A DNA stretch of 64,000 nt from Sinomonas cyclohexanicum (GTDB taxonomy: Bacteria; Actinomycetota; Actinomycetes; Actinomycetales; Micrococcaceae): positions 3,038,001 through 3,102,000 of the forward strand of contig NZ_AP024525.1 in assembly GCF_020886775.1 (NCBI RefSeq), in the 5' to 3' direction. The position numbers were made by a program, and so were the translations under genes. Shown piece after piece: positions 1 to 64,000 of the stretch (position 1 is its first letter; the number at the start of each line of letters is the position of its first letter). A model generated the notes under the pieces. That model ran no database searches. It was not told where the DNA came from and worked only from the letters and a program-made list of their open reading frames with translations.

Positions 1-110
1 CCGCACCCCCGAAGCGCTTTGGCTACTTCGTGGACGTAGCGGGTTCCGGCGTTGTCAGCATTTAGGCAGGGAAGGACCGGGGAGAGCATCACAATTCGAC
101 GTATCGTCAC
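1..110 (-). CDS. Glycosyltransferase N-terminus (partial, runs off left edge)
   Basis: Only the first 36 codons are in the window. A GTG start at 110 overlaps the TGA stop of the upstream ABC transporter gene (GTGA), which indicates translational coupling. The visible peptide begins MTIRRIVMLSPVLPCLNADN and continues with a GTRYVHEVAKAL segment. This looks like the N-terminal Rossmann strand and loop of GT-B glycosyltransferases (family 4 type), where a conserved glycine loop precedes a helix. The family call rests on this short stretch and on the surrounding glycosyltransferases; the rest of the protein cannot be seen. Confidence 0.6.
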   Translation of the reverse strand, partial: MTIRRIVMLSPVLPCLNADNAGTRYVHEVAKALRGC

Positions 111-1891
111 AGCTTCCCCAGCGCCACGAGGTCTGCAAACTCAAGGCTGCTCGCCTCAACCTCCGAAAAGCTGCCCTCTACTTCGATCTGGCCGGCGGAC
201 AGGAAGACCACTTTGTCAGCGTTACGCACTGTTGACAGGCGGTGGGCGACAACAAGGACCGTCATCCTCCCAGCGAGGGCTTCCAGTGTTTCCGTGATTC
301 GGTGCTCTGTCGCGTTGTCAAGCGCGGAGGTCGCCTCGTCCAGTACCAGAATCCGCGGCCTTCGGTAGAGAGCCCGCGCAATGCCAACGCGCTGGCGCTG
401 GCCACCTGAGACTCGGATCCCACGCTCGCCCAGTCTCGTGTCCAATCCGTCGGGCAGCTCAGAGATCACGTCCTCCAGCTGCGCCAGCTTGATCGCTTCG
501 AACATAAGATCATGGTCCACCTCGTTACCGGCGTGACCAAAGGCTATATTCGCCTCGAGGGTGTCATCGAGCAGAAAGACGTCTTGAGGCACCACACCGA
601 TTCCTGAATACCACGACGCGAGATCTTCGCGGATGTCATGGCCACCGCAGGTGACCACTCCGGCCGAGGGCTCGAGGAGGCCCAAAACGAGATCAAGCAG
701 CGTGCTCTTCCCTGCGCCACTTGAGCCGACAAACGCCGTCGTTCGCCCCTCTGCAAGGGTCGTTGATATACCCCTTAGAACCGGTTCCGAAGAATCACTA
801 AATGAGAAGGAAAGGTTGTCGAGAGTGACATCACCACTAAAAATCTTAGATGGCTGTGCAACGATGAACGTCCCTTCAGACTTCAGTAGGCGTATCTCGG
901 CAGCCAAGATATGCAGCCCGACCCCTCCCGACCGAATGGAACCGGACGTTGCAGTCAAACGGTTAATAGTCGGAATAACCCGAGTAGATCCTGCCGCAAA
1001 CACACCGAGCACCGAAATGGCGGTAGAAGCGGGTCCGATCGCAAAAAGAACCGCAGCCACCCCTCCTATTCCCAGCACAAAGACGATTTCGAGAACGTAT
1101 TTCGGCAACTCTGAGATCAGAGAAAGCGTACGCTGTGCGTGCGCTCGGACGGTCTTCGCCTCACCAAACCGCTCGACGAAGAGTTCGCCGGCCTGCGCAA
1201 GGCGGACCTCTCGGAACCCGTTCACGCCAGGGAGCAAAGCATTCCAGGATTGCATGTCGGCCTCGGCGATCCGGCTACCGAGAGCGTGGTATCGATGGCG
1301 GAAAACCCGTTGAATTCCCCATCCGCAGCCCACAAACAAGGCTGCGGCGAGGGCCGTCGCGAGTGGCGAAACAATGAACAATACGGCGACAAGCGCGACC
1401 AAAGTCAATGCATCCGTAATCCAGTTCAAAATACCTTGCGCCACTTGACCAAACGCTTGGGGCACCGCTGACGCAATGTTTCGGTGCACCTCCGCCAGCT
1501 TTCGCGATCGATGCGCCCAATAGGGTGCATTGATGTACATAGACATCAGCTCTTTGCTCGCCTCGGCTTCCAGCCCCGTTGCAATGCCCAGCTGCCACCA
1601 CCGAAAGACAATAGTCAGACCTGACTTGAGGGCAAATGCGATCATCACCATAAGTGCTACAAACAGCACGATCGATTGGAGGTCCTGAGTTCCCAGAATC
1701 TGGGCCACAAGTCCAAGAGGCCCGGACGTAGTCGGGGCCCCCGTCACCGCCTGCATGAGGGGGACCATTGCGGCTACGCCCGCCGTGTCAAGGCCGGCAA
1801 TAAGAAGCGAGCCAAGCACAGACGGCACCGCCCACGAAAGAAAGGGTCGTTGGACAAGTCCCAGCGCCGTCCTCAGATCTTCGATCAACAT
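107..1891 (-). CDS. Fused ABC transporter (TMD-NBD), likely lipid-linked glycan flippase
   Basis: About 594 residues in the single-chain half-transporter layout. Roughly 320 N-terminal residues form several hydrophobic helices, followed by one nucleotide-binding domain. The ATPase shows a Walker A (GSSGAGKST), signature (VSGGQRQRVGIARAL), Walker B (ILVLDEATSALD) and H-loop (VAHRLS). In a glycosyltransferase cluster such proteins (MsbA/PglK type) usually flip lipid-linked oligosaccharide across the membrane; that role is inferred from context. I chose the ATG at 1891 just after a GGGGG tract; a TTG at 1933 would add 14 residues. The stop overlaps the start of the next glycosyltransferase gene on the left. 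Third-position GC is lower than in housekeeping genes further right. Confidence 0.85.
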   Translation of the reverse strand: MLIEDLRTALGLVQRPFLSWAVPSVLGSLLIAGLDTAGVAAMVPLMQAVTGAPTTSGPLGLVAQILGTQDLQSIVLFVALMVMIAFALKSGLTIVFRWWQLGIATGLEAEASKELMSMYINAPYWAHRSRKLAEVHRNIASAVPQAFGQVAQGILNWITDALTLVALVAVLFIVSPLATALAAALFVGCGWGIQRVFRHRYHALGSRIAEADMQSWNALLPGVNGFREVRLAQAGELFVERFGEAKTVRAHAQRTLSLISELPKYVLEIVFVLGIGGVAAVLFAIGPASTAISVLGVFAAGSTRVIPTINRLTATSGSIRSGGVGLHILAAEIRLLKSEGTFIVAQPSKIFSGDVTLDNLSFSFSDSSEPVLRGISTTLAEGRTTAFVGSSGAGKSTLLDLVLGLLEPSAGVVTCGGHDIREDLASWYSGIGVVPQDVFLLDDTLEANIAFGHAGNEVDHDLMFEAIKLAQLEDVISELPDGLDTRLGERGIRVSGGQRQRVGIARALYRRPRILVLDEATSALDNATEHRITETLEALAGRMTVLVVAHRLSTVRNADKVVFLSAGQIEVEGSFSEVEASSLEFADLVALGKL

Positions 1892-1950
1892 GTCCCCCAG
1901 TATCAAGCTGCCCCAGAGAGCAGCCAGCGGCAACGAGCCAGCTGATTCTA

Positions 1951-3054
1951 TCAGCCCCTAGGAAGCAGCCCCCGACACATCGCAACAACGTTGTCTGCCC
2001 AGACATCCCAGTTCAGACTTGACCGAGACCGTTGGACGGCGGCCCGCGAGAACGACGACCAAAGCTCCGGCTCGCTGATGGCTGCGAGGGCAGCAGCAGC
2101 TGCACCGATCCCAACTAGCCCCCCCTCTACCAAATACCCAGTGCGCCCATCGGCGACGATCGACGCCGTACCGCCCGTCGATGTTGCTATCACGGGGAGC
2201 CCGTGAGCGTGAGCGTCGGTGAGTGTGACTCCACCGGCGTTTGCCCGCGCCATCTCAAGTAAGACGTGATGTGCGGCGTAGAGCTCGGACATCCGAGCTC
2301 TGTCCACGCCGCCGACGGCATGCGCCCATTCCGGAAGGTCCGATGGACTGTCGCCTACGATCGTGAGTTCGAGCGAAAGGCCGCCTGCCCGAGCGAGAGC
2401 CGCCGCCTTGAGGGCCGCCGCACCCCCCTTGCGGATCCAATCGCTTGCGACGACGAGGACTTTCAGGACCCCCCCGTCGTAATGACATACTCTCCCTTCA
2501 GACTCGATACCGGGCCCAAAGGGCAAGACCTTGATGGTATCGACTGCGACACCGTAGTGGCCCACCAGTGACTCTTGTGCCCAACTTGTAGCAACTGAGA
2601 AGGCTGAAGTACGTATGCGTGCCCGACTGTCCACAACCTCAGCTTGCCAACGGGATATAGGGTGTACTCCCGTGAAAATTGGATAAAAGTCAGCTATGGC
2701 CGCAGGTGTAGCGTCTGTAACCTGGAGAACAGGCACACCTGGCGGGAGGAAGGCGATGTCTTGAGAACCTGCGATTGCAACGATCGCATCGACAGGAGTC
2801 TTACCAATCTCCTTCAGGACGTAATTCGACCGCAGCCGTGAAGTTGCGATTGCTTGGCCGACACGATATGTCTGGTTGGTTGTCGTGCCAATGACGCGGG
2901 CGAGGCCACGGTCGACCACTGCGGGGACAACAGCGTTTGTTTCCACGACATGGACTTCCACTCGTGCACCGAGCGAATGGACAATATGTGGCACAACTCC
3001 AGACCAAGCACTCGGGTCCGCCACAGACCAAGGCGAGACGACACCTATCCGCAC
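1951..3054 (-). CDS. Glycosyltransferase, family 4-like (GT-B fold)
   Basis: A 367-residue protein with a GTG start at 3054. The N-terminal half begins MRIGVVSPWS, a typical GT-B first strand. The C-terminal half has the conserved nucleotide-sugar site region: VLVVASDWIRKGG, then an acidic/serine patch, and GLPVIATSTGG followed by DGRTGYLV, the usual end of the group 1 domain. It lies directly upstream of the ABC flippase gene, with about 60 bp to the preferred flippase start, so the two are probably co-transcribed. The likely role is adding a hexose to the growing surface glycan; donor and acceptor cannot be told from sequence. Confidence 0.85.
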   Translation of the reverse strand: MRIGVVSPWSVADPSAWSGVVPHIVHSLGARVEVHVVETNAVVPAVVDRGLARVIGTTTNQTYRVGQAIATSRLRSNYVLKEIGKTPVDAIVAIAGSQDIAFLPPGVPVLQVTDATPAAIADFYPIFTGVHPISRWQAEVVDSRARIRTSAFSVATSWAQESLVGHYGVAVDTIKVLPFGPGIESEGRVCHYDGGVLKVLVVASDWIRKGGAAALKAAALARAGGLSLELTIVGDSPSDLPEWAHAVGGVDRARMSELYAAHHVLLEMARANAGGVTLTDAHAHGLPVIATSTGGTASIVADGRTGYLVEGGLVGIGAAAAALAAISEPELWSSFSRAAVQRSRSSLNWDVWADNVVAMCRGLLPRG

Positions 3055-3102
3055 GGCGTATCAGCGCTTCTGGATGACAGAGTGGACGACAGACAAGCGG
3101 CA

Positions 3103-3131
3103 GGCACGGTCCGATACTATCGGATCGTGCC
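3103..3131. promoter_or_regulatory. 29-bp near-perfect palindrome between divergent glycosyltransferase genes
   Basis: Left arm GGCACGGTCCGATA, a central C, and right arm TATCGGATCGTGCC match over 14 positions with one G/A mismatch. It sits midway in the 118-bp gap between the GTG at 3054 (minus strand) and the ATG at 3173 (plus strand). An operator serving both divergent promoters is the simplest reading; a hairpin in a leader RNA is the alternative. No poly-T follows, so it is a poor terminator. Confidence 0.5.
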
Positions 3132-3172
3132 GCCCCATCACGAGGGAGGCCGGAACAACCTGTAGGGGGGCC

Positions 3173-4276
3173 ATGCGCCTTGTATACGTCCAACCTGGAC
3201 TTAGCACAGCAGAGTCGGGAGAGGTGCCACTGGACGACAAGACGGTAGCGGGACTCGAAGAGTACGCGAGGAGCTGGCCTGGGCGCATCCTTGTGGTCGC
3301 AACAGTCCTGCCCGGCCCGCAACTGCCTCGGGAAGAACACCGAGAGTACTTCGATGTTATTGCGACGCGGAACGCCGCCGTCACCATCCGTAATCTGAAG
3401 CCCGCTGCTGTCCTCGCGCTCCATCGCGGCGACTCCTCCGCGATCCTCAACACTGGCGTTCCGGTGGTCCTGACAAGCGAATACCCGATGTCCGTGCGGC
3501 TCGCCCAACAGCTCATTAGAGCACAGACGTCCGCAGACCGGGTGCGCATCATGGCAGGATCGGCGCGCCAAGAGCTGCATTTTAGGACCTCAGCGCGCAA
3601 TGCGGCGGGTCTTCAATGCAACGGCTTCCCGTCTTGGAAGGCGTACGCCAGCTTGAACCGCAGCCCGATATTCTTCCATGACCACCGCATTCGCACCAAA
3701 GACATTCCGGCTGCATTAGCCACCGAACCTTGGGACGGTTCCCGGCCTCTGCGCATTGCCTTCTCGGGACGGCTTACAGCCATTAAAGGACCCCAATTCG
3801 CGCTTCAGATGGCCCGTGAACTCGATCGCAAAAAGGCACCGGTCGAGCTCTACTTTACTGGAGACGGCGATCTGCGCCAAGAATTGGAAAAATCCGCGCC
3901 AGAGAACACCCATTTTATAGGAATGCTCGACTTCGAGCGCGAGTGGAAGCCATTCTTCCGAAACCACGTCGATATCGCCATCCTCCCCCACCCTCAGGGC
4001 GACCCGTCATGCACCTACTTTGAGGCGCTTGGCTGCGGCGCACCCATTCTTGGGTTCGCGAATTCGACACTCACGCCATTAATCGAAAGAAGCGACGCCG
4101 GATGGACGACACGGTCAAATGGACAAGCCCTCGCAAACAAGGTGTTCAGTCTGCTAGAAAACCCGGAACAAATTGCGGCGGCCCGATCCTCTGGGATTAA
4201 CTACATAGCTGGACAAACCTTCGAGAATGTGGCCCATCAACGTATGAGGCACGTTCTCGAGTGCATCGCTACCTGA
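3173..4276 (+). CDS. Glycosyltransferase, family 4-like (GT-B fold)
   Basis: A 367-residue protein. I chose the ATG at 3173, preceded by AGGGGGGCC, because the frame upstream of it reads as non-coding. The C-terminal domain is typical: a phosphate/nucleotide loop (LRIAFSGRLTAIKGPQFAL), FTGDGDLRQELE, FIGMLDFE, then the sugar-binding segment DPSCTYFEALGCGAPILGF with the catalytic-type Glu (E in FEAL). It runs tail-to-tail into the family 2 transferase with an 8-bp overlap of coding ends. Substrate unknown. Confidence 0.85.
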   Translation: MRLVYVQPGLSTAESGEVPLDDKTVAGLEEYARSWPGRILVVATVLPGPQLPREEHREYFDVIATRNAAVTIRNLKPAAVLALHRGDSSAILNTGVPVVLTSEYPMSVRLAQQLIRAQTSADRVRIMAGSARQELHFRTSARNAAGLQCNGFPSWKAYASLNRSPIFFHDHRIRTKDIPAALATEPWDGSRPLRIAFSGRLTAIKGPQFALQMARELDRKKAPVELYFTGDGDLRQELEKSAPENTHFIGMLDFEREWKPFFRNHVDIAILPHPQGDPSCTYFEALGCGAPILGFANSTLTPLIERSDAGWTTRSNGQALANKVFSLLENPEQIAAARSSGINYIAGQTFENVAHQRMRHVLECIAT

Positions 4277-5123
4277 TTAGGAGTGCTCTGAGCCGCGCTT
4301 TAACGACCCTGGCAATCGATAGAAGATTGGGGTTTCTGTCACGAAGCCTCTCGAGCCACGCATAGCGATACCGCAGGTCGTTGATCTCGTCCTGCTGGCG
4401 GAAGATGTAATCGAAGAGGTCCTCAGCGTGTTGGCCGTAGAGCTCGAGATTGTTCCTCATCATGCGAGCACTATTGTCAATCAGTACCTTCCTATCGGCT
4501 CCTACAACGTCGTTGACGCTTGTCTTGTGCCCACGCCGGTAGAAGAAGTGGACACCGTCGAGCCTGAACGGGACGAGCCCGCGCGCAAGGATTTTCAAGA
4601 CGAAATCATGGTCCTCCCGCCCACGCATCACCTCGTCATAGCCGCCAACAGCAGCCCAGTCGCTCTTGCGAAACAAGCTTGTGGCGAAGATCAGGTTATG
4701 TATCAAGATGTGCCGCCACGAAAAATCCGGAAGGCCCCAAGGGGAGTTGATACTTCCGAAAAACTCTGCCCGACAGTAGACCATGCCGACCTCCTTCCGT
4801 TCGTCAAGGACCGCCACACCCTTTGCCACATACGGCGGAGCAATGATGTCGTCGGCCCCGAGCGGCAGAATGTATGGTCCCGAGGCCGCTTTGATCGCCG
4901 TGTTGAGCGCTCCGGCTGGTCCCATGTTGGCTTGGTGGATGACGGAGACGCGGTTCCAACCGCTGACTTCAGCGAGCACACCTCGAGTGGGAGCATCAGT
5001 TGACCCGTCGTCGACCACAACGACATCGAGGTCGGTGTGGGTCTGAGCGAGCGCGCTGCGCAGCGTCTCTGCCAGGGTTGCTCCATCGTTGAAGCAAGGA
5101 ACAACGACGGTGACGTGGCTCAT
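4269..5123 (-). CDS. Glycosyltransferase family 2 (GT-A fold)
   Basis: A 284-residue protein starting MSHVTVVVPCFNDGATL, the classic GT2 N-terminus. VVDDGSTD at about residue 40 and LPLGADD at about 90 give the nucleotide- and metal-binding acidic motifs. GREDHDFVLKIL further on matches the general-base ED segment. The ATG at 5123 follows GGGGAG with good spacing; longer upstream frames lack any family similarity. It probably transfers a sugar from a nucleotide donor to the surface polysaccharide repeat unit. The 3' end overlaps the convergent glycosyltransferase gene by 8 bp. Confidence 0.87.
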   Translation of the reverse strand: MSHVTVVVPCFNDGATLAETLRSALAQTHTDLDVVVVDDGSTDAPTRGVLAEVSGWNRVSVIHQANMGPAGALNTAIKAASGPYILPLGADDIIAPPYVAKGVAVLDERKEVGMVYCRAEFFGSINSPWGLPDFSWRHILIHNLIFATSLFRKSDWAAVGGYDEVMRGREDHDFVLKILARGLVPFRLDGVHFFYRRGHKTSVNDVVGADRKVLIDNSARMMRNNLELYGQHAEDLFDYIFRQQDEINDLRYRYAWLERLRDRNPNLLSIARVVKARLRALLIR

Positions 5124-5310
5124 GGAGTCTCCCCAAGTGATGCGAGTGCGCGACCGTGCGTGGCGGCGCCTACGTAATCGTAGAGCCTCGCTGGTGACGT
5201 CCGGTAAGATTTCGGAGGAGTGCGAGTAGTTGACGCGGTATTCATGCCTGCGCCGACCTTTAGCAGCATGAATGCCGCACAGTAGGTCCGTTAGTTCAGC
5301 AGGGGGCAAG

Positions 5311-6795
5311 ATGGGGAGCCGGAGCACCACCGCGCCAGACGTTCCCCGCTGGATGCGGTGGACACACCGCAGGCTGTCCTGGTCCCACCGCTCAGTTCTG
5401 ACCGCGGTCGATTTGGTTTGCGTGGTGTGGGCCGTCCTCGGCGCCCAGATCCTCCGGTTTGGAGCGAGCGACCCTTCGCTCGACGTCATGGTCCGTCAGG
5501 CTCCCTACACGGTGGTGGGCGCGGCTCTGGCAGTCGCATGGATCGTGATGCTCGAGCTCTGGGGCGCCCGGGACCCCAGGATTCTGGGCTACGGAACCAC
5601 AGAATACAAGCTTGTAACCACAGCCTCACTATGGCTGTTCGGTGGGATAGCGGTCGTCTCGTACGTATTCCAACTGGAGACCGCGCGCGGATACGTTGCC
5701 ATTGCCCTGCCTCTCGGTATCGCGTCCCTCCTATTTGGACGGTGGACGCTGCGCAGCGGGCTCGTGCGTAACCGCACGGCGGGCCGCCAGCTCTCCAGAG
5801 TCCTGCTGGTCGGCTCACTCGACACGGTGGAACACCTCAACCGCCAGCTGAGCAGGCACCCCGAGGCCGGCTACCGGCCGATTGCGGCCTTCGTGCCAGG
5901 CTATGAGGGCACAGACCTGGGCAACGGACTCGGTCGGCTTCCAGTGGTTGGAGGCGCCCCGTTTCTCGACGCCATCCTTCGAGCAATCGTCGAGACGAAG
6001 GCGGACACGGTCGCGATCTCCGGCGGTGCAGCTATCGATACCGAGACGCTCCGCCAGCTCGGCTGGCAGCTCGCTTCCCGGGACATTGCCATGATCATGG
6101 CGCCCGCACTCACGGACGTTGCCGGGCCCCGGATTCACACCCAGCCGGTGGCGGGCCTCCCCCTAATCCACGTCACGACCCCTAAGCTCGAAGGTGCCCA
6201 AGGCGTTGCGAAGCGGGGATTCGACCTCGCCGTCGCGGGTATCCTCCTTGCCCTCCTCGCCGTCCCCATGTTCATCGTCGCGTTGATGGTGAGAATGGAC
6301 AGCCCAGGTGCGGCACTGTTCCGCCAGACGAGGGTCGGGAAGGCCGGCGAGGGGTTCAGGATGCTCAAGTTCCGCTCAATGACCGCCGATGCTGAGTCCC
6401 GCCTCGACGAGCTCCACAGCGCAAGCGACGGCAATGGTGTGCTCTTCAAGCTGAAGAACGATCCTCGAGTCACGACATTCGGACGATTCATCCGCCGGTA
6501 TTCGATCGACGAGCTTCCCCAACTACTCAATGTACTTAAAGGTGACATGAGCTTGGTCGGCCCGCGCCCGCCGCTTCCCGCAGAGGTTGCAGGCTACGAC
6601 GACTTCGCCCACCGACGCCTCCTTGTCAAGCCCGGAATCACCGGCCTCTGGCAGGTCAGCGGCCGCTCCGACCTCTCGTGGGAGGATTCCATGCGGCTCG
6701 ACCTCTACTACGTTGAGAACTGGTCAATGATCCAAGACCTCATGATTCTCATGAAGACGATACGGGCCGTCATAACATCGAACGGGGCCTATTGA
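5311..6795 (+). CDS. Polyprenyl glycosylphosphotransferase (initiating sugar transferase)
   Basis: A 494-residue membrane protein that starts polysaccharide repeat-unit synthesis by moving a sugar-1-phosphate from a UDP-sugar onto undecaprenyl phosphate. About four N-terminal membrane helices come first. A CoA-binding-like Rossmann domain follows (LLVGSLDTVEHLNRQL), then a fifth helix. The catalytic bacterial sugar transferase domain carries FRQTRVGKAGEGFRMLKFRS, LPQLLNVLKGDMSLVGPRP, PGITGLWQVSGRS and an LDLYYVENWS ending. The ATG at 5311 is preceded by AGGGGGcaag; an ATG 39 bp earlier has no ribosome site. galE begins one base after its stop, so this is the head of a plus-strand operon. Confidence 0.93.
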   Translation: MGSRSTTAPDVPRWMRWTHRRLSWSHRSVLTAVDLVCVVWAVLGAQILRFGASDPSLDVMVRQAPYTVVGAALAVAWIVMLELWGARDPRILGYGTTEYKLVTTASLWLFGGIAVVSYVFQLETARGYVAIALPLGIASLLFGRWTLRSGLVRNRTAGRQLSRVLLVGSLDTVEHLNRQLSRHPEAGYRPIAAFVPGYEGTDLGNGLGRLPVVGGAPFLDAILRAIVETKADTVAISGGAAIDTETLRQLGWQLASRDIAMIMAPALTDVAGPRIHTQPVAGLPLIHVTTPKLEGAQGVAKRGFDLAVAGILLALLAVPMFIVALMVRMDSPGAALFRQTRVGKAGEGFRMLKFRSMTADAESRLDELHSASDGNGVLFKLKNDPRVTTFGRFIRRYSIDELPQLLNVLKGDMSLVGPRPPLPAEVAGYDDFAHRRLLVKPGITGLWQVSGRSDLSWEDSMRLDLYYVENWSMIQDLMILMKTIRAVITSNGAY

Positions 6796-6796
6796 A

Positions 6797-7810
6797 ATGC
6801 GCATCCTCATCACAGGCGGCGCCGGGTATCTCGGCACACACACCTGCCTTTCGCTCATCGCCGCTGGCCACCACGTCCACGTCTTCGACAGCCTGGTGAA
6901 CGCCTCGCGTGAAGCCGTGAGACGGACCTCGGAAATCGCCGGATACAATATCCCGGTCACTGAAGGCGACCTCCTCGACCGCTCCGCGCTTGCCGCCGCC
7001 ATCGCAGAATGCCGGCCAGAGGCCGTCGTCCATTTCGCCGGCCTCAAGTCCGTCAGCGAATCTAACTCCCAGCCGCTGCGCTATGTGACGAACAATGTCA
7101 CCGGAACCGTGCAGCTCCTCGAGGTGATGGATACCTTCGGAGTTCGGACCCTCCTCTTCTCCTCTTCCGCGACGGTATACGGAGTCACGGACACGGTTCC
7201 CACCCGAGAAGACCATACTCTTTCGGTCACCAACCCTTACGGCCGCACGAAGCTCGCGGTCGAGGAAATCCTGAGGGACCTCAGCGCTTCGGCTCCCGGC
7301 TGGAGAATCGGGATCCTGCGCTACTTCAACCCGGTGGGCGCCCACCCGACCGGCAGGATCGGCGAGGACCCACGAGGCGTCCCGAACAACCTTGTGCCCT
7401 TTGTGGGACAGGTCGCGGTTGGCCGTCGGGACACTCTTCACGTATTCGGAGGGGATTATCCCACTCCCGACGGGACCGGAGTCCGAGACTACCTACATGT
7501 CATGGACCTGGCCGACGGTCATGTCGCGGCGTTGGCGTGGGTCGCGGCCAAGCCGGGAGTGGGTGTCTGGAATCTGGGCACTGGAAGGGGCTACTCAGTG
7601 CTCGAGGTCATCCGGGCGTACGAGGAAGTCTCCGGACGGCCTGTTCCCTACACCATCATGGACCGGCGGCCCGGCGACGTTGCGGTGAGCTACGCGGACG
7701 CCACCAAGGCCGCTAAAGAGCTCGGTTGGAAGGCCTCTCGGACTCTCCACGACATGATCGAGGACCACTGGCACTGGCAGAGTGCGAATCCAACCGGGTA
7801 CGGGAAATGA
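6797..7810 (+). CDS. galE: UDP-glucose 4-epimerase
   Basis: A 337-residue short-chain dehydrogenase-fold enzyme that interconverts UDP-glucose and UDP-galactose, using bound NAD. Visible motifs are the N-terminal GGAGYLGTH nucleotide-binding glycine motif, VVHFAGLKSVSES, FSSSATVYG, the catalytic YGRTK (Tyr-x-x-x-Lys) and RYFNPVGAHPTG. Length matches bacterial GalE. It starts one base after the sugar transferase stop and its own stop overlaps the next glycosyltransferase start (ATGA). It therefore most likely supplies UDP-galactose for the polysaccharide made by its operon neighbours. Confidence 0.95.
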   Translation: MRILITGGAGYLGTHTCLSLIAAGHHVHVFDSLVNASREAVRRTSEIAGYNIPVTEGDLLDRSALAAAIAECRPEAVVHFAGLKSVSESNSQPLRYVTNNVTGTVQLLEVMDTFGVRTLLFSSSATVYGVTDTVPTREDHTLSVTNPYGRTKLAVEEILRDLSASAPGWRIGILRYFNPVGAHPTGRIGEDPRGVPNNLVPFVGQVAVGRRDTLHVFGGDYPTPDGTGVRDYLHVMDLADGHVAALAWVAAKPGVGVWNLGTGRGYSVLEVIRAYEEVSGRPVPYTIMDRRPGDVAVSYADATKAAKELGWKASRTLHDMIEDHWHWQSANPTGYGK

Positions 7811-8904
7811 GTATGCAGACAATTGCCCAAGAGCCACGCATTCTTGGGCTGTTCGACCACGCGGGCATCCTCGACCGCAGCGCACGCCGCCACGGTGCCA
7901 ACCAGGTGTCGGGCCCCTACCGAGTCGACCTGCTCGACGAACTCGGGTATGAGCTCCGCACCGTGCTTCCTGCGCGAGGCCGTCTTCATCGCAAGTTACG
8001 GGACGTCGTCGAGCACCGCTTGGGCCTCGAAATGGACATGGCTCTCCGTGCAATGCGCGAGGTGGCACGCGCAGATGCGGTGTTGGCGATGTTCGAGAGG
8101 CGGGCCGAATTCGTTGCCCGGCTTCGCCGTCGAGGCATCCCGCCTTTCGCAGGCCGACCTTTCTGGGCCATCTCGTGCTGGTGGGCCGACGAGATGCTGA
8201 GCATGGATCATGCCAGGCGCGCCCGCATCGCCCGAGACATCGAGGGCCTTGACGGGCTCGTGGTGTTCAGCGAGAACCAGAGAGCGATCTTTGCGGACGC
8301 CGGCGTGCCCGAGGCCAAGATCCACAGCGTCGACTTCGGCGTCGACCCCAAGTTCTACTCGCCCGGACCAGCATCAGCGCGACGATTCCAAGTGTTTTCT
8401 GCTGGCGTAGACCGGGGCCGCGACTTCGACTCGCTTGTCGGGGCGGCACGTCTCCTTCCTGACGTCCAGTTCGATATCTTTACCCAACCCGGCCGTATCC
8501 CGGGCTCAGTACCGACAAACATCACGCTCCATGCGCCAGTGGGCATCGTGGAGCACCGGGACAATCTGCGCGCTGCGGACTTGGTCGTGGTACCCACGCA
8601 CGATCTCGCTTACCCCACGGGACAGTCGGTGCTCCTCGAGGCATCGGGTTGCGGAAAGTGCGTTGCAGTGACGTCGACGAACGCAATGGAACAGTACTTC
8701 ACAGACGGGGTCACCGCACTCGCCATGCCACTTCACGACCCCCAGGGGATCGCCGAGGTGGTTGCGAATGCCATTAGTTCCCCCGGCCTACGGGCGGAAA
8801 TTGGCACCAACGCGAGGTCCGCAGTAGAGCAGCACTACAACTTCTCAAGAATGTGGACAGAGATCGGAGCGCTGATCACGACCCATACGAATCATTTCAA
8901 TTGA
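7807..8904 (+). CDS. Glycosyltransferase, family 4-like
   Basis: A 365-residue protein translationally coupled to galE by an ATGA overlap. An N-terminal segment of about 150 residues is poorly conserved. The C-terminal domain shows the GT-B pattern: VFSAGVDRGRDFDSLVGAA, NITLHAPVG, and YPTGQSVLLEASGCGKCVA, where the Glu of LLEA is the usual donor-ribose contact. The second in-frame ATG at 7813 is an equally possible start. It is the last intact gene of the sugar transferase-galE operon. A perfect 14-bp palindrome spans its stop codon. Confidence 0.82.
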   Translation: MSMQTIAQEPRILGLFDHAGILDRSARRHGANQVSGPYRVDLLDELGYELRTVLPARGRLHRKLRDVVEHRLGLEMDMALRAMREVARADAVLAMFERRAEFVARLRRRGIPPFAGRPFWAISCWWADEMLSMDHARRARIARDIEGLDGLVVFSENQRAIFADAGVPEAKIHSVDFGVDPKFYSPGPASARRFQVFSAGVDRGRDFDSLVGAARLLPDVQFDIFTQPGRIPGSVPTNITLHAPVGIVEHRDNLRAADLVVVPTHDLAYPTGQSVLLEASGCGKCVAVTSTNAMEQYFTDGVTALAMPLHDPQGIAEVVANAISSPGLRAEIGTNARSAVEQHYNFSRMWTEIGALITTHTNHFN

Positions 8905-9355
8905 AATCATTGTATAGATGACCAATCTTCTCTCGTCACCATCCGCAGGGGCTGGAGACGGACAGCAGGTGGTTCCGTCCAGATAGGCTGCCACCTAGAC
9001 GCCGAAGCCTTGCTGGCGGTGCTTGCCGAACCACTCCGTGATTCCCGGATCCGTCCGGGCGCAAGGGCGCCGAGTTCGCGGGGGTGAGGCAGGCATGTTC
9101 TGTCGGGCTAGGACGAGCACGCGACCTGCCGGACCAGGCTCAGGCCCTCCCGGTGCCCACGAACCCACGCCGAGCCTGTGATTCCGTGGATCCGACACAC
9201 AAGCTCGACGATCTCCTCACGGGTGAATTCTGTTGCAGAGTGATAACTTATCGAGCCTCTTCCGTGGCGCATTTGGAGGGTGGTAACTCAAAATTGCACC
9301 AAGAGAAGGGTCGATTCCTATGCCAGGCACCCGGGGGCAGGCAAATGAATTAAGT
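8905..9355. other. Intergenic region without an intact gene
   Basis: About 450 bp separates two opposed glycosyltransferase genes. Short open stretches exist on both strands, but none has a start with a ribosome site or recognisable protein similarity. The minus strand reads a fragment beginning EFTREEIVELVCRIHGITG before stops, which could be the ruin of a small gene. GC drops near 9230-9350. I see no terminator. Confidence 0.4.
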
Positions 9356-10351
9356 TCAGTGAAAACAATTCATACGGTAGGGCGCGCGAAGTGGGTTATC
9401 GATCTGAACTCGAGGACGAACAGAATCACCAAAATCCGAATCCCGTGACCCAGCTAGATAATCAACCCAGAGACGATACCTAGCCGCGCTGGTGACAGAT
9501 GCATGCTCACGCCAATGCCCACCAAACTCGCCTTGAACCCCAGGCGTGGCGTCTATGGCCGCAGCTCCTGAAATTACCTTCCTCTCAAACTGCTCAAACG
9601 AGCGATAAGGGAAGTGAATTATACGCAGCGAAACCTCCACCGGGCCAGGATGCGTCACCGCATGGTTTCCGGGTCCCACCCAAGTCCATGAAAGTGCCCT
9701 GAATGCAGACTTCAACATCAGCCCTCGCTCGGATGTCACGGTGAGTTTATCCTCAATTGCAGGCTCCAACGTCCCCTTATCTCGGCTAGGAAAAGCGTCG
9801 AAAATTTCTGCGCGAACCACACCCGAGCGAGAATTGCGGAGATGATCCGCCAGGGTGCCATCGGGTGCCGTCCAAACCTCGTCCGCGTCGAATGGAACAA
9901 TCCAGTCAGCACCGGCCTTAACTGCCAAGCGCGATATATAGGACATCGCACGTGCCTGATGGTAGGCATCGCTGCAATTCTGACCGACAAACACGCGCGG
10001 TTCCTCCGATGCGAGATCTCGGAGAAGCTCGTAGGTTCCGTCAGTGGACTGATGGTCGACCGCTATGACACCGTCGGCACCTTCCCTTAGGAGGTGTCGG
10101 ATCACCGGGGCTATAATATCCATTTCATTTCGGACCATTGTGACAGCCCATACCGAACCCCGCTTACGCATTGATCTAGGAAGGCCGGCTACGGAGATCG
10201 CGCGCTCGACCGAACGTTGAAGGGGCTTAAGGCGCGCTAGGTGATCGCGGATGACTGCCATGCTGTCGATCATACAGGCCAGATGCGGGTTGGCGCGAAT
10301 TTCGATCGTCCTAGGCCGGTCGCTAGCTTGGGGACGAGTTCCCAACACCAC
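9356..10351 (-). CDS. Glycosyltransferase family 2-like protein
   Basis: A protein of up to 331 residues. WAVTMVRNEMDIIAPVIRHL, AVDHQSTDGTYE and IVPFDADEVW give the nucleotide-sugar and Asp-x-Asp metal motifs of GT-A glycosyltransferases of the glycosyl_tranf_2_4 type. It likely decorates the surface polysaccharide. The start is uncertain: a GTG at 10351 lies about 10 bases after a TATAAA-like -10 box on the minus strand (10361-10366), which would fit leaderless translation. An ATG at 10273 is the alternative. The gene and its AT-rich upstream region stand out from the surrounding high-GC DNA, a sign of recent transfer. Confidence 0.75.
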   Translation of the reverse strand: MVLGTRPQASDRPRTIEIRANPHLACMIDSMAVIRDHLARLKPLQRSVERAISVAGLPRSMRKRGSVWAVTMVRNEMDIIAPVIRHLLREGADGVIAVDHQSTDGTYELLRDLASEEPRVFVGQNCSDAYHQARAMSYISRLAVKAGADWIVPFDADEVWTAPDGTLADHLRNSRSGVVRAEIFDAFPSRDKGTLEPAIEDKLTVTSERGLMLKSAFRALSWTWVGPGNHAVTHPGPVEVSLRIIHFPYRSFEQFERKVISGAAAIDATPGVQGEFGGHWREHASVTSAARYRLWVDYLAGSRDSDFGDSVRPRVQIDNPLRAPYRMNCFH

Positions 10352-11618
10352 ACCAAATTGTTTATATTAAACTTGCACATCAACATCTATATCAACTGGG
10401 CTTAAAATAGCGCATGAAGGAGCTGTCAAGCGGCGCGCGTGCAGAGCATGAAGCGTGTTGAGTACTCTTTCTTTGCGGTTCCCGAGGAATCTGGCTCTCC
10501 ATCGATGGGGTGGTGCTAGGTGTGCAGGGCGTCTGCAAGTCAGCGAGTTTCCTCAGGGAGGTCCCGACCCGTGAGGCCTGCCCGGTGCGGACCTAGGACC
10601 TGGCTTCAGGAGTCCTGAGCCTGGCCGGCGACATCCGCACCAACACCGGCTACGCCAGCAAGAGCTCCCATTGCCGCTGAACTCCTCGTCTGGGACACTG
10701 CGCAGTTGCGCGAGGCGCCGCGCCGAGGCCTCCTCGAGTCCGCTGGAGAACCCAGAACCTCGGCGACTCCACCAATACGTGGAGCACGACGTGCAGGGCC
10801 GTTCAAGCTCCTCCCCACGAATGAGGACGCAAGGTTCCCTGAACTCGTTTGAGGGCTATGGGCACATTCGAGGGCGGGCACGGGTCGTCCTCCTTGTCGT
10901 GTTCGTGTTGAACTCTCCAGAGCAATGCGGCGCCAGGCCATGAGGATGGTGGCGGCCGGGCGGGTGACGAGGATGAGGGGCTCGGCGGGCGAGTCGACGC
11001 GGTGCAGGATGCCGACGCAGAGCGGCGCCGCATGACAATCCCGGCGGCCGTCACGTTCTACCCGGTGGCGGTGACCCACCCTCGCACACTGCTGTATGCG
11101 GCCGATGAAAGTGAGGGTGACGCTGAGCAACAGTATTGGCAATGAGCATGACGGTCTCGGTGGCGGTCATGGACGTGCACACCGGTCAGCGGTCGAGCGC
11201 ACGGCCAGAGCATGGAGCCGGGAACGCCAACAGAACCACTTTGCTGCACGCATCGCCGCCGCATACAGAGGGGAACGGTCTGGGCAGGGACTCGATGACG
11301 GGTCGCGCCCCCTGCAGCGTGGTCACGGCTAGACGCACCTGGTCGGTGAGCTCACGCGTGATCTCCCGGCCGGTGCGGGCGCTGCCCTTCCGGTCATCGC
11401 GTTCCTTGAAGGCCTCGTCCAGGTAGCGGGCCGGGGCGAGCTGGCCGTCGACGGCGGCCTTGATGACGTAGTGGACCAGCCAGAGGCAGGTGACGACGAC
11501 CAGACCCCCCGGTGCCGACCTCTACGAGTGGGAAGCCTGGGAGGAAGTCCTGCACTGGCACCTCCTGGGATAGTCCGGGGAAGGGTGAGGCCCCGCACGG
11601 TGGCGGAGCCTGGGTACG
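10352..11618. other. Decayed region with coding fragments only
   Basis: This 1.27-kb stretch has no intact gene I can support. 10352-10430 is AT-rich and carries the promoter of the gene on its left. Beyond that the DNA is GC-rich and several minus-strand pieces have coding-like codon bias, for example a segment reading VGILHRVDSPAEPLILVTR near 10930-11020 and one reading RRLAQLRSVPDEEFS near 10700. They lie in different frames with no start or stop that joins them. It reads as the remains of one or more genes at the border of the polysaccharide locus. Confidence 0.45.
11186..11521 (-). pseudogene. Coding fragment without a start, unknown family
   Basis: The minus strand stays open for about 111 codons, with nearly every third base G or C, and reads CLWLVHYVIKAAVDGQLAPA followed by RYLDEAFKERDDRKG and REITRELTDQV. 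The stop is at 11186-11188. No ATG, GTG or TTG lies near the point where similarity-like sequence begins, and a stop at 11522-11524 closes the frame upstream. I therefore read it as a truncated gene, not an intact one. The family is not recognised. Confidence 0.4.
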
Positions 11619-12509
11619 ATGACGGGTATGGGACTCACGGATGCCGCTCGGCAGATGAAACACGCCGTGCTGGTGGCCAGGAAGCGGACACGGCAGGGCG
11701 CTGTTGGCGTCTGGGATCATGTTTTGCGCGCTCGAGCTGCGAGCACCGAGTACCGGTTCGACGTCGATTCGCACCGGAACAAGTACGGGGAACTGCCGCG
11801 CATGTACTTCCTGCATCGCAGTACCGACCAGACCACGTCTGCCACCCGTGAAGCGGCCCGTCGTATCTTCTGCTTCTGGACCGGTGACAACGACATGAGC
11901 GATGCGCGCCAATCCGCCCTGGCCGCGATGAGGGACCGGGCTGGCGTGCCGATCGAGTTGGTGACCGCGGATAACCTGCAGGACTGGGTTGTGGATGGCC
12001 ACCCGGTCCACCCGATGTACGAGATGCTGTCCTATGTCCACCGGTCCGACTATCTGCGCGCTTACTTCATGGCACACCATGGCGGGGGCTACTCCGACAT
12101 CAAGGCACCCACTGCAACCTGGGACGCCGCCTGGGAACACTTCGCCGATCAGGAGGTGTGCGTCGTCGGGTACCAAGAGCGATCGTCACGCTCCTGCGGG
12201 GGTGACGTCCACACTCCTCTCGGACGGGACATCCACCGGAACTTCTCTCGGCTCGTCGGCCTTTCTGCGTTCATCATGCGTCCCGGAACACCGTTCGCCT
12301 TCGGGTGGTTGCAGGAGATCGAGCGTCGGCTGGATTACTATGCGGGAGAGCTCTCCCATGCGCCCGGAGGGACCTGGGGCGACGCCCCTGGATACCCGTT
12401 GCGGTGGGTTGAGATCGGAGCGGATGTCTTCCACCCACTCCAGTTGAAGTACCTGCCCCATCTGAGGCAGGACGACCGCATCCTGCCGCTTCTCGACGGG
12501 CACCGCTGA
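11619..12509 (+). CDS. Capsular polysaccharide synthesis protein (GT32-like glycosyltransferase)
   Basis: A 296-residue protein with the GT32/Caps_synth pattern: IFCFWTGDNDMSDARQSALA near residue 85, PIELVTADNLQDWV, HRSDYLRAYFMAHHGGGYSD with the Asp-x-Asp-like acidic site, and a C-terminal segment around PFAFGWLQEIERRLDYY. Proteins of this family add hexoses to capsule or cell-wall glycans, so the gene probably belongs to the same polysaccharide locus although it stands alone. The start could be the ATG at 11619 or the one at 11628; neither has a strong ribosome site. Confidence 0.78.
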   Translation: MTGMGLTDAARQMKHAVLVARKRTRQGAVGVWDHVLRARAASTEYRFDVDSHRNKYGELPRMYFLHRSTDQTTSATREAARRIFCFWTGDNDMSDARQSALAAMRDRAGVPIELVTADNLQDWVVDGHPVHPMYEMLSYVHRSDYLRAYFMAHHGGGYSDIKAPTATWDAAWEHFADQEVCVVGYQERSSRSCGGDVHTPLGRDIHRNFSRLVGLSAFIMRPGTPFAFGWLQEIERRLDYYAGELSHAPGGTWGDAPGYPLRWVEIGADVFHPLQLKYLPHLRQDDRILPLLDGHR

Positions 12510-12564
12510 TCCGTCTACGCGAACCAGGGGCCGATTTTCTGGTTGGTCACGTATTGTCTCCGCC

Positions 12565-12669
12565 ATGGTCGGAATCGTCGCTACAGTGAAGCGTCTGCTG
12601 CTCGGAGAGCGTCCGTCCGCCTGGCGCCTCCGGACTACCGATCACAAGTTCTGCTCCCAAGTGAATTAG
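12565..12669 (+). pseudogene. Short truncated reading frame
   Basis: ATG at 12565 opens a 34-codon frame reading MVGIVATVKRLLLGERPSAW and ending at TAG 12667-12669. The first ten residues look like the N-terminus of a larger protein, but nothing further downstream continues it in any frame. Most likely it is the stub of a deleted gene. The rest of 12510-12805 holds nothing recognisable. Confidence 0.25.
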
Positions 12670-12805
12670 TTACCAGGTCACCGCCCCGCGGGGAAGAAAC
12701 CGCAGGTCAGAGGCCTACCGCCCTGAAATCACCGCCGAGGCGGCACGACTTGGTCGGAGACTAACTCGGCGAACTCACGAACGAACATCATTGCGGGCGA
12801 ATGCG

Positions 12806-13354
12806 TCAGCCGGCACGGCTGAACGCCCGCACCACCCCGTCAATCGCCGCGAACACCGGCGCCTCCGGGTCCACCGCGATCCGGTGCATGATCATCCCCT
12901 CGCACACGGCCATGACGGCGGTCGCGGCGACGGCCGGGTCGGCCGCCCCGAGCCCCGCCATTCCAGCCTCCGCGAGGGCCCGGAACCGCGCCCGGCCGGC
13001 CAGCAGCGGGCGCTGCACGTCGTCGTCGTGCGCCCCCTCGAGGAACAGCACGTACCGCGCGGTGGTGCGCACGCGGAACGGCCCCGTCAGCTGCTCCACT
13101 ATGCCGGCGAGGAGCCCCGCGAACCCCTCCACGGTGTCCGGCAGCGCGCCGGGCGCGTCCTGGCCGCCCATCTCCTGCTCGACGATCCACTCCACGACGC
13201 CGCCCAGGAGGGCCGCGCGCGTGCGGAAGTAGTTCGACGCCGATCCCCTGGGCACCCCGGCGGCCTCGTCCACGCGGGCATGCGTGAGCGCCCGGAGGCC
13301 CTGCGTCCCGAGCAGCCCGACCGCCGCCTCGAGCACCCTCTCCCGCGTCGACAC
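12806..13354 (-). CDS. TetR/AcrR-family transcriptional repressor
   Basis: A 182-residue regulator. I placed the start at the GTG at 13354, giving STRERVLEAAVGLLGTQGLR, a typical TetR N-terminus. The helix-turn-helix is in RALTHARVDEAAGVPRGSASNYFRTRAALL (about residues 20-50). The C-terminal half is an all-helical ligand-binding domain. It is divergent from the FAD monooxygenase gene with 55 bp between the two starts. The usual arrangement would be that this repressor controls the monooxygenase and itself in response to the enzyme's substrate. Confidence 0.88.
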   Translation of the reverse strand: MSTRERVLEAAVGLLGTQGLRALTHARVDEAAGVPRGSASNYFRTRAALLGGVVEWIVEQEMGGQDAPGALPDTVEGFAGLLAGIVEQLTGPFRVRTTARYVLFLEGAHDDDVQRPLLAGRARFRALAEAGMAGLGAADPAVAATAVMAVCEGMIMHRIAVDPEAPVFAAIDGVVRAFSRAG

Positions 13355-13360
13355 AGTCCC

Positions 13361-13406
13361 CACTATAGATCTAGTGACACAGCCACTACGGTCGTAGTAC
13401 CGTGGA
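13361..13406. promoter_or_regulatory. Probable TetR operator region
   Basis: The 55-bp divergent spacer contains overlapping inverted repeats: CACTA-TAGATC-TAGTG (13361-13376), a further CACTA at 13384, and ACGGT-CGTAGT-ACCGT (13388-13403). Such symmetry between a TetR gene and its divergent neighbour is the expected place for the repressor's binding sites. Which repeat is bound cannot be told. Confidence 0.5.
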
Positions 13407-13409
13407 CCC

Positions 13410-14504
13410 ATGAAGGGCACAGCAGTCATCGTCGGCGGCGGCATCGCGGGCCTCGCCGCGGCCCGCTCGCTCCTGGACGGCGGGTGGGACGTCGAGGTCC
13501 GCGAACGCCACAGCACTCTCTCCACGACCGGCACGCTGCTGAGCCTCTGGCCCGTCGCCTACGCATCGCTGCAGCGCCTCGGCGCCGCAGACCGGCTCGA
13601 GACGATCGAGCTGGCCTCCGGCGAGCTCGTCGCCCCCGACGGCCGCGTCCTCGCCTCCCTCCGCCTCCCTCCAGGCTCCCGCGGCGTGGGCCGCATGAAC
13701 CTCCTCGAGACCCTCCTGGCCGCCCTGCCGGACGGCACCGTACGCTGGGGCTCCCCCGTCGGCCCGGCTGACCTCGCCGATCTGACGGACCGCGCGGACG
13801 TGGTCGTGGCGGCCGACGGCGTCCACTCGGCAGTGCGCTCGGCCTCCTTCCCGGGCGCCCGCCTCAGGGACGCCAAGGTGGTCGCGTTCCGCGGCGTCGC
13901 GCCGATCGCGAGCAGGGACGGCTCCGAGACGTGGGGGCGTGGCCTCATTTTCGGCCGCGCCCCGTTCCCCGGCGGCGGCTCCAACTGGTACGCCGGGGTC
14001 CGCACCGAGCTCGCCGGCACCCGCGACGACGATCCCCTCGACGTGCTCCGCGCGCTCTACCGCGACTGGCACCCCAAGGTCCACGAGGTCCTCGACTCGC
14101 TCATACCCGAGGCGATCGACCGCCGTCGCATCGAGGACATGGCGCCGCTGAAGAGCTACGTGGCCGGGAACGTGGTCCTCGTGGGCGACGCCGCGCACGC
14201 CATGGCCCCGCACCTGGGCCGCGGCGGCTGCGAGTCCCTGGTGGACGGGCTCGCCCTCGCCGAAGCCCTCCGGGCCGCGTCCAGCGTCGAGGAGGGCCTG
14301 CGGCGCTACGACGCCGCACGCCGTCGCCCGTCGCAGCGCGCCGTGGCGGGCTCGCGGCTCATGAACCGACTCACCAACCAGCAGCGGCACCCGTGGCTGC
14401 GCGACACGCTAGTAGCAGCCGCCGGCAGGGTTGTCCGAGGCTTCGCAGCGCGGCGGGGCGAGTACGGGCGTCCTTCGCAGAGGGTTGGCGGCACCCGGCC
14501 CTGA
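13410..14504 (+). CDS. FAD-dependent monooxygenase
   Basis: A 364-residue class A flavoprotein hydroxylase. The N-terminal AVIVGGGIAGLAAARSL binds the FAD adenosine. The mid-protein segment is ADVVVAADGVHSAVR, and LVGDAAHAMAPHLGRGG is the second FAD site (GD motif). These enzymes use NAD(P)H and oxygen to hydroxylate aromatic or related compounds; the substrate is unknown. Divergence from a TetR regulator suggests substrate induction. Close to the standard size, with no missing motif. Confidence 0.9.
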   Translation: MKGTAVIVGGGIAGLAAARSLLDGGWDVEVRERHSTLSTTGTLLSLWPVAYASLQRLGAADRLETIELASGELVAPDGRVLASLRLPPGSRGVGRMNLLETLLAALPDGTVRWGSPVGPADLADLTDRADVVVAADGVHSAVRSASFPGARLRDAKVVAFRGVAPIASRDGSETWGRGLIFGRAPFPGGGSNWYAGVRTELAGTRDDDPLDVLRALYRDWHPKVHEVLDSLIPEAIDRRRIEDMAPLKSYVAGNVVLVGDAAHAMAPHLGRGGCESLVDGLALAEALRAASSVEEGLRRYDAARRRPSQRAVAGSRLMNRLTNQQRHPWLRDTLVAAAGRVVRGFAARRGEYGRPSQRVGGTRP

Positions 14505-14522
14505 GGCCGCACACTGGAGAGC

Positions 14523-14891
14523 ATGACCGAGCCCGACCTCCCCAAGGTCTTCCAGATCGATCTGCCGCCGGAGAACGTCGAGGGCCGCTTCGCTGACTTC
14601 GCGAACCTGTGGCACACGCCCAACGTCTTCGTGCTGGACTTCGTGGCCCTGACCCAGCCGGCGCAGCCCGGCGAGGGCCCGGACGGCGACCCCGCCGAGC
14701 TCATCCCCGGCCGTGTGGTGAGCCGCATCCGCATCCCCCCGGAGCAGGTGTTCGAGCTCGCCGCGGCCCTGACCCGCCAGCTGGGCATCTGGGAGCAGGA
14801 GACGGGCCGCAAGGGCCCCGCCAAGCCGCTCTTCGACTCCGAGGGCCGGCAGATCCGCATCGACGACGAGGGCGTGGACGGCCCCGCGTGA
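14523..14891 (+). CDS. DUF3467-family protein
   Basis: A 122-residue protein matching the DUF3467 pattern: FQIDLPPENVEGRFADFANL, HTPNVFVLDFVAL, RVVSRIRIPPEQVFELAAAL. The function of this family is not established. It begins 18 bp after the monooxygenase stop, and its own stop overlaps the GTG of the next gene, so it is probably co-transcribed with the SGNH lipoprotein. Confidence 0.75.
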   Translation: MTEPDLPKVFQIDLPPENVEGRFADFANLWHTPNVFVLDFVALTQPAQPGEGPDGDPAELIPGRVVSRIRIPPEQVFELAAALTRQLGIWEQETGRKGPAKPLFDSEGRQIRIDDEGVDGPA

Positions 14892-15544
14892 GGCGCCTGC
14901 CGCTGCTCGGGCTGGCCCTGGCCCTCGCCCTCACCTCGTGCTCGGCGCTCGGCACGCACGACGCCGTGGGGTCGCCCCGCGCCGCTGCGGCATCACCAGG
15001 CGTGACGATCGTGAGCGTGCTCGGCGACTCCCACTCGGGCTGGCCCGACTCGTGGTTCCGCCTCTCGGTGGGCAACGCGAGCATTCCCGGCGCGGCAGGG
15101 GTGCTTGCATCCGAGCCGGGCAGGTCGTCCATCGCCCTGCAGGCCTGGGTAGCGGAGGCGACAGCGCGAGGCGGCGTGGTCCTCGTCCAGGCGGGAACTA
15201 ACGACCTCCTCCTGGACCACTCGACGCCCGCGAAGGCAGCACAGGGCGTCGAGGCCCTGGTCAATGCCGTCGCCTCGCGGGGTGCGAGGGCAGTCCTCGT
15301 CTCCGTGCCGCCGTCCGCCACGCTCGGACCCGCAACGAACCAGCTCGACGCGCTCCTGAAGGACTGGGCAGCCGAACACAACGTGGCGTGGCTCGACGTG
15401 ACGAGCGCAGTGGCGCGGCCCGATGGCACGTGGCGCCCCGGCCTCAGCGACGACGGCGTCCATGCCAACGGAACCGGCGGCGCGCTCATGGCGAGTGCGG
15501 CACGTCAGCAGCTTCCTGAACTCCTCAGGACGGGCCGCCGCTGA
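14888..15544 (+). CDS. SGNH/GDSL-type esterase lipoprotein
   Basis: A 218-residue secreted hydrolase, coupled to the upstream gene by a GTGA overlap. The N-terminus VRRLPLLGLALALALTSC ends in a lipobox with Cys18, so the protein should be a membrane-anchored lipoprotein. The SGNH blocks are visible: GDSHSGW (nucleophile Ser), an alanine-rich block II region, GTNDLLL (Asn of block III) and DGVHANGTGG (catalytic Asp and His of block V). Substrate unknown; such enzymes often de-acetylate surface glycans or hydrolyse lipids. Confidence 0.82.
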   Translation: MRRLPLLGLALALALTSCSALGTHDAVGSPRAAAASPGVTIVSVLGDSHSGWPDSWFRLSVGNASIPGAAGVLASEPGRSSIALQAWVAEATARGGVVLVQAGTNDLLLDHSTPAKAAQGVEALVNAVASRGARAVLVSVPPSATLGPATNQLDALLKDWAAEHNVAWLDVTSAVARPDGTWRPGLSDDGVHANGTGGALMASAARQQLPELLRTGRR

Positions 15545-15742
15545 CATCGGTGACGGGTACATGGCGTGCCGCATTTGGCGGTTCTCATCACACCCGATAG
15601 GGTGGGCGCAAAGCTTGACTTGAGCGTCGTCTGCGCGCGGGTGCCCGCCCACGCCAGCCGCCGGTTGGGGCGAGGTATTGGGGGAGCTTCCAGAGTCCTT
15701 TCCAGACCCCGAGCGGCTTTTTGAATCTGGAGAGGACATCTC

Positions 15743-16264
15743 GTGACCGAGACTCGCACCCCGAACATGCCGTCCCGCCGCGCCGTCACCAAGGTCGCCG
15801 CGTGGTCCGCACCCGTCATCGCCGCCGCCGTGGCTGCCCCGATGGCCGCCGCGTCGAACGGCGGCGGCAACGCGAACCGCCTCGCGTGGAACCCGCCGAA
15901 GCCGTACGACACCGGCACCGGGACGTTCAACAAGACCGGTGACAACGTCCTGGAGATCCAGGTCTTCAGCAACAACAAGGGCCTCGAGCCCGGGCAGACG
16001 TTCACCGTCACTGCGAGCAAGGGCGCCACCTTCGTGTCCCCGACGACCACGTTCCCCTACACGTACAACGCTCCGGACGGCAGTTACACGATCGTCTTCT
16101 CCAGCGCGACCGTCGCAGTCATCACCGTGCACGTCGAGCGGCTGAAGCAGTCCTACCTCGACGTCGTCTTCCCGTCGGGGACCATCTCGATGCCGACGGG
16201 CAGCCAGCTGACCGCCGTTGCCGACACGAATGGCTTCGCCAACTCGTCGAATATGAACGCCTGA
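15743..16264 (+). CDS. Secreted protein with Tat-like signal, unknown function
   Basis: A 173-residue protein from a GTG start at 15743, with GGAGAGG 8 bp upstream. The N-terminus SRRAVTKVAAWSAPVIAAAV followed by an Ala-rich stretch to MAAAS resembles a twin-arginine signal, with likely cleavage near residue 45. The mature part is rich in Thr, Asn and aromatic residues with alternating hydrophobic strands, as in a beta-sandwich. I do not recognise the family. A strong terminator lies 17 bp after the stop, so this is a single-gene unit. Confidence 0.7.
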   Translation: MTETRTPNMPSRRAVTKVAAWSAPVIAAAVAAPMAAASNGGGNANRLAWNPPKPYDTGTGTFNKTGDNVLEIQVFSNNKGLEPGQTFTVTASKGATFVSPTTTFPYTYNAPDGSYTIVFSSATVAVITVHVERLKQSYLDVVFPSGTISMPTGSQLTAVADTNGFANSSNMNA

Positions 16265-16280
16265 GCCCCTACGCTCTTTG

Positions 16281-16311
16281 AGAGCCGGCCTCCCTTCGGG
16301 GGGCCGGCTCT
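16281..16311 (+). terminator. Rho-independent-type hairpin
   Basis: AGAGCCGGCCTCCC pairs across a TTC loop with GGGGGGCCGGCTCT. It lies just after the secreted-protein gene and before the convergent nnr stop, so it can serve both directions. Confidence 0.8.
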
Positions 16312-16328
16312 GGCGTTAAGCGGCGCCG

Positions 16329-17852
16329 CTATGCCAGCCGCGCCACAGCCTCCCGCACCGCGCCGCCCAGCGCCCCCGCCCCGAACGGCCCGCCCTCGGC
16401 GGCCAGCCGCCCGACGGTCTGGTGGATGCACGCGGCGAGCGCGGCAAGCTCCACCGCCCGCACTGCGTCCGGCGCGTCCGGGTGGGCCGCGGTGGCGAGG
16501 AGCGCGCCGAGGATGCCCGTGAGAGTGTCGCCGCTGCCAGCCGTCGCGAGGTAGGGGTGCCCGGCGCCCTGCACGAGCGCGGTGCCGTCCGGCGCGGCCG
16601 CGACGGTGGCTGGCCCCTTGAGCAGCACGGTCACGCCGATGCGCCGTGCGGCCTCGCGGGCCCACCGCAGCGGCTGGGCCTCGATCGCGGCGCGGCTCGG
16701 CGCATCGCCCCCCGAGATGAAGTTCGCCAGGAGCGACTCGAGCTCCCCCGCGTGCGGCGTGAGCACGATGTGCTCCCCGGCCACCGTCCCCTCCTCCGCG
16801 AGCCGGGCCAGGACCTCCCCCAGCCGCGGCTCCGCGGCCGATCCCCGCGACCCCGGATCCGCCGCCAGGAACTCCAGCAGCGCCTCGAGCCCGGACGCGT
16901 CCACTACCGTGGGGAGCCCCGACCCGAGGGCCACGGCCAGCGCGCGGCGCTGCCCGCCGTCGTCCGCGATTCCCGGCCCCACCGCCCACGCCTGCACGCG
17001 CCCGCGCGGCTCTGGGGACCCGACGATCTCCGGGTGCGCCGCGAGCACGAGCTGGCGCACGGCGTCGGGCGCCACGAGCCGGACCATCCCCACACCGGTG
17101 GCGAGCGCGCCCGCCGTGGAGAGCACCGCAGCGCCGGGGAAGTCCTCGGAGCCCGCCACGAGGCCCAGGACGCCGCGGGAGTACTTCTGCCAGTCGTCGC
17201 GGGGTTCGGGCAGCAGGGCGGCCGCTTCGGCGGCGTCGAGGGAGCGCACGTCCGGCTCCGGCAGGTGCGGCCCGAGCCCGATGTTCACCACCTCGACCCT
17301 GCCCGCGAGCTCCCGCCCACGCCCCACGAGAAGCCCGGTCTTGAGCGCCCCGAACGTCACCGTCACGTCCGCGCGCCACACGGCAGCGCCCGCGGCGCCG
17401 GTGTCCGCGTCGACCCCGGATGGCAGGTCACACGCGACGACCGTGCCCGACGGGCGCGGGAGCGGCGGTCTGAACTCTCCCGAGAACCCGGTGCCCAGCA
17501 CGGCGTCCACCACGGCATCCGCGGGCTCGAGCCCCTCCGTGACTCGCCCGCCGGCCGCGGTGAAGGCCGCGAGGCCGTCGGCATGGGCCGTGCGGCCGGC
17601 GAGCACCGCCGTCGTGCGCACCCCGCGCCGCGCCAGCTCGGCCAGCGCGAACAGCGCGTCCCCGCCGTTGTTGCCCTTGCCCACGACGGCGGCCACGCGC
17701 CTGCCGTAGACGCCGCCGGCGCGCTGGAGCTCGCGCAGGATCGCGAGGGCGAGTCCGTGCGCGGCGCGGGCCATGAGCGCGGGGCCCTCGCCCCTATCGA
17801 GGAGCGGCCCCTCGGCCGCGCGGACCTGGGAGCCGGTGTACGCGGAGACCAT
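16329..17852 (-). CDS. nnr: Bifunctional NAD(P)H-hydrate epimerase / ADP-dependent dehydratase
   Basis: A 507-residue two-domain repair enzyme for hydrated NAD(P)H. Residues 1 to about 215 form the YjeF_N epimerase, with VVGKGNNGGDALFALAELAR and DAVLGTGFSGEF then ACDLPSGVDADTG. The C-terminal ribokinase-like dehydratase shows YSRGVLGLVAGSEDFPGAA, VLTPHAGELESLL and the ATP/ADP-binding TAGSGDTLTGILGALLA with the catalytic Asp. Length matches E. coli Nnr. The ATG at 17852 has no strong upstream alternative. Confidence 0.93.
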   Translation of the reverse strand: MVSAYTGSQVRAAEGPLLDRGEGPALMARAAHGLALAILRELQRAGGVYGRRVAAVVGKGNNGGDALFALAELARRGVRTTAVLAGRTAHADGLAAFTAAGGRVTEGLEPADAVVDAVLGTGFSGEFRPPLPRPSGTVVACDLPSGVDADTGAAGAAVWRADVTVTFGALKTGLLVGRGRELAGRVEVVNIGLGPHLPEPDVRSLDAAEAAALLPEPRDDWQKYSRGVLGLVAGSEDFPGAAVLSTAGALATGVGMVRLVAPDAVRQLVLAAHPEIVGSPEPRGRVQAWAVGPGIADDGGQRRALAVALGSGLPTVVDASGLEALLEFLAADPGSRGSAAEPRLGEVLARLAEEGTVAGEHIVLTPHAGELESLLANFISGGDAPSRAAIEAQPLRWAREAARRIGVTVLLKGPATVAAAPDGTALVQGAGHPYLATAGSGDTLTGILGALLATAAHPDAPDAVRAVELAALAACIHQTVGRLAAEGGPFGAGALGGAVREAVARLA

Positions 17853-17994
17853 GTACGCGAGTCTACTGACCGAGCCGCGTCACGGGCCGTACAGATCTTG
17901 TGAAGTGCCCCTGTAGCCCTTTCCAGCACGCCCCGCGCCGATAAACTGTCGGAGCTGCCACCGTCACCGTTCGCCCGGCCTGGGCAGCATCACC

Positions 17995-18018
17995 GCCTGT
18001 GCCATCGGAGGCACAGGC
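17995..18018 (+). promoter_or_regulatory. Perfect 9-bp hairpin in the leader of the 18040 gene
   Basis: GCCTGTGCC and GGCACAGGC flank the 6-base loop ATCGGA and end 21 bp before the ATG of the small membrane protein. There is no T-run, so a leader structure or operator is more likely than a terminator. Confidence 0.35.
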
Positions 18019-18039
18019 ACTGGACTGCTTGGGGGCAGA

Positions 18040-18444
18040 ATGAAAGCTCGTTGGGTACCGGCCGCGCTGGTGACCGTGGCATTCGTAGCAGTCGCGCTGG
18101 TGGCCTCCCAGGGGAGCATCGACGTTTCCGTGCTCGTCTGGACCGCTGTGGGCGTGTTCGGGGTCGTCTTCGGGATCACGACCGTCAGCTCGGCACGGCA
18201 TGCGGACAGGCCTTCGGCATCGGTGCAGTCACGTGCCGGCCGGGTCGCAGCGGCCCAGGCGCCCATTGTCCGGGCGGCCGTCAGCCAGACGGGGGCCCGC
18301 CAGCCCGCAGCCTCCCGGGCCGCAGCCTCCCACGCCCAGGCGCCCCAGGTCGCCCTCACCGAGCCGCTCCACATGGCAACGACAGATCCGGAGCCGGCGC
18401 TGCCCCGCCGCACGCCGAAGCACTCGGCCGAGCTTCCCGTCTGA
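18040..18444 (+). CDS. Small membrane protein, unknown function
   Basis: A 134-residue protein with GGGGGCAG before the ATG. Two membrane helices (about residues 5-22 and 30-50) are followed by an Ala/Gln/Ser/Arg-rich, low-complexity tail that should lie in the cytoplasm and is probably disordered. No family recognised. Third-position GC supports real coding. The next gene has its own iron-regulated promoter, so this one is likely transcribed alone. Confidence 0.6.
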   Translation: MKARWVPAALVTVAFVAVALVASQGSIDVSVLVWTAVGVFGVVFGITTVSSARHADRPSASVQSRAGRVAAAQAPIVRAAVSQTGARQPAASRAAASHAQAPQVALTEPLHMATTDPEPALPRRTPKHSAELPV

Positions 18445-18512
18445 CACCTTCTCCGCCGCCTCGCGGAGTCCCGCGGTACAAATTACGGCACATATTTGCG
18501 CGCTATTTCGGC

Positions 18513-18531
18513 TTAGGTTAGGCTCACCTTG
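18513..18531 (+). promoter_or_regulatory. DtxR/IdeR-type iron box
   Basis: TTAGGTTAGGCTCACCTTG matches the 19-bp DtxR-family consensus (TTAGGTTAGSCTAACCTAA) at nearly all positions. It ends 47 bp before the ATG of the EfeO-like gene and overlaps the expected core promoter. Repression of the efe genes when Fe2+ is plentiful is the known consequence of such boxes in actinobacteria. Confidence 0.88.
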
Positions 18532-18578
18532 CCTGAAGCCCCTTCGGGCGTCCAGCACCCACCTGCCCGAGGACAGCC

Positions 18579-19343
18579 ATGCCTGCTACCGCCCCGTCCA
18601 CCACAATGGCCGACGCCGTCGCCTCCTACCACGGCTACGTCGCAGGGCGCCTCGGCGACCTGCACATGCACGCTACGACGCTCAAGGCGCAGATCGGCAA
18701 TGCCGACTCCGACGGCGCGAAGGCGACGTGGCTCGCCGCCCAAGAGGCTTGGCAGAGCGTCGGCGCCGCCTATGGCAGCTTCGGCGAGCTCGGCAACGCG
18801 ATCGCCCCGGGGTCCCGAGGCCTCCAGGGCGGAGCCGGGAGCCCGGACTTCATGGGGCTCCGGCGTATAGAGTACGGGCTGTGGCACGGGCAGGGGCCGG
18901 GTGAGCTCATCCCCGTGGTCACCAAGCTCCTCGCGGACATCGACGCGCTCGTGGCGCACCTGCCCGAGACGGCGGTGGACCCCGCGGACATGCCGCTGCG
19001 CCTCCACGAGATCCTTGAGGACTCGGTCCGGGATCACCTCTCGGGCCTCGGCGACCAAGGATCGGGGATGGCGCTCGCACTGACCCGTGCCGACGTGGAC
19101 GCGACGCTGGAGGTACTCGGACTCCTCCGCGGCCTGCTCGAGCGGCTCAAGCCCGGGTACGCGGCCACGCTGGACCGGGAGCTCGCGGCCCTCTCGGCCG
19201 CGATCGAAATGACCAAGGCCGGTGGCTCGTGGACCCGCTACACAGCAGTACCGCTGGCTGCCCGGCAGCGGGTCAACGGCGCGATCGGGCGCGTGCTCGA
19301 GTCGCTCGCCCTCGCCCCCGCGCTCTTCTCGACCGAAGGCTAA
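18579..19343 (+). CDS. efeO: EfeO/EfeM-like imelysin (M75) iron-uptake protein without a signal peptide
   Basis: A 254-residue all-helical M75 protein. ATWLAAQEAWQSVGAAYGSF, GLRRIEYGLWHGQGPGEL and HEILEDSVRDHLSG (an HxxE-type metal site) are the conserved imelysin segments. In the Efe system such proteins bind iron outside the membrane and pass it to the EfeU permease. Here the N-terminus begins directly with the helical domain; an in-frame TGA at 18534-18536 rules out an upstream signal peptide or cupredoxin domain. No efeU lies next to it. The start has GAGGACAGCC before it and the iron box 47 bp upstream. efeB follows after 60 bp. Confidence 0.82.
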   Translation: MPATAPSTTMADAVASYHGYVAGRLGDLHMHATTLKAQIGNADSDGAKATWLAAQEAWQSVGAAYGSFGELGNAIAPGSRGLQGGAGSPDFMGLRRIEYGLWHGQGPGELIPVVTKLLADIDALVAHLPETAVDPADMPLRLHEILEDSVRDHLSGLGDQGSGMALALTRADVDATLEVLGLLRGLLERLKPGYAATLDRELAALSAAIEMTKAGGSWTRYTAVPLAARQRVNGAIGRVLESLALAPALFSTEG

Positions 19344-19403
19344 GCCGCCCCGAAGGCCCGAGGCTGCCCCGCGCCGTCGCCCGCCTCCCTACCGAAAGAC
19401 AGC

Positions 19404-20633
19404 ATGGACATTCAACGACGCACCTTCCTCGCCGGCGCTGGCGGCGTTGCCGCCGCGGGCGTTCTCGCCTCCTGCGCGGCCCCCGGCGCGGGTACCGCAG
19501 CCCACACGACCGCCGAGGTCGTCGACTTCCACGGTGCCAACCAGCCCGGGGTCTACCGTCCCATCGTGCAGCAGCAGGCCTCGTGCTTCGCCGCGTTCCG
19601 CGTCCTCGCCGCGGATGCCACAGAGCTCAAGGCGCTGCTGCAGCGGCTCACAGTCAAGGCCCGCATCCTTGGCGGCGGCCAGCGGGCGGGCGATGCGCTG
19701 CCCGCATCCGAGCAGCCGGGCGTCGACGGCGCTCCGCCGGTCAACTCGGGCGTGATGGGCGACGACGTGCCCCCCGCCAACTTCACCATGACCCTCGGCC
19801 TCGCCGGCAGCCTGTTCGACAACCCGGCGTACGGGCTCTCCGCAAAGAAGCCCCGCGGGCTCACCGACATGAAGGTGTTCGCCAACGACGCGATCGACGA
19901 GGCCTGGACGGGAGGGGACCTCATCCTCCAGCTGTGCGCCGACTCGACGGACATGGTCCACTACGCGCTGCGGGACATCATGAAGGCCACCCGCGGCCAG
20001 CTCCAGCTGCAGTGGAAGATCAACGGCTTCCACTCGACGCCGAGGCCCGACGGCGCACCGCGGAACCTTTTCGGGTACAAGGACGGGATCGTGAACCCGG
20101 CCGAGACCGAGGAGCTCGTGTGGCTCGGGTCCGGATCCGGGCAGCCGGCGTGGGCTGAAGGCGGGACGTTCATGGTGGTCCGGCTCATCCGGATGCTCGT
20201 CGAGTTCTGGGACCGGGTGGGGCTCGCGGAGCAGGACGGCATGATCGGCCGGCACCGTGCCTCCGGCGCGCCGCTCGGGCAGGCCAAAGACACCGACACG
20301 CCGGACTACGCGTCCGACCCGAAGGGCGAGACCATCCCGGTCGACGCGCACATCCGGCTCGCGAATCCACGCACCAAGGAGACAGCGGGCTCGCGCATGC
20401 TGCGCCGCGGGTACAACTACGAGATGGGGGTGGACCTCAACGGCAACATGCAGGCCGGGCTCATCTTCACGTGCTTCCAGCAGGACATCCGGGCGCAGTT
20501 CGAAGCGACCCAGGCCCGCCTCATCAATGAGCCCATGACGGACTACATCCAGCCGTTTGGCGGGGGCTACTTCTTCGTGCCCGCAGGGGTTGAGGATGAG
20601 GCAGGGTTCCTCGGCCAGGGGATGTTCACGTAG
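19404..20633 (+). CDS. efeB: Dyp-type heme peroxidase, Tat-exported
   Basis: A 409-residue deferrochelatase/peroxidase. A clear twin-arginine signal (DIQRRTFLAGAGGVAAAGVL followed by ASCAA) opens the protein. The Dyp hallmark FGYKDGIVNPA contains the GxxDG motif with the distal Asp. VDAHIRLANPRTKETAGSRM carries the proximal heme His and Arg. Known EfeB proteins fold with heme before export and help in iron acquisition. It is the second gene of the iron-box operon and is followed, convergently, by acpS. Confidence 0.93.
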   Translation: MDIQRRTFLAGAGGVAAAGVLASCAAPGAGTAAHTTAEVVDFHGANQPGVYRPIVQQQASCFAAFRVLAADATELKALLQRLTVKARILGGGQRAGDALPASEQPGVDGAPPVNSGVMGDDVPPANFTMTLGLAGSLFDNPAYGLSAKKPRGLTDMKVFANDAIDEAWTGGDLILQLCADSTDMVHYALRDIMKATRGQLQLQWKINGFHSTPRPDGAPRNLFGYKDGIVNPAETEELVWLGSGSGQPAWAEGGTFMVVRLIRMLVEFWDRVGLAEQDGMIGRHRASGAPLGQAKDTDTPDYASDPKGETIPVDAHIRLANPRTKETAGSRMLRRGYNYEMGVDLNGNMQAGLIFTCFQQDIRAQFEATQARLINEPMTDYIQPFGGGYFFVPAGVEDEAGFLGQGMFT

Positions 20634-20644
20634 GGCTGCGGGCG

Positions 20645-20995
20645 TCAGCCCTCGGCGACGACCATCGCGGTGGCGATGCCGCCGTCGTGGCTCATGCTCA
20701 GGTGCCACGTCTTGACGCCGCGCTCCTTGGCGACGGCCAGCACGGTGCCCTTGACCTGGATCTCGGGGCCCTGGGCGCTGAGGCCGATCCAGCAGTCCTG
20801 CCAGTTCATGCCGGCCGGGGCGCCGAGCACCTTGGCCACGGACTCCTTCGCGGCGAAGCGCGCGGCGAGGGAGCGGACGTGGAGCTCGCGCTCCGCCGGG
20901 ACGAATAGCCGGTCACGCAGCCCGGGAGTGCGCTCCAGCTGACGCTCGAACCGGTTAATGTCCACGACGTCCACGCCGATGCCGATGATAGCCAT
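20645..20995 (-). CDS. acpS: Holo-[acyl-carrier-protein] synthase
   Basis: A 116-residue enzyme that moves phosphopantetheine from CoA to the acyl carrier protein. [14 protein letters not shown] supplies the Mg-binding Asp; [12 protein letters not shown] is the second signature (Glu/Lys). [17 protein letters not shown] is the C-terminal strand. Length is standard. It ends 11 bp from the convergent efeB stop. Confidence 0.95.
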
Positions 20996-21042
20996 GGCGC
21001 CACTCTATCGGGGCCCTGCACCGGCCGCAGACGTGGCGTCCG

Positions 21043-21840
21043 CTACGTGAGCGTCCAGGAGCGCTTCGACAGACCGAACCAGAACCCCTCGATCGCGGTC
21101 TCCGCCTTGAGGCCGCCGGCCTCCACCGCCGCGCCGAGCGCCACATAGAGCGGGGCCCAGTGCTCGGAGCGCGGGTGCGCTTCGCGGGCCGCGGGGGCCT
21201 TGTGGATGAAGTCGAGGATCGCATCCACGTCGCCGCGCGCCATGGCCTCCTCGGCCCAGTGGTCGAACTCCGCGGAGGCCGCAGGCGGGGCCGCGTCAGC
21301 GCCCGCGCGGGGGTTGAACCAGTGCAGGTTGTGGGTCGTGAAGCCCGAGCCGACGATCAGCGTGCCGCGGTCCCGGAGCGGGGCGAGGGAGCGGCCCAGC
21401 TCGAACAGGCCGCGGGGGTCGAGGGTGGGCATGGACATCTGGACCACCGGGACGTCGGCCTCGGGGAAGAGCTCCTTGAGCGGCACGTAGGCGCCGTGGT
21501 CGAGGCCGCGGGTCTCGTCCCGCTCCACATGGTGGCCGTGCTGCGAGGTCAGCTTGGCCACCTCATTGGCCAGCTCGGGGGCCAGCGGGGCGTCATAGCG
21601 GACGTCGTAGTACTTCTGCGGGAAGCCCCAGAAGTCGTAGACGAGCTCCTGCCGGCGGTCGGTGGCGCTGAGCGTGACGGGGGCGTTCTCCCAGTGTGCC
21701 GAGACCATCAGGACGTCCTTGGGCTTGGCGAAGGTGCCGGACCAGTCATGGAGCTGGCGTGTCCACGTGGCGTCGTCCGCAAGCGGAGGGGCACCGTGGC
21801 TGAGGAAGAGGACAGGAGGCTTGGCGGAGGTCGTCGTCAT
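21043..21840 (-). CDS. DODA-type extradiol aromatic dioxygenase (LigB superfamily)
   Basis: A 265-residue class III ring-opening dioxygenase of the YgiD type. PVLFLSHGAPP carries the first metal His, VLMVSAHWEN the second, RGLDHGAYVPLKELFP the third, and GSGFTTHNLHWF a further conserved histidine segment. The native substrate of this bacterial group is unclear. I chose the ATG at 21840 because a candidate operator lies just upstream; a TTG at 21876 would place that palindrome inside the gene. Confidence 0.86.
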   Translation of the reverse strand: MTTTSAKPPVLFLSHGAPPLADDATWTRQLHDWSGTFAKPKDVLMVSAHWENAPVTLSATDRRQELVYDFWGFPQKYYDVRYDAPLAPELANEVAKLTSQHGHHVERDETRGLDHGAYVPLKELFPEADVPVVQMSMPTLDPRGLFELGRSLAPLRDRGTLIVGSGFTTHNLHWFNPRAGADAAPPAASAEFDHWAEEAMARGDVDAILDFIHKAPAAREAHPRSEHWAPLYVALGAAVEAGGLKAETAIEGFWFGLSKRSWTLT

Positions 21841-21861
21841 GCGTCCATGGTACGCCGAGTT

Positions 21862-21879
21862 TAGTTGATGCTTCAAGTA
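21862..21879. promoter_or_regulatory. Operator-like palindrome upstream of the dioxygenase
   Basis: TAGTTGATGCTTCAAGTA has half-sites TAnTTGA and TCAAnTA around TGCT. It sits 22-39 bp before the dioxygenase ATG. Spacing and composition resemble MarR-family operators; no MarR gene is present in the window. Confidence 0.4.
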
Positions 21880-21886
21880 TTTTCGA

Positions 21887-22606
21887 TCAGGCGCACATCC
21901 GGCGCCTCAGCCTGTCGAGCAGGCGGCGCAGGAGCCGGGACACCTGCATCTGGCTGACGCCGAGCTCCTGGGCAATCTGCTCCTGGGTCATGTCCCGGAC
22001 GAACCGCAGGTGCAGGAGGCGCTTGTCCGCGTCGGTGGCGTCCTCGAGCGCGCGCTCGAGGCAGCACATGTCCTCCACGTGCTCGTAGCCGGGATCCTCG
22101 CCACCGAGGATCATCACCAGGCGACGCTCCTCGGGGTCGTCGGACGCCTCGCCGCCGTGCTCGATGGGGCGGCCGATCATCGCCGCGGCGGCCACCTGCG
22201 CCTCGGCCACCTCGCGGGCGGGGATCCCGGCCGCCTGGCCGAGCTCCACGGCCGTGGGCTCGTGGCCGAGCTCCTGGATCAGCCGCGGTCGCAGGGCGTT
22301 GATCCGGAGCCGGCGCTCCTGGAGCGAGCGCGGGGGCCGGGCCACCCAGGACTGGTCGCGCAGATAGCGCTTCAGTTCCCCGGAAATGGTGGGAACCGCG
22401 TAGGGCACGAATCCGTGTCCCGCGGATTCCCTGTAGCCCCGGGCGGCCTTGAGCAGGGCGAGCCTCGCGACCTGGCGCAGGTCGTCGGCGTCGTGGCCGG
22501 GGCATCGGAAGCGGCGGGCCATGGAGTCGGCCAGGCTGAGGTACTCCAGCACGAGCTGGTGGGCGGCAGCAGCCGCGGCATCCTCTGAAATGGGTCCGGT
22601 GGTCAC
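21887..22606 (-). CDS. RNA polymerase sigma factor, SigB/SigF family
   Basis: A 239-residue stress-type sigma factor. Region 2 is in VLEYLSLADSMARRF and HDADDLRQVARLALLKAARG; region 3 follows YAVPTISGELKRYLRD; region 4 holds the helix-turn-helix MTQEQIAQELGVSQMQVSRL. I set the start at the GTG at 22606 because it overlaps the upstream stop (GTGA). The operon order STAS protein - unknown - sigma factor resembles partner-switching stress loci, but no anti-sigma kinase (RsbW type) lies here. Confidence 0.9.
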   Translation of the reverse strand: MTTGPISEDAAAAAAHQLVLEYLSLADSMARRFRCPGHDADDLRQVARLALLKAARGYRESAGHGFVPYAVPTISGELKRYLRDQSWVARPPRSLQERRLRINALRPRLIQELGHEPTAVELGQAAGIPAREVAEAQVAAAAMIGRPIEHGGEASDDPEERRLVMILGGEDPGYEHVEDMCCLERALEDATDADKRLLHLRFVRDMTQEQIAQELGVSQMQVSRLLRRLLDRLRRRMCA

Positions 22607-22884
22607 GAGGCAGCCCTGCGATGGGCTCGCAGGGCCTCTGGACGGATGGCAAGGCCGCGCCATGGCTGGGCCTCGCTCGGGAGGAAGACGCGGGCTGCGT
22701 CCGCCTTGCGGCTGCGGAACCGGCCCGAGGCGACCATCCAGACCACGTGGACCGACGCGCCGTCGGCCTCGACCGCATACCCGTGGATCTCCGCGCCCGG
22801 ATCCCGGACGATCACCAGCTGCGGCGTCATGAGCGGCCCACGGGCCAGATCGGCCCCTCCGCCCCCGGGCACGCTCGGAATCAC
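22603..22884 (-). CDS. Unknown 93-residue protein in the sigma factor operon
   Basis: It begins with GTG at 22884, overlapping the STAS stop, and ends in a GTGA overlap with the sigma factor start, so all three are translationally coupled. The core MTPQLVIVRDPGAEIHGYAV then HVVWMVASGRFRSRKADAAR suggests a small mixed alpha/beta domain; the family is not recognised. There is no membrane segment and no HATPase motif. An alternative start is the ATG at 22830. Its position suggests a regulator or co-factor of the sigma factor, an inference from context only. Confidence 0.65.
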   Translation of the reverse strand: MIPSVPGGGGADLARGPLMTPQLVIVRDPGAEIHGYAVEADGASVHVVWMVASGRFRSRKADAARVFLPSEAQPWRGLAIRPEALRAHRRAAS

Positions 22885-23159
22885 GTTGCCCCTCCGCTCA
22901 GGAGAGGGTGGGCTGAGGCCCCGATCAGGTGCAGGTCGCCGCCGAGGACGAGCGCCTGGCGGCGCGCCGTCGCGAGGATTTCCGCTCCCGCATGGTCCAC
23001 GAACTCCACGCCGGATAGGTCAACCACCAGCATCCGGTCGGGCTCGAGCGCCGCCAACAGCTCGTGCAATGTGGCGTTCCCGGTCGAGGCGTCGAGCCGG
23101 CCATCCAGACGGACGGCCCCCCGTGGCCGGCGACCGCTGCCGGCAAGGTCCACGCTCAT
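22881..23159 (-). CDS. STAS-domain protein, anti-sigma-antagonist type, lacking the phospho-serine
   Basis: A 92-residue STAS domain: AVRLDGRLDASTGNATLHEL, MLVVDLSGVEFVDHAGAEIL, then LHLIGAS. In SpoIIAA/RsbV-type antagonists the loop after the third strand reads D-S-S-G, and the first Ser is phosphorylated by the anti-sigma kinase. Here that loop reads D-H-A-G, so the phosphorylation site is absent. It may be a constitutive antagonist or bind a different partner. First gene of a GTGA-coupled three-gene operon ending with a SigB-family sigma factor. Confidence 0.85.
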   Translation of the reverse strand: MSVDLAGSGRRPRGAVRLDGRLDASTGNATLHELLAALEPDRMLVVDLSGVEFVDHAGAEILATARRQALVLGGDLHLIGASAHPLLSGGAT

Positions 23160-23321
23160 CGGAGGACCACCCCGTCAAGCGAATGCGATTCGGCGGCCAA
23201 GCCGCCACTGTTCCATCCCACGATCTGCTCCCCAGCATGACTCTCAGGGCCCTGGGCGTCGTCGGCTTCAACGCATCTTGGCTGTCCAGCTACATTACGG
23301 CGGAGTGGACAACCCAGTCTT

Positions 23322-23335
23322 CACCCCTAAGGGTG
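23322..23335. promoter_or_regulatory. Inverted repeat upstream of the LuxR-type regulator
   Basis: CACCC-CTAA-GGGTG lies in the 202-bp divergent spacer between the STAS gene and the response regulator, 26 bp before the latter's ATG. It may be an operator or part of a promoter. No other feature is apparent in 23160-23361. Confidence 0.35.
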
Positions 23336-23361
23336 TACTGCAGGAGTGAGATCATGGATGC

Positions 23362-24015
23362 ATGCGTGTGGCACTTGTCAATGACTACGAGGTCGTGGTG
23401 CGTGGCGTCGCGGGCATGCTCCGCGCCTACCGGAGCGAGGTGGAGATCGTCGAGCTCGACCTCAACCAGACGGTGGGACAACCCGTGGACATCACCCTGT
23501 ACGACACGTTTGCCGGCACGCAGGGCGACCACGACGAGGTCCGCATCCTCAGCCGGAACCCCCTCGCGGGCAAGGTCGTGGTGTACTCGTGGAACATCGA
23601 TCCGGCGCTGGTGGCCGCGTCCCTCGCAAACGGCGCGACGGCCTACCTCTCCAAGGCGCTCCCCGCCCAGCAGCTCGTCGCCGCACTCAAGGCGGTGCAC
23701 CGCGGCGAGCAGCCCGACGTCGCCCAGCCCAGGGGCAGCGCGACCGTGGTGGGCGGGGACTGGCCCGGGCGCGAGGAGGGACTCACGCAGCGGGAGGCCG
23801 AGGTCCTCGCCTTCATCACGCAGGGCATGGGCAACGCCGAGATCGCCGAGCGCACGCTCCTGTCGATCAACTCGGTCAAGACGTACATCCGCAGCTGCTA
23901 CCGGCGCATCGGGGTGACCAACCGCGCGAACGCCATCCTCTGGGGTGTGGAGCACGGCTTCCGTCCCGATCGTGCCCGCATTCGGAATCCCGACGTCGAT
24001 GCGACCGTGGGCTGA
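23362..24015 (+). CDS. LuxR/NarL-family response regulator
   Basis: A 217-residue two-domain regulator. The receiver domain starts MRVALVNDYEVVVRGVAGML, and YLSKALPAQQLVAAL supplies the conserved Lys. The usual phosphorylated Asp would be in DITLYDTF, but the acidic pocket is reduced to a single Asp (NDYEV), so phosphorylation is uncertain. The C-terminal helix-turn-helix is REGLTQREAEVLAFITQGMG and IAERTLLSINSVKTYIRSCY. AGGAG lies 15 bp upstream of the ATG. No sensor kinase is adjacent; it is divergent from the sigma factor operon. Confidence 0.85.
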   Translation: MRVALVNDYEVVVRGVAGMLRAYRSEVEIVELDLNQTVGQPVDITLYDTFAGTQGDHDEVRILSRNPLAGKVVVYSWNIDPALVAASLANGATAYLSKALPAQQLVAALKAVHRGEQPDVAQPRGSATVVGGDWPGREEGLTQREAEVLAFITQGMGNAEIAERTLLSINSVKTYIRSCYRRIGVTNRANAILWGVEHGFRPDRARIRNPDVDATVG

Positions 24016-24065
24016 TGGTGGCCCCGGCTGCGCGAACACTCCCCTACTGTGCGAAAGGCCTCGAC

Positions 24066-24629
24066 ATGAGCGATGATCCGAGCTGGGCCGCGAGCATCCT
24101 CCTCGACGGGTTCGAGCGGGTGCGGGAAGCCGTGGAGCACGCGGTGCTGGGCCTCTCCCCCGAGCAGCTCCTGCAGCGTCCCGGCCCCAGGGCCAACCAC
24201 ATCTCGTGGCTCATCTGGCACCTCGCACGCGTCCAGGACGACCACATCGCCGCCCTCGCCCACGTCCTCGCGGGCAACGAACCCCCGGCGTCCCGCACCG
24301 GTGAGACGCCGCCCGGACAGCTGTGGCCGGACTGGCGCCCGCAGTTCGGCCTGCCCTACGGGGACTGGGCGACGGGCTACGGCCAGTCCTCCGAGGAGGT
24401 CGGCGCCTTCCCCGCCACCGATGCGGAGACCCTTCGGGGGTACTACGAGGCCGTGCACGCGCGGACGGCCGCGGTGGTGGGCGGCCTCGCCGACGACGAC
24501 CTCGGCCGCATCGTGGACCGCCGCTGGTCCCCTCCGGTCACGGCCGCTGTCCGCCTCATGAGCATCCTCAACGACACCACCCAGCATGTGGGGCAGGCCG
24601 CCTACGTGAGAGGGCTCGTGCTGGGCTGA
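24066..24629 (+). CDS. DinB-family (mycothiol-dependent enzyme-like) protein
   Basis: A 187-residue four-helix bundle protein. The metal-binding histidines are in SWLIWHLARVQDDHIAAL and TTQHVGQAAYVRGL, as expected for DinB/DUF664. In actinobacteria many relatives are mycothiol-dependent transferases or isomerases; the actual reaction is unknown. It starts 50 bp after the response regulator stop on the same strand and may be co-transcribed. Confidence 0.8.
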   Translation: MSDDPSWAASILLDGFERVREAVEHAVLGLSPEQLLQRPGPRANHISWLIWHLARVQDDHIAALAHVLAGNEPPASRTGETPPGQLWPDWRPQFGLPYGDWATGYGQSSEEVGAFPATDAETLRGYYEAVHARTAAVVGGLADDDLGRIVDRRWSPPVTAAVRLMSILNDTTQHVGQAAYVRGLVLG

Positions 24630-24713
24630 CCCGCGGGCCGGCGCCTGGCCCAAAGCAGACGAAAGGCCCTCCCGTGGCCAGACCCGCGAGCGTAGCGTCG
24701 GGCGCAGGAGGTC

Positions 24714-25667
24714 ATGATGGCGGCATTGGCGCGGCGTCGCATTGGAATCATCGTCGGTGCGGTGCTGGCGCTCGCCCTCATCGCCGGGGCGATCGCGTTG
24801 GCCCTGCTGCGGCCTACCGGACCCACGACGACGGCGCCGTCGCCTTCCGCTTCTGCCGGTACCTCCGCCTCGGCGTCCGCCTCCGCCTCGCCGAGCGCGA
24901 GCGCCTCGCCCACGGAGTCGGCGACAGCTCCGCCGTCGTCCGCGCCGCCGGTGAGCGAAAACCCTGGGACGGCCCCCGCCGAGCCGCCGGCCACCGAGGA
25001 GCCCCCGCCGCCGCCCGCGCCGTCCGGCCTGCCGGAAGCGCTCCGCGGCCTGGACGTCGAGCGAATCGCCACGTCGCAGAAGCTCGTGGCCCTGACGTTC
25101 GACGCCGGCGCCAACGACGCGGGCCTCGCCTCGATCCTCTCCACGCTCTCGGCCAACGGGGTCAGGGCCACGTTCTTCCTCACGGGCAACTGGGCCCAGG
25201 CGAACCCCGCAAAGGTGGCACAGATCGCCGCGGCCGGCCATCGGATCGGCAACCACTCGACGACCCACACGGACATGACCACCCAGTCGGACGCCCAGAT
25301 CGCCGGTGAACTGGCCGGCGCGCAGGCCGCCATCCTGGCCGGCGGCGCCGATCCGCGGCCGCTGTTCCGCTTCCCCTCCGGCGCCCGCAACGCCCGCACC
25401 ATCGCCGCGGTCAACGCGAACGGGTACGCGGCGATCCGCTGGACCGTCGACTCCCTGGGCTGGCAGGGAACCCAGAAGGGGACGCGCGGCCCGGCCTTCG
25501 TCACCCAGCGGGTGCTCGGCGCGCTGCAGCCCGGGGAGATCGTGCTCATGCACGTCGGCTCCAACCCGGACGACGGCTCAACCCTCGACGCCGCCGCCCT
25601 GCCGGACATCATCGCCCAGATGCGGGCGGCCGGCTACGGCTTCACCACCCTGGACATCCTCCTGTGA
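24714..25667 (+). CDS. Membrane-anchored polysaccharide deacetylase (CE4)
   Basis: A 317-residue protein. One N-terminal membrane helix (about residues 10-32) is followed by an 80-residue Ser/Ala/Pro spacer, then a NodB-type deacetylase. The motifs are LVALTFDAGAND (usually TFDDG; the second Asp is Ala), GNHSTTHTDM (metal His pair), RFPSGARN and EIVLMHVGS. Such enzymes remove N-acetyl groups from peptidoglycan or surface glycans outside the cell. The D-to-A change removes a residue normally next to the catalytic base, as also seen in some functional CE4 branches. AGGAGGTC immediately precedes the ATG. Confidence 0.87.
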   Translation: MMAALARRRIGIIVGAVLALALIAGAIALALLRPTGPTTTAPSPSASAGTSASASASASPSASASPTESATAPPSSAPPVSENPGTAPAEPPATEEPPPPPAPSGLPEALRGLDVERIATSQKLVALTFDAGANDAGLASILSTLSANGVRATFFLTGNWAQANPAKVAQIAAAGHRIGNHSTTHTDMTTQSDAQIAGELAGAQAAILAGGADPRPLFRFPSGARNARTIAAVNANGYAAIRWTVDSLGWQGTQKGTRGPAFVTQRVLGALQPGEIVLMHVGSNPDDGSTLDAAALPDIIAQMRAAGYGFTTLDILL

Positions 25668-25692
25668 CCGCCCGCCGGCGGAGCCGCTAGAA

Positions 25693-25745
25693 GCACGACG
25701 ACGGCCGGTCACCTCCCAGCGGGAGGCGACCGGCCGTCGTCGTGC
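25693..25745. terminator. Strong bidirectional terminator hairpin
   Basis: GCACGACGACGGCCGGTC and its exact complement GACCGGCCGTCGTCGTGC (25728-25745) flank an inner CCTCCC-AGC-GGGAGG stem. It separates the convergent deacetylase and glmS genes. Confidence 0.88.
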
Positions 25746-25756
25746 GCTGTGACGTC

Positions 25757-27640
25757 CTACTCGACGGTGACGGACTTCGCGAGGTTGCGCGGCTGGTCCA
25801 CGTCGTAGCCCTTCGCGGAGGCGAGCTCGGCGGCGAAGATCTGCAGCGGCACCGTGGTGAGCAGCGGCATGAGCAGCACGGGCGTCTCGGGGACGTAGAA
25901 GACGTGCTCGGCGTACTCGCGCACGGCCTCGTCGCCCTCCTCCGCGATCACCAGGGTGCGGGCGCCGCGGGCGCGGACCTCCTGGATGTTGGAGACGACC
26001 TTGGCGTGCAGCGAGTCGCGGCCGCGCGGGGACGGGACCACGAAGACCGGCTGGCCCTCGTCGATGAGCGCAATGGGTCCGTGCTTGAGCTCGCCAGCGG
26101 CGAAGCCCTCGGCGTGGATGTACGCGATCTCCTTGAGCTTGAGCGCGCCCTCGAGCGCCACCGGGTAGCCCACGTGGCGGCCGAGGAACAGGACGGACTT
26201 CTCGTCCTTCATGCTGCGGGCCAGCTCGCGCAGGGGCCCCGCGGCGTCGAGGACGGTCTGGATCTTCTCGGGGATCTTGTTCAGGTCCGCGAGGACGTCC
26301 TTGATCTGGCCGGAGAAGATGTTCCCGCGCAGCTGTGCCAGGTAGAGCCCGAGCAGGTAGGCGGCCGTGATCTGGGCGAGGAACGCCTTCGTGGACGCGA
26401 CGGCGATCTCGGGACCCGCGTGCGTGTAGAGCACGGCGTCGGACTCGCGCGGGATCGTGGAGCCGTTCGTGTTGCAGATCGAGACGGTCTTGGCGCCCTG
26501 CTCGCGGGCGTACCGGACGGCCATGAGGGTGTCCATGGTCTCGCCGGACTGGCTGATGGACACCACGAGGGTGTTCTCGTCCACGATCGGATCGCGGTAG
26601 CGGAACTCGTGGGCGAGCTCCACCTCGGTGGGGATGCGGCACCAGTTCTCGATCGCGTACTTGGCCACGAGGCCCGCGTAGGCGGCGGTGCCGCACGCGA
26701 GCACGATGATCTTGTCGACCTTCTTCAGCTCGGCCGGGTCGATGCGCAGCTCGTCGAGGATGAGGCGGCCGGACTCGTCGGAGCGGCCCAGGAGGGTGTC
26801 GTGGACGGCGGCCGGCTGGTCGTGGATCTCCTTCTCCATGAAGGAGTTGAAGCCGCCCTTCTCGGCGGACGCGGCGTCCCACGAGACCTCGAACTCCTTG
26901 CCCTGCGCGGGGGCGCCGAAGAAGTCCGTCACCTCGAAGCTGTCCGGGGTGATCGTCACGATCTGGTCCTGGCCCAGCTCCACGGCGCGGCGGGTGTAGT
27001 CGATGAAGCCGGAGACGTCGGAGCCGAGGAAGTTCTCACCCTCGCCGAGGCCGACGACGAGCGGCGAGTTGCGCCGCGCCGCCACCACGACGCCGGGCTG
27101 CTCCGCGTGCACCGCCAGGAGGGTGAACGCGCCCTCGAGCTGCTGGCAGGCGAGCTGCATGGCCTTGGTGATGTCGCCGTCGGCGGCGCCGCGGTAGAGG
27201 TCGCCGATGAGGGCGGCCGCGACCTCGGTGTCCGTCTCGGAGAGGAACTCCACGCCCTTGGCGACGAGCTCGGCCTTGAGGGACGCGTAGTTCTCGATGA
27301 TGCCGTTGTGGATCACGGCGAGCTTGCTGCCGTCGGCCAGATGCGGGTGCGCGTTGGCGTCCGTGGGGCCGCCGTGCGTGGCCCAGCGGGTGTGCCCGAT
27401 GCCCGTGTAGCTCGTGGGGAGCGGGCGCTCGGCGAGCTCGCCCTCGAGGTTCTTGAGCTTGCCGGCCTTCTTCCGGGACTCGATGGCCCCCTCCGAGACC
27501 ACCGCGACGCCAGCGGAGTCGTACCCGCGGTATTCGAGGCGGCGGAGCCCCTCGATCACCACATCAAGGGCTGAGTACTCATTGCTGCCGTCCGCCGCGA
27601 GAGCACGGGCGGTTCCAACGTAGCCGACGATTCCACACAT
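25757..27640 (-). CDS. glmS: Glutamine-fructose-6-phosphate aminotransferase (isomerizing)
   Basis: A 627-residue enzyme that makes glucosamine-6-phosphate for peptidoglycan. The N-terminal glutaminase starts MCGIVGYVG; Cys2 becomes the nucleophile after Met removal, so I chose the ATG at 27640 over one 9 bp upstream. Also visible are LEYRGYDSAG, HTRWATHG and the two SIS isomerase domains (ACGTAAYAG, SQSGETMDTL, CNTNGSTIPRESD, FLGRHVGYPVALEGALKLKE). It ends in the usual PRNLAKSVTVE. Together with glmM in the same window it supplies the UDP-GlcNAc pathway. Confidence 0.96.
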   Translation of the reverse strand: MCGIVGYVGTARALAADGSNEYSALDVVIEGLRRLEYRGYDSAGVAVVSEGAIESRKKAGKLKNLEGELAERPLPTSYTGIGHTRWATHGGPTDANAHPHLADGSKLAVIHNGIIENYASLKAELVAKGVEFLSETDTEVAAALIGDLYRGAADGDITKAMQLACQQLEGAFTLLAVHAEQPGVVVAARRNSPLVVGLGEGENFLGSDVSGFIDYTRRAVELGQDQIVTITPDSFEVTDFFGAPAQGKEFEVSWDAASAEKGGFNSFMEKEIHDQPAAVHDTLLGRSDESGRLILDELRIDPAELKKVDKIIVLACGTAAYAGLVAKYAIENWCRIPTEVELAHEFRYRDPIVDENTLVVSISQSGETMDTLMAVRYAREQGAKTVSICNTNGSTIPRESDAVLYTHAGPEIAVASTKAFLAQITAAYLLGLYLAQLRGNIFSGQIKDVLADLNKIPEKIQTVLDAAGPLRELARSMKDEKSVLFLGRHVGYPVALEGALKLKEIAYIHAEGFAAGELKHGPIALIDEGQPVFVVPSPRGRDSLHAKVVSNIQEVRARGARTLVIAEEGDEAVREYAEHVFYVPETPVLLMPLLTTVPLQIFAAELASAKGYDVDQPRNLAKSVTVE

Positions 27641-27700
27641 GGGTTCCATCCTACCGGGGGCAGCTCCGGAAGCTCAGGGGACGTCCTATGTCCCCGACGG

Positions 27701-27733
27701 TGGTTGAGCGGAGCGGAGCGGAGTCGAAACCCC
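27701..27733 (+). repeat. Dispersed 34-bp repeat (cluster A, one copy)
   Basis: TGGTTGAGCGGAGCG... ending ...GAGTCGAAACCCC, between the divergent glmS and coaA genes. One inner variation (GGAGCGGAGCGGAG) separates it from the common form. Confidence 0.85.
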
Positions 27734-27772
27734 TGGTTCGCGCGATGGCCCGGCGCTTGACAGAATGCACAG

Positions 27773-28738
27773 GTGAGTCTGCAGAGAAGCGAGTTCATGG
27801 GCGACGGCGCCACGCCCTTCGTCGAACTCGACCGTTCCACGTGGGCCCGCCTCGCGGACCGCATGGAACAGCCCCTGAACCAGGACGACATCGACCGCAT
27901 CCGCGGGCTCGGCGATCCCCTCGACCTGCGCGAGATCCGCGACGTGTACCTGCCGCTGAGCCGGCTCCTCTCCCTCTATGTGGAGGCCTCCGGCGAGCTG
28001 CACAATGCGACCCAGACGTTCCTCGGGGGGAAGACCCAGCGGACGCCGTTCGTGATCGGCGTGGCCGGGTCCGTGGCGGTGGGCAAGTCCACGATCGCCC
28101 GTGTGCTGCGCGAGATGCTCCAGCGCTGGCCGTCCACCCCGAACGTGCAGCTCATCACCACGGACGGCTTCCTGTACCCGCTCTCCGAGCTCACCCGCCG
28201 CGGCATCCTGGACCGCAAGGGCTTCCCCGAGTCCTACGACCGGCGCGCCCTCCTGCGCTTCGTCGCGGAGATCAAGTCCGGGGCCGAGGAAGTCCGTGCG
28301 CCTTGGTACTCGCACCTCACGTACGACATCGTCCCCGGCCGGGAAGTCGTGGTCCGCCGGCCGGACGTGCTCATCGTGGAGGGCCTCAACGTCCTCGCCC
28401 CCGCCCGCGCCCGCTACGACGGCACCACCGGCCTGGCCCTCTCCGACTTCTTCGACTTCTCCCTCTATGTGGACGCGAAGACGAGCTACATCGAGCAGTG
28501 GTATGTGGAGCGCTTCCTCAAGCTCCGCTCCGGCGCGTTCGCCCAGCCCGAGAGCTACTTCCACCGGTACGCCTCCCTCTCCGACGAGGAGGCCGTCACC
28601 ACCGCCCGCAGCATCTGGAAGCGCATCAACGAGCCCAACCTGGTCCAGAACGTCCTGCCCACCCGCGGCCGCGCGCAGCTCGTGCTGACCAAGGACCAAG
28701 ACCACTCCATCCGCCGCATGCTCCTGCGGAAGGTGTGA
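27773..28738 (+). CDS. coaA: Type I pantothenate kinase
   Basis: A 321-residue P-loop kinase for the first step of coenzyme A synthesis. The Walker A is [28 protein letters not shown] and [15 protein letters not shown] are substrate-site segments typical of CoaA, followed by [10 protein letters not shown] and DFSLYVDA. Start is the GTG at 27773 or the ATG at 27797; homologues often begin close to the latter. The dispersed repeat lies 40 bp upstream, and the array of repeats starts 13 bp after the stop. Confidence 0.95.
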
Positions 28739-28750
28739 GCAGCGGTGACG

Positions 28751-29006
28751 CTGGTTGAGCGGAGCGAAGCGGAGTCGAAACCCCCGCTGGTTCCGGTGGT
28801 TGAGCGGAGCGAAGCCCCGGTGGTTGAGCGAAGCGAAGCGGAGTCGAAACCCCCGCTGGCTGAGCGGAGCGAGCCCCCGGTGGTTGAGCGGAGCGAAGCG
28901 GAGTCGAAACCCCCGCTGGTTCCGGTGGTTGAGCGGAGCGAAGCGGAGTCGAAACCCCCGGCGGTCCCGCTGGTTGAGCGGAGCGAAGCGGAGTCGAAAC
29001 CCCCGG
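28751..29006 (+). repeat. Array of the dispersed 34-bp repeat (cluster B)
   Basis: Five full units (starting near 28752, 28821, 28881, 28925 and 28971) and two truncated ones (near 28797 and 28857), all on the plus strand. They are separated by short variable GC-rich linkers such as GCTGGTTCCGG. The whole block is open in the frame of the following gene and would read [11 protein letters not shown] repeatedly. Confidence 0.92.
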
Positions 29007-29032
29007 CACCCCGCACCCTGACGCGCCGTGCC

Positions 29033-29872
29033 ATGGCCCTCGCCGTCCTCGCCCTCGGCCTGAGCGCGTGCTCGCCGGCGGCGGTGGTTGAGCGGAGCGA
29101 AGCGGAGTCGAAACCCCCGGCCATCGGCCCGTCCCCCACCGCAACCCCCACCGGAGCGAGCACGACGGCGGCACCGAGCCCCGCGCCGTCGTCCTCCGCG
29201 GTGCCGTCCCCGACTGCCGCAGCCGCGTCCGCCGCACCGCCCCCTACCCCCACACCCACGATCGGGAGGTTCGCGGCGGCGGCGAACCCGGCGAGCGCGC
29301 TCGTCGTCGTGAACAAGCGGCGGCCGCTGGCCCCGATCGACTTCGTGCCGGAACTGACGCGGCCAAACGTGCCGCTCGCGACCAGCGGCGAGAGCACGCT
29401 CCTGAACCCGACCACGGCGCGGGCGGCGGAGAAGATGTTCGCCGCGGCGGCCGCAGCGGGGGCGCCGATGACGCTGGTGAGCGGGTACCGGTCGTACGCG
29501 ACGCAGGTGGCCACGTACAGCGGCTGGGTGGCGCGCGAGGGGCAGGCGATGGCCGACGTCGCCTCCGCCCGCCCCGGGTACTCGGAGCATCAGACCGGCT
29601 GGGCGTTCGACATCGGCGACGCCAGCGGCGCGTGCTCCCTGCAGCCCTGCTTCAAGGACACCGGCGCGGCGCAGTGGGCGGCGGCGCACGCGTGGGAGTT
29701 CGGGTTCATCGTGCGGTACCCCTGGTGGTTCCACGAGACCACTGGGTACTACTACGAGCCGTGGCACCTGCGGTACATCGGGGTCGAAGCGGCCGCGGCC
29801 ATGCACGCGCAGGGCACCAACACGCTCGAAGACTTCCTGGGCCTCCCGCCAGCCCCGACCTACGCTGGTTGA
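29033..29872 (+). CDS. VanY-type D,D-carboxypeptidase lipoprotein with repeat-encoded segment
   Basis: About 279 residues. A lipoprotein signal MALAVLALGLSAC leads to a Pro/Thr/Ser linker and an M15B peptidase: TLVSGYRSYATQVATY, GYSEHQTGWAFDIGD (metal His/Asp) and YYEPWHLRYIG (catalytic Glu and metal His). It should trim peptidoglycan stem peptides. One copy of the dispersed repeat lies in-frame right after the lipobox and encodes [12 protein letters not shown]. The start is unclear: the ATG at 29033 lacks a ribosome site and the charged n-region (RTLTRRA) lies upstream of it, where the repeat array begins; a GTG at 28745 opens the frame through the array. The stop TGA (29870-29872) is also supplied by a repeat copy. 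Confidence 0.82.
   Translation: MALAVLALGLSACSPAAVVERSEAESKPPAIGPSPTATPTGASTTAAPSPAPSSSAVPSPTAAAASAAPPPTPTPTIGRFAAAANPASALVVVNKRRPLAPIDFVPELTRPNVPLATSGESTLLNPTTARAAEKMFAAAAAAGAPMTLVSGYRSYATQVATYSGWVAREGQAMADVASARPGYSEHQTGWAFDIGDASGACSLQPCFKDTGAAQWAAAHAWEFGFIVRYPWWFHETTGYYYEPWHLRYIGVEAAAAMHAQGTNTLEDFLGLPPAPTYAG
29085..29118 (+). repeat. Dispersed repeat copy inside the VanY lipoprotein gene
   Basis: A full 34-bp unit lies in-frame directly after the lipobox codons and adds 11-12 residues to the mature protein without breaking it. Confidence 0.92.
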
Positions 29873-29926
29873 GCGGAGTCGAAACCCCCGGTGGTTGAGC
29901 GGAGCGAAGCCCCACGCTGGTTGAGC
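29866..29926 (+). repeat. Dispersed repeat, truncated copies (cluster D)
   Basis: A shortened unit (TGGTTGAGCGGAGTCGAAAC then CCCCG), a second truncated after GAGCGAAGCCCC, and a third reduced to CTGGTTGAGCG. They sit between the VanY stop, which they supply, and the GIY-YIG stop. Confidence 0.85.
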
Positions 29927-29941
29927 GCCCGCCCGGGCCGA

Positions 29942-30214
29942 TCACTCCTTCATGTTCGACTTCAAGTCCCCATACCGGCCCTCGATGACGCACCTCCGCT
30001 TGGCTCGGCTCCATCCCTGGAGCTTCTTCTCGAGGTAGTACGCCTCGGCGATGCTGTCCATCTGCATCGCCCACACAAGCTTCACTGGAGGGCGTCGGCG
30101 TGTGTATGCCGCTCCCTCGCCGGACGCGTGCTGCGCGACGCGGCGCTCCAGATCGGTCGTGCTGCCCACGTAGTAGCTGCCATCGCCGCATTCCAAGATG
30201 TATGTGAAGGCCAT
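29942..30214 (-). CDS. GIY-YIG nuclease-superfamily protein (UPF0213/YhbQ-like)
   Basis: A 90-residue single-domain protein. FTYILECGDGSYYVGSTTDL gives the GIY-YIG core (here YIL...YVG), ERRVAQHASGEGAAYTRRR the Arg/His catalytic segment, and AYYLEKKLQGWSRAKR the metal-binding Glu. Small members of this family are widespread, with poorly defined DNA-related roles. I chose the ATG at 30214; the frame stays open upstream through inverted repeat copies, which would add nonsense sequence. Repeats in opposite orientations flank the gene. Confidence 0.85.
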   Translation of the reverse strand: MAFTYILECGDGSYYVGSTTDLERRVAQHASGEGAAYTRRRPPVKLVWAMQMDSIAEAYYLEKKLQGWSRAKRRCVIEGRYGDLKSNMKE

Positions 30215-30310
30215 GCGGCCAAAGCTAGCCGGGGCGGCGGAATCGTGCTCAGAGTTATCCACAGGCGGCTGCGCGGGCGCGTGATTGCGGGGCTCATTGG
30301 TCCTCCACAG

Positions 30311-30510
30311 GGGTTTCGACTCCGCTGCGCTCCGCTCAACCACCGTGGGGGGTTTCGACTCCGCTCAACCACCGTGGCCGGTTTCGACTCCGCTGCGCTC
30401 CGCTCAACCAGCGGGGTGGCGGGTTTCGACTCCGCTGCGCTCCGCTCAACCACCGTGGTGGCGGGTTTCGACTCCGCTCAACCACCGTCGGTTTCGACTC
30501 CGCTCAACCC
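30311..30510 (-). repeat. Array of the dispersed repeat, inverted (cluster E)
   Basis: Five units read on the minus strand: three long ones with GGTTTCGACTCCGCTGCGCT then CCGCTCAACC, and two with the inner GCGCTCCGCT part missing. Linkers are CACCGTGG or CAGCGGGG type. They lie between the GIY-YIG gene and the penicillin-binding protein gene. Confidence 0.92.
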
Positions 30511-30574
30511 GCGTGGACCGGGGGTCCAGCTTCCGCTCAGCGTTCACCTAGCTGGGTCGCGTAGCGTACCGGGC

Positions 30575-32719
30575 ATGGCGTCTGGCAGCAAGCGGTTCTT
30601 CGACATGACCACCACGATGGGCCGGCTGCTCGCTTTCCTCACGGTGAGCGCGCTGGCCGGCGTTCTCGTGGTGGGCCTCATGTCCCCCGCCCTCGCGCTC
30701 ACGGGCAGCGCGGCGAGCGGCGCCACGGATGCCCTCGGCTCGGTGCCGACGGACCTCACCGCCACCCCGCCCGGGCAGGCCACGAAGGTCCTCGCCGCGG
30801 ACGGCTCCACCATCGCCACCCTCTTCACGGAGAACCGCACGGACGTCCCCCTGGACCAGATGTCGCCGAACATCAAGAACGCAATCGTGGCCATCGAGGA
30901 CTACCGCTTCTATGATCACGGCGGCGTGGACCCGATCGGCATCCTCCGCGCGCTCGTGACGGACGCGGGCGGCGGCCGGCAGGGCGCCTCGACGCTGACC
31001 CAGCAGTACGTCACGAATGCGCTCAACGAGCAGCTCGTGGCCAAGGGCCAGGGCGCGGACATCGTGCTCAACGGCCAGAAGGACGTCGCGGACAAGCTCA
31101 AGGAGATGCAGCTCTCGATCGCCCTCGAGAAGAAGTTCAGCAAGGACCAGATCCTCGCCGGCTACCTGAACATCGTCCCGTTCAGCGCCAACGCCTATGG
31201 GATCCAGGCCGCGAGCCAGTACTTCTTCTCAGTGGACGCGAAGGACCTCACGATCCCGCAGGCGGCCCTCCTCGCCGGTCTGGTCAACGGCCCGGCCTAC
31301 TACGACCCGTCGCAGTATCCGGACCGCGCCACGGCCCGCCGCAACCTGGTCCTCGACGCGATGCTCCAGCACGGCTACATCAACCAGAAGCAGCACGACG
31401 ACGCCGTCGCGACCCCCATCCAGCTCAAGCTCAACCCGCCCCGGCAGGGCTGCACGTACGCGGACCAGGCCCCGTACTTCTGCGACTACGTCCTGCACCA
31501 GATCCTCAACGACCCGGCATACGGCGCGGACGAGAAGGCCCGCCTGAACAAGGTCATGCTCGGCGGCCTGACCATCAAGACCACCCTGGACCCGCGCCTG
31601 CAGGGGCCGGCCCAGACGCAGGTTGACTCCACCGCCGGCGCAAACCCGGACAAGTGGGGCGCCTCCCTCGTCACGGTCCAGCCGGGCGCGGGGAAGATCG
31701 TCGCGATGGCCCAGAACAGCCGCATGGTCGCGGGCCAGGGCTCCGGGTTCACGGCGGCGTACAACTTCAACGTGGACGCGAAGGACGCCAACGGCAACGA
31801 CCTGGGCGGTGCCGGCGGCTACCAGCCCGGCTCCACGATGAAGCCGATCACGCTCGCGGCGTGGCTCGACGAGGGCAAGCCCACCAACGCGGTGGTGAAC
31901 GCGGCGCAGCGCCGCTACGGCCCCAACTACCCGTGGAAGTCCACATGCGGTCCGGTGCACGGCTACTTCGACGCCGCGATCAGCGGCTCCACCGACCTCC
32001 AGAACGACGAGCCCGGCTGGTACCGCCCGCTGACCGTCCGCGAGGGCATCTACAACTCGATCAACACGGCCACCTTCGCCTCCGCCGCCGGCCTGGACGA
32101 CTTCTGCGACATCCAGCGCGCTGCAGACGCGATGGGGATGCACGACGGCGCGGGGTCGGGTCAGAAGCTGGACCTCGCCACGCTCGGGAACCTCCTCGGT
32201 GGCACGAACGTGGCCCCGCTGACCATGGCCAGCGCGTTCGCGACGTTCGCGAGCGGCGGCACGTACTGCGCGCCGATCGCGATCACGGAGGTCGACGACG
32301 CTCAGGGCCAGCGGATCGGCGGCCAGTCGCAGCAGTGCCAGCAGGGTGCGCTCAGCCCGGACGTGGCCAGCGCGGCCACGAGCGTGCTCCAGGATGTCCT
32401 GACGAAGGGCTCGGGCCTGCTCATCCCGCAGAAGCTGGGCGTTCCCGCGGCGGCGAAGACCGGCACGAACAACGAGAACAGCCAGACCTGGGTGGTCGGG
32501 TACACGAAGGGTCTGGCCACGGCGTCCTTCTTCGGCGAGGCGCTCAACGGCCCGTCGGCCCGGATGGGCCGGGACATCACGGTGAACGGCAAGTTCTACC
32601 CCGTGGTCGACGGCGCATACATCGCCGGCCCGCAGTGGGCGTCCTACATGCAGCAGGTGGCCGGGCTGTACGACCACGGCGACTTCCCCACCCCGCCGCA
32701 GCGCCTCATCACGGGCTGA
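30575..32719 (+). CDS. Bifunctional class A penicillin-binding protein
   Basis: A 714-residue peptidoglycan synthase. One membrane anchor (about residues 16-42) is followed by the GT51 transglycosylase: AIVAIEDYRFYDHGGVDPIG with the catalytic Glu, then GASTLTQQYVTNAL and KILAGYLN-type sequence. The transpeptidase follows, with PGSTMKPITLAAWL (SxxK nucleophile), IYNSINTATF (SxN) and AAKTGTNNENSQTW (KTG). It builds and cross-links glycan strands. I chose the ATG at 30575; the frame is open further upstream through the inverted repeat array, which is unlikely to be translated. Confidence 0.93.
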   Translation: MASGSKRFFDMTTTMGRLLAFLTVSALAGVLVVGLMSPALALTGSAASGATDALGSVPTDLTATPPGQATKVLAADGSTIATLFTENRTDVPLDQMSPNIKNAIVAIEDYRFYDHGGVDPIGILRALVTDAGGGRQGASTLTQQYVTNALNEQLVAKGQGADIVLNGQKDVADKLKEMQLSIALEKKFSKDQILAGYLNIVPFSANAYGIQAASQYFFSVDAKDLTIPQAALLAGLVNGPAYYDPSQYPDRATARRNLVLDAMLQHGYINQKQHDDAVATPIQLKLNPPRQGCTYADQAPYFCDYVLHQILNDPAYGADEKARLNKVMLGGLTIKTTLDPRLQGPAQTQVDSTAGANPDKWGASLVTVQPGAGKIVAMAQNSRMVAGQGSGFTAAYNFNVDAKDANGNDLGGAGGYQPGSTMKPITLAAWLDEGKPTNAVVNAAQRRYGPNYPWKSTCGPVHGYFDAAISGSTDLQNDEPGWYRPLTVREGIYNSINTATFASAAGLDDFCDIQRAADAMGMHDGAGSGQKLDLATLGNLLGGTNVAPLTMASAFATFASGGTYCAPIAITEVDDAQGQRIGGQSQQCQQGALSPDVASAATSVLQDVLTKGSGLLIPQKLGVPAAAKTGTNNENSQTWVVGYTKGLATASFFGEALNGPSARMGRDITVNGKFYPVVDGAYIAGPQWASYMQQVAGLYDHGDFPTPPQRLITG

Positions 32720-32774
32720 GACCGCGACACGCGGCGAAGATTACATCTTCCATTCACTTGACGGAAACGGTCGA

Positions 32775-33182
32775 ATGACTACCCTGTCTTCCATGCTGAG
32801 TGGATTCAAAGATTTCATCATGAAGGGCAACGTCGTTGACCTTGCCGTCGCCGTCGTCATGGGCGCCGCCTTCGGAGCAGTCGTCACTGCATTCGTCGGC
32901 AACATCCTCATGCCGATCGTCTCGCTCCTCGTGGGCCAGCCGAACTTCGACGATTTCCTCGTCTTTGGGCCAGTGAAGATCGGTGTCTTCCTGACCGCCC
33001 TGATCAACTTCCTCCTGATCGCCGCCGCGATCTACTTCGCCGTGGTCATGCCGATGAACCACATGATCGAGCGCCGCAACCGCAAGCTCGGCATCAAGGA
33101 CGAGGAGGCCGGCGAGGCCGTCGACCCGCAGGTCGCGCTCCTCACCGAGATCCGCGACTCGCTGCAGGCGCAGCGCCCGTAA
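32775..33182 (+). CDS. mscL: Large-conductance mechanosensitive channel
   Basis: A 135-residue channel. GFKDFIMKGNVVDLAVAVVM is the N-terminal amphipathic helix and first membrane helix with the gate glycines; FLLIAAAIYFAVVMPMNHM is the second helix; the C-terminal coiled helix holds LLTEIRDSL. It opens under membrane tension to release solutes during osmotic downshock. Standard size. Likely a single-gene unit between the penicillin-binding protein gene and a terminator. Confidence 0.95.
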   Translation: MTTLSSMLSGFKDFIMKGNVVDLAVAVVMGAAFGAVVTAFVGNILMPIVSLLVGQPNFDDFLVFGPVKIGVFLTALINFLLIAAAIYFAVVMPMNHMIERRNRKLGIKDEEAGEAVDPQVALLTEIRDSLQAQRP

Positions 33183-33225
33183 CTGCCCACCCCCGGTTTC
33201 CCCCAGCAGACCGCAACCACCACGC

Positions 33226-33259
33226 ACGGCCCCTCGCCCCGCCAAAGGTGAGGGGCCGT
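33226..33259. terminator. Terminator hairpin
   Basis: ACGGCCCCTC pairs with GAGGGGCCGT across a 14-base loop, between convergent mscL and the hydrolase gene. The right side continues into CGTCGTGCG, the motif shared with other hairpins in this window. Confidence 0.75.
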
Positions 33260-33284
33260 CGTCGTGCGCGGCCCAGAACGGGTT

Positions 33285-34556
33285 CTACAGCCGGCGGCGC
33301 AGCCGGCGGAGGAAGTCGTCGTGGGCCACGGCGAACGCGATCTCGGCGTCGCCGGAGAACACGCCGGCGGAGAGGATGTCGTCGCGGCCCAGGATGCGGC
33401 GGCACATGCTGTCGAGGGTGAGGACGTCGTGGGTGAAGGAGCTGTGGGTCGTCGCGCCGGAGGAGGACCGCGGCGAGCCCATCGCCACGCTCCACACCGC
33501 CCCCACGGGCCCCGCGTCGGGGTCCGTCCCGAACCAGCGCGCGAGCGGGGAAGGCTCCACGCACTCCTGCAGCCCGAGGAGGCCGCCGCCGTCGTCCGGC
33601 TCGAGCGCGTTGAGGATGAAGTGCAGCATGGATCCCTCCTCGTAGAGCCCGAGCAGCCGGTCCCGCTGCGCTGTTTCACGGCCGAGGGAGAACATGGTGA
33701 ACGCCCGCACCGCCGCCGATTCCATGAGCGGCATGAACTCCTCGGTGAACTGGCGGATCGACATGGCCGGCGCGAGGAACTGGACGGTCTGCAGCGTCAG
33801 CCCCCGCCGCACGAGCTCGCTCACGAACGCGGACTGGAACTGCGCCCCCGCGCTGTGCCCCACGGCGTGCAGCGCCGTGCCGGGGTTGGCCCGCACGAAC
33901 GCGTCCACCCGCTCGGCGACGTAGCGCCCCGCGCCCCCGTCCACGAGGCTCACGTCCCGCGCGTCGTCCTTCATCTGCTCCCACAGCCCGCGCCCGTCGA
34001 CGAGCCGGATCACGTCGTCGAAGATCCGGTCGCGGCGCGTCGCGGCGCCGTCGGTGACAATCCCGTCGGTCGTGCTCGGTCCCGGGACGCGCACGACGTC
34101 GGCCGTGTCGCCCTCCGCCGTCGGCTCGCCCTGGGTGCCGTACCCGGCGGGTGGCGCGCCGCCGCCGTCGGGCCCGTCGCTGTGCCGCCAGGAGCCCATC
34201 CAGTGGGCGAGGCGCTCGGCGAGGACCTCGTTGAGGGTGGAGACGAGTCCGGTGTCCCAGACGAAGTAGACGGGGTAGATGCCGTTGGCGAGCCACCAGG
34301 GGATGGCGCGGAGCGCGTCGCCGAACGCGTAGCCGCGGTTCACCAGTCCGCCGTGGGCCCAGAAGACGATCGGCACGAGGCCGCCGCGCTCGCGCTGGAA
34401 GCGGGGCAGATGGAGGCGGAAGATCGCGTCGACCTGCTTCGCCGTCGTGGCGGCGGGCCCGCTGCCCGCGAACTCGTGGCCGCCGATCCCGATCACGTGC
34501 CGGACCCACCACGACGTGTCACTGTCGGCGTGCGCGGGCCTCTCCTGGGACGCCAT
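33285..34556 (-). CDS. Large alpha/beta hydrolase-like protein
   Basis: A 423-residue protein. VPIVFWAHGGLVNRGY resembles the oxyanion-hole HG motif, LHAVGHSAGAQFQSAF is a clear GxSxG nucleophile elbow (Ser in GHSAG), and TLQTVQFLAPAMSI follows as in lipase-like folds. About 100 residues between these blocks form an insert rich in Gly and Thr. There is no signal peptide, so it is probably cytoplasmic; substrate unknown. The ATG at 34556 begins MASQERPAHADS; no better ribosome site is found upstream. Confidence 0.72.
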   Translation of the reverse strand: MASQERPAHADSDTSWWVRHVIGIGGHEFAGSGPAATTAKQVDAIFRLHLPRFQRERGGLVPIVFWAHGGLVNRGYAFGDALRAIPWWLANGIYPVYFVWDTGLVSTLNEVLAERLAHWMGSWRHSDGPDGGGAPPAGYGTQGEPTAEGDTADVVRVPGPSTTDGIVTDGAATRRDRIFDDVIRLVDGRGLWEQMKDDARDVSLVDGGAGRYVAERVDAFVRANPGTALHAVGHSAGAQFQSAFVSELVRRGLTLQTVQFLAPAMSIRQFTEEFMPLMESAAVRAFTMFSLGRETAQRDRLLGLYEEGSMLHFILNALEPDDGGGLLGLQECVEPSPLARWFGTDPDAGPVGAVWSVAMGSPRSSSGATTHSSFTHDVLTLDSMCRRILGRDDILSAGVFSGDAEIAFAVAHDDFLRRLRRRL

Positions 34557-34611
34557 GGATTCACGGTACTCCCGGGGCGGACGGGCCGGCATGGGCCTGT
34601 CCCCCGGGCGC

Positions 34612-34640
34612 TCACGCATCAGATCGCATCTGATGAGTGA
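34612..34640. repeat. Palindromic element, copy 1 (12-5-12)
   Basis: TCACGCATCAGA - TCGCA - TCTGATGAGTGA; the arms are complementary at 11 of 12 positions. It lies in the divergent spacer between the hydrolase and a small membrane protein. The same architecture recurs at 55334-55362. Confidence 0.7.
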
Positions 34641-34754
34641 GTGCCCGCTGGGTGGTATCTGTTCCGGCCCGTCTCCGGGACCTTGAGCCCTTGTCCGCCC
34701 GACGGGCCACGGCAACGCTGGTCCAAGGGACAGCCGTGCGGGAAGGAGATGGCC

Positions 34755-35198
34755 ATGGTGCGGTGGGCACGGGTGGTGCTGGCGGTGCTCGCCGCGGTCG
34801 GCGGCGTGACGGCCGTGGCGGGCGGGGCCACGCTCGTGTGGGGTTCGACCGTGGGCAACCCGCCCTACTGGGCCACTCCCCCGGCGTCGATGCTCGAGGG
34901 CAGCCCCTTCCCCTCCTATCTGGTGCCCGGGCTGCTGCTGGCCGTCGTCGTGGGCGGGACCCAGCTCGTGGCTGCGGTGCTGCTGTTCCGCCGGGCGCGG
35001 GCCGCCGCGTTCGCAGCCGCCGTGGCGGCGTTCGGGCTGCTCGTCTGGATCTTCGTGCAGATGGTGGTCATCCCGTTCAGCCCGCTGCAGGCCGTGTACT
35101 TCGTGTGGGGCCTCGCCGAGGCCGGGCTGCTCCTCGTGGCTCTGGGACTGTTCCGCCAGGGCAGTCAGGTCCGCCAGGGGAGTCAGCGCCTGGTCTGA
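34755..35198 (+). CDS. Four-helix membrane protein, unknown function
   Basis: A 147-residue protein, mostly hydrophobic, with membrane helices at about residues 6-30, 52-75, 80-103 and 112-135. The motif HELIX-GLLLAVVVGGTQLVAAVLL and a charged RRARAA loop are visible, but no family motif I know. GGAAGGAG lies 6 bp before the ATG at 34755, which decides the start. The palindromic 12-5-12 element is about 115 bp upstream. Confidence 0.65.
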   Translation: MVRWARVVLAVLAAVGGVTAVAGGATLVWGSTVGNPPYWATPPASMLEGSPFPSYLVPGLLLAVVVGGTQLVAAVLLFRRARAAAFAAAVAAFGLLVWIFVQMVVIPFSPLQAVYFVWGLAEAGLLLVALGLFRQGSQVRQGSQRLV

Positions 35199-35225
35199 GC
35201 GGCTCGGCGCGAGTGCCGGAGCCGA

Positions 35226-35543
35226 TCATGCCGATCGGCCCAACCACTGCGGCTCGATGACGCGCCGTCTCACCTGCGACGGTTCGACCCAGAATTCGCG
35301 CGCACCGCGGTAGTAGGAGAGCCGCCAGAGCACCTGGACCCGCACGTGCCGCGCGGTCCACGCCTTCGCGAAGCCCCTCTCGGTGCGTTCGGCGCGCCCG
35401 TCGTCGAACGTGAGCCGCACCCATACCGGGATTGCCTTGTGGGCGGTGACAACTCGCGGCCAGTCGATCGCGTCGGCCGGGACCACCACGGGATCGGGCT
35501 CGGCCTCGCTTGTTTCGTTCAGTCCACTCACGCCCCGGATCAT
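35226..35543 (-). CDS. Small conserved-looking hypothetical protein
   Basis: A 105-residue protein rich in aromatic and charged residues: IPVWVRLTFDDGRAERTERG, HVRVQVLWRLSYYRGAREFW, then VEPSQVRRRVI. The alternating pattern suggests a small beta-rich domain. There is no signal or membrane segment and the family is not recognised. Third-position GC supports coding. It lies 31 bp from the methyltransferase stop on the same strand, so they may share a transcript. Confidence 0.55.
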   Translation of the reverse strand: MIRGVSGLNETSEAEPDPVVVPADAIDWPRVVTAHKAIPVWVRLTFDDGRAERTERGFAKAWTARHVRVQVLWRLSYYRGAREFWVEPSQVRRRVIEPQWLGRSA

Positions 35544-35574
35544 CGCACCCGGGACCGACAGTCGAAGCGGGGCC

Positions 35575-36675
35575 TTACACCGCCACGAGCTCCACGATCC
35601 CGTAGGCGCCCGAGTCGATGACGCGGCCTGCTCGGAATCCCGCGGCCGCGCCGAGCTGCTGGAGCTCCGCCGCGGACCGCTGCCGGCCCTCGGTCTGGGC
35701 GAGCATCATGACGTCCGAGATCGAGACCGGGAACTCGGCCACGTTGGGCTCCTGGAGCCACTCGAGGACCAGCACCCGCGCACCCGGCGCCGCCGCGGCC
35801 CGGACACCGGCCAGGATCTGCCGGCACTGGGCGTCATCCCAGTCGTGGAGGACGTCCTTCAGCAGGTAGATGTCAGCGGGCGCGCCGAACCCGGTGAACA
35901 GGTCGCCCTGCACGGTTCGGACCCGGCTGGCGATCCCTCGGCCCGCGAGGTACTCCCCCGCGGCGGCGAGGGGGCCCGCCTGGTCCACCAGGACGCCGTC
36001 GAGCGTCGGGCGGGCGAGCAGCACCTCGGCGAGCATCGCGCCCACGCCGCCGCCCACGTCGCAGACCGTCCCGTGCTCCGGCCACGGGTAGGCGGCGACG
36101 ATGAGCGGCGCGGTGAGGAGGGTGAGCTCGCGCATGGTGCGGGCGAATCCGGCCTCCTCGTCTGGGTGCGACGCCATGTGCTCCCAGAGCGTCATGCCCG
36201 TCGCCGCGTTGAACGCAGGCAGACCGTCGGCGAGGGTCTCGGGCAGGCGCAGCCACCCGGCCAGGACCGCGTCCGACGTCGCGTACCGGATCCAGCCGGC
36301 CATCGAGTGCGGGTGGTCCTCGAGGAGGAGCCGGCCGGTGCGCGTGAGGGCGAAGCGCCCGCGGCTGTCGAGCCGGACGAGGCCGTAGACGGCAAGCCCG
36401 CGGAGCACCCGATGCACAACCTCAGGATGCAGCGCCAGCTCGGCGGCGACCTGCGCCGCCGTCCTCGGTCTGGCTGCAAGCGGTTCGGCGAGCCGCGTCC
36501 TGACGGCGGCGCGCATGAGCGCAATGGCCGCGACACCGCCGGAAACCTCGAGGAACCGCGCCTGCGGCGGCTGGAGCGCCGCGCCCGCCCGCTGAAGGGC
36601 GGTGCTGAGGCGCTGGACTGCTCGGACGACGGCGGGCGGCGGCGTTCGCATGAGGCGAGCGTAGCGCCTGCTCAC
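35575..36675 (-). CDS. SAM-dependent O-methyltransferase (COMT/hydroxyindole family)
   Basis: A 366-residue methyltransferase. An N-terminal winged-helix dimerisation domain (ARPRTAAQVAAELALHPEVV and DSRGRFALTRTGRLLL) precedes the catalytic domain. The SAM-binding motif is TVCDVGGGVGAML, and YLLKDVLHDWDDAQC carries the catalytic His typical of the family. Such enzymes methylate hydroxyls of aromatic or polyketide-like metabolites, but no biosynthetic partners lie nearby. Start GTG 36675 or ATG 36651; neither has a strong ribosome site. Confidence 0.85.
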   Translation of the reverse strand: MSRRYARLMRTPPPAVVRAVQRLSTALQRAGAALQPPQARFLEVSGGVAAIALMRAAVRTRLAEPLAARPRTAAQVAAELALHPEVVHRVLRGLAVYGLVRLDSRGRFALTRTGRLLLEDHPHSMAGWIRYATSDAVLAGWLRLPETLADGLPAFNAATGMTLWEHMASHPDEEAGFARTMRELTLLTAPLIVAAYPWPEHGTVCDVGGGVGAMLAEVLLARPTLDGVLVDQAGPLAAAGEYLAGRGIASRVRTVQGDLFTGFGAPADIYLLKDVLHDWDDAQCRQILAGVRAAAAPGARVLVLEWLQEPNVAEFPVSISDVMMLAQTEGRQRSAAELQQLGAAAGFRAGRVIDSGAYGIVELVAV

Positions 36676-36685
36676 GGTGCGCCGA

Positions 36686-36741
36686 GGGTTTCGGCTCCGC
36701 TCAACCAGCGCCAGCCAGGGTTTCGACTCCGCTCAACCAGC
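36686..36741 (-). repeat. Dispersed repeat, two shortened copies (cluster F)
   Basis: Two minus-strand copies, GGTTTCGGCTCCGCTCAACC and GGTTTCGACTCCGCTCAACC, both lacking the inner block. They lie between the methyltransferase start and the glmM stop. Confidence 0.85.
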
Positions 36742-36751
36742 GCCGCGGAAG

Positions 36752-38107
36752 CTAGGCGGTCTCGAGGGCCAGCTGGCTCTGCACCACGCCGGCGAGGCGC
36801 TCGGCGATGGCCTGCGCCGTGACGGAGTCGGCGGCCTCGACCATGACCCGGACCACGGGCTCCGTGCCGGAGGGGCGCAGGAGCACGCGCCCGGTCTCCC
36901 CCAGCTCGGTCTCGGCGGCAGCGACAGCCGCCGCGACGCCGTCGTCCGCGGAGACGCGCGCCTTGTCCACGCCGCGCACGTTGATGAGCACCTGCGGCAG
37001 GCGGGTCATCACGGCGGCGAGGTCCTTGAGCGGGCGCCCAGTGCGGGCCACCTGGGCGGCGAGCTGAAGGCCGGTGAGGACACCGTCGCCGGTGGTGGCG
37101 TACTCGGAGAAGATGACGTGGCCGGACTGCTCGCCGCCGAGCGAGTAGTTGCCGGCGCGCATCTCCTCGAGCACGTAGCGGTCGCCCACGGCGGTCTCGC
37201 GGATCGTCACGCCGGCGTCGCGGAGGGCGAGCTTGAGGCCCAGGTTGCTCATCACGGTGGCCACGAGGACGTTGTCGCGGAGCTTGCCGGCGTCCTTGAG
37301 GGCCAGGCCCAGGATGGCCATGATCTGGTCGCCGTCCACCACCGCGCCCTCGTGGTCCACGGCGAGGCAGCGGTCGGCGTCGCCGTCGTGGGCGATCCCG
37401 AGGTCGGCGCCGTTGGCCACCACGGCGGCCTGGAGCTTCTCGAGGTGGGTGGAGCCCACGCCGTCGTTGATGTTGATGCCGTCCGGGTCCGCGCCGATCA
37501 CCGTGACGTCCGCGCCGGCGTCCTTGAACACCTGCGGCGAGCAGCCCGACGCGGCGCCGTTGGCGCAGTCGAGCACCACCTTCAGGCCGTCCAGGCGGTG
37601 CGGGAGCGTGGTCAGGAGATGGACGATGTAGCGGTCCTCGGCGTCCGAGAAGCGCTGGATGTGCCCCACGCCGGCGCCGGTGGGGCGGTGCGGCTCGGCC
37701 TGCAGGAGGGCCTCGATCTGGTCCTCGACCTCGTCGGGGAGCTTCTGCCCGCCGCGGGCGAAGAACTTGATGCCGTTGTCCGGGGCCGGGTTGTGGCTCG
37801 CGGAGATCATGACGCCGAAGTCCGCGCCCAGGTCCGCCACGAGGTAGGCCGCGGCGGGCGTGGGGAGGACGCCGGCGTCGTACACGTCGACGCCCGCGCT
37901 CGCGAGGCCGGCGCACACCGCGGAGGCGATGAACTCGCCGGAGATGCGCGGATCGCGGGCGACGACGGCGCGGGGCCGCGCGCCGTCGGGAACCTGGCTG
38001 TGCCCGAGGACCACAGCGGCCGCCTGGGAGAGCTTGAGTGCGAGCTGGGCGTCGAGGAGGCCATTGGCCAGCCCGCGGACGCCGTCGGTACCGAAGAGAC
38101 GTGTCAT
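36752..38107 (-). CDS. glmM: Phosphoglucosamine mutase
   Basis: A 451-residue enzyme converting glucosamine-6-phosphate to glucosamine-1-phosphate. It starts [15 protein letters not shown] (hallmark). The phosphoserine loop is [16 protein letters not shown], the metal loop [13 protein letters not shown], the sugar-binding loop [12 protein letters not shown] and the phosphate-binding end [14 protein letters not shown]. Length standard. It works directly after GlmS. The dispersed repeats sit 10 bp beyond its stop, and the CHAT island begins just upstream of its start. Confidence 0.96.
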
Positions 38108-38205
38108 CGGGTGCAAGTCTACCTGTGGACAACCAGAAGTCTGTGTTCCCCGATGCACACGCATGGCCAAGAATCGGCACCGCTTTGCCGCTCGATCACC
38201 GCACT

Positions 38206-38255
38206 CATATGACACACCGTATGATCAACGGCCACTCGTTGCGGCCTGTCATATG
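38206..38255. promoter_or_regulatory. Long-range inverted repeat upstream of glmM
   Basis: CATATGACA (38206-38214) and TGTCATATG (38247-38255) are perfect complements 32 bp apart. They lie about 100 bp upstream of the glmM start, near the edge of the lower-GC insert. They could be a paired operator or mark an insertion boundary. The rest of 38256-38364 shows nothing clear. Confidence 0.35.
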
Positions 38256-38364
38256 CGTGCGGGCCCTGCGGCCATGCGGAAATCTCAGAAAGCTTCGACG
38301 GCCTACGCCTAGACCTAAACCCCGCCGAACCGGGGAGGCATCCTGCGCTGCGGGACGCCTCGCG

Positions 38365-38688
38365 TCAGCCCTCGCAAACGGAGCGACGCACAGGCTCGAA
38401 GGCCCAGAGCCAGCACACCGTCGTCGAGCGGTGGTACCAGCGAGTCGACTTGGAGTTGAAGGTCAGGCCGTGGTGGCCGCGCCGAATCACACCGAAGGTC
38501 ACCGCTCGGCCGATGAGGCCGGCTAATCCAGTGCACGATAACTCTGGATCGCAGGAGTCCAGGGACCCGACGGCGACCAGATCTGAGATCGCCACCGAAC
38601 CGGACATGGCAGGATGCTTGTGGTTGATGAGCGGTCGGGCTGCGCGGCTCGCCCCTCGCATCGAGAGCGAACCATACAGGTGCACCAT
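38365..38688 (-). CDS. Possible small ORF downstream of the CHAT-associated pair
   Basis: A 107-codon frame from ATG 38688, beginning 31 bp after the membrane-protein stop on the same strand. Third codon positions are mainly G or C, favouring real coding over the overlapping longer frame 38315-38704. The product has a hydrophobic stretch GLAGLIGRAVTFGVI and an aromatic, Arg/His-rich C-terminus. No ribosome site and no recognised family. It could be a third member of the CHAT locus or chance. Confidence 0.3.
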   Translation of the reverse strand: MVHLYGSLSMRGASRAARPLINHKHPAMSGSVAISDLVAVGSLDSCDPELSCTGLAGLIGRAVTFGVIRRGHHGLTFNSKSTRWYHRSTTVCWLWAFEPVRRSVCEG

Positions 38689-38719
38689 TCGGATGCGCCA
38701 GCAACGGAACCCTTTGGCG

Positions 38720-39268
38720 TCACGGGGTAGGTGCCGGTGTGGCGGGGGTGGTCGTGCCGCCTGACGGCGACGGTTGTTGTGGACTCATGCCACTGCTGGT
38801 GGCAGAGGTCATCCAGAGCGCGCAGATCAGGCCGACCAGGCAGCAAGCCGCTCCCAAACCGGCCCACTTCTTCGACCGATCAAGTTGTTCGAGCGCGGTA
38901 GCTGCTTGTTGTGCCCGGTACATCTCGACCGAGTTGTACTCTTGAACGATTTGCGGCAAATTAATGCTCGTTGCAGTCGCGCCCCCGCCGATTCGCAACG
39001 TGTATATGAGCGCCCTGGCCACCAAGATCACCCCGGCACCAAGGGTGAGTGCGAGCGCAAGGCGCCAGTACCACGCAACGCCGCTGGCGAGCTGGGTGCC
39101 AACGAAGGCCAGAATGCCCGTAACACCGGACACTAGCAAGACGTATCCGCTGCGCCAGACTTTGACATCGGCCAGCGCGTGCTCCCATACACTTCCCTGC
39201 AGGTGTTGGAAGGCCTCCACATCAGCTCGGGTTGGGCGTCGTCGGTCCGGCGGCAACAGTCCCGGCAT
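38720..39268 (-). CDS. Three-helix membrane protein of the CHAT locus
   Basis: A 182-residue protein. A soluble N-terminus (PDRRRPTRADVEAFQHLQG, EHALADVKVWRSG) leads to two adjacent membrane helices (YVLLVSGVTGILAFVG and LALALTLGAGVILVARALIY). A 45-residue helical linker follows, rich in Glu/Gln (VEMYRAQQAATALEQLDRSK), then a third helix (AGLGAACCLVGLICALW) and a Pro/Thr/Ser tail. It starts 4 bp after the zinc-ribbon gene stop, so they form one operon divergent from the CHAT gene. Family unknown. It could be a membrane effector or protease target, an inference from context alone. Confidence 0.65.
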   Translation of the reverse strand: MPGLLPPDRRRPTRADVEAFQHLQGSVWEHALADVKVWRSGYVLLVSGVTGILAFVGTQLASGVAWYWRLALALTLGAGVILVARALIYTLRIGGGATATSINLPQIVQEYNSVEMYRAQQAATALEQLDRSKKWAGLGAACCLVGLICALWMTSATSSGMSPQQPSPSGGTTTPATPAPTP

Positions 39269-39272
39269 CGTC

Positions 39273-39620
39273 TCACTCGCCCGTGGTCGTCGGCTGGACA
39301 AGGGCATAGCTCGCGCCGCAGCCACGCGCGCCGCTGGGTGCACCAGGGTGGGCCACGGTGCAGTCACATATGAAATCCGCCCAGGTGGCAGCGGCGACAT
39401 GTGTTGTCGGCGTCCCGCGGATCGACGTGACTGGGAGTTCGAGAGCCCTAGTCTGGCTAAACGAATGCCCGCACCGCGGGCACGGCCCGTCAATGCGCAA
39501 TGAACTGACCAAGTCGTTCTTGACGTAGAACAGCTGGACAGTGCCCGCCTCCACTAGGGCGGCGGCTTCGTCGTCCAACCTGGCGGACGAGACGTCCTCA
39601 AAGTTTAGTTCAGGCGTCAC
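39273..39620 (-). CDS. Zinc-ribbon-like small protein of the CHAT locus
   Basis: A 115-residue protein. Cysteines are arranged GPCPRCGHSFSQ, then ICDCTV about 40 residues later, then RGCGASY, suggesting one metal site built from CxxC and later Cys residues. The N-terminus (MTPELNFEDVSSARLDDEAA) is acidic and soluble. No recognised family. It is the first gene of a minus-strand operon and starts 95 bp from the GTG of the divergent CHAT gene. A TATGCT-like -10 box for it lies near 39668. Confidence 0.65.
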   Translation of the reverse strand: MTPELNFEDVSSARLDDEAAALVEAGTVQLFYVKNDLVSSLRIDGPCPRCGHSFSQTRALELPVTSIRGTPTTHVAAATWADFICDCTVAHPGAPSGARGCGASYALVQPTTTGE

Positions 39621-39715
39621 GCCGGGTCCCCTCCGTCGGCCAATGTCAATGAGTAGCAGTCCTAAGCATAATCATCACAGAGTCGACGTGCCTGAACGGT
39701 GGAACAATCGGAACC

Positions 39716-42700
39716 GTGACCAACGATCGCGATCGCAGCATCCATCCGCAAGAACCTGATCTGGACGAGTTTGAGACGGTTCCGCTAGACGAGGTTATGC
39801 GGATAGTTGATCAACTGGATTCGGCGGATCCGGGCTGGGTTGACCTCCAATGGCACGCTGCTGATGCCCTGCATGATCTCTACCTGGAGGACGGGGTGGC
39901 GAGCGGTCTCAACGAGGCGATCCGGCGCGGCCAGCTAGCCATTGCCGCCCAGAATGGGCAGTCCGCAGCGCACCTTCATGATCTGGCCCTCATGCTGTGG
40001 GATCGGTACGAGGCAACGCACCATGACAACGATCTGGAGGAGTACATCCACCTGCTCGAAACCGCGCTCGCACTGCTTGACCGAGATGACATAGATACCG
40101 AGCGACGGGCGCAGTGTCAGGCCAACCTCGCCACCGGTTTGGTCAGCCACAGCCGCTACGAGGCGGCTGACGAGGACATCGACCGCGCGGTGGCTCTATG
40201 GGAGACTGCTCTAGTCTCTGGACAGCTCGACGCCGATGCACAATCCGGGATCGCAGCGAACCTCGCCCAGGCGCTGAGCCGCGAAGGGGCAAGCGAACAC
40301 GACCTCCGCCGGGCCGTGAGCTACGGACGCCAATCCCTGCAGGTTGCAAATGACGATCCGGAAGCGGCGGCGCACAACGAGTTTGCCGTGGCTGCGGCGC
40401 TCGCCAGCTTGCACAACGTCGTCGAGGATGAGGGCCTACTCGGCGAAGCCACAGACCACGTGCGCCGTGGCCTCAACTGTCTCGGCCCCACGCATCCGGA
40501 TGCGCCGGGGTTCACAGCCAACCTTATCGGTCTGCTGCGCCAAGAAGCTCGCGAAACCAACGACGCCGCTCCGCTGGCTGAGGCAGTTCGGCTTGCCCGT
40601 GGCACATTGGCGCAGACATCGGACGGCGACCCGGATCGTGTCTTGATCCTCACCACAGCGGCCGCCGCGATCAGTGAGGCGTCCGTGCAGAACGATGACT
40701 TGTCGCTTCTCGAAGAGGCACTGGCGCTCTACCGTCACGCCGTCGCCATGGCCCCAGACATGTCACACGAGCAAGGAGTGGCGCTGATCAATATGGCATC
40801 CGTCTGCCGGGATGGCAACGAACGTCTCGATGCTCCGGATCTCGTCGACGAGGGCATCGATGCCGGGGAACGTGCGCTCAGCATCTTTCTAGAGCCCGGA
40901 TTGCGCCGTGCCGCCGCGCTCACCGCCACCAGCAACTGCCTCCGTGACCGTTTCATCTTGGCTGGCGAAGTTGCCACTCTCGACTGCGCCCTCAGCTACG
41001 CCGAGAATGCCCTCACGTTCACGCCCGAGCGACATCCCGAGCGAGCCGCACGACTAACCAATCTGGCCGTGCTGCTCTCCGACGAGTTCGCCGAACGCGC
41101 CGACCGCGCCCAACTAGACAGAGCGATCGTTTTGTACCGGGAGGCGCTTGATGCCAGCGAGCGGGTCGGCGTCAGGGTTCCCGAACGTCTGAACGATTTG
41201 GCACTCGCGCTACGGGACCGGAGCAGGGACGCAGGCAATGCGGATGATCTGAACGAAGCCGTCGACTTGGCCGAGAGCGCGCTGGCGGGCAGCCGCCCCG
41301 GTCTACTAACTTGGGCTGGCTACGCGAACAATCTTGGCAACGCTTTGGCCGAGCGATACGAGTTGGACGGCAACCCAGACGACTTGAACCGTGTGGTGGA
41401 GCTGTTTAGAAAGGCTTTGGCCGATGCAACGGGCAGGGTCCACGAGTGCTCCGGTTACGCGACCAATCTCGGCCTCGCCCTCGCGACCCGCGCAAAGGTC
41501 ACCGGTAATGTAGCGGATTTCGACGAAGCCCTCCTCAATCTCTCTCGATCGATCGATCTATTGCCGGCTGAGCATCCTGATCGGGCCTACCGGCTCTCGA
41601 ATCTGGCGGATACCTACCGGCAACGCTCGATCATGTTTGATGATGGCGGCCGCACCGAACGGGCCGGAACCGATGCGGTCGCGGCAGTAGATACGGCCGA
41701 GGACGCTGTCATGGCGGCAAGGGCGAGTGACGCCCGACTCCTGCCCGCACTGTCAAACCTTGCCGAAGCACTGCGCTGGAGGCGTTCCCTCACGCCCGGG
41801 TCGACCACCGCAGCCCGGATCATTGAGGTCCAGCGCCGCGCCGCCACGCTCGTCCAAATTACGCCAGCCGAGAAGTTCGGGCAGGCTGGGCGGTGGGCGC
41901 GGGACGCACAGGACGAGGGTGCACTCGTAGAGGCGCTCGAGGCTTACGGACTCGCTGTCATCCAGACGACCGAGGTGGCTTGGATTGGCCTGAGCGTTGC
42001 GGAACGGCTGGACCTACTGCGCGAGATGAATGAGGTGCTTACCCGTGCAGTCGCCTGCGCCGTACGGGCCGGAGAGCCTTGGACGGCCGTGGCCTGGGCC
42101 GACCATGTGCGTTCGGTGCTATGGCGGCAAGGCCTGCAGGCAACCGCACTCAGCACGGGCCGGAACGATGCCCGGTTAGCCGGACTGTCCGGGCTCGACC
42201 ACGAGCCCGCGGGCGAGGCGCCCAGTGTCAAACGGCACCGCCGTGAACGACTCAGGCAATTGGCGCACACTGAACGCGATGCTCTGCGCGTAGCGATCGC
42301 TACTGCAGAGGATTATCAGTCCTTAGCATTTCCAGGGGTTATCGTCCTGCTAGTGCCGGGCGAAGACACATCCTGCGCGGTGCTCATGCGCGAGCACGAG
42401 GCTCCACGACTGGTGAACCTTGCGCGCGCACCTAGGGGCGAACTCATCGTCCGCATCGAGACACTGGGCCGAGCATCTGTTGCCTTCGGCGACAACAGTG
42501 GACCCGCCCACGAACTACGCGCCCGCCACGCGATCTTCGACTGCCTCGACTGGCTCTGGGATGCCGTTGCCTCACCGATCTTGGACGAAATCGCTTTCAA
42601 CGCGGACGAACGGCCACAGGTGTGGTGGTCACCAGTCGGGGAATTCGCCCTGCTACCGCTTCATGCAGCGGGCCATCACCCGCGTAAGAGCGGGCAGTAC

Positions 42701-43450
42701 GCTCCAAAGAATTTATCCGCCCCGGACCGCGCGCGGTCATCGTACCTGCCGATCATCCTTGCCCCTCGTTCTCGAACCCCACGGGCACCGGCCGCGCCGG
42801 GAACCCTCCTCTACGTCTCAGCGAATGACGCTTCGGGCGGTCTGATCCATCTGGAGGAAGAGCAGGAGGCCATTCGATCGGCCGTACAGCGCATTCCGAT
42901 TGGGGAGCTGACTGAACAAGACGCGACGGTTACCGCAGTCCGCGAAGCAATCTCTCATTGCAGCTACCTACATATCTCAGCGCACGGATCAACAACCGCT
43001 GAGGACTCCCTGCAAGTCGGCTTTCAACTATCTGACGGCGTGTTCACGTTGCGCGACCTCGCTCGGTGCAGGGCGGACACTGGAATGCTGGCGGTACTTC
43101 TGACCTGTGGCTCCGCGACTGGCGATAACCAGTTTCCGAACGAGGCACTCCATGTCGCGGGTGCAGCGCAACAGGCAGGATTTCCAGATGTCATCGCCGC
43201 CACCTTGCCGGTACGTGATGCGTCGTCGGTGCCGGTGGTGCATGCAATTTACAGGGCAATTGACGCTGCCCCGGACTCTGTATCTGAAGTGGTCCCCACG
43301 GCATTGGATGCTGTCGTAGAAACGTTGCGACGGGACCCCCGCACGAGCCCTGACCCCCTAAGTTGGGTGCCCTACGCGCATTTCCGGGCAGGTCTCACCC
43401 CGCACGCCTCAGCGGAACCAGATTCTGCTAAGTCAGTTCTGGCGATCTGA
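39716..43450 (+). CDS. TPR-CHAT caspase-like protease
   Basis: A 1244-residue protein. Residues about 50-760 are tandem helical repeats of TPR type, seen as recurring patterns such as ANNLGNALAERYELDGNPDD and ATNLGLALATRAKVTGNVAD. The C-terminal third is a CHAT (caspase-HetF) domain: VWWSPVGEFALLPLHAAG, EQEAIRSAVQRIPIG, the catalytic His in YLHISAHGSTT (His1090) and the nucleophile in AVLLTCGSATGDN (Cys1131). It ends in LSWVPYAHFRAG. Related TPR-CHAT proteases (Csx29 of Craspase, gasdermin-cleaving bacterial proteases) act in anti-phage defence; no gasdermin or Cas gene is seen here. GTG start at 39716 with a weak ribosome site. GC is lower than in flanking core genes, indicating acquisition. 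Confidence 0.9.
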   Translation: MTNDRDRSIHPQEPDLDEFETVPLDEVMRIVDQLDSADPGWVDLQWHAADALHDLYLEDGVASGLNEAIRRGQLAIAAQNGQSAAHLHDLALMLWDRYEATHHDNDLEEYIHLLETALALLDRDDIDTERRAQCQANLATGLVSHSRYEAADEDIDRAVALWETALVSGQLDADAQSGIAANLAQALSREGASEHDLRRAVSYGRQSLQVANDDPEAAAHNEFAVAAALASLHNVVEDEGLLGEATDHVRRGLNCLGPTHPDAPGFTANLIGLLRQEARETNDAAPLAEAVRLARGTLAQTSDGDPDRVLILTTAAAAISEASVQNDDLSLLEEALALYRHAVAMAPDMSHEQGVALINMASVCRDGNERLDAPDLVDEGIDAGERALSIFLEPGLRRAAALTATSNCLRDRFILAGEVATLDCALSYAENALTFTPERHPERAARLTNLAVLLSDEFAERADRAQLDRAIVLYREALDASERVGVRVPERLNDLALALRDRSRDAGNADDLNEAVDLAESALAGSRPGLLTWAGYANNLGNALAERYELDGNPDDLNRVVELFRKALADATGRVHECSGYATNLGLALATRAKVTGNVADFDEALLNLSRSIDLLPAEHPDRAYRLSNLADTYRQRSIMFDDGGRTERAGTDAVAAVDTAEDAVMAARASDARLLPALSNLAEALRWRRSLTPGSTTAARIIEVQRRAATLVQITPAEKFGQAGRWARDAQDEGALVEALEAYGLAVIQTTEVAWIGLSVAERLDLLREMNEVLTRAVACAVRAGEPWTAVAWADHVRSVLWRQGLQATALSTGRNDARLAGLSGLDHEPAGEAPSVKRHRRERLRQLAHTERDALRVAIATAEDYQSLAFPGVIVLLVPGEDTSCAVLMREHEAPRLVNLARAPRGELIVRIETLGRASVAFGDNSGPAHELRARHAIFDCLDWLWDAVASPILDEIAFNADERPQVWWSPVGEFALLPLHAAGHHPRKSGQYAPKNLSAPDRARSSYLPIILAPRSRTPRAPAAPGTLLYVSANDASGGLIHLEEEQEAIRSAVQRIPIGELTEQDATVTAVREAISHCSYLHISAHGSTTAEDSLQVGFQLSDGVFTLRDLARCRADTGMLAVLLTCGSATGDNQFPNEALHVAGAAQQAGFPDVIAATLPVRDASSVPVVHAIYRAIDAAPDSVSEVVPTALDAVVETLRRDPRTSPDPLSWVPYAHFRAGLTPHASAEPDSAKSVLAI

Positions 43451-43466
43451 ACGTGGTTGAGATGGT

Positions 43467-43495
43467 GATCTGCCGTCCATCGGACGCCGCAGATC
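43467..43495 (+). terminator. Hairpin after the CHAT gene
   Basis: GATCTGC CGTCC - ATC - GGACG CC GCAGATC, with a two-base bulge, 16 bp after the CHAT stop. There is no T-run, so it is a modest terminator candidate. Confidence 0.5.
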
Positions 43496-43559
43496 AGACA
43501 CGACAAGAATCAAGCTCACGCGAGGAGGAAACCTTGCTCTGAACTGCCGCCTCCGCCCC

Positions 43560-44504
43560 CTACGCCGCCCCGCCGCCTTCCCGCAGCACGGGGAAGCGCG
43601 GCGTGTACGTCTCGCCCTCCTCGAGGACGTCCGCGGCCGTGCCCACGATCAGCGGGTCCGGGGCGTGCGCGACCTTAAGGTCCTTCCGGTCGTAGGGGGT
43701 GACGTGGAGGACGTAGCGCATCGCCTCGAGGCGGGCGCGCTTCTTGTCGTTGCTCTTGATGACGGTCCACGGGGCGTCCCCGGTGTCGGTGTAGAAGAAC
43801 ATGGCCTCGTTGGCCGCCGTGTAGGCGTCCCACTTGTCGAGGCTGGCCAGGTCCGTGGGCGAGAGCTTCCACTGCTTGACCGGGTCCGTCTCCCGGGAGG
43901 CGAAGCGGTTGAGCTGCTCCTCGCGGCCCACAGAGAACCAGAGCTTGTGGAGGCGGATCCCCGAGTTGACGAGCATCCGCTCGAACTCCGGCGCCTCACG
44001 CATGAACTCGTGGTACTCGCCGGGGGTGCAGTACCCCATGACGCGCTCCACGCCGGCCCGATTGTACCAGGAGCGGTCCATGAGCACGATCTCCCCGCCG
44101 CTGGGCAGGTGCTGCACGTAGCGCTGGAAGTACCACTGCGTGCGTTCCTCGTCGGTGGGCTTCTCGAGTGCCACCACGCGGGCCCCGCGGGGGTTGAGGT
44201 GCTCGTTGAACCGCTTGATGGCGCCGCCCTTGCCGGCCGCGTCGCGGCCCTCGAAGAGGATGAGGACCTTCTGGCCGGTGTCCTTGACCCACAGCTGGAG
44301 CTTGAGGAGCTCTATCTGCAGGGCGCGCTTCTGCCGCTCGTAGGCGGGCCGGCCGAGCTTCTTCTCGTACGGGTAGCCGTGGCGCCACGCGTTGGGGTCG
44401 GCGCTGGGCTTGCGCTTGTGGTCCACCTTGCCGATCTCGCGCAGCTCGTCGAGCTCGGCGGCGTAGTCCTCGGTCACGGAAAGGCGGGGGTCCTCGTGGG
44501 CCAT
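43560..44504 (-). CDS. ppk2: Polyphosphate kinase 2
   Basis: A 314-residue PPK2 enzyme that moves phosphate between polyphosphate and nucleotides. The Walker A is FEGRDAAGKGGAIKRF and the lid/Walker B region VLMDRSWYNRAGVERVMG. LHKLWFSVGREEQLNRF and a DKWDAYTAANEAMFFYTDT segment are further family blocks. I chose the ATG at 44504 (MAHEDPRLS); the frame continues upstream only into repeat sequence. The conserved aromatic SND-KKRAR region is present near residue 240. Confidence 0.93.
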   Translation of the reverse strand: MAHEDPRLSVTEDYAAELDELREIGKVDHKRKPSADPNAWRHGYPYEKKLGRPAYERQKRALQIELLKLQLWVKDTGQKVLILFEGRDAAGKGGAIKRFNEHLNPRGARVVALEKPTDEERTQWYFQRYVQHLPSGGEIVLMDRSWYNRAGVERVMGYCTPGEYHEFMREAPEFERMLVNSGIRLHKLWFSVGREEQLNRFASRETDPVKQWKLSPTDLASLDKWDAYTAANEAMFFYTDTGDAPWTVIKSNDKKRARLEAMRYVLHVTPYDRKDLKVAHAPDPLIVGTAADVLEEGETYTPRFPVLREGGGAA

Positions 44505-44529
44505 GGGAAAAGGGTAGCGCCGGCTCCGG

Positions 44530-44573
44530 CGGTTGAGCGGAGCGCAGCGAAGTCGAAACCCAAAGTCGAAACC
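44530..44573 (+). repeat. Dispersed repeat (cluster G)
   Basis: One diverged copy, CGGTTGAGCGGAGCGCAGCG then AAGTCGAAACCC, plus a duplicated tail AAAGTCGAAACC. It lies 26 bp upstream of the ppk2 start. Confidence 0.8.
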
Positions 44574-44580
44574 GCATAAC

Positions 44581-44626
44581 GCACGACGGCGCCGCCCGCC
44601 TCGGGTGGCGAGCGGCGCCGTCGTGC
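44581..44626. terminator. Hairpin with the GCACGACGGC core
   Basis: GCACGACGGCGCCGC pairs perfectly with GCGGCGCCGTCGTGC around a 16-base loop. It is well placed to end transcripts coming from the right before the ppk2 promoter. Confidence 0.75.
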
Positions 44627-45026
44627 TTGGTTGGGCGCCCGCCACGCGCCCGCGACGAGAAGTAGTGTGGTCACGGATGCGACAGCTTTAGTCCGGAAGT
44701 GCACAATGGCCCCCTTCATCGAATGCTGAGAGAAAGCCAATTCTGGGCTCAGCATGGTCGGCGCTACCCGCCATCTGACTCGACTCCGCAGGCTCTTCTA
44801 CTTCTCAGGGCATCGAGTACTCGACTTTCCGGATGACGCAGGCGCGCCTGCCGACGTCCGCCCTACGGTGTGCGCCCTGGCCACGGTCCTGGGAGGGGCC
44901 AACTCCACCGCGGTGCGGGCAACCGGGAAACGACGCCTGCGCTTTGCTTTGGACGGAACGCAGGTCATCGGGCGAACCGCGTCGCCGCGGGGTTACCCCG
45001 GCGTCGACGTCGCCACAAGCCTGCGG
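44627..45026. other. Region with a possible transposase remnant
   Basis: No intact gene. On the plus strand from 44754 the frame reads LRRLFYFSGHRVLDF, VRPTVCALATVLGGANSTAV, then RFALDGTQVIGRT. The LDG-x-x-x-G-R segment and codon bias remind me of ISAs1-type transposases, but similarity stops near 45030 and the frame overlaps the hydrolase gene. I regard it as a doubtful insertion-sequence scar. Confidence 0.3.
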
Positions 45027-45740
45027 TCAGTTTGGGTCCTGCGACTGGACGCCTTCGAGGAGCACGTCCGCGACGAGGCCCGGGAGTGTGAACGGGATGA
45101 AGTGATCGCAGTCCACCACCCGCACATCCGCTATCTTTTCCCTCGCCCGCGACCACGGCTCCGCACCGTTGAACACGTCCCGCTCCCCCAGCAGGACGGT
45201 CGTCGGCGTATGCGACCAGGCCGCGGCGGGAATCGGATCCGTGAGCGTCCGCCGCGTCACGGCCCGGCGGGGATGGTCATCGAAGTACTGCAGGACGTTG
45301 GATGTGAACTCCGTGCCCTCTGTGTTCCACCACCCGCCAGGTGGGGCGAACCGGCCATGCTCATCCCACACCAGTTGCGGACTCCCATCAAACAACGTGC
45401 CATCGCGCACGAGAGGGTGGGCCGGCAGCGGGACGGAAGAGACATACACCAGCCGAGCCACGCGCTCACCGTCGGCGGCGATCGCCATGACGTCGCAGCC
45501 GTAGGACCAGCCAGCTGCCACGACCGGACCGCGGCTCACCCGACGCAGAGCTTCCCGGACCTCCTCCACGTCGTCAAGCAGCCCGGCCCCCGGGGATCGG
45601 TGCGATGGGAGGTCCGGAGTGATCACCTCCACCCCGCGCCCCTCAAGGATCCCGCGCACCCAGCGCCAGTCCTCGGGCACGCCCCACATGCCGTGCACGA
45701 GCACGGCGCTTCCCGGTGCCCGGAGCTGCGCGTCGGCCAT
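45027..45740 (-). CDS. Alpha/beta-fold hydrolase
   Basis: A 237-residue soluble hydrolase. SAVLVHGMWGVPEDWRWV gives the HG oxyanion motif, VVAAGWSYGCDVMAIAA the GxSxG nucleophile elbow (Ser in GWSYG), VLLGERDVFNG the acid strand and VVDCDHFIPFTLPG the catalytic His. Size and motif order are those of small esterases or haloperoxidase-like hydrolases; substrate unknown. The ATG at 45740 has no strong ribosome site. Confidence 0.82.
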   Translation of the reverse strand: MADAQLRAPGSAVLVHGMWGVPEDWRWVRGILEGRGVEVITPDLPSHRSPGAGLLDDVEEVREALRRVSRGPVVAAGWSYGCDVMAIAADGERVARLVYVSSVPLPAHPLVRDGTLFDGSPQLVWDEHGRFAPPGGWWNTEGTEFTSNVLQYFDDHPRRAVTRRTLTDPIPAAAWSHTPTTVLLGERDVFNGAEPWSRAREKIADVRVVDCDHFIPFTLPGLVADVLLEGVQSQDPN

Positions 45741-46000
45741 GTACCGAAGATAGGAGCCTGCGGCGGCCGTTCCAAGGGGCCATGCCTATGGCCGTTGGTG
45801 GATTCGATCGCCGCCAGGAATGTCCCGCGAGCCGGGGATGACCGGCGGCAGGATCGCACCCTAGATGGCGTTGACGAAGAGATCGACCTTCTGGCTCGTG
45901 GGCCGACGCTGGGGCCTGGTACGTCGACTCGTACGTCGACTTGGCCCTTCCCCGGCCCGCCGATTCAGATCTTGTCAAAAGCATCGAGGCATGGACCGCC

Positions 46001-46273
46001 TCAGCCGCTCAGCCCGGTGAGGGTCGAGTCCGAGCTCTTGATGGCGCAGTAGCCCTTGGCCGAGAGCTTGTAGGTGCCGACCTTGAGCACCGAGGGGTTG
46101 CTCTCGCCCTTATCCTTCAGGAGCTGCTGGATGACCTTGCTCTGATCGTCGGAAGACATCTTGTTGAAGTCCGCGCACTTCGTGTTTGCTCCGGCGTTGG
46201 CCGAACAGGCCGAGAGCGATGCGGCCAGGATGATTGCGCTTGCCGCACCCGCCATCTTCTTCCATGTCCCCAT
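46001..46273 (-). CDS. Small lipoprotein, unknown function
   Basis: A 90-residue protein from ATG 46273. WKKMAGAASAIILAASLSAC is a lipoprotein signal ending in a lipobox with Cys23. The mature part has two further cysteines (TKCADFNKM and KGYCAIKSS) that may form a disulphide, as in small HdeA-like domains; that resemblance is weak. It contains DDQSKVIQQLLKDKGE, an amphipathic helix. Likely surface-anchored. It stands alone between two gene groups; 45741-46000 holds no other gene. Confidence 0.65.
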   Translation of the reverse strand: MGTWKKMAGAASAIILAASLSACSANAGANTKCADFNKMSSDDQSKVIQQLLKDKGESNPSVLKVGTYKLSAKGYCAIKSSDSTLTGLSG

Positions 46274-46413
46274 GTCTACTCCCCTTCGCGCGGCCGCACC
46301 CCGGGTACGGCACCGACTGACCTCAGTGAGGTACCGGTCTGGGTGTTGTACCGGCCACGTCATCTGACCACGGCCGCGCCGCACGCCCAACGCACCCCCG
46401 TCGGTTGGCCTGA

Positions 46414-46439
46414 TCCTGTCCCCCGGACGGGGGACAGGA
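46414..46439. terminator. Hairpin between the lipoprotein and rpsI
   Basis: TCCTGTCCCCC - GGAC - GGGGGACAGGA, a perfect 11-bp stem. It lies beside a second hairpin belonging to the rplM-rpsI operon. Confidence 0.7.
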
Positions 46440-46443
46440 GAGC

Positions 46444-46480
46444 GGAAAGGCCCGCCCCGCAGGTGCGGGACGGGCCTTCC
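46444..46480 (-). terminator. Terminator of the rplM-rpsI operon
   Basis: GGAAAGGCCCG CCCCGC - AGGT - GCGGG ACGGGCCTTCC, a long stem with small bulges, about 40 bp beyond the rpsI stop. A repeat copy lies between them. Confidence 0.75.
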
Positions 46481-46486
46481 GTGGCG

Positions 46487-46510
46487 CTGGTTGAGCGGAG
46501 CCGAAACCCC
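46487..46510 (+). repeat. Dispersed repeat, shortened copy (cluster H)
   Basis: TGGTTGAGCGGAG then CCGAAACCCC, lacking the inner block. It sits between the rpsI stop and its terminator. Confidence 0.75.
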
Positions 46511-46522
46511 GCCCAGCCAGAA

Positions 46523-47026
46523 TCAGCGCTTCGAGTACTGCGGCGCGCGGCGGGCCTTCTTGAGACCGGCCTTCTTGCGCTCCACCACGCGGGCGTCGCG
46601 GGTGAGGAAGCCGGCCTTCTTCAGGGCCGGGCGGTTGTTCTCGACGTCGATCTCGTTGAGAGCGCGCGAGACACCGAGGCGCACAGCGCCGGCCTGGCCG
46701 GAGGGGCCACCGCCGTGGATGCGGACGATCACGTCGTAGGCGCCCTCGAGGTCGAGGAGCTTGAACGGGTCGTTCACCTCCTGCTGGTGCAGCTTGTTCG
46801 GGAAGTAGTTCTCGAGCGTGCGGCCGTTGATGGTCCACTGGCCGGAGCCGGGGATGACGCGGACGCGGGCCACGGCCTCCTTGCGGCGGCCGACGGCGGC
46901 ACCGGCAACCGTGAGGGCCGGGCGCTCGCGGCGGGCCTCTTCGGCCACGGGGGCGCTCTCGGACGTGTAGCTGGTCAGGTTCTCCTCAGCCTCGGCGGCC
47001 GGGGCAAGCTCTTCGTTCTGAGCCAC
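46523..47026 (-). CDS. rpsI: 30S ribosomal protein S9
   Basis: A 167-residue S9. A 40-residue acidic N-terminal extension ([17 protein letters not shown]) is common in actinobacteria. The conserved domain begins with [17 protein letters not shown] and ends with the invariant [20 protein letters not shown], whose tail reaches the decoding site. The GTG at 47026 follows AAGGAGAACACT. It is 38 bp downstream of rplM in one operon. Confidence 0.97.
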
Positions 47027-47064
47027 AGTGTTCTCCTTGATGAATTCTTGGGTAGTGGCCAGGA

Positions 47065-47508
47065 CTACTGGGCGACCTGGGTGATCTCGAAGGTCTTGGG
47101 CTGCTGGGCAGCGTGCGGGTGGTTCGGGCCCGCGTAGACCTTGAGCTTGGACAGCTGCTGGGCGGCCAGCTTGTTGTGCGGGAGCATGCCCTTGACGGCC
47201 TTCTCCACAGCACGGACCGGGTTCTTCTCGAGCAGCTCCGCGTAGCTGACCGAGGTCAGGCCGCCCGGGAAGCCCGAGTGGCGGTACGCGCGCTTCTGCT
47301 GGAGCTTGGCGCCGGTGAGGGCCACCTTGTCCGCGTTGATGATGATGACGAAATCGCCCATGTCCATGTGGGACGCAAAGGTCGGCTTGTGCTTCCCGCG
47401 CAGCAGTGTTGCGGTCTGGCTGGCAAGGCGACCCAGAACGACGTCGGTGGCGTCGATGACGTGCCACTGACGGTCGGCGTCGCCGGGCTTCGGAGTGTAC
47501 GTACGCAC
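47065..47508 (-). CDS. rplM: 50S ribosomal protein L13
   Basis: A 147-residue L13, standard size. [38 protein letters not shown] and [20 protein letters not shown] are the family segments. GTG start at 47508 after GAAGGC. First gene of the rplM-rpsI operon, preceded by a long structured leader and a recognisable promoter. Confidence 0.97.
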
Positions 47509-47527
47509 AGTTATTGCCTTCGTTTCT

Positions 47528-47604
47528 TGGTCTGGTGGGGTGCCGGTGAGATACACCCCGTTCTTCGGTGCGCTACCGGACCAGAGGTGAGGGCTCCCAG
47601 ACCA
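47528..47604 (-). promoter_or_regulatory. Structured leader of the rplM-rpsI transcript
   Basis: TGGTCTGG (47528-47535) and CCAGACCA (47597-47604) are perfect complements and would close a 60-nt domain containing further CCGGT/ACCGG pairing, ending about 20 nt before the rplM start. The position fits a ribosomal-protein autoregulatory leader; this is inferred from pairing only. Confidence 0.4.
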
Positions 47605-47705
47605 GTCATCCCGTGCTTCTCGAAAGCACCCCGGGAGCTGGCGTCCTGCAACTGGACACTCCCGCGGCGCGCACCATCGAGAGAGGACACGCACAACAGC
47701 TATCA

Positions 47706-47733
47706 AGTGTACACGATGGCAGCAGTGCTTCAG
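47706..47733 (-). promoter_or_regulatory. Probable rplM promoter
   Basis: On the minus strand CTGAAG (-35 like, 47728-47733) and TACACT (-10 like, 47706-47711) are 16 bp apart. They lie about 200 bp upstream of rplM, consistent with a long leader. Confidence 0.4.
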
Positions 47734-47750
47734 CCGGGGTGAGCTACCCG

Positions 47751-47807
47751 CTGGTTGAGCGGAGCGCGCCCCACGCTGGTTGAGCGGAGCGAAGCGGAGT
47801 CGAAACC
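47751..47807 (+). repeat. Dispersed repeat, two copies (cluster I)
   Basis: A truncated copy CTGGTTGAGCGGAGCGCGCC and a full copy with GAGCGAAGCGGAGTCGAAAC. They lie immediately behind the rplM promoter and before the Tad pilus operon. Confidence 0.88.
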
Positions 47808-48027
47808 TACAGCCGGCCGCTGTGCATTCCGCGTCCGCCCCGACCCAACCTGAGTACATGCTTCGGGCAACCAAGTAGTTCTGGGGGTTACGCGGAAGCG
47901 GAAAGACGAGTACCTACGAGTGGTGCGATGGATCACTTGAACGTGAAAGCGTGACCCCGTGGGACCCGACGGGCGCCAAATGGGGGCACGTTGCACCTGG
48001 TCCCGCCTTTATCGCAAAGGACTCGTC

Positions 48028-48225
48028 ATGGACAAGTTCATGGTCTCCCTGCTCTCGTTCTGGAACGACATCACCAACACGGACAAGGAGAAGGGCGCCA
48101 CGGCGACCGAGTATGCCCTGCTCGTGGCACTCATTGCACTCGCGATCATCGGGGGCGTAACAGCATTCGGTGGGGAACTGAACACCTTCTTCACCGGCCT
48201 GGGCGCGAAGCTCAAGATCACCTGA
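48028..48225 (+). CDS. Flp-type pilin
   Basis: A 65-residue class IVb prepilin. The cleavage site is EKG/ATATEYALLVALIALAII: Gly before the cut, and Glu and Tyr at positions 5-6 of the mature chain, followed by one membrane helix. Mature length is about 43 residues. AAGGA precedes the ATG. It is the first gene of the Tad operon and should be the major subunit. No prepilin peptidase gene (tadV/cpaA) is in the window. Confidence 0.93.
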   Translation: MDKFMVSLLSFWNDITNTDKEKGATATEYALLVALIALAIIGGVTAFGGELNTFFTGLGAKLKIT

Positions 48226-48311
48226 ACCGTACTTCACGTCGGGTTGGCCGGCTGCCCATTGGACGGCCAACCCGATGCCTACGGATTCCAACGAGCGCCA
48301 CCGAGAAGGTT

Positions 48312-48704
48312 ATGACTACAGAGACTGGACGTCGCGAACGAGGCGCTGCGGCCGTTGAATTCGCATTGGTCGTGCCGCTCCTCTTGGCCTTGGTGCTTGG
48401 CATCGTCGAATTCGGGCACATCTACAACGCTCAAATCATGATCAGCAATGCGGCGCGTGAGGCGGCTCGAACCATGGCGGTTACGGGCCAGCCCGCGACG
48501 GCGCAAACCGCCGCCAATGCCGTCGCACCAGGACTCACCCTGAACGTGGGGTCACTCGCCTGCGTCACGGACCCCACTAACTCGAGCCTGAAGCAGGTCA
48601 CCGCGACGGTCACCTCCAACGTCCCGCTTCTGGCAGGCTCATGGCTCCTGCCGGCCAGCACAATCTCGCTCACCGGCGTAGGAGTGATGCGATGCGGCGG
48701 CTGA
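48312..48704 (+). CDS. tadE: TadE-like pilus assembly pseudopilin
   Basis: A 130-residue protein. RERGAAAVEFALVVPLLLAL is the TadE signature (prepilin-like Glu5) plus the single membrane helix; NAAREAARTMAV is the conserved segment after it. Two cysteines (SLACVTDP and VMRCGG) could form a disulphide in the exported part. GAGAAGG lies 7 bp before the ATG. The next gene begins inside its 3' end. Confidence 0.9.
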   Translation: MTTETGRRERGAAAVEFALVVPLLLALVLGIVEFGHIYNAQIMISNAAREAARTMAVTGQPATAQTAANAVAPGLTLNVGSLACVTDPTNSSLKQVTATVTSNVPLLAGSWLLPASTISLTGVGVMRCGG

Positions 48705-49672
48705 CATCTGGGCAGGACATCGACCGCGAACGGGGAGCCATCGCCGTGATGGTTGCCATCCTCATGGTCGTTCTTCTCGGGTCCGCGGCACTCGCCGTCG
48801 ACTTCGGGAGGATTGCCACCGAGCGTGGCCAGCTCCAGAACGGAGCGGATGCGGCAGCTCTGGCCGTGGCCGACGCGTGCGCCAACAAGACGACCAGCAA
48901 CACGTGCTCGCCCAACGCGCCGAATACCGCGTCCACCTACGCCAGAGCCAACACCAACGACGCCACGGGTGTCGCAGCTCCCCCGACTATCGACCTAAGC
49001 GCCGGCACGGTGACCGTCAACACAACGACCGGTTCAGGTTCGCTTCCCATGACATTTGCCCGCGTCATCGGCATCGACGCAGTGCCTGTGAATGCGACGG
49101 CAACGGCCACATGGTTTTACCCGACAAGCGGACGAAGCGTGCTGCCTCTGGCATTTTCGACGTGCGAGTTCATCGATGACGGCAAGCCCCACAAGATCCT
49201 TACCCAAGGTGGCTCAAAGGGTGCCCAGGATTGCAATGGGCGAACACCATCGAATCAAATTCTGCCGGGCGGGATGGCTTGGCTCGCGCCGACTTCCAGT
49301 TCAGGATGCATCATCGATGCCACGGTAGGACAGTATTACCCGGGGTCGCAAGGAGCGAGCATCCCGAACAACGCCTGCAAGGGTGTCTTCGTGTCGTCAC
49401 TGCTCAATCAAGTGGTCGCCTTGCCGGTCTACAACGACTGGAACGGGGTGACGGGCAATGGAGCGGCATTCATGATCCAAAAATGGGCTGGGTTCAGAAT
49501 CGAAGGTTGGAGTTTCCCTTCGAATCAGCTGGGCACATGGCCCGCCCCGACAAATAACAACGGAATCTACGGGACGTTCCTCGGATACTCCGGAGATCCG
49601 AGCTACTTCACCGGTGGAACGACAGACCCCTCCCACGAGGGAAACCTCTACGTCGTGAAACTCACCAAATGA
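48692..49672 (+). CDS. TadG-like / Tad-domain secreted pilus protein
   Basis: A 326-residue protein. DRERGAIAVMVAILMVVLLG is a Tad N-terminal prepilin-like signal with membrane helix; DFGRIATERGQLQNGADAAA is the hallmark Tad continuation. The rest is extracellular, Thr/Ser/Gly-rich with six or more cysteines and many aromatic residues. It may be a minor subunit or adhesive tip part. The ATG at 48692 is preceded by AGGAG and overlaps the tadE stop by 13 bp. Confidence 0.85.
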   Translation: MRRLTSGQDIDRERGAIAVMVAILMVVLLGSAALAVDFGRIATERGQLQNGADAAALAVADACANKTTSNTCSPNAPNTASTYARANTNDATGVAAPPTIDLSAGTVTVNTTTGSGSLPMTFARVIGIDAVPVNATATATWFYPTSGRSVLPLAFSTCEFIDDGKPHKILTQGGSKGAQDCNGRTPSNQILPGGMAWLAPTSSSGCIIDATVGQYYPGSQGASIPNNACKGVFVSSLLNQVVALPVYNDWNGVTGNGAAFMIQKWAGFRIEGWSFPSNQLGTWPAPTNNNGIYGTFLGYSGDPSYFTGGTTDPSHEGNLYVVKLTK

Positions 49673-49687
49673 TCTAAGGAGTCAACC

Positions 49688-50446
49688 TTGAGGACCCGCC
49701 TACTGGGAGGCGTGGCCGCTCTGATTGTTGCAATCATCGGCAGCGTTCTGCTCATCATGTACGTCAACGGCGCAGACGCCCGCGCTATGGCTGGCACAGA
49801 GACCCAAGACGTCTACGTCGTCCAGAAGTCCGTCCCTACGGGGACGGCCGCCGGCGCACTCGGCGCCTCGATTGCCAAGAAGCCGGTCCCGAAGTCCGTG
49901 GTTGCCACAGACGCCGTCACGGACATCGGCCAGATCCAGGGCAAGGTTGCCTCGGTCGCCCTCGAACCGGGCGAGCAGCTCCTCTCGACGCGCTTCGTCG
50001 CTCCCGGCGCAATCAATGGCCCCGGCCGCGCCGCCGTTCCGGATGGCATGCAGGAAGTCACCGTTCGCCTCCCCATCGAACGGGTTGTCGGCGGCACCCT
50101 TTCGGCGGGAGACACCGTCGGCGTCTTCCTCTCCTTCCCGAAAGAGGACAACACACCCGCCCAGACGCAGCTCTCCTTCCACAAAGTCGTCGTCACGGGC
50201 ATCCAGATGACCTCCGGGGCCGCAGCACAGAACAATGCCACCGATGCGCCCAAGCAAAGCGGGGGCGGCATCGCCAGCGGGTCGGGCAGCAACGGCGAGT
50301 ACCTCGTGACTCTGGCGCGCACGTCCGCCGATGCCGAGAAGATTGTCTTCGCCGCCGAGTTCGGCAAGGTGTATCTCTCGAAGGAACCCACTTCTGCCGC
50401 TGAGAACAACAGCGGCGTGCTTGACCGGACAAAGGTGTACCGATGA
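49688..50446 (+). CDS. cpaB: RcpC/CpaB-like Flp pilus assembly protein (SAF domain)
   Basis: A 252-residue protein. One N-terminal membrane helix (LLGGVAALIVAIIGSVLLIM) is followed by a SAF-like beta domain: VYVVQKSVPTGTAAGAL, ALEPGEQLLSTRFV, EVTVRLPIERVVGGTLSAGD. RcpC/CpaB proteins sit in the periplasm or cell wall and guide pilus assembly. The start is a TTG at 49688 after AAGGAG. Its stop overlaps the next start (ATGA). Confidence 0.87.
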   Translation: MRTRLLGGVAALIVAIIGSVLLIMYVNGADARAMAGTETQDVYVVQKSVPTGTAAGALGASIAKKPVPKSVVATDAVTDIGQIQGKVASVALEPGEQLLSTRFVAPGAINGPGRAAVPDGMQEVTVRLPIERVVGGTLSAGDTVGVFLSFPKEDNTPAQTQLSFHKVVVTGIQMTSGAAAQNNATDAPKQSGGGIASGSGSNGEYLVTLARTSADAEKIVFAAEFGKVYLSKEPTSAAENNSGVLDRTKVYR

Positions 50447-51645
50447 GTCGCTTCGCTCTCATTACCGCGGACTCGGACTTCGAGCACAGGGTACGCCTCG
50501 CTGCGGCAAGCCTCCCTGGTGCACTGCAAGCTTTCCAAGCCAACTTCCTCCCCGCAAGCATCGACGACGTCTTCGGCCAGTTGGTCGGAGATCCTGTCGA
50601 GGTCCTGGTCCTTGGCCCGGATCTCAGGTCCGAGGACGTGTTCACCTTCGCCGCCTCTGTCGACGCACGCTTCCCGCACGTGAGCATCATCTACGCGGCT
50701 CAGCCGACGCCGGAGATCGCACTCTCGGCGATGCGTTCCGGCGTACGGGACATCGTGACTCCCACGGCGGACGCCGAGTCTCTCCGTAGTCACCTCGAGC
50801 AGGCCGCGAGCGCCGCCGCATCTCGGCTTGCAGCGGTTCCCTCGGCCGCGGGAGCCGTGGCGGAGGCGGAAGGCTCCCATGGGCGGATCATCGCAGTGAT
50901 GTCGCCCAAGGGCGGCGTTGGCAAGACGACGATCGCCACGAACATTGCCGTGGGTCTGGGCAAGATCGCCCCGATGTCCGTGGTGATCGTCGACCTCGAC
51001 CTCCAGTTCGGCGACGTCGCGAGCGGGCTCATGCTCAACCCCGAGCGGACCGTCCTCGACGCCGTCAACGGTCCGATGGACTCGCTCTCGCTCAAGACCT
51101 ATCTGAGCGCCCACCCCACGAACATCTACGCATTGTGCGCCCCGAGGAACCCCGCGGATGCCGACCGCATCGCTCCGGAACAGGTCGCCGAGCTCATCAA
51201 GCACCTCGCCACCGAATTCCAGTACGTGGTCATCGATACCTCTCCTGGCCTCGGCGAGCACGTGCTCGCAACCCTTGACCAGGCGACGGACGTCGTCTGG
51301 GTGTGCGGGATGGACATCCCGAGCGTCCGGGGCCTTAAGTCCGGACTCGAGATCCTCAACGAGCTGCACATGCTCCCGGAGCACCGCCATGTGGTCCTGA
51401 ACATGGCGGACCGCAAGGCGGGCATCACCATGCAGGACGTCGAGGCGACGCTCGGCGTTCCCGTGGACGTGGTCCTTCCCCGGTCCCGCTCGCTGCCACT
51501 GTCCACGAACCGGGGCGTCCCGGCTCTTCAGGACGGCCTACGCGATCCCGCGGTGAAGGGCCTGCGGAAGCTCGTCGACCGATTCAAGCCACAGTGGGAC
51601 ACCCGCGATCACAAGCAGCTCCACCGCCGGGCGGTGTTCCAGTGA
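50443..51645 (+). CDS. CpaE/TadZ-like pilus localisation ATPase
   Basis: A 400-residue protein: an N-terminal atypical receiver-like domain (MSRFALITADSDFEHRVRLA) of about 125 residues, then a MinD/ParA-type ATPase. IAVMSPKGGVGKTTIATNIA is the deviant Walker A, VVIVDLDLQFGDVASGLML the switch region and YVVIDTSPGLGEHVLATLD the Walker B. Such proteins place the Tad machine at a pole. Starts by ATGA overlap and ends by GTGA overlap with tadA. Confidence 0.9.
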   Translation: MSRFALITADSDFEHRVRLAAASLPGALQAFQANFLPASIDDVFGQLVGDPVEVLVLGPDLRSEDVFTFAASVDARFPHVSIIYAAQPTPEIALSAMRSGVRDIVTPTADAESLRSHLEQAASAAASRLAAVPSAAGAVAEAEGSHGRIIAVMSPKGGVGKTTIATNIAVGLGKIAPMSVVIVDLDLQFGDVASGLMLNPERTVLDAVNGPMDSLSLKTYLSAHPTNIYALCAPRNPADADRIAPEQVAELIKHLATEFQYVVIDTSPGLGEHVLATLDQATDVVWVCGMDIPSVRGLKSGLEILNELHMLPEHRHVVLNMADRKAGITMQDVEATLGVPVDVVLPRSRSLPLSTNRGVPALQDGLRDPAVKGLRKLVDRFKPQWDTRDHKQLHRRAVFQ

Positions 51646-51941
51646 GCCTGTCGGAACGGCTCCAGGGCGCACGGGGAGTCACGTCACCGGACAGCGTTGA
51701 CGTCAGTGGCGTGGATGCCACCGACGAGCTGTCCGGCATCGGTGAGCACTCGCCGTCGTACTCTAAGCTCTCGACTCGAGTGGAAGCCAAGGCCGCAGCG
51801 GACGCCGAGGCACGGCTCGCCATCCACGAGATAGCGACCGCAGGCGCCGTCCGCGCGAGCCAAGCGCTGCGCGACCTCAAGGGCAAAGTCTCGGGAGAGC
51901 TCTACGAACGGGTCGGGGGCGCATCTCGGACTCCACGTTGA
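51642..51941 (+). pseudogene. tadA: tadA, N-terminal part before a frameshift
   Basis: Codes for 99 residues from GTG 51642, reading SLSERLQGARGV, VEAKAAADAEARLAIHEIAT and LKGKVSGELYERVGG, then off-frame ASRTPR and a stop at 51939. In full-length CpaF/TadA ATPases this segment runs straight on as [14 protein letters not shown]. That continuation is present in the next frame from 51920. One base is missing in the GTCGGGGGCGC run (51912-51922). The two pieces together make the normal ATPase. Confidence 0.8.
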
Positions 51942-53137
51942 GCGAAGCCGACCTGCACGAGTACGTGCGGAGCGAGCTGCGCGGCGTCGTGGCCGAGCAG
52001 CAGGTGCCGCTCACCGCGAGCGAGCGCGACCGCCTCATCGACGAGGTGATGGACGATGTCCTCGGGCTCGGGCCGATCCAGCGGTACATTGACGACCCGA
52101 GCGTCACCGAGGTCATGGTCAACCGCGCCGATCAGGTGTACATCGAGCGCCACGGGCAGCTGTTCCCGACCGAGACGACGTTCGACTCCGAGGAACAGCT
52201 CCGTCGTGTGATCGAGCGGATCGTGTCCCGGGTGGGCCGCCGCATCGACGAATCGTCTCCACTCGTCGACGCACGCCTCTCCGACGGCTCGCGCGTCAAC
52301 GCGATCATTCCCCCGCTGGCCGTCAACGGCTCCTCACTCACTATCCGCAAGTTCTCGCGCGAGGCGCTGAGCGTCAATCGGCTCATCGAGCTGGGCACAC
52401 TCAATCCGGATATGGCCGAGCTGCTTCACGCGTGCGTCGCAGCGCGCATGAATGTGATTGTCTCCGGCGGAACGGGAACCGGAAAGACGACCCTGCTCAA
52501 TGTCCTTTCCTCTTTCATCCCGCACAACGAGCGGATCGTCACGATCGAGGACGCGGTGGAGCTCCAGCTCCAACAGGATCACGTGGTCCGGCTCGAAAGC
52601 CGCCCTCCGAACATCGAGGGCACTGGCGCCATCACCATCCGCGATCTCGTGAGGAACTCGCTCCGCATGCGCCCGGACAGGATCGTGGTTGGCGAGGTCC
52701 GCGGCGGTGAGACGCTCGACATGCTTCAGGCCATGAACACCGGCCACGACGGATCCCTCTCCACAGTCCACGCGAACTCGCCCCGCGACGCCATCGCGCG
52801 ACTCGAGACGCTCGTCCTCATGGCCGGCATGGACCTGCCGCTCCGCGCTATCCGTGAACAGGTCTCCTCTGCCGTGAACCTGATCGTGCACCTGAGCAGA
52901 CTGCGCGACGGTACTCGTCGCGTCACCCATGTGACCGAAGTGCAGGGCATGGAGGGAGATGTCGTGACGCTCCAGGATGCCTTCCTCTTCGACTACTCCG
53001 CGGGCATCGACGCGGACGGTCGATTCCTCGGCAAGCCGATCCCCACAGGGGTCCGGCCGCGCTTCACCGAGCGGTTCGCCGATCTCGGCATCCGGATCAG
53101 CCCGTCCATCTTCGGCCAGCAGTACGGGAAGGTGTGA
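51938..53137 (+). CDS. tadA: TadA/CpaF pilus ATPase, catalytic part after the frameshift
   Basis: A 399-residue secretion ATPase. The N-terminal domain holds [19 protein letters not shown]; the RecA-like core has [19 protein letters not shown] (Walker A), [18 protein letters not shown] (Asp box), [17 protein letters not shown] (Walker B) and [17 protein letters not shown] (His box). It powers assembly of the Flp pilus. A TTG at 51938 overlaps the upstream stop (TTGA), so re-initiation could make this part separately; but coding similarity extends back to 51920 without a start, so it was once one gene with 51642-51941. Confidence 0.88.
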
Positions 53138-54087
53138 GGTACGTGGACTCACCTATTCTCTTGGTCGTAGGCCTGCTCGCTGTTTATGCCGGACTGGTAG
53201 GACTCGTCGTCTTCCTGCTCCGTTCGCGACGCACCGTGGCCCCTGAACGCAGGCGGCCTCAAACCGCACAGGACCGCACGACGGCGCTGACGAAGCTCAC
53301 CGACTCCGCTGTTGGAGCCATCAACCGCTCCCTTCGGGGCCGCCAGCTCCGGTTCATCCAAGCCGACAAGTTCGAGCAGGCCGGCGTCAGGTTCAGCATG
53401 GGCGACTTCCTCATCATGTGCGGCGCGGCGGCGCTCCTCGGAGCGATCCTCGGCTTCGTGCTCGGGGGCTTGGGGCTGGGCATACTGTTCTTCATCGTCG
53501 CTCCGCTCGGACCGCTGGTGTGGTTGAACCTGAAGGCGTCGAAGCGCCAGGCTAAGTTCGCGGACCAGCTCCCAGACACGCTTCAAATGCTCTCCGGCAG
53601 CATGCGGGCGGGCCACTCCCTGCTGCGCGCCATTGATGCTGCTGCGGGCGAGGCAGAGGCCCCCATGGGTGAGGAGCTGCGGCGGGTGGTCAACGAGACC
53701 CGTATCGGCAAGGACCTCGTCCAGTCCCTTCTGGAGACGGCCGGCCGGATGAAGAGCGAGGACTTCCTCTGGTCCGCCCAGGCCGTCGAGACGCAACGCG
53801 AGGTGGGCGGCAACCTCGCCGAGGTCCTCGAGAACGTCAACGACACCATCCGGGAACGCGCTCAGCTTGGCCGTCAGGTTCGGGCGCTCAGCGCGGAGGG
53901 AAGGATGTCCGCGGTGATCCTCGTGTGCCTTCCCCTGGTGATGCTCGTTCTCATGTCGCTCGTGAACCCCTACTACGGCACGACCTTCTTCACCACGGTG
54001 CCCGGATGGCTGATGCTCGGCGCAGTCGCGGTCCTGCTCACCGTCGGCTCCATCTGGCTCAACATCCTCATCAAGCCGAAGTTCTAG
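53134..54087 (+). CDS. tadB: TadB-like pilus assembly membrane protein
   Basis: A 317-residue GspF-type platform protein. An N-terminal helix (ILLVVGLLAVYAGLVGLVVF), two central helices (FLIMCGAAALLGAILGFVLG...), then the T2SSF domain: DQLPDTLQMLSGSMRAGHSL, VVNETRIGKDLVQSLLETAG and RVRALS-like RQVRALSAEGRMSAVIL, ending in two more helices. GTGA overlap with tadA. It forms the inner-membrane platform with TadC. Confidence 0.92.
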   Translation: MRYVDSPILLVVGLLAVYAGLVGLVVFLLRSRRTVAPERRRPQTAQDRTTALTKLTDSAVGAINRSLRGRQLRFIQADKFEQAGVRFSMGDFLIMCGAAALLGAILGFVLGGLGLGILFFIVAPLGPLVWLNLKASKRQAKFADQLPDTLQMLSGSMRAGHSLLRAIDAAAGEAEAPMGEELRRVVNETRIGKDLVQSLLETAGRMKSEDFLWSAQAVETQREVGGNLAEVLENVNDTIRERAQLGRQVRALSAEGRMSAVILVCLPLVMLVLMSLVNPYYGTTFFTTVPGWLMLGAVAVLLTVGSIWLNILIKPKF

Positions 54088-54099
54088 GAGGAGGCACAG

Positions 54100-54990
54100 G
54101 TGACACCCATTGCCCTCGCAGCGGTCCTGGCGATCGTGATTCCCCTCGGCTACCTCACGTGGGCCCTCGTGGCGACCGACCGCTCCGCGCGGCGGAGCAT
54201 CGAGATCAACCTTGGGCTCGCCAAGGGTGGCCCGAAGCACTCCACGGTGCCGCTGTCGGAACGCGTGCGAGACCTGACGCGACGCATCACGCCGTCAGGC
54301 TACACAGCGAAGCTCGACAAGCTGCTCGCCGCTGCCGGCCGACCGAAGGGCTGGCCCCTGGACCGAGTCCTCATGGCCAAGCCGCTCCTTGCGTTCGGCG
54401 GATTCGCGCTCGCGCTCTTGTTCTTCTTCGCGCTCAGGGATCCCTCGGCCTGGTCCTTCATCCGGACCGCATCGCTGACGGTGTCCGCCTACTTCCTTCC
54501 GGACCTCCTCCTCAGGAACTCCGGAGAAAAGCGACGGCAGGCCATGCAGCTCGCACTGCCGAACGCCCTCGACCAGATGCTCATCTCCGTTGAGGCGGGC
54601 GTCGGGTTCGACGCTGCAATGGCACGTGCCGCGGAGAACAGCACGGGACCCCTCGCCGATGAGTTCGTCCGCACGCTCCAGGACGTCCAAGTGGGCCGCT
54701 CGCGGCGCGAAGCCTATCTGGACCTCGCCGAGCGGGCCCACTTCCCCGAACTGCGCTCGTTCATCCGGGCGGTGGTTCAGGCGGACGAGTACGGCATCGC
54801 GATCGCGAAGGTCCTGCGGACTCAGGCGAAGGAGATGCGCACCAAGCGCCGTCAACGCGCGGAAGAGCACGCCATGAAGATCCCGGTGAAAATCCTCTTC
54901 CCCCTGATCTTCGCGATCCTCCCTGCGCTCTTCATTGTGATCCTGGGCCCGACGATCATGAGCATCATGAAACTCTTCGGAGGGCAGTGA
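54100..54990 (+). CDS. tadC: TadC-like pilus assembly membrane protein
   Basis: A 296-residue second platform protein with the same T2SSF domain: ALPNALDQMLISVEAGVGFD, LQDVQVGRSRREAYLDLAER, FIRAVVQADEYGIAIAKVLR and RRQRAEEHAMKIPVKILFPL. Membrane helices are at the N-terminus, the middle and the C-terminus. It starts 12 bp after tadB behind AGGAGG and is followed one base later by a second small pilin gene. Confidence 0.92.
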   Translation: MTPIALAAVLAIVIPLGYLTWALVATDRSARRSIEINLGLAKGGPKHSTVPLSERVRDLTRRITPSGYTAKLDKLLAAAGRPKGWPLDRVLMAKPLLAFGGFALALLFFFALRDPSAWSFIRTASLTVSAYFLPDLLLRNSGEKRRQAMQLALPNALDQMLISVEAGVGFDAAMARAAENSTGPLADEFVRTLQDVQVGRSRREAYLDLAERAHFPELRSFIRAVVQADEYGIAIAKVLRTQAKEMRTKRRQRAEEHAMKIPVKILFPLIFAILPALFIVILGPTIMSIMKLFGGQ

Positions 54991-54991
54991 G

Positions 54992-55171
54992 GTGACCGTA
55001 GAGGGCACACCCGACGCCCAGAAGGAGCGCGGTGCCGTTGCCACGGAGTATGCACTCCTCATGGCCTTCATTGTCATAGCGATTGTCGCCGGCGTGGCCG
55101 CGCTCGGGCTTGCGCTCGGAGGCTACTACGACCAGATCGCCGAAGCGGTCCAGACACTGCTTCGAGGCTAG
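54992..55171 (+). CDS. Second Flp-like pilin at the end of the Tad operon
   Basis: A 59-residue prepilin-like protein from GTG 54992, one base after the tadC stop. QKERG/AVATEYALLMAFIV is a class IVb cleavage site with Glu and Tyr at 5-6; a single membrane helix runs to about residue 42 and the tail reads YYDQIAEAVQTLLRG. Size and motif match Flp pilins, but the sequence differs clearly from the pilin at 48028. It may be a minor subunit or an alternative major pilin. A strong terminator lies 30 bp downstream. Confidence 0.85.
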   Translation: MTVEGTPDAQKERGAVATEYALLMAFIVIAIVAGVAALGLALGGYYDQIAEAVQTLLRG

Positions 55172-55200
55172 GACATCGGCTTTCCAGGGCCCACTAGACC

Positions 55201-55239
55201 GGAGCCCCCTCCCGGCACCCAGAACCGGGAGGGGGCTCC
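55201..55239 (+). terminator. Terminator of the Tad operon
   Basis: GGAGCCCCCTCCCGG and CCGGGAGGGGGCTCC form a perfect 15-bp stem around CACCCAGAA, followed by TCCCATTTCTT. Confidence 0.9.
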
Positions 55240-55333
55240 TCCCATTTCTTGACCAGCACAAAACTCATCGGGAGGGAGACAACCGGCCGGTACGCGATCT
55301 GCTGAGGGCCAAGGTCAAGGTCCCTTCCTGACG

Positions 55334-55362
55334 CTCACGCATCAAACGGCATCTAATGCGTG
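55334..55362. repeat. Palindromic element, copy 2 (12-5-12)
   Basis: TCACGCATCAAA - CGGCA - TCTAATGCGTGA, with arms complementary at 10 of 12 positions. The first nine bases of the left arm (TCACGCATC) and the GCA of the spacer are the same as at 34612-34640. It lies between the Tad operon and a small membrane protein gene. Confidence 0.7.
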
Positions 55363-55511
55363 ACCGTTCGCACACAAGGTCTGTTTCCCAGCGGTCCCGC
55401 ACCGCCTCGCCCCTGCCGGCTCGCGCCCGATGCACGTACCCTGAAGGGACTCCGGGACTCCTGAACTGGGCAGCCGATCCCGAGGTCGGCATCGGCTGGA
55501 CGGAGGCGGCC

Positions 55512-55679
55512 ATGAGGAGCGCCCTAATCACGTTCATCGCGTACGGCGCGGCAGTCGACAGCGCTCTCCTCGGACTGTGGCTGGCCGACAAGTGGCCGTC
55601 TCCAGGGTGGAAACAGTACACCGTCGTCGGCTCAGTGTTCATCAGCATGAACGTGGTGATGCAGATCCTCATCGGCTAA
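55512..55679 (+). CDS. Small two-helix membrane protein
   Basis: A 55-residue protein from ATG 55512 with GGAGG 7-12 bp upstream. Helices are ALITFIAYGAAVDSALLGLW and QYTVVGSVFISMNVVMQILI, joined by a short ADKWPSPGWK loop. No family recognised. The longer open frame from 55356 lacks a ribosome site. It lies between the Tad operon and the von Willebrand factor A gene. Confidence 0.55.
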   Translation: MRSALITFIAYGAAVDSALLGLWLADKWPSPGWKQYTVVGSVFISMNVVMQILIG

Positions 55680-55803
55680 TGGCGAGGCCGCAAGCGATAA
55701 CGCTGCAGTAATGGCTCCCACCTATTCTTCGTAATCAGTCGGCACGCAGTCCCCCTGGTTCGCACCCAACCTCCCCCGGCGTCCCGACTAGAAGGAGCCA
55801 GCG

Positions 55804-57126
55804 ATGTACAAGTTGCTTCGTGCGACCGCAACTGCGGCCGTAGCCGCGGGGGCTCTGATCGCGTCCCCGGCCCTCGCCCTTGGCGCTGGAGTCAGCCCCT
55901 CGACCGTAACCAAGAACGTCAACCCTGGCGACACGATCCACGTCGCCAAGACGGTCTCCACCCCAACCATCCCGCCCAAGCCCGACATTGTGCTTGTCGT
56001 CGACTCGACGGGCAGCATGGAGGGAGCCATCGGCAACGTCAAGACCGAGATGGGCAACATCGTCTCGACAGTGCAGGCTGCGCAGCCCGATGCCCAGTTC
56101 GCCGTCGCCGACTACAAAGATTTCAACAGTGGCGACCCGTACGGATTTCGTCTGGACACCGACCTCACCGCGTCAGCTGCCACGGCACAATCTGCGGTGA
56201 ACTCGATCACCGCGAGCGGCGGCGGGGACATCCCCGAGTCCCAGCTCAACGCCCTCTGGGAGATCGGATCGGGCGGCAATGCCGTGACATTCCGCCCCGG
56301 CTCCTCCCGCATTGTCGTGTGGTTCGGCGACGAGCCCGGCCACGACCCGAGCAACGGGCATACACTCGCGGACGCCATCGCCTCGCTGCAGGGGGTCAAT
56401 GCAAAGGTTCTCGCGCTCAGCGTCGGAGACGATCACCTCGACGCTACCGGCCAGGCCACCGCCATCACCAATGCGACCGGCGGCAGTCTCATGACGGGCA
56501 TCCCGACCGGCGGTGTTTCCTCGGCGATCCTCTCCGGCCTGTCCAACCTCCCCGCCGAGGTTACGGCGTCCACGACCTGTGACACCGGCCTGTCGCTGGC
56601 CTTCACCCCTGCCCTGCCCCAAACGGTCGCGAGCGGCAAGGACCTGACGCTCGATGAGGCCATCACCGTAGCGGCCGACGCGCCGCAGGGCTCGACGCTC
56701 AACTGCACCACGCAGTTCAAGATCAACGGCGCCGACGCGGGCGACGCGTTCAAGCAGACCGTCGCGATCACGGTCAACGACGTCACTCCGCCGACCGTCT
56801 CGTGCGGGCCCGGCGTGAACCCGGACGGCAAGGCGGTGCCCGGATACCAGCAGGCTGGCTTCTACCAGATGGTCGCCAACGACAACCTGCCGGGCGTGAC
56901 GGTCAGCATCAAGGACAACGCCACGGGCACGACCTTCGGGCCGTACGACCCAGGGACCTACTTCAAGCTGACCCAGGCACCCGGAACCGCCGCCTCAAGC
57001 GTCTCGCCATTCTCCGGCGCGGTCGCATGGCAGTTCCTCTTCAAGGGTGACGCGACCCTCATCGCCACCGACGCCGCAGGCAACACCGCGACCGCCACCT
57101 GCACGGTGCCGCCAAAGCAGAAGTAG
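55804..57126 (+). CDS. Secreted von Willebrand factor A-domain protein
   Basis: A 440-residue exported protein. The signal peptide ATATAAVAAGALIASPALAL is probably cleaved near residue 28. A VWA domain spans about 60-270, with the metal site PDIVLVVDSTGSMEGAIG, the mid-loop AVADYKDF and RIVVWFGDEPGHD. About 170 residues of beta-rich sequence with paired cysteines follow (TTCDTGLSL, LNCTTQF, VSCGPG, TATCTV). There is no sortase motif or C-terminal anchor, so it is probably released or wall-associated. AGAAGGAG precedes the ATG. The site next to the Tad operon suggests an adhesive role. Confidence 0.87.
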   Translation: MYKLLRATATAAVAAGALIASPALALGAGVSPSTVTKNVNPGDTIHVAKTVSTPTIPPKPDIVLVVDSTGSMEGAIGNVKTEMGNIVSTVQAAQPDAQFAVADYKDFNSGDPYGFRLDTDLTASAATAQSAVNSITASGGGDIPESQLNALWEIGSGGNAVTFRPGSSRIVVWFGDEPGHDPSNGHTLADAIASLQGVNAKVLALSVGDDHLDATGQATAITNATGGSLMTGIPTGGVSSAILSGLSNLPAEVTASTTCDTGLSLAFTPALPQTVASGKDLTLDEAITVAADAPQGSTLNCTTQFKINGADAGDAFKQTVAITVNDVTPPTVSCGPGVNPDGKAVPGYQQAGFYQMVANDNLPGVTVSIKDNATGTTFGPYDPGTYFKLTQAPGTAASSVSPFSGAVAWQFLFKGDATLIATDAAGNTATATCTVPPKQK

Positions 57127-57140
57127 TCGCACGCTAGGCA

Positions 57141-57174
57141 CGGAGGGCCCCGCCATACCCGGCGGGGCCCTCCG
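57141..57174 (+). terminator. Terminator after the VWA gene
   Basis: CGGAGGGCCCCGCC - ATACCC - GGCGGGGCCCTCCG, a perfect 14-bp stem followed by TTCGT. Confidence 0.9.
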
Positions 57175-57182
57175 TTCGTGGG

Positions 57183-57332
57183 GCTCAACCAGCGGGGGTT
57201 TCGACTCCGCTCAACCACCGGGGTTTCGACTTCGCTCAACCACCCGTGGTTGGGTTTCGACTCCGCTCAACCACCCGTGGTTGGGTTTCGACTCCGCTCA
57301 ACCACCGGGGTTTCGACTTCGCTCTACCACCG
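57183..57332 (-). repeat. Array of the dispersed repeat, short form, inverted (cluster J)
   Basis: Four or five minus-strand copies of the short form (GGTTTCGACTCCGCTCAACC or GACTTCGCTCAACC), joined by CACCCGTGGTTG or CACCGG linkers. The last copy overlaps the truA 3' end and supplies its stop codon. Confidence 0.9.
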
Positions 57333-58251
57333 GGGCGCGCAGCGCCCGCGTCAGCTCCGCCCGCTCGGCCATTTCCTCTGCCGACTCCGGGTACCCGACC
57401 TCCTCCAGCACGAGCGGGTGCGGCGGGGCGAGCCGCGTCTTCGCGTCCCGCACCCGCGCGAGCATCCGCTCGTGCAGCCACTCGACCGACTCGAGCCCCT
57501 CCCCCACCCGCAGCGCCGAGCCCACGAGCGCCCGGACCATGTTGTGGCAGAAGGCGTCGGCGCCCACCCGGGCGACCACCACGCCGTCGTGCGCCCGCTC
57601 GAACCCGAACTCCTGCAGCGTGCGCACCGTGGTGGACCCCTCACGCGGCTTGCAGAACGCGAGGAAATCCTGCAGCCCGAGCAGCTGGTCCGCGGCGGCG
57701 TTCATCCGCTCCACGTCCACCGCCTCGCGGTGCCACAGGGTGATCCCGCGCAGCATCGGGTCCCAGTTCTCCGGCCTGTCCGCAATCCGGTAGGAATAGC
57801 GCCGCCACAGCGCCGAGAACCGCGCATCGAAGCCCTGTGGAGGCACGACGGCGTTTCGCACCTCAAGCGCGCCAGTCTCCTCCCCGAGCACGCGGCTCAG
57901 GGCGCCGCGGAGCCGCCGCACGAGGACGTCCTCGGGCTCGTCCGACGACCGACGCACGAGCCCGTCCCACTCCGCCCGCTCGAGGTCCAGGTGCACAACC
58001 TGCCCGCGTGCGTGCACGCCGGCGTCCGTCCGCCCGGCCACGACCACCCGCACGGGCCGGCGGATGATCAGCGCGAGCGCCTCCTCGAGTGCCCCCTGAG
58101 CCGTGCGACGCCCGGGCTGCACTGCCCACCCGCTGAACGGCGCGCCGTCGTACGCCAGATCCAGACGGACGCGGACAGGTCGCGCATCACCGGGAGACGC
58201 GGGAAGGCCCCCGTTCCCAGAATCGGGAACGGGGGCCTTCTCGGAAGTCAT
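57298..58251 (-). CDS. truA: tRNA pseudouridine(38-40) synthase
   Basis: A 317-residue enzyme. VRLDLAYDGAPFSGWAVQPG opens the domain, VVAGRTDAGVHARGQVVHLD carries the catalytic Asp, and FDARFSALWRRYSYRI and FCHNMVRALVGSALRVGEG are conserved blocks. The last ten or so residues (PVVERSRNPGG) are encoded by a copy of the dispersed repeat, so the original C-terminus has been replaced or extended. The only usable start, ATG 58251, lies just before a perfect 16-bp hairpin, so the first 20 codons double as the end of the rplQ transcript. Family C-termini vary, so the extension is probably harmless. Confidence 0.93.
   Translation of the reverse strand: MTSEKAPVPDSGNGGLPASPGDARPVRVRLDLAYDGAPFSGWAVQPGRRTAQGALEEALALIIRRPVRVVVAGRTDAGVHARGQVVHLDLERAEWDGLVRRSSDEPEDVLVRRLRGALSRVLGEETGALEVRNAVVPPQGFDARFSALWRRYSYRIADRPENWDPMLRGITLWHREAVDVERMNAAADQLLGLQDFLAFCKPREGSTTVRTLQEFGFERAHDGVVVARVGADAFCHNMVRALVGSALRVGEGLESVEWLHERMLARVRDAKTRLAPPHPLVLEEVGYPESAEEMAERAELTRALRAPVVERSRNPGG
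58203..58240. terminator. Perfect 16-bp hairpin inside the truA 5' end
   Basis: GAAGGCCCCCGTTCCC - AGAATC - GGGAACGGGGGCCTTC. It is 41 bp beyond the rplQ stop and 11 bp after the truA start. It may end part of the rplQ-cluster transcripts or attenuate truA. Confidence 0.7.
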
Positions 58252-58280
58252 GCGCCCCAGTCTATCGGGGCAGCACGGGC

Positions 58281-58889
58281 CTACTTGGCGTCGTCGGCCT
58301 TGGGCTCCTCGGCGGGGGCCTCCTCAGCGGCGGCCTCCTCGGCCGGAGCCTCAGCAGCCTCCTCCGCGGGAGCCTCAGCCTCGACCTCGGCCGGAGCCTC
58401 GGCAGCGGCCGTCTCCTCGACCTCAGCCTCGGCGGGAGCCTCGGCCGGAGCAGCCTTCGCTGCATCAGCCTTGGCGGCCGCGGCAGCCTCCGCAACCACA
58501 GCCTGCTTCGCCGAGACCGGCTCGAGCACGAGCTCGATGACAGCCATGGGGGCGTTGTCGCCCTTGCGGTTGCCGACCTTGGTGATGCGGGTGTAGCCAC
58601 CGTTGCGCTCCGCCATCTGCGGGGCGATCTCGGTGAAGAGCTCGTGGATGATGCCCTTGTTCGTGTTGGTGCGCGCCGAGATGGCGGCCTGGACACGGCG
58701 GCGCGAGGCGAGGTCGCCGCGCTTCGCGAACGTGATGAGGCGCTCGGCCACCGGGCGGAGGCGCTTGGCCTTCGTCACGGTCGTGGTGATCCGCTTGTGC
58801 TCGAAGAGCGCGGCCGCCAGGTTGTTGAGCATGAGGCGCTCGTGCGCCGGGCCACCGCCCAGACGCGGACCCTTGGTGGGTGCAGGCAT
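58281..58889 (-). CDS. rplQ: 50S ribosomal protein L17 with long acidic tail
   Basis: A 202-residue L17. The conserved part is [53 protein letters not shown] and VELVLEPVS-like [13 protein letters not shown]. About 75 further residues are an Ala/Glu/Pro repeat ([18 protein letters not shown] and so on), common in Micrococcales L17 and probably disordered. ATG 58889 follows AGGAGAACAAC. Last ribosomal gene of the cluster. Confidence 0.96.
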
Positions 58890-58944
58890 TGTTGTTCTCC
58901 TGTTGTGGACCGCCACCGGCTTTCGCCGAGGGCGGGAAAGTTAC

Positions 58945-59955
58945 TTAGAGCTCGTCGTCGCCGTAGGCGTCGTCCTCGTCACCCGCGGCAGCGCGCGCGG
59001 CGAGGGGATCAAACCCGACGGGCGAGTCCTTGAGCGAGAGGCCCAGCTCGAGGAGCTTGGCCTTGACCTCGTCGATCGACTTCGCGCCGAAGTTCCGGAT
59101 GTCCATCAGGTCCGCCTCGGAACGCGCCACGAGCTCACCCACGGTGTGGATGCCCTCGCGCTTGAGGCAGTTGTACGAACGCACGGTGAGGTCCAGGTCC
59201 TCGATCGGGAGGGCCATGTCCGCGGCAAGAGCGGCATCCGTCGGGGACGGGCCGATCTCGATGCCCTCGGCGGCGGTGTTCAGCTCGCGGGCGAGGCCGA
59301 ACAGCTCCACGAGGGTGGTGCCGGCGGAGGCAACGGCGTCGCGCGGCTTGATGGCCGGCTTCGTCTCGACGTCGACAATGAGCTTGTCGAAGTCGGTGCG
59401 CTGCTCAACACGGGTCGCCTCGACGCGGAACGTCACCTTGAGGACGGGCGAGTAGATCGAGTCCACCGGGATCCGGCCGATCTCCGCATCCGCGGACTTG
59501 TTCTGCGCCGCGGAGACGTAGCCGCGGCCGCGCTCGATGGTCAGCTCGAGCTCGAACTTGCCCTTGGAGTTCAGGGTGGCGATGTGCAGGTCCGGGTTGT
59601 GGATCTCCACACCGGCCGGCGGCGCGATGTCCGCGGCCGTCACGACGCCGGGGCCCTGCTTGCGCAGGTACGCGACGACGGGCTCGTCCTGGTCCGAGGA
59701 GATCGAGAGGCTCTTGAGGTTGAGGATGATCTCGGTGACATCCTCCTTGACCCCCTCGACCGTCGTGAATTCGTGCAGCACGCCGTCGATCCGGATGCTG
59801 GTCACTGCCGCCCCCGGGATCGAGGACAGCAGGGTGCGGCGCAGCGAGTTGCCGAGGGTGTAGCCGAAGCCCGGCTCCAGCGGCTCGATGACGAAGCGGG
59901 AGCGGTTCTCGGAGACTACTTCTTCAGACAGGGTGGGGCGCTGTGCAATGAGCAC
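58945..59955 (-). CDS. rpoA: RNA polymerase alpha subunit
   Basis: A 336-residue alpha subunit. The N-terminal dimer and beta-binding domain has [20 protein letters not shown] and [15 protein letters not shown]. The C-terminal DNA- and activator-binding domain has [40 protein letters not shown] and KLLELGLSL. An acidic tail ([12 protein letters not shown]) ends it. It lies between rpsK and rplQ in the usual order. Confidence 0.98.
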
Positions 59956-60052
59956 TGGGTTTTCCTTTCAGGAAGCATCCGCTATATGACGCAACACAGA
60001 TGGATGGAAAAGGGTCTGACTAAGTAATGAAGCCTGGCGAGGTGCCCGCACG

Positions 60053-60108
60053 AGGCGACACGCCGCCGTCGTGCGCAGTCTCTTACGCACGACGGCGAGC
60101 GGTCGCCT
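60053..60108. terminator. Large hairpin between rpsK and rpoA
   Basis: The inner stem is CGCCGTCGTGCG - (10-base loop) - CGCACGACGGCG (60064-60097); an outer AGGCGAC/GTCGCCT pair extends it. As an intra-operon hairpin it may act as an attenuator or RNA-processing site rather than a full terminator. Confidence 0.6.
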
Positions 60109-60143
60109 TGGGCGGGCGGGTCCCCACCGGGCCCCGGAACCTG

Positions 60144-60548
60144 TTAGACGCGGCGGCGCTTCGGCGGGCGGCAGCCGTTGTGCGCGCTCGGGGTCACGTC
60201 CTGGATGGAACCGACCTCGAGGCCGGCAGCCTGGAGCGCGCGGATCGCGGTCTCGCGGCCCGAGCCCGGGCCCTTGACGAACACGTCGACCTTGCGGAGG
60301 CCGTGCTCCTGGGCGCGCTTCGCTGCGGACTCGGCGGCCTGCTGCGCGGCGTACGGGGTGGACTTGCGGGAGCCCTTGAAGCCGACCTCGCCGGCCGAGG
60401 CCCACGAGATCACAGCACCGGACGGGTCCGTGATGGACACGATGGTGTTGTTGAAGGTGCTCTTGATGTGCGCCTGACCGAGCGCGATGTTCTTCTTGTC
60501 CTTGCGGCGCGGCTTACGGGCCGACGTCGCACGAGTCTTCGGGGGCAT
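60144..60548 (-). CDS. rpsK: 30S ribosomal protein S11
   Basis: A 134-residue S11. [40 protein letters not shown] and [20 protein letters not shown] are invariant segments; the end is [13 protein letters not shown]-like ([14 protein letters not shown]). ATG 60548 with GAGAG upstream. It binds 16S rRNA at the platform. Confidence 0.97.
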
Positions 60549-60591
60549 TTAGCTCTCTCCTACCTGAAGTTGTGGGTGACGCGGGCCGCTA

Positions 60592-60969
60592 TCAGCGGCC
60601 GGCCTTCTTCTTGCCGGCGACCGTGCGCTTCGGGCCCTTGCGGGTACGAGCGTTGGTCTTGGTGCGCTGGCCACGGACCGGGAGGCCCCGGCGGTGGCGC
60701 AGGCCCTCGTAGCTGCCGATCTCGACCTTGCGGCGGATGTCGGCGGCCACTTCGCGGCGGAGGTCACCCTCAACCTTGTAGTTGCCCTCGATGTAGTCGC
60801 GCAGCTGGACCAGCTCGGCGTCCGTCAGGTCCTTGACCCGGACGTCCGCGCTGATGCCCGTGGCAGCGAGCGTCTCCTTCGCACGGGTGCGACCCACGCC
60901 GTAGATGTAAGTGAGCGCGATTTCCAGCCGCTTTTCGCGGGGAATGTCTACGCCAGCGAGACGAGCCAT
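60592..60969 (-). CDS. rpsM: 30S ribosomal protein S13
   Basis: A 125-residue S13. [34 protein letters not shown] and [20 protein letters not shown] are family hallmarks, and the lysine-rich tail ends KKKAGR. ATG 60969 follows GGAGAACCGCCACT. It lies 43 bp upstream of rpsK. About 210 bp separates it from rpmJ. Confidence 0.97.
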
Positions 60970-61178
60970 AGTGGCGGTTCTCCTTGTGTATTCCGGAGGT
61001 CGTAGGCAGTACACCCGCTCTGTTGCTGCACTGTGTGCGAGCGGCCCCAGCCTCCGGGCCGGGGGTCAGCTGTCCGGGCCCATTCGTCCCAGCGCAGCTT
61101 GTGCTGCCTTCTCTAGTTATTGCGTGGGCGTTGCCCTGGCTGTACTCCCTTTCCCGGTTCCCCGGGTCCGGGAGGGGA

Positions 61179-61292
61179 TCAGCCCTGGCGCTGCTTGTGG
61201 CGCGGGTTCTCGCAGATCACCATGACCCGGCCGTTGCGGCGGATCACCTTGCACTTGTCGCAGATCTGCTTGACGCTCGGCTTGACCTTCAT
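61179..61292 (-). CDS. rpmJ: 50S ribosomal protein L36
   Basis: A 37-residue L36, standard size: [20 protein letters not shown] followed by [17 protein letters not shown]. The zinc-binding Cys-Cys-Cys-His set (C11, C14, C27, H32) is intact, so this is the zinc-containing form. ATG 61292 follows GGAAGAGCC. It lies between infA and rpsM as usual. Confidence 0.96.
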
Positions 61293-61310
61293 GGCTCTTC
61301 CTTTGCGTGC

Positions 61311-61532
61311 TTACTTGTAGCGGTAGACGATACGGCCGCGGGTCAGGTCGTACGGGCTGAGCTCCACCACTACGCGATCCTCCGGGAGGATGCGGATGTA
61401 GTGCTGACGCATCTTCCCCGAGATGTGAGCAAGAACAACGTGCTTGTTCGTCAGCTCAACGCGGAACATCGCGTTGGGCAGCGCTTCAGTCACGACGCCC
61501 TCGATCTCGATGACACCGTCCTTCTTGGCCAT
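61311..61532 (-). CDS. infA: Translation initiation factor IF-1
   Basis: A 73-residue S1-type OB-fold protein: [40 protein letters not shown], then RIVYRYK at the end. Standard size and sequence. It is the first gene of the infA-rpmJ-rpsM-rpsK-rpoA-rplQ run, with about 380 bp of non-coding DNA upstream that must contain its promoter. Confidence 0.98.
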
Positions 61533-61760
61533 AGCCTCCGCTAACTGTTGGTGCCGCCGGGCGCGAGTGGCCCCTGGCGGACGTGTATGGTTTTTTGACT
61601 AGCGTCCCGTCCATTCCTTGCGAAAAGGGCATGGGAGGGCCGACAGCCAACACACAACTGTACGCCGGATGGGCCCGGAAGTTAAATCCGCCCATGCTAC
61701 ACGGGCGCGATGCCAGCCGTGGCGGTGCTTACTCCAGCTACAGCCCCGCGGGCCGTTCAC

Positions 61761-61891
61761 GTTTCACCACCGGCGTGTGCAAGTTTCACCACGAGCCGTA
61801 TGTCCGGGCGGCGTGTCACGCGCGTCGCCCCGGCGTGTCGCGCCCAGGAGCCCGCGGTGCCGGTGAAATCTGCACCCGCCCGTGGTGAAAG
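61761..61891. promoter_or_regulatory. Cluster of TTTCACC motifs upstream of infA
   Basis: GTTTCACCAC occurs twice directly (61761-61770 and 61783-61792), and the inverted forms CGGTGAAA (61861-61868) and GTGGTGAAAG (61882-61891) follow. The 378-bp spacer between the DUF559 gene and infA (61533-61910) holds no gene; these motifs are its only obvious structure. Confidence 0.4.
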
Positions 61892-61910
61892 TTGAACTCG
61901 GCCAAGACCG

Positions 61911-62804
61911 TCAGGCCGCGCCGTGCGCCTTCCGCCACGTGGTCTCCACCTCGGTGAAGACTGGGAGTGGTCCCATTGCGAGGCGCCGCTCCACCACGCG
62001 CTTCACCTTCGCGACCATCAGGTCCGGCGTCCGCACCACGTCCCGGAAGGTGAACCGCACAGTGGGTATGCCGAGGGCCTGCGCGGCGGCGTCCCTCGCG
62101 TAGTCATTTGCCCGCGCCGAAGGACGCTCATGCAGCTTCCCGTCGGTCTCCACATCCACGCATTCCTCGACCAACAGGTCCATTGGCCCCACGCCCTCCA
62201 CATCCACCTGCGGCCGGACCCCGAGCCCCGCCTTCCGCAGGTAGTAGCGGGCCAGAGTCTCGACGAAGGAGTCGGCACCAGGATCGAGATGCCCGAGGAC
62301 GGCGAGCGCGCTGCGGCTCCCCGGTCCTGTGAGGTAGCCTCTCAGCTCGCCGACGGTGACACGCTTCTGGTTCACCGCGGATTCCACGATCACCAGCGCC
62401 TCCGGCTCGGGCAGGCACAGGAGCGCATGCATGACGGCGTCGAACGTTGACGCCAGGTGGCCGCCGCGCTCCGCCGAGATCCATGATCTGCGATGGATCA
62501 CGGCCAGATCTGATCTGAAGGTGCCATCTGGGCGAAGCAGGTGAATCCTCTTCGGCTCCTCGACGACCCACAGACCCAGGCGCGATGCCGCGCTCGCGCA
62601 AGTCAGCAGCGAGTTGGTCTCGGCGCATCGGCGAAGCAGTGGGTCCGCCGCGGGAATGGCGTAGAGCCCCGGGCGCACCCGCTCAATCAGGCCCACCGCC
62701 GCCGCGGCCGAAATGCTGCGCCGCGTGAGGCCGGCTCCGGCGAGGTCCTTGGCCCGCGCGATCCCGCCAAGCTTCGTCATGACATCGATGACCTCGTCCA
62801 CCAT
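61911..62804 (-). CDS. AbiEi-like winged helix plus DUF559 nuclease-like protein
   Basis: A 297-residue protein of a type common in actinobacteria. The N-terminal AbiEi-type winged helix is in VMTKLGGIARAKDLAGAGLT and RVRPGLYAIPAADPLLR. The C-terminal Vsr/PD-(D/E)xK-like DUF559 domain shows GPMDLLVEECVDVETDGKLH, YARDAAAQALGIPTVRFTFR. The Asp/Glu-x-Asp residues of the nuclease core are present. Some relatives are called antitoxins of type IV systems, but no toxin gene is adjacent and the family's role is unproven. Confidence 0.8.
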   Translation of the reverse strand: MVDEVIDVMTKLGGIARAKDLAGAGLTRRSISAAAAVGLIERVRPGLYAIPAADPLLRRCAETNSLLTCASAASRLGLWVVEEPKRIHLLRPDGTFRSDLAVIHRRSWISAERGGHLASTFDAVMHALLCLPEPEALVIVESAVNQKRVTVGELRGYLTGPGSRSALAVLGHLDPGADSFVETLARYYLRKAGLGVRPQVDVEGVGPMDLLVEECVDVETDGKLHERPSARANDYARDAAAQALGIPTVRFTFRDVVRTPDLMVAKVKRVVERRLAMGPLPVFTEVETTWRKAHGAA

Positions 62805-62882
62805 GGCATCGTGGCCCGCCGCCCGCCACGTCGGCTGGCCCGTGGGACCTATGTGGACAACCCAGCGCGATGCGCGTGGAAG

Positions 62883-62901
62883 AATTCCCCGAATAGGAAT
62901 T
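62883..62901. promoter_or_regulatory. Inverted repeat upstream of the NYN gene
   Basis: AATTCC - CCGAATA - GGAATT lies 15-33 bp before the ATG at 62916, in the 112-bp spacer shared with the divergent DUF559 gene. A possible operator. Confidence 0.4.
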
Positions 62902-62915
62902 GTTCAGGGGGAAGC

Positions 62916-64000
62916 ATGACTGACGCGCGGGCCGCGACCGGAAACACTGCCGTTTTCATTGATCTGGAGAACCTGTTCGGAGGCTACGCCAAGGACGTCG
63001 CGTCCGTGCCACTCTCGGGATTGGCCAGGGAACTGAGGGGCCTGCTGCGCCGCGACGGCCGCACCAGGATCACGTCATTCCGCGCCTACGCGAACTGGGC
63101 ACGGCCCGCCATGATGGCCTACCAGAAGGACCTCATGTCCAATGGGATCGAAGCCATCCAGATCTTTTCCCATTCCCGCAACGTCAAGAACGCCGCGGAC
63201 ATCCAACTCGTGGTCGACGCTCTCGCAGAAGCCCAGGACCGCCCGGCGACGGACACCTTTGTCATCGTGACCGGCGACGGCGGCTTCGTTCCGCTCGCGA
63301 GGAGGCTGCGGCAACTCGACAAACATGTCATCGTGGCCTCGACTGACCTTCCGGAGGCCGGCACGGTCAGCGAGCTCCTGCGATCTGCCGCCGATGAGTA
63401 TCATGAGCTCGCCGTGACCCGCGGCGCCCCGGAACCACCCGCCGTCGCGCGTCCGGCCCAGCCTCCGGCGCCCCAGAAGAGCGCACCGCCGCAGCCCGCC
63501 GCCCCCACCCTCGAGCAGTACCGCGACGAGATCAAGGCCGCGGTCAAGCGGAAGCGTGAGCTGCTCGTGGACGGCGCAGTGGACGGCTCGCGGCTCGGCC
63601 AGCACCTGCGCACCAAGTGGCCGCGCACCACGTTCAAGGACTTCGGAGCAGCCACGCTCGGAGGCTTCGTGGAACAGCACTGCGGCCTGGCGATGCACCG
63701 ACCTGTCGCTGCAAAGCGGCCTGCCGCGGGCCCGCAAGCCGTGGCGCAGGCCCCGGCGGGCGCACCCGCAGAAGGCGCCGCGCCGCCGTCGTCCGGCGAG
63801 CCGTCCAAGACCCGGTACCTCCGTGCCGTTCGAGCGATCATGAAGACCGGGCCCCTCGCCGCCCAACTGCAGGAGAGCGGCCGGGCACCGCTGACCAGAC
63901 TCGGCGTTGCCCTCCGTGCAGAACTCCCTGAGCTCACCCACAAGGACGCCGGCTACCCCAAGCTCCTGCCGGCGGTCACGGACGCACTCGTCGGAACACC
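62916..64000 (+). CDS. NYN-domain nuclease-like protein with OST-HTH/LOTUS domain (partial)
   Basis: The frame is open from ATG 62916 (GGGGGAAGC upstream) to the window end, 361 codons. The N-terminal NYN (PIN-like) domain shows NTAVFIDLENLFGGYAK, VKNAADIQLVVDALAEAQ and FVIVTGDGGFVPLARRLRQL, giving the four acidic residues (D in FIDLEN, D in AADIQL, D-D in TGDGGF region) of the RNase fold. A Pro/Ala linker leads to an OST-HTH-like module (DGSRLGQHLRTKWPRTTFKD, FGAATLGGFVEQ), and a second similar module (PLTRLGVALRAELPELTHKD) begins at the right edge. A role in RNA metabolism is expected for the family. Confidence 0.85.
   Translation, partial: MTDARAATGNTAVFIDLENLFGGYAKDVASVPLSGLARELRGLLRRDGRTRITSFRAYANWARPAMMAYQKDLMSNGIEAIQIFSHSRNVKNAADIQLVVDALAEAQDRPATDTFVIVTGDGGFVPLARRLRQLDKHVIVASTDLPEAGTVSELLRSAADEYHELAVTRGAPEPPAVARPAQPPAPQKSAPPQPAAPTLEQYRDEIKAAVKRKRELLVDGAVDGSRLGQHLRTKWPRTTFKDFGAATLGGFVEQHCGLAMHRPVAAKRPAAGPQAVAQAPAGAPAEGAAPPSSGEPSKTRYLRAVRAIMKTGPLAAQLQESGRAPLTRLGVALRAELPELTHKDAGYPKLLPAVTDALVGT

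Follow-up and report, generated by a model that had tools for sequence, protein, structure and literature searches.

The locus lies within a window of 64,000 nucleotides, i.e. the whole stretch of Sinomonas cyclohexanicum DNA that was analysed, and comprises a predicted protease gene that diverges from two small genes encoding a Zn-ribbon and a three-helix membrane (TM) protein:

38129-43564, no strand: lineage-specific insert of 5.4 kb between glmM and ppk2, delimited by blastn homology break points in L090, L091, L092 and L094
39716-43450, plus strand: gene of the TPR-CHAT protease, GTG start, 1244 aa, with Pfam CHAT at residues 943-1223 (E 1.1e-24)
42983-42985 and 43106-43108, plus strand: codons of His1090 and Cys1131, the CHAT dyad, aligned with the dyads of 24 relatives
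39273-39620, minus strand: Zn-ribbon gene, Cys-rich, 115 aa, pattern GPCPRCGH ... CDC...HPG ... GCG, with a Cys/His pattern common to relatives
38720-39268, minus strand: three-helix TM gene, 182 aa, ATG at 39268 and stop at 38720, with a family match to relatives
38365-38688, minus strand: possible third ORF of the original prediction, judged to lie outside the system

The CHAT and Zn-ribbon genes start 95 bp apart in divergent orientation, and the TM gene lies 4 bp beyond the Zn-ribbon stop on the same strand, so that ORF coordinates and three hydrophobic segments agree with the arrangement first described from the sequence. The large protein with its intact dyad was likewise recovered at the positions given there; the Pfam match and the aligned His1090 and Cys1131 place it among the CHAT proteins, and its protease activity is predicted from these. 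The TPR half of its label is less secure, since TPR_10 scores 20 bits against a Pfam cut-off of 27.5. The CHAT gene is the single match within its own genome, with no second copy. A GC content visibly below that of the flanking genes, as had been claimed, is confirmed by the numbers: the three cassette genes have a GC of 0.63-0.64 and a GC3 of 0.68-0.74, versus 0.69-0.73 and 0.97 for ppk2 and glmM. The possible third small ORF, in turn, has to be dropped as a cassette member: its best match in the 48 other loci scanned has an E of 0.15, and no frame of the stretch 38365-38688 encodes the C-terminal domain of the membrane family.

In 4 of 14 congeners (G037, G592, G591 and G121) ppk2 adjoins glmM, and blastn homology to the window ends at 38122-38128 and restarts at 43565-43580. 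The loci of the other ten show no ppk2 within ~1.5 kb and are uninformative with regard to an empty site. The cassette is thus a lineage-specific insert and not part of a fixed core, which would have spoken against the original prediction. No integrase or transposase is encoded by the four insert ORFs scanned with Pfam. A match to the CHAT protein was found in one of 196 other genomes of the family (E 1.6e-4, with at most three candidates scored per genome), and the Zn-ribbon in one of 15 genomes of the genus, namely the window's own. Within a Streptomyces-like genus the pair of Zn-ribbon and TM genes (Zn-TM pair) is patchy as well, the profile search having matched 27 of 150 genomes, including those of two seeds (G377 and G547). 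Copies of the cassette also exist on plasmids, where tblastn revealed CHAT, Zn-ribbon and TM genes side by side on one strand in Streptomyces sp. SGAir0924 and Mycolicibacterium arabiense; a single query against viral contigs found no relative. A location in a defence island, which had also been envisaged, is not borne out by the window copy, which stands alone between housekeeping genes.

Neither small protein of the window, nor the representatives of their wider families, matched a Pfam, NCBIfam or PADLOC family at a meaningful level: PADLOC gave a single row for the window TM protein (9.6 bits, E 0.12), and no row at E 0.01 for six relatives. Across relatives, the Zn-ribbon keeps its probable Zn ligands, namely CPxC, CxC-x3-H and the Cys of GCG. 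The hydrophobic segments of the window TM protein span residues 43-61, 70-88 and 136-154, and the numbers of Lys plus Arg (six in the N-terminus, one in loop 1, five in loop 2 and none in the tail) suggest that the N-terminus and the 47-residue loop 2 are inside and the tail outside, a charge rule that is less clear for relatives with more charged tails. Most relatives carry a C-terminal β domain with two conserved Cys, in place of which the window protein has a Pro/Thr-rich tail. The structure model of the relative in L079 (pLDDT 74.5, pTM 0.49; the other four models, pLDDT 65-67) exhibits three long helices followed by a five-strand C-terminal domain. This domain is also missing in L052, L066, L073 and L074, and is therefore not essential to the module.

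The Zn-TM pair itself is conserved. A first set of loci came from the profile search of the 150 Streptomyces-like genomes, which yielded 29 non-seed places and, after L076 had been dropped for its missing Zn-ribbon, 28 loci, in 27 of which TM adjoins Zn-ribbon (the exception is L064). A second set of 12 loci, found in named genomes with TM proteins alone as queries, has an adjacent Zn-ribbon gene throughout and a CHAT gene near 11 of the pairs (L087 is without), a proportion biased towards CHAT by the CHAT-linked queries. Searches with two fused proteins gave a third set of 18 new places, 14 of them real and all 14 with both small genes. The Zn-ribbon gene precedes the TM gene in every locus tabulated, often with overlapping stop and start; the two are fused into one polypeptide in L014, L016 and L017. 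Relative to the protease, three gene orders were seen (divergent, CHAT-Zn-TM and Zn-TM-CHAT). TM-like proteins occur with neither Zn-ribbon nor protease in four other Actinomycetota genomes, so that the TM fold possibly had another, ancestral role.

A protease gene lies beside or near the pair at 44 of 50 non-duplicate, non-seed loci, 25 times a CHAT and 19 times a C14 caspase-HSP90 gene, and the small genes are hence conserved beside CHAT homologues at half of these loci; of the other six, one has a remnant (L068) and five have none (L048, L064, L075, L087 and L148). Four duplicates were removed for this count (L077 and L081 repeat L050 and L052, L150 and L158 repeat L082 and L079), and without L086, which is almost identical to seed L003, it becomes 43 of 49. 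The first set alone comprises 14 CHAT and 10 C14-HSP90 loci, one C-terminal C14-HSP90 remnant (L068) and three loci with none (L048, L064 and L075); its CHAT and C14 assignments come from phmmer against seed domains, with Pfam run on 7 of the 14 CHAT and 4 of the 10 C14 proteins, while the third set was assigned with profiles built from the first sets, followed by a caspase domain check. Three of the CHAT genes counted are irregular, being 4.2 kb off with intervening ORFs (L079), separated by one ORF (L054) or split over two frames (L088). The C14 partners join the caspase to an arm made up of iHD-CE/HD-CE, an HSP90-like part and a wHTH domain, which in L073 is spread over more than one frame. 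L048 and L148 are an orthologous solo pair with no protease. The seeds, which stand outside the count, are the window, L003 and L004 (CHAT), L015 (C14-HSP90), L014, L016/L017 and L013, the last with no protease found. In L014 an EAD1-trypsin gene is convergent to the pair, the only locus with a trypsin; in L016/L017, two near-identical plasmids, the divergent partner is an S8/S53 peptidase as annotated, which has D, H and S motifs, no Pfam match and an NCBIfam QhpE score of 34 bits against a cut-off of 165.

Hence, CHAT and C14 partners interchange beside one Zn-TM pair. All 27 CHAT proteins examined retain the catalytic His and Cys (25 of 25 in the alignment, plus two that the third set added), and the dyad is thus not degenerate in relatives; the same holds for all 21 C14 proteins examined (8 + 3 + 10, with two in L156). 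This retention suggests that proteolysis matters. The conserved linkage to CHAT, the dyad and the insert thus uphold part of the original interpretation; the partners, however, are not CHAT-specific, 19 of the 50 loci having C14-HSP90, and the third ORF finds no support. A protease that would release or activate the membrane protein, as first suggested, is compatible with this pattern.

In 61 genomes of the Streptomyces-like genus there are 129 matches to CHAT and 17 to iHD-CE, from which we estimated by hand rough chance rates per random place, within 6 kb, of ~0.3% and ~0.04%. The observed 14 of 29 (CHAT) and 10 of 29 (iHD-CE) then correspond to binomial tails of ~4e-28 and ~2e-27, for rates that are rough and relatives that are not independent. 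The excess of linkage is far above chance, and neither rough rates nor kinship closes the gap. Seen from the proteases, at least 7 of the 129 CHAT matches in these 61 genomes are beside the pair, as are at least 6 of the 17 iHD-CE matches (one of the six a seed); since most CHAT genes are without it, CHAT has other partners too, e.g. the genes annotated as CATRA in L006.

A tree of 43 TM proteins from the first two sets and the seeds (with L068 labelled C14, and L064, L076, L087, L088, duplicates and the third set left out) sorts by protease, requiring two changes for CHAT and two for C14 versus means of 14.0 and 10.6 after shuffling, with 0 of 500 shuffles as low. The Zn-TM fusions that accompany S8 and trypsin form one supported clade, and the window TM protein falls on a long branch (2.87) into a 16-row CHAT clade (support 97/89). 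Distances of TM and CHAT proteins correlate (r 0.78, n=25), which shows shared inheritance and not contact, since linkage alone predicts correlated trees.

We infer, with slightly less than an even chance of being right, that the Zn-TM pair is a membrane effector released by the protease and most likely directed against invaders; cleavage, a pore or leak and phage defence are all part of this inference. Different protease folds, Zn-TM fusions, retained active sites and TM clades sorted by protease fit such a pattern, as in gasdermins according to the accessible part of PMC9612521. The locus would then be a three-gene conflict cassette, mobile between genomes, in which the CHAT protein may act as sensor and protease, its N-terminal arm recognising a trigger and freeing the CHAT site. 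The Zn-ribbon, which some relatives have fused to the three-helix protein, would keep the latter inactive at the cytoplasmic face by holding it or coupling to it. Once the protease has cut the Zn-ribbon or the cytoplasmic parts of the TM protein, the latter might assemble, breach the membrane and stop both cell and invader. The Zn-TM pair would thus represent a portable effector half, with CHAT and caspase-HSP90 proteins as alternative sensor halves and EAD1-trypsin and S8 proteases probably as further ones. More tentatively, it is tempting to speculate that there is a second class of bacterial protease-triggered membrane executioner, unrelated to gasdermins: a single Zn-TM effector module recruited by at least two caspase-superfamily proteases and probably also by proteases of the trypsin and subtilisin kinds, with the TM protein evolving to fit each.

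Three other explanations have to be weighed against the protease-released effector. From the genome of the window alone, one could read the genes as chance neighbours on an island, yet the linkage recurs in 44 of 50 loci and in three gene orders, which makes this highly improbable. Binding of partners or of nucleic acid is common among Zn-ribbons, and many of the carriers are multicellular Streptomyces; the module might accordingly serve not defence but regulatory proteolysis in envelope or developmental signalling, the cut freeing the Zn-ribbon to act elsewhere. The patchy occurrence (27 of 150 genomes of the Streptomyces-like genus and one of the 15 from the genus of the window), the insert with its empty sites and the plasmid copies argue against such a switch, which we regard as quite unlikely.

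The main rival casts the Zn-TM pair as sensor and anchor in the membrane, which would recruit the protease and turn it on, with the protease itself as the killer, as proposed for EACC1 and its caspase. We consider this rather unlikely, although it deserves more weight than the two explanations above. The same logic, a membrane protein with a caspase, is put forward for system 4 of Kaur 2020 in the portion of PMC7159879 at hand; several proteases are served by one type of pair; and a sensing role could fall to the C-terminal domain that most TM relatives carry, which charge alone places outside. Against it, the C14 partners already have large arms of their own (iHD-CE, HSP90-like, wHTH), the CHAT partners have long N-terminal arms that resemble sensors, and the C-terminal TM domain is absent in the window, L052, L066, L073 and L074.

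If the protease-released effector is the correct reading, protease-gated membrane killing in bacteria also arose with a non-gasdermin effector, and the swapping of proteases before one executioner can be traced inside one genus. Two unnamed families, the Zn-ribbon and the three-helix TM proteins, would then gain a testable role, and likely substrates could be named for orphan CHAT and caspase-HSP90 proteins.

Protease-switched conflict systems are already known, and it is both partners and the interchange of proteases that are new, as far as could be seen: the open-access literature searched, with PMC8195603 and PMC12419801 available in part, yielded no description of the Zn-TM pair. CATRA-annotated loci are similar in that the CHAT gene of L006, carried by a Streptomyces plasmid, has two smaller genes as partners next to it, but these are annotated CATRA and are not Zn-ribbon and three-helix TM genes; no CATRA paper was found in the literature. 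Csx29 of Craspase likewise combines TPR and CHAT, and its protease, according to the source as far as accessible, acts on the partner Csx30. In contrast, the insert is without a CRISPR partner and contains no other large ORF that could be Cas7-11; the Csx29 model NF041237 gave no row for the window CHAT protein (P0001) at E 1, and 23.9 bits against a cut-off of 300 for a Streptomyces relative (P0007). The EACC1-caspase two-gene system, system 4 of Kaur 2020 (PMC7159879, seen in part), is also actinobacterial, with a membrane protein that adjoins a caspase-type peptidase and is proposed to recruit and activate it. EACC1, however, is described in the accessible account with a single TM helix and as the 5' gene, whereas the cassette has a Zn-ribbon gene, several protease folds and three TM helices, the three hydrophobic segments of the window protein not matching the single conserved helix of EACC1; the C14 partner P0019 scores 40.1 bits against NF047832 (cut-off 140), and the window protease itself is a CHAT protein. 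Similar in logic are the bacterial gasdermins, small effector genes beside interchangeable proteases that include C14, CHAT and trypsin in the part of PMC9612521 at hand. The partner here differs in being a predicted three-helix membrane protein with a Zn-ribbon: the model of the L079 relative (a relative, not the window protein; pLDDT 74.5), with three long helices and a C-terminal β domain, does not match the gasdermin fold. On our best reading, drawn by analogy, the module would work like the bacterial gasdermins without having their fold.

Two loci from other genomes, L048 and L148, carry orthologous pairs of the adjacent zinc-ribbon and three-helix membrane (TM) genes, the TM proteins being ~88% identical and one common neighbour 63% identical, and no protease gene was found near either pair. 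At L156 (2995-14239), two genes for the C14 caspase fused to an HSP90-like arm (C14-HSP90) lie on the same strand, on either side of the pair. A zinc-ribbon gene at L064 (8059-8481), beside which no TM gene was found, adjoins a Dak1 (Pfam) gene and a frame which, judged by eye, resembles a 2'-5' RNA ligase.

TM-like proteins are also encoded in three genomes of other classes of the same phylum and in one genome of the same class, and these may represent solo relatives of the membrane partner.

TM-like proteins in whose gene neighbourhoods neither a zinc-ribbon nor a protease gene was found
L113, 5480-6223, TM-like protein
L114, 7666-8241, TM-like protein
L115, 7685-8275, TM-like protein
L116, 7869-8396, TM-like protein

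In the window, the stretch 1-12000 is mostly of lower GC content (0.56-0.66) and probably holds a polysaccharide cluster, with genes for glycosyltransferases, a sugar transferase, an epimerase and an ABC transporter. The 476-residue ORF at 33285-34715 yielded no Pfam match at E 0.001.

The Microtetraspora locus L088 (8150-10477), where two adjacent frames give CHAT matches and the TM gene is broken, is apparently a cassette in decay. On a Streptomyces plasmid (L006, 2761-8619), two CATRA-annotated genes are divergent from a CHAT gene and constitute an alternative partner set for the same type of protease.
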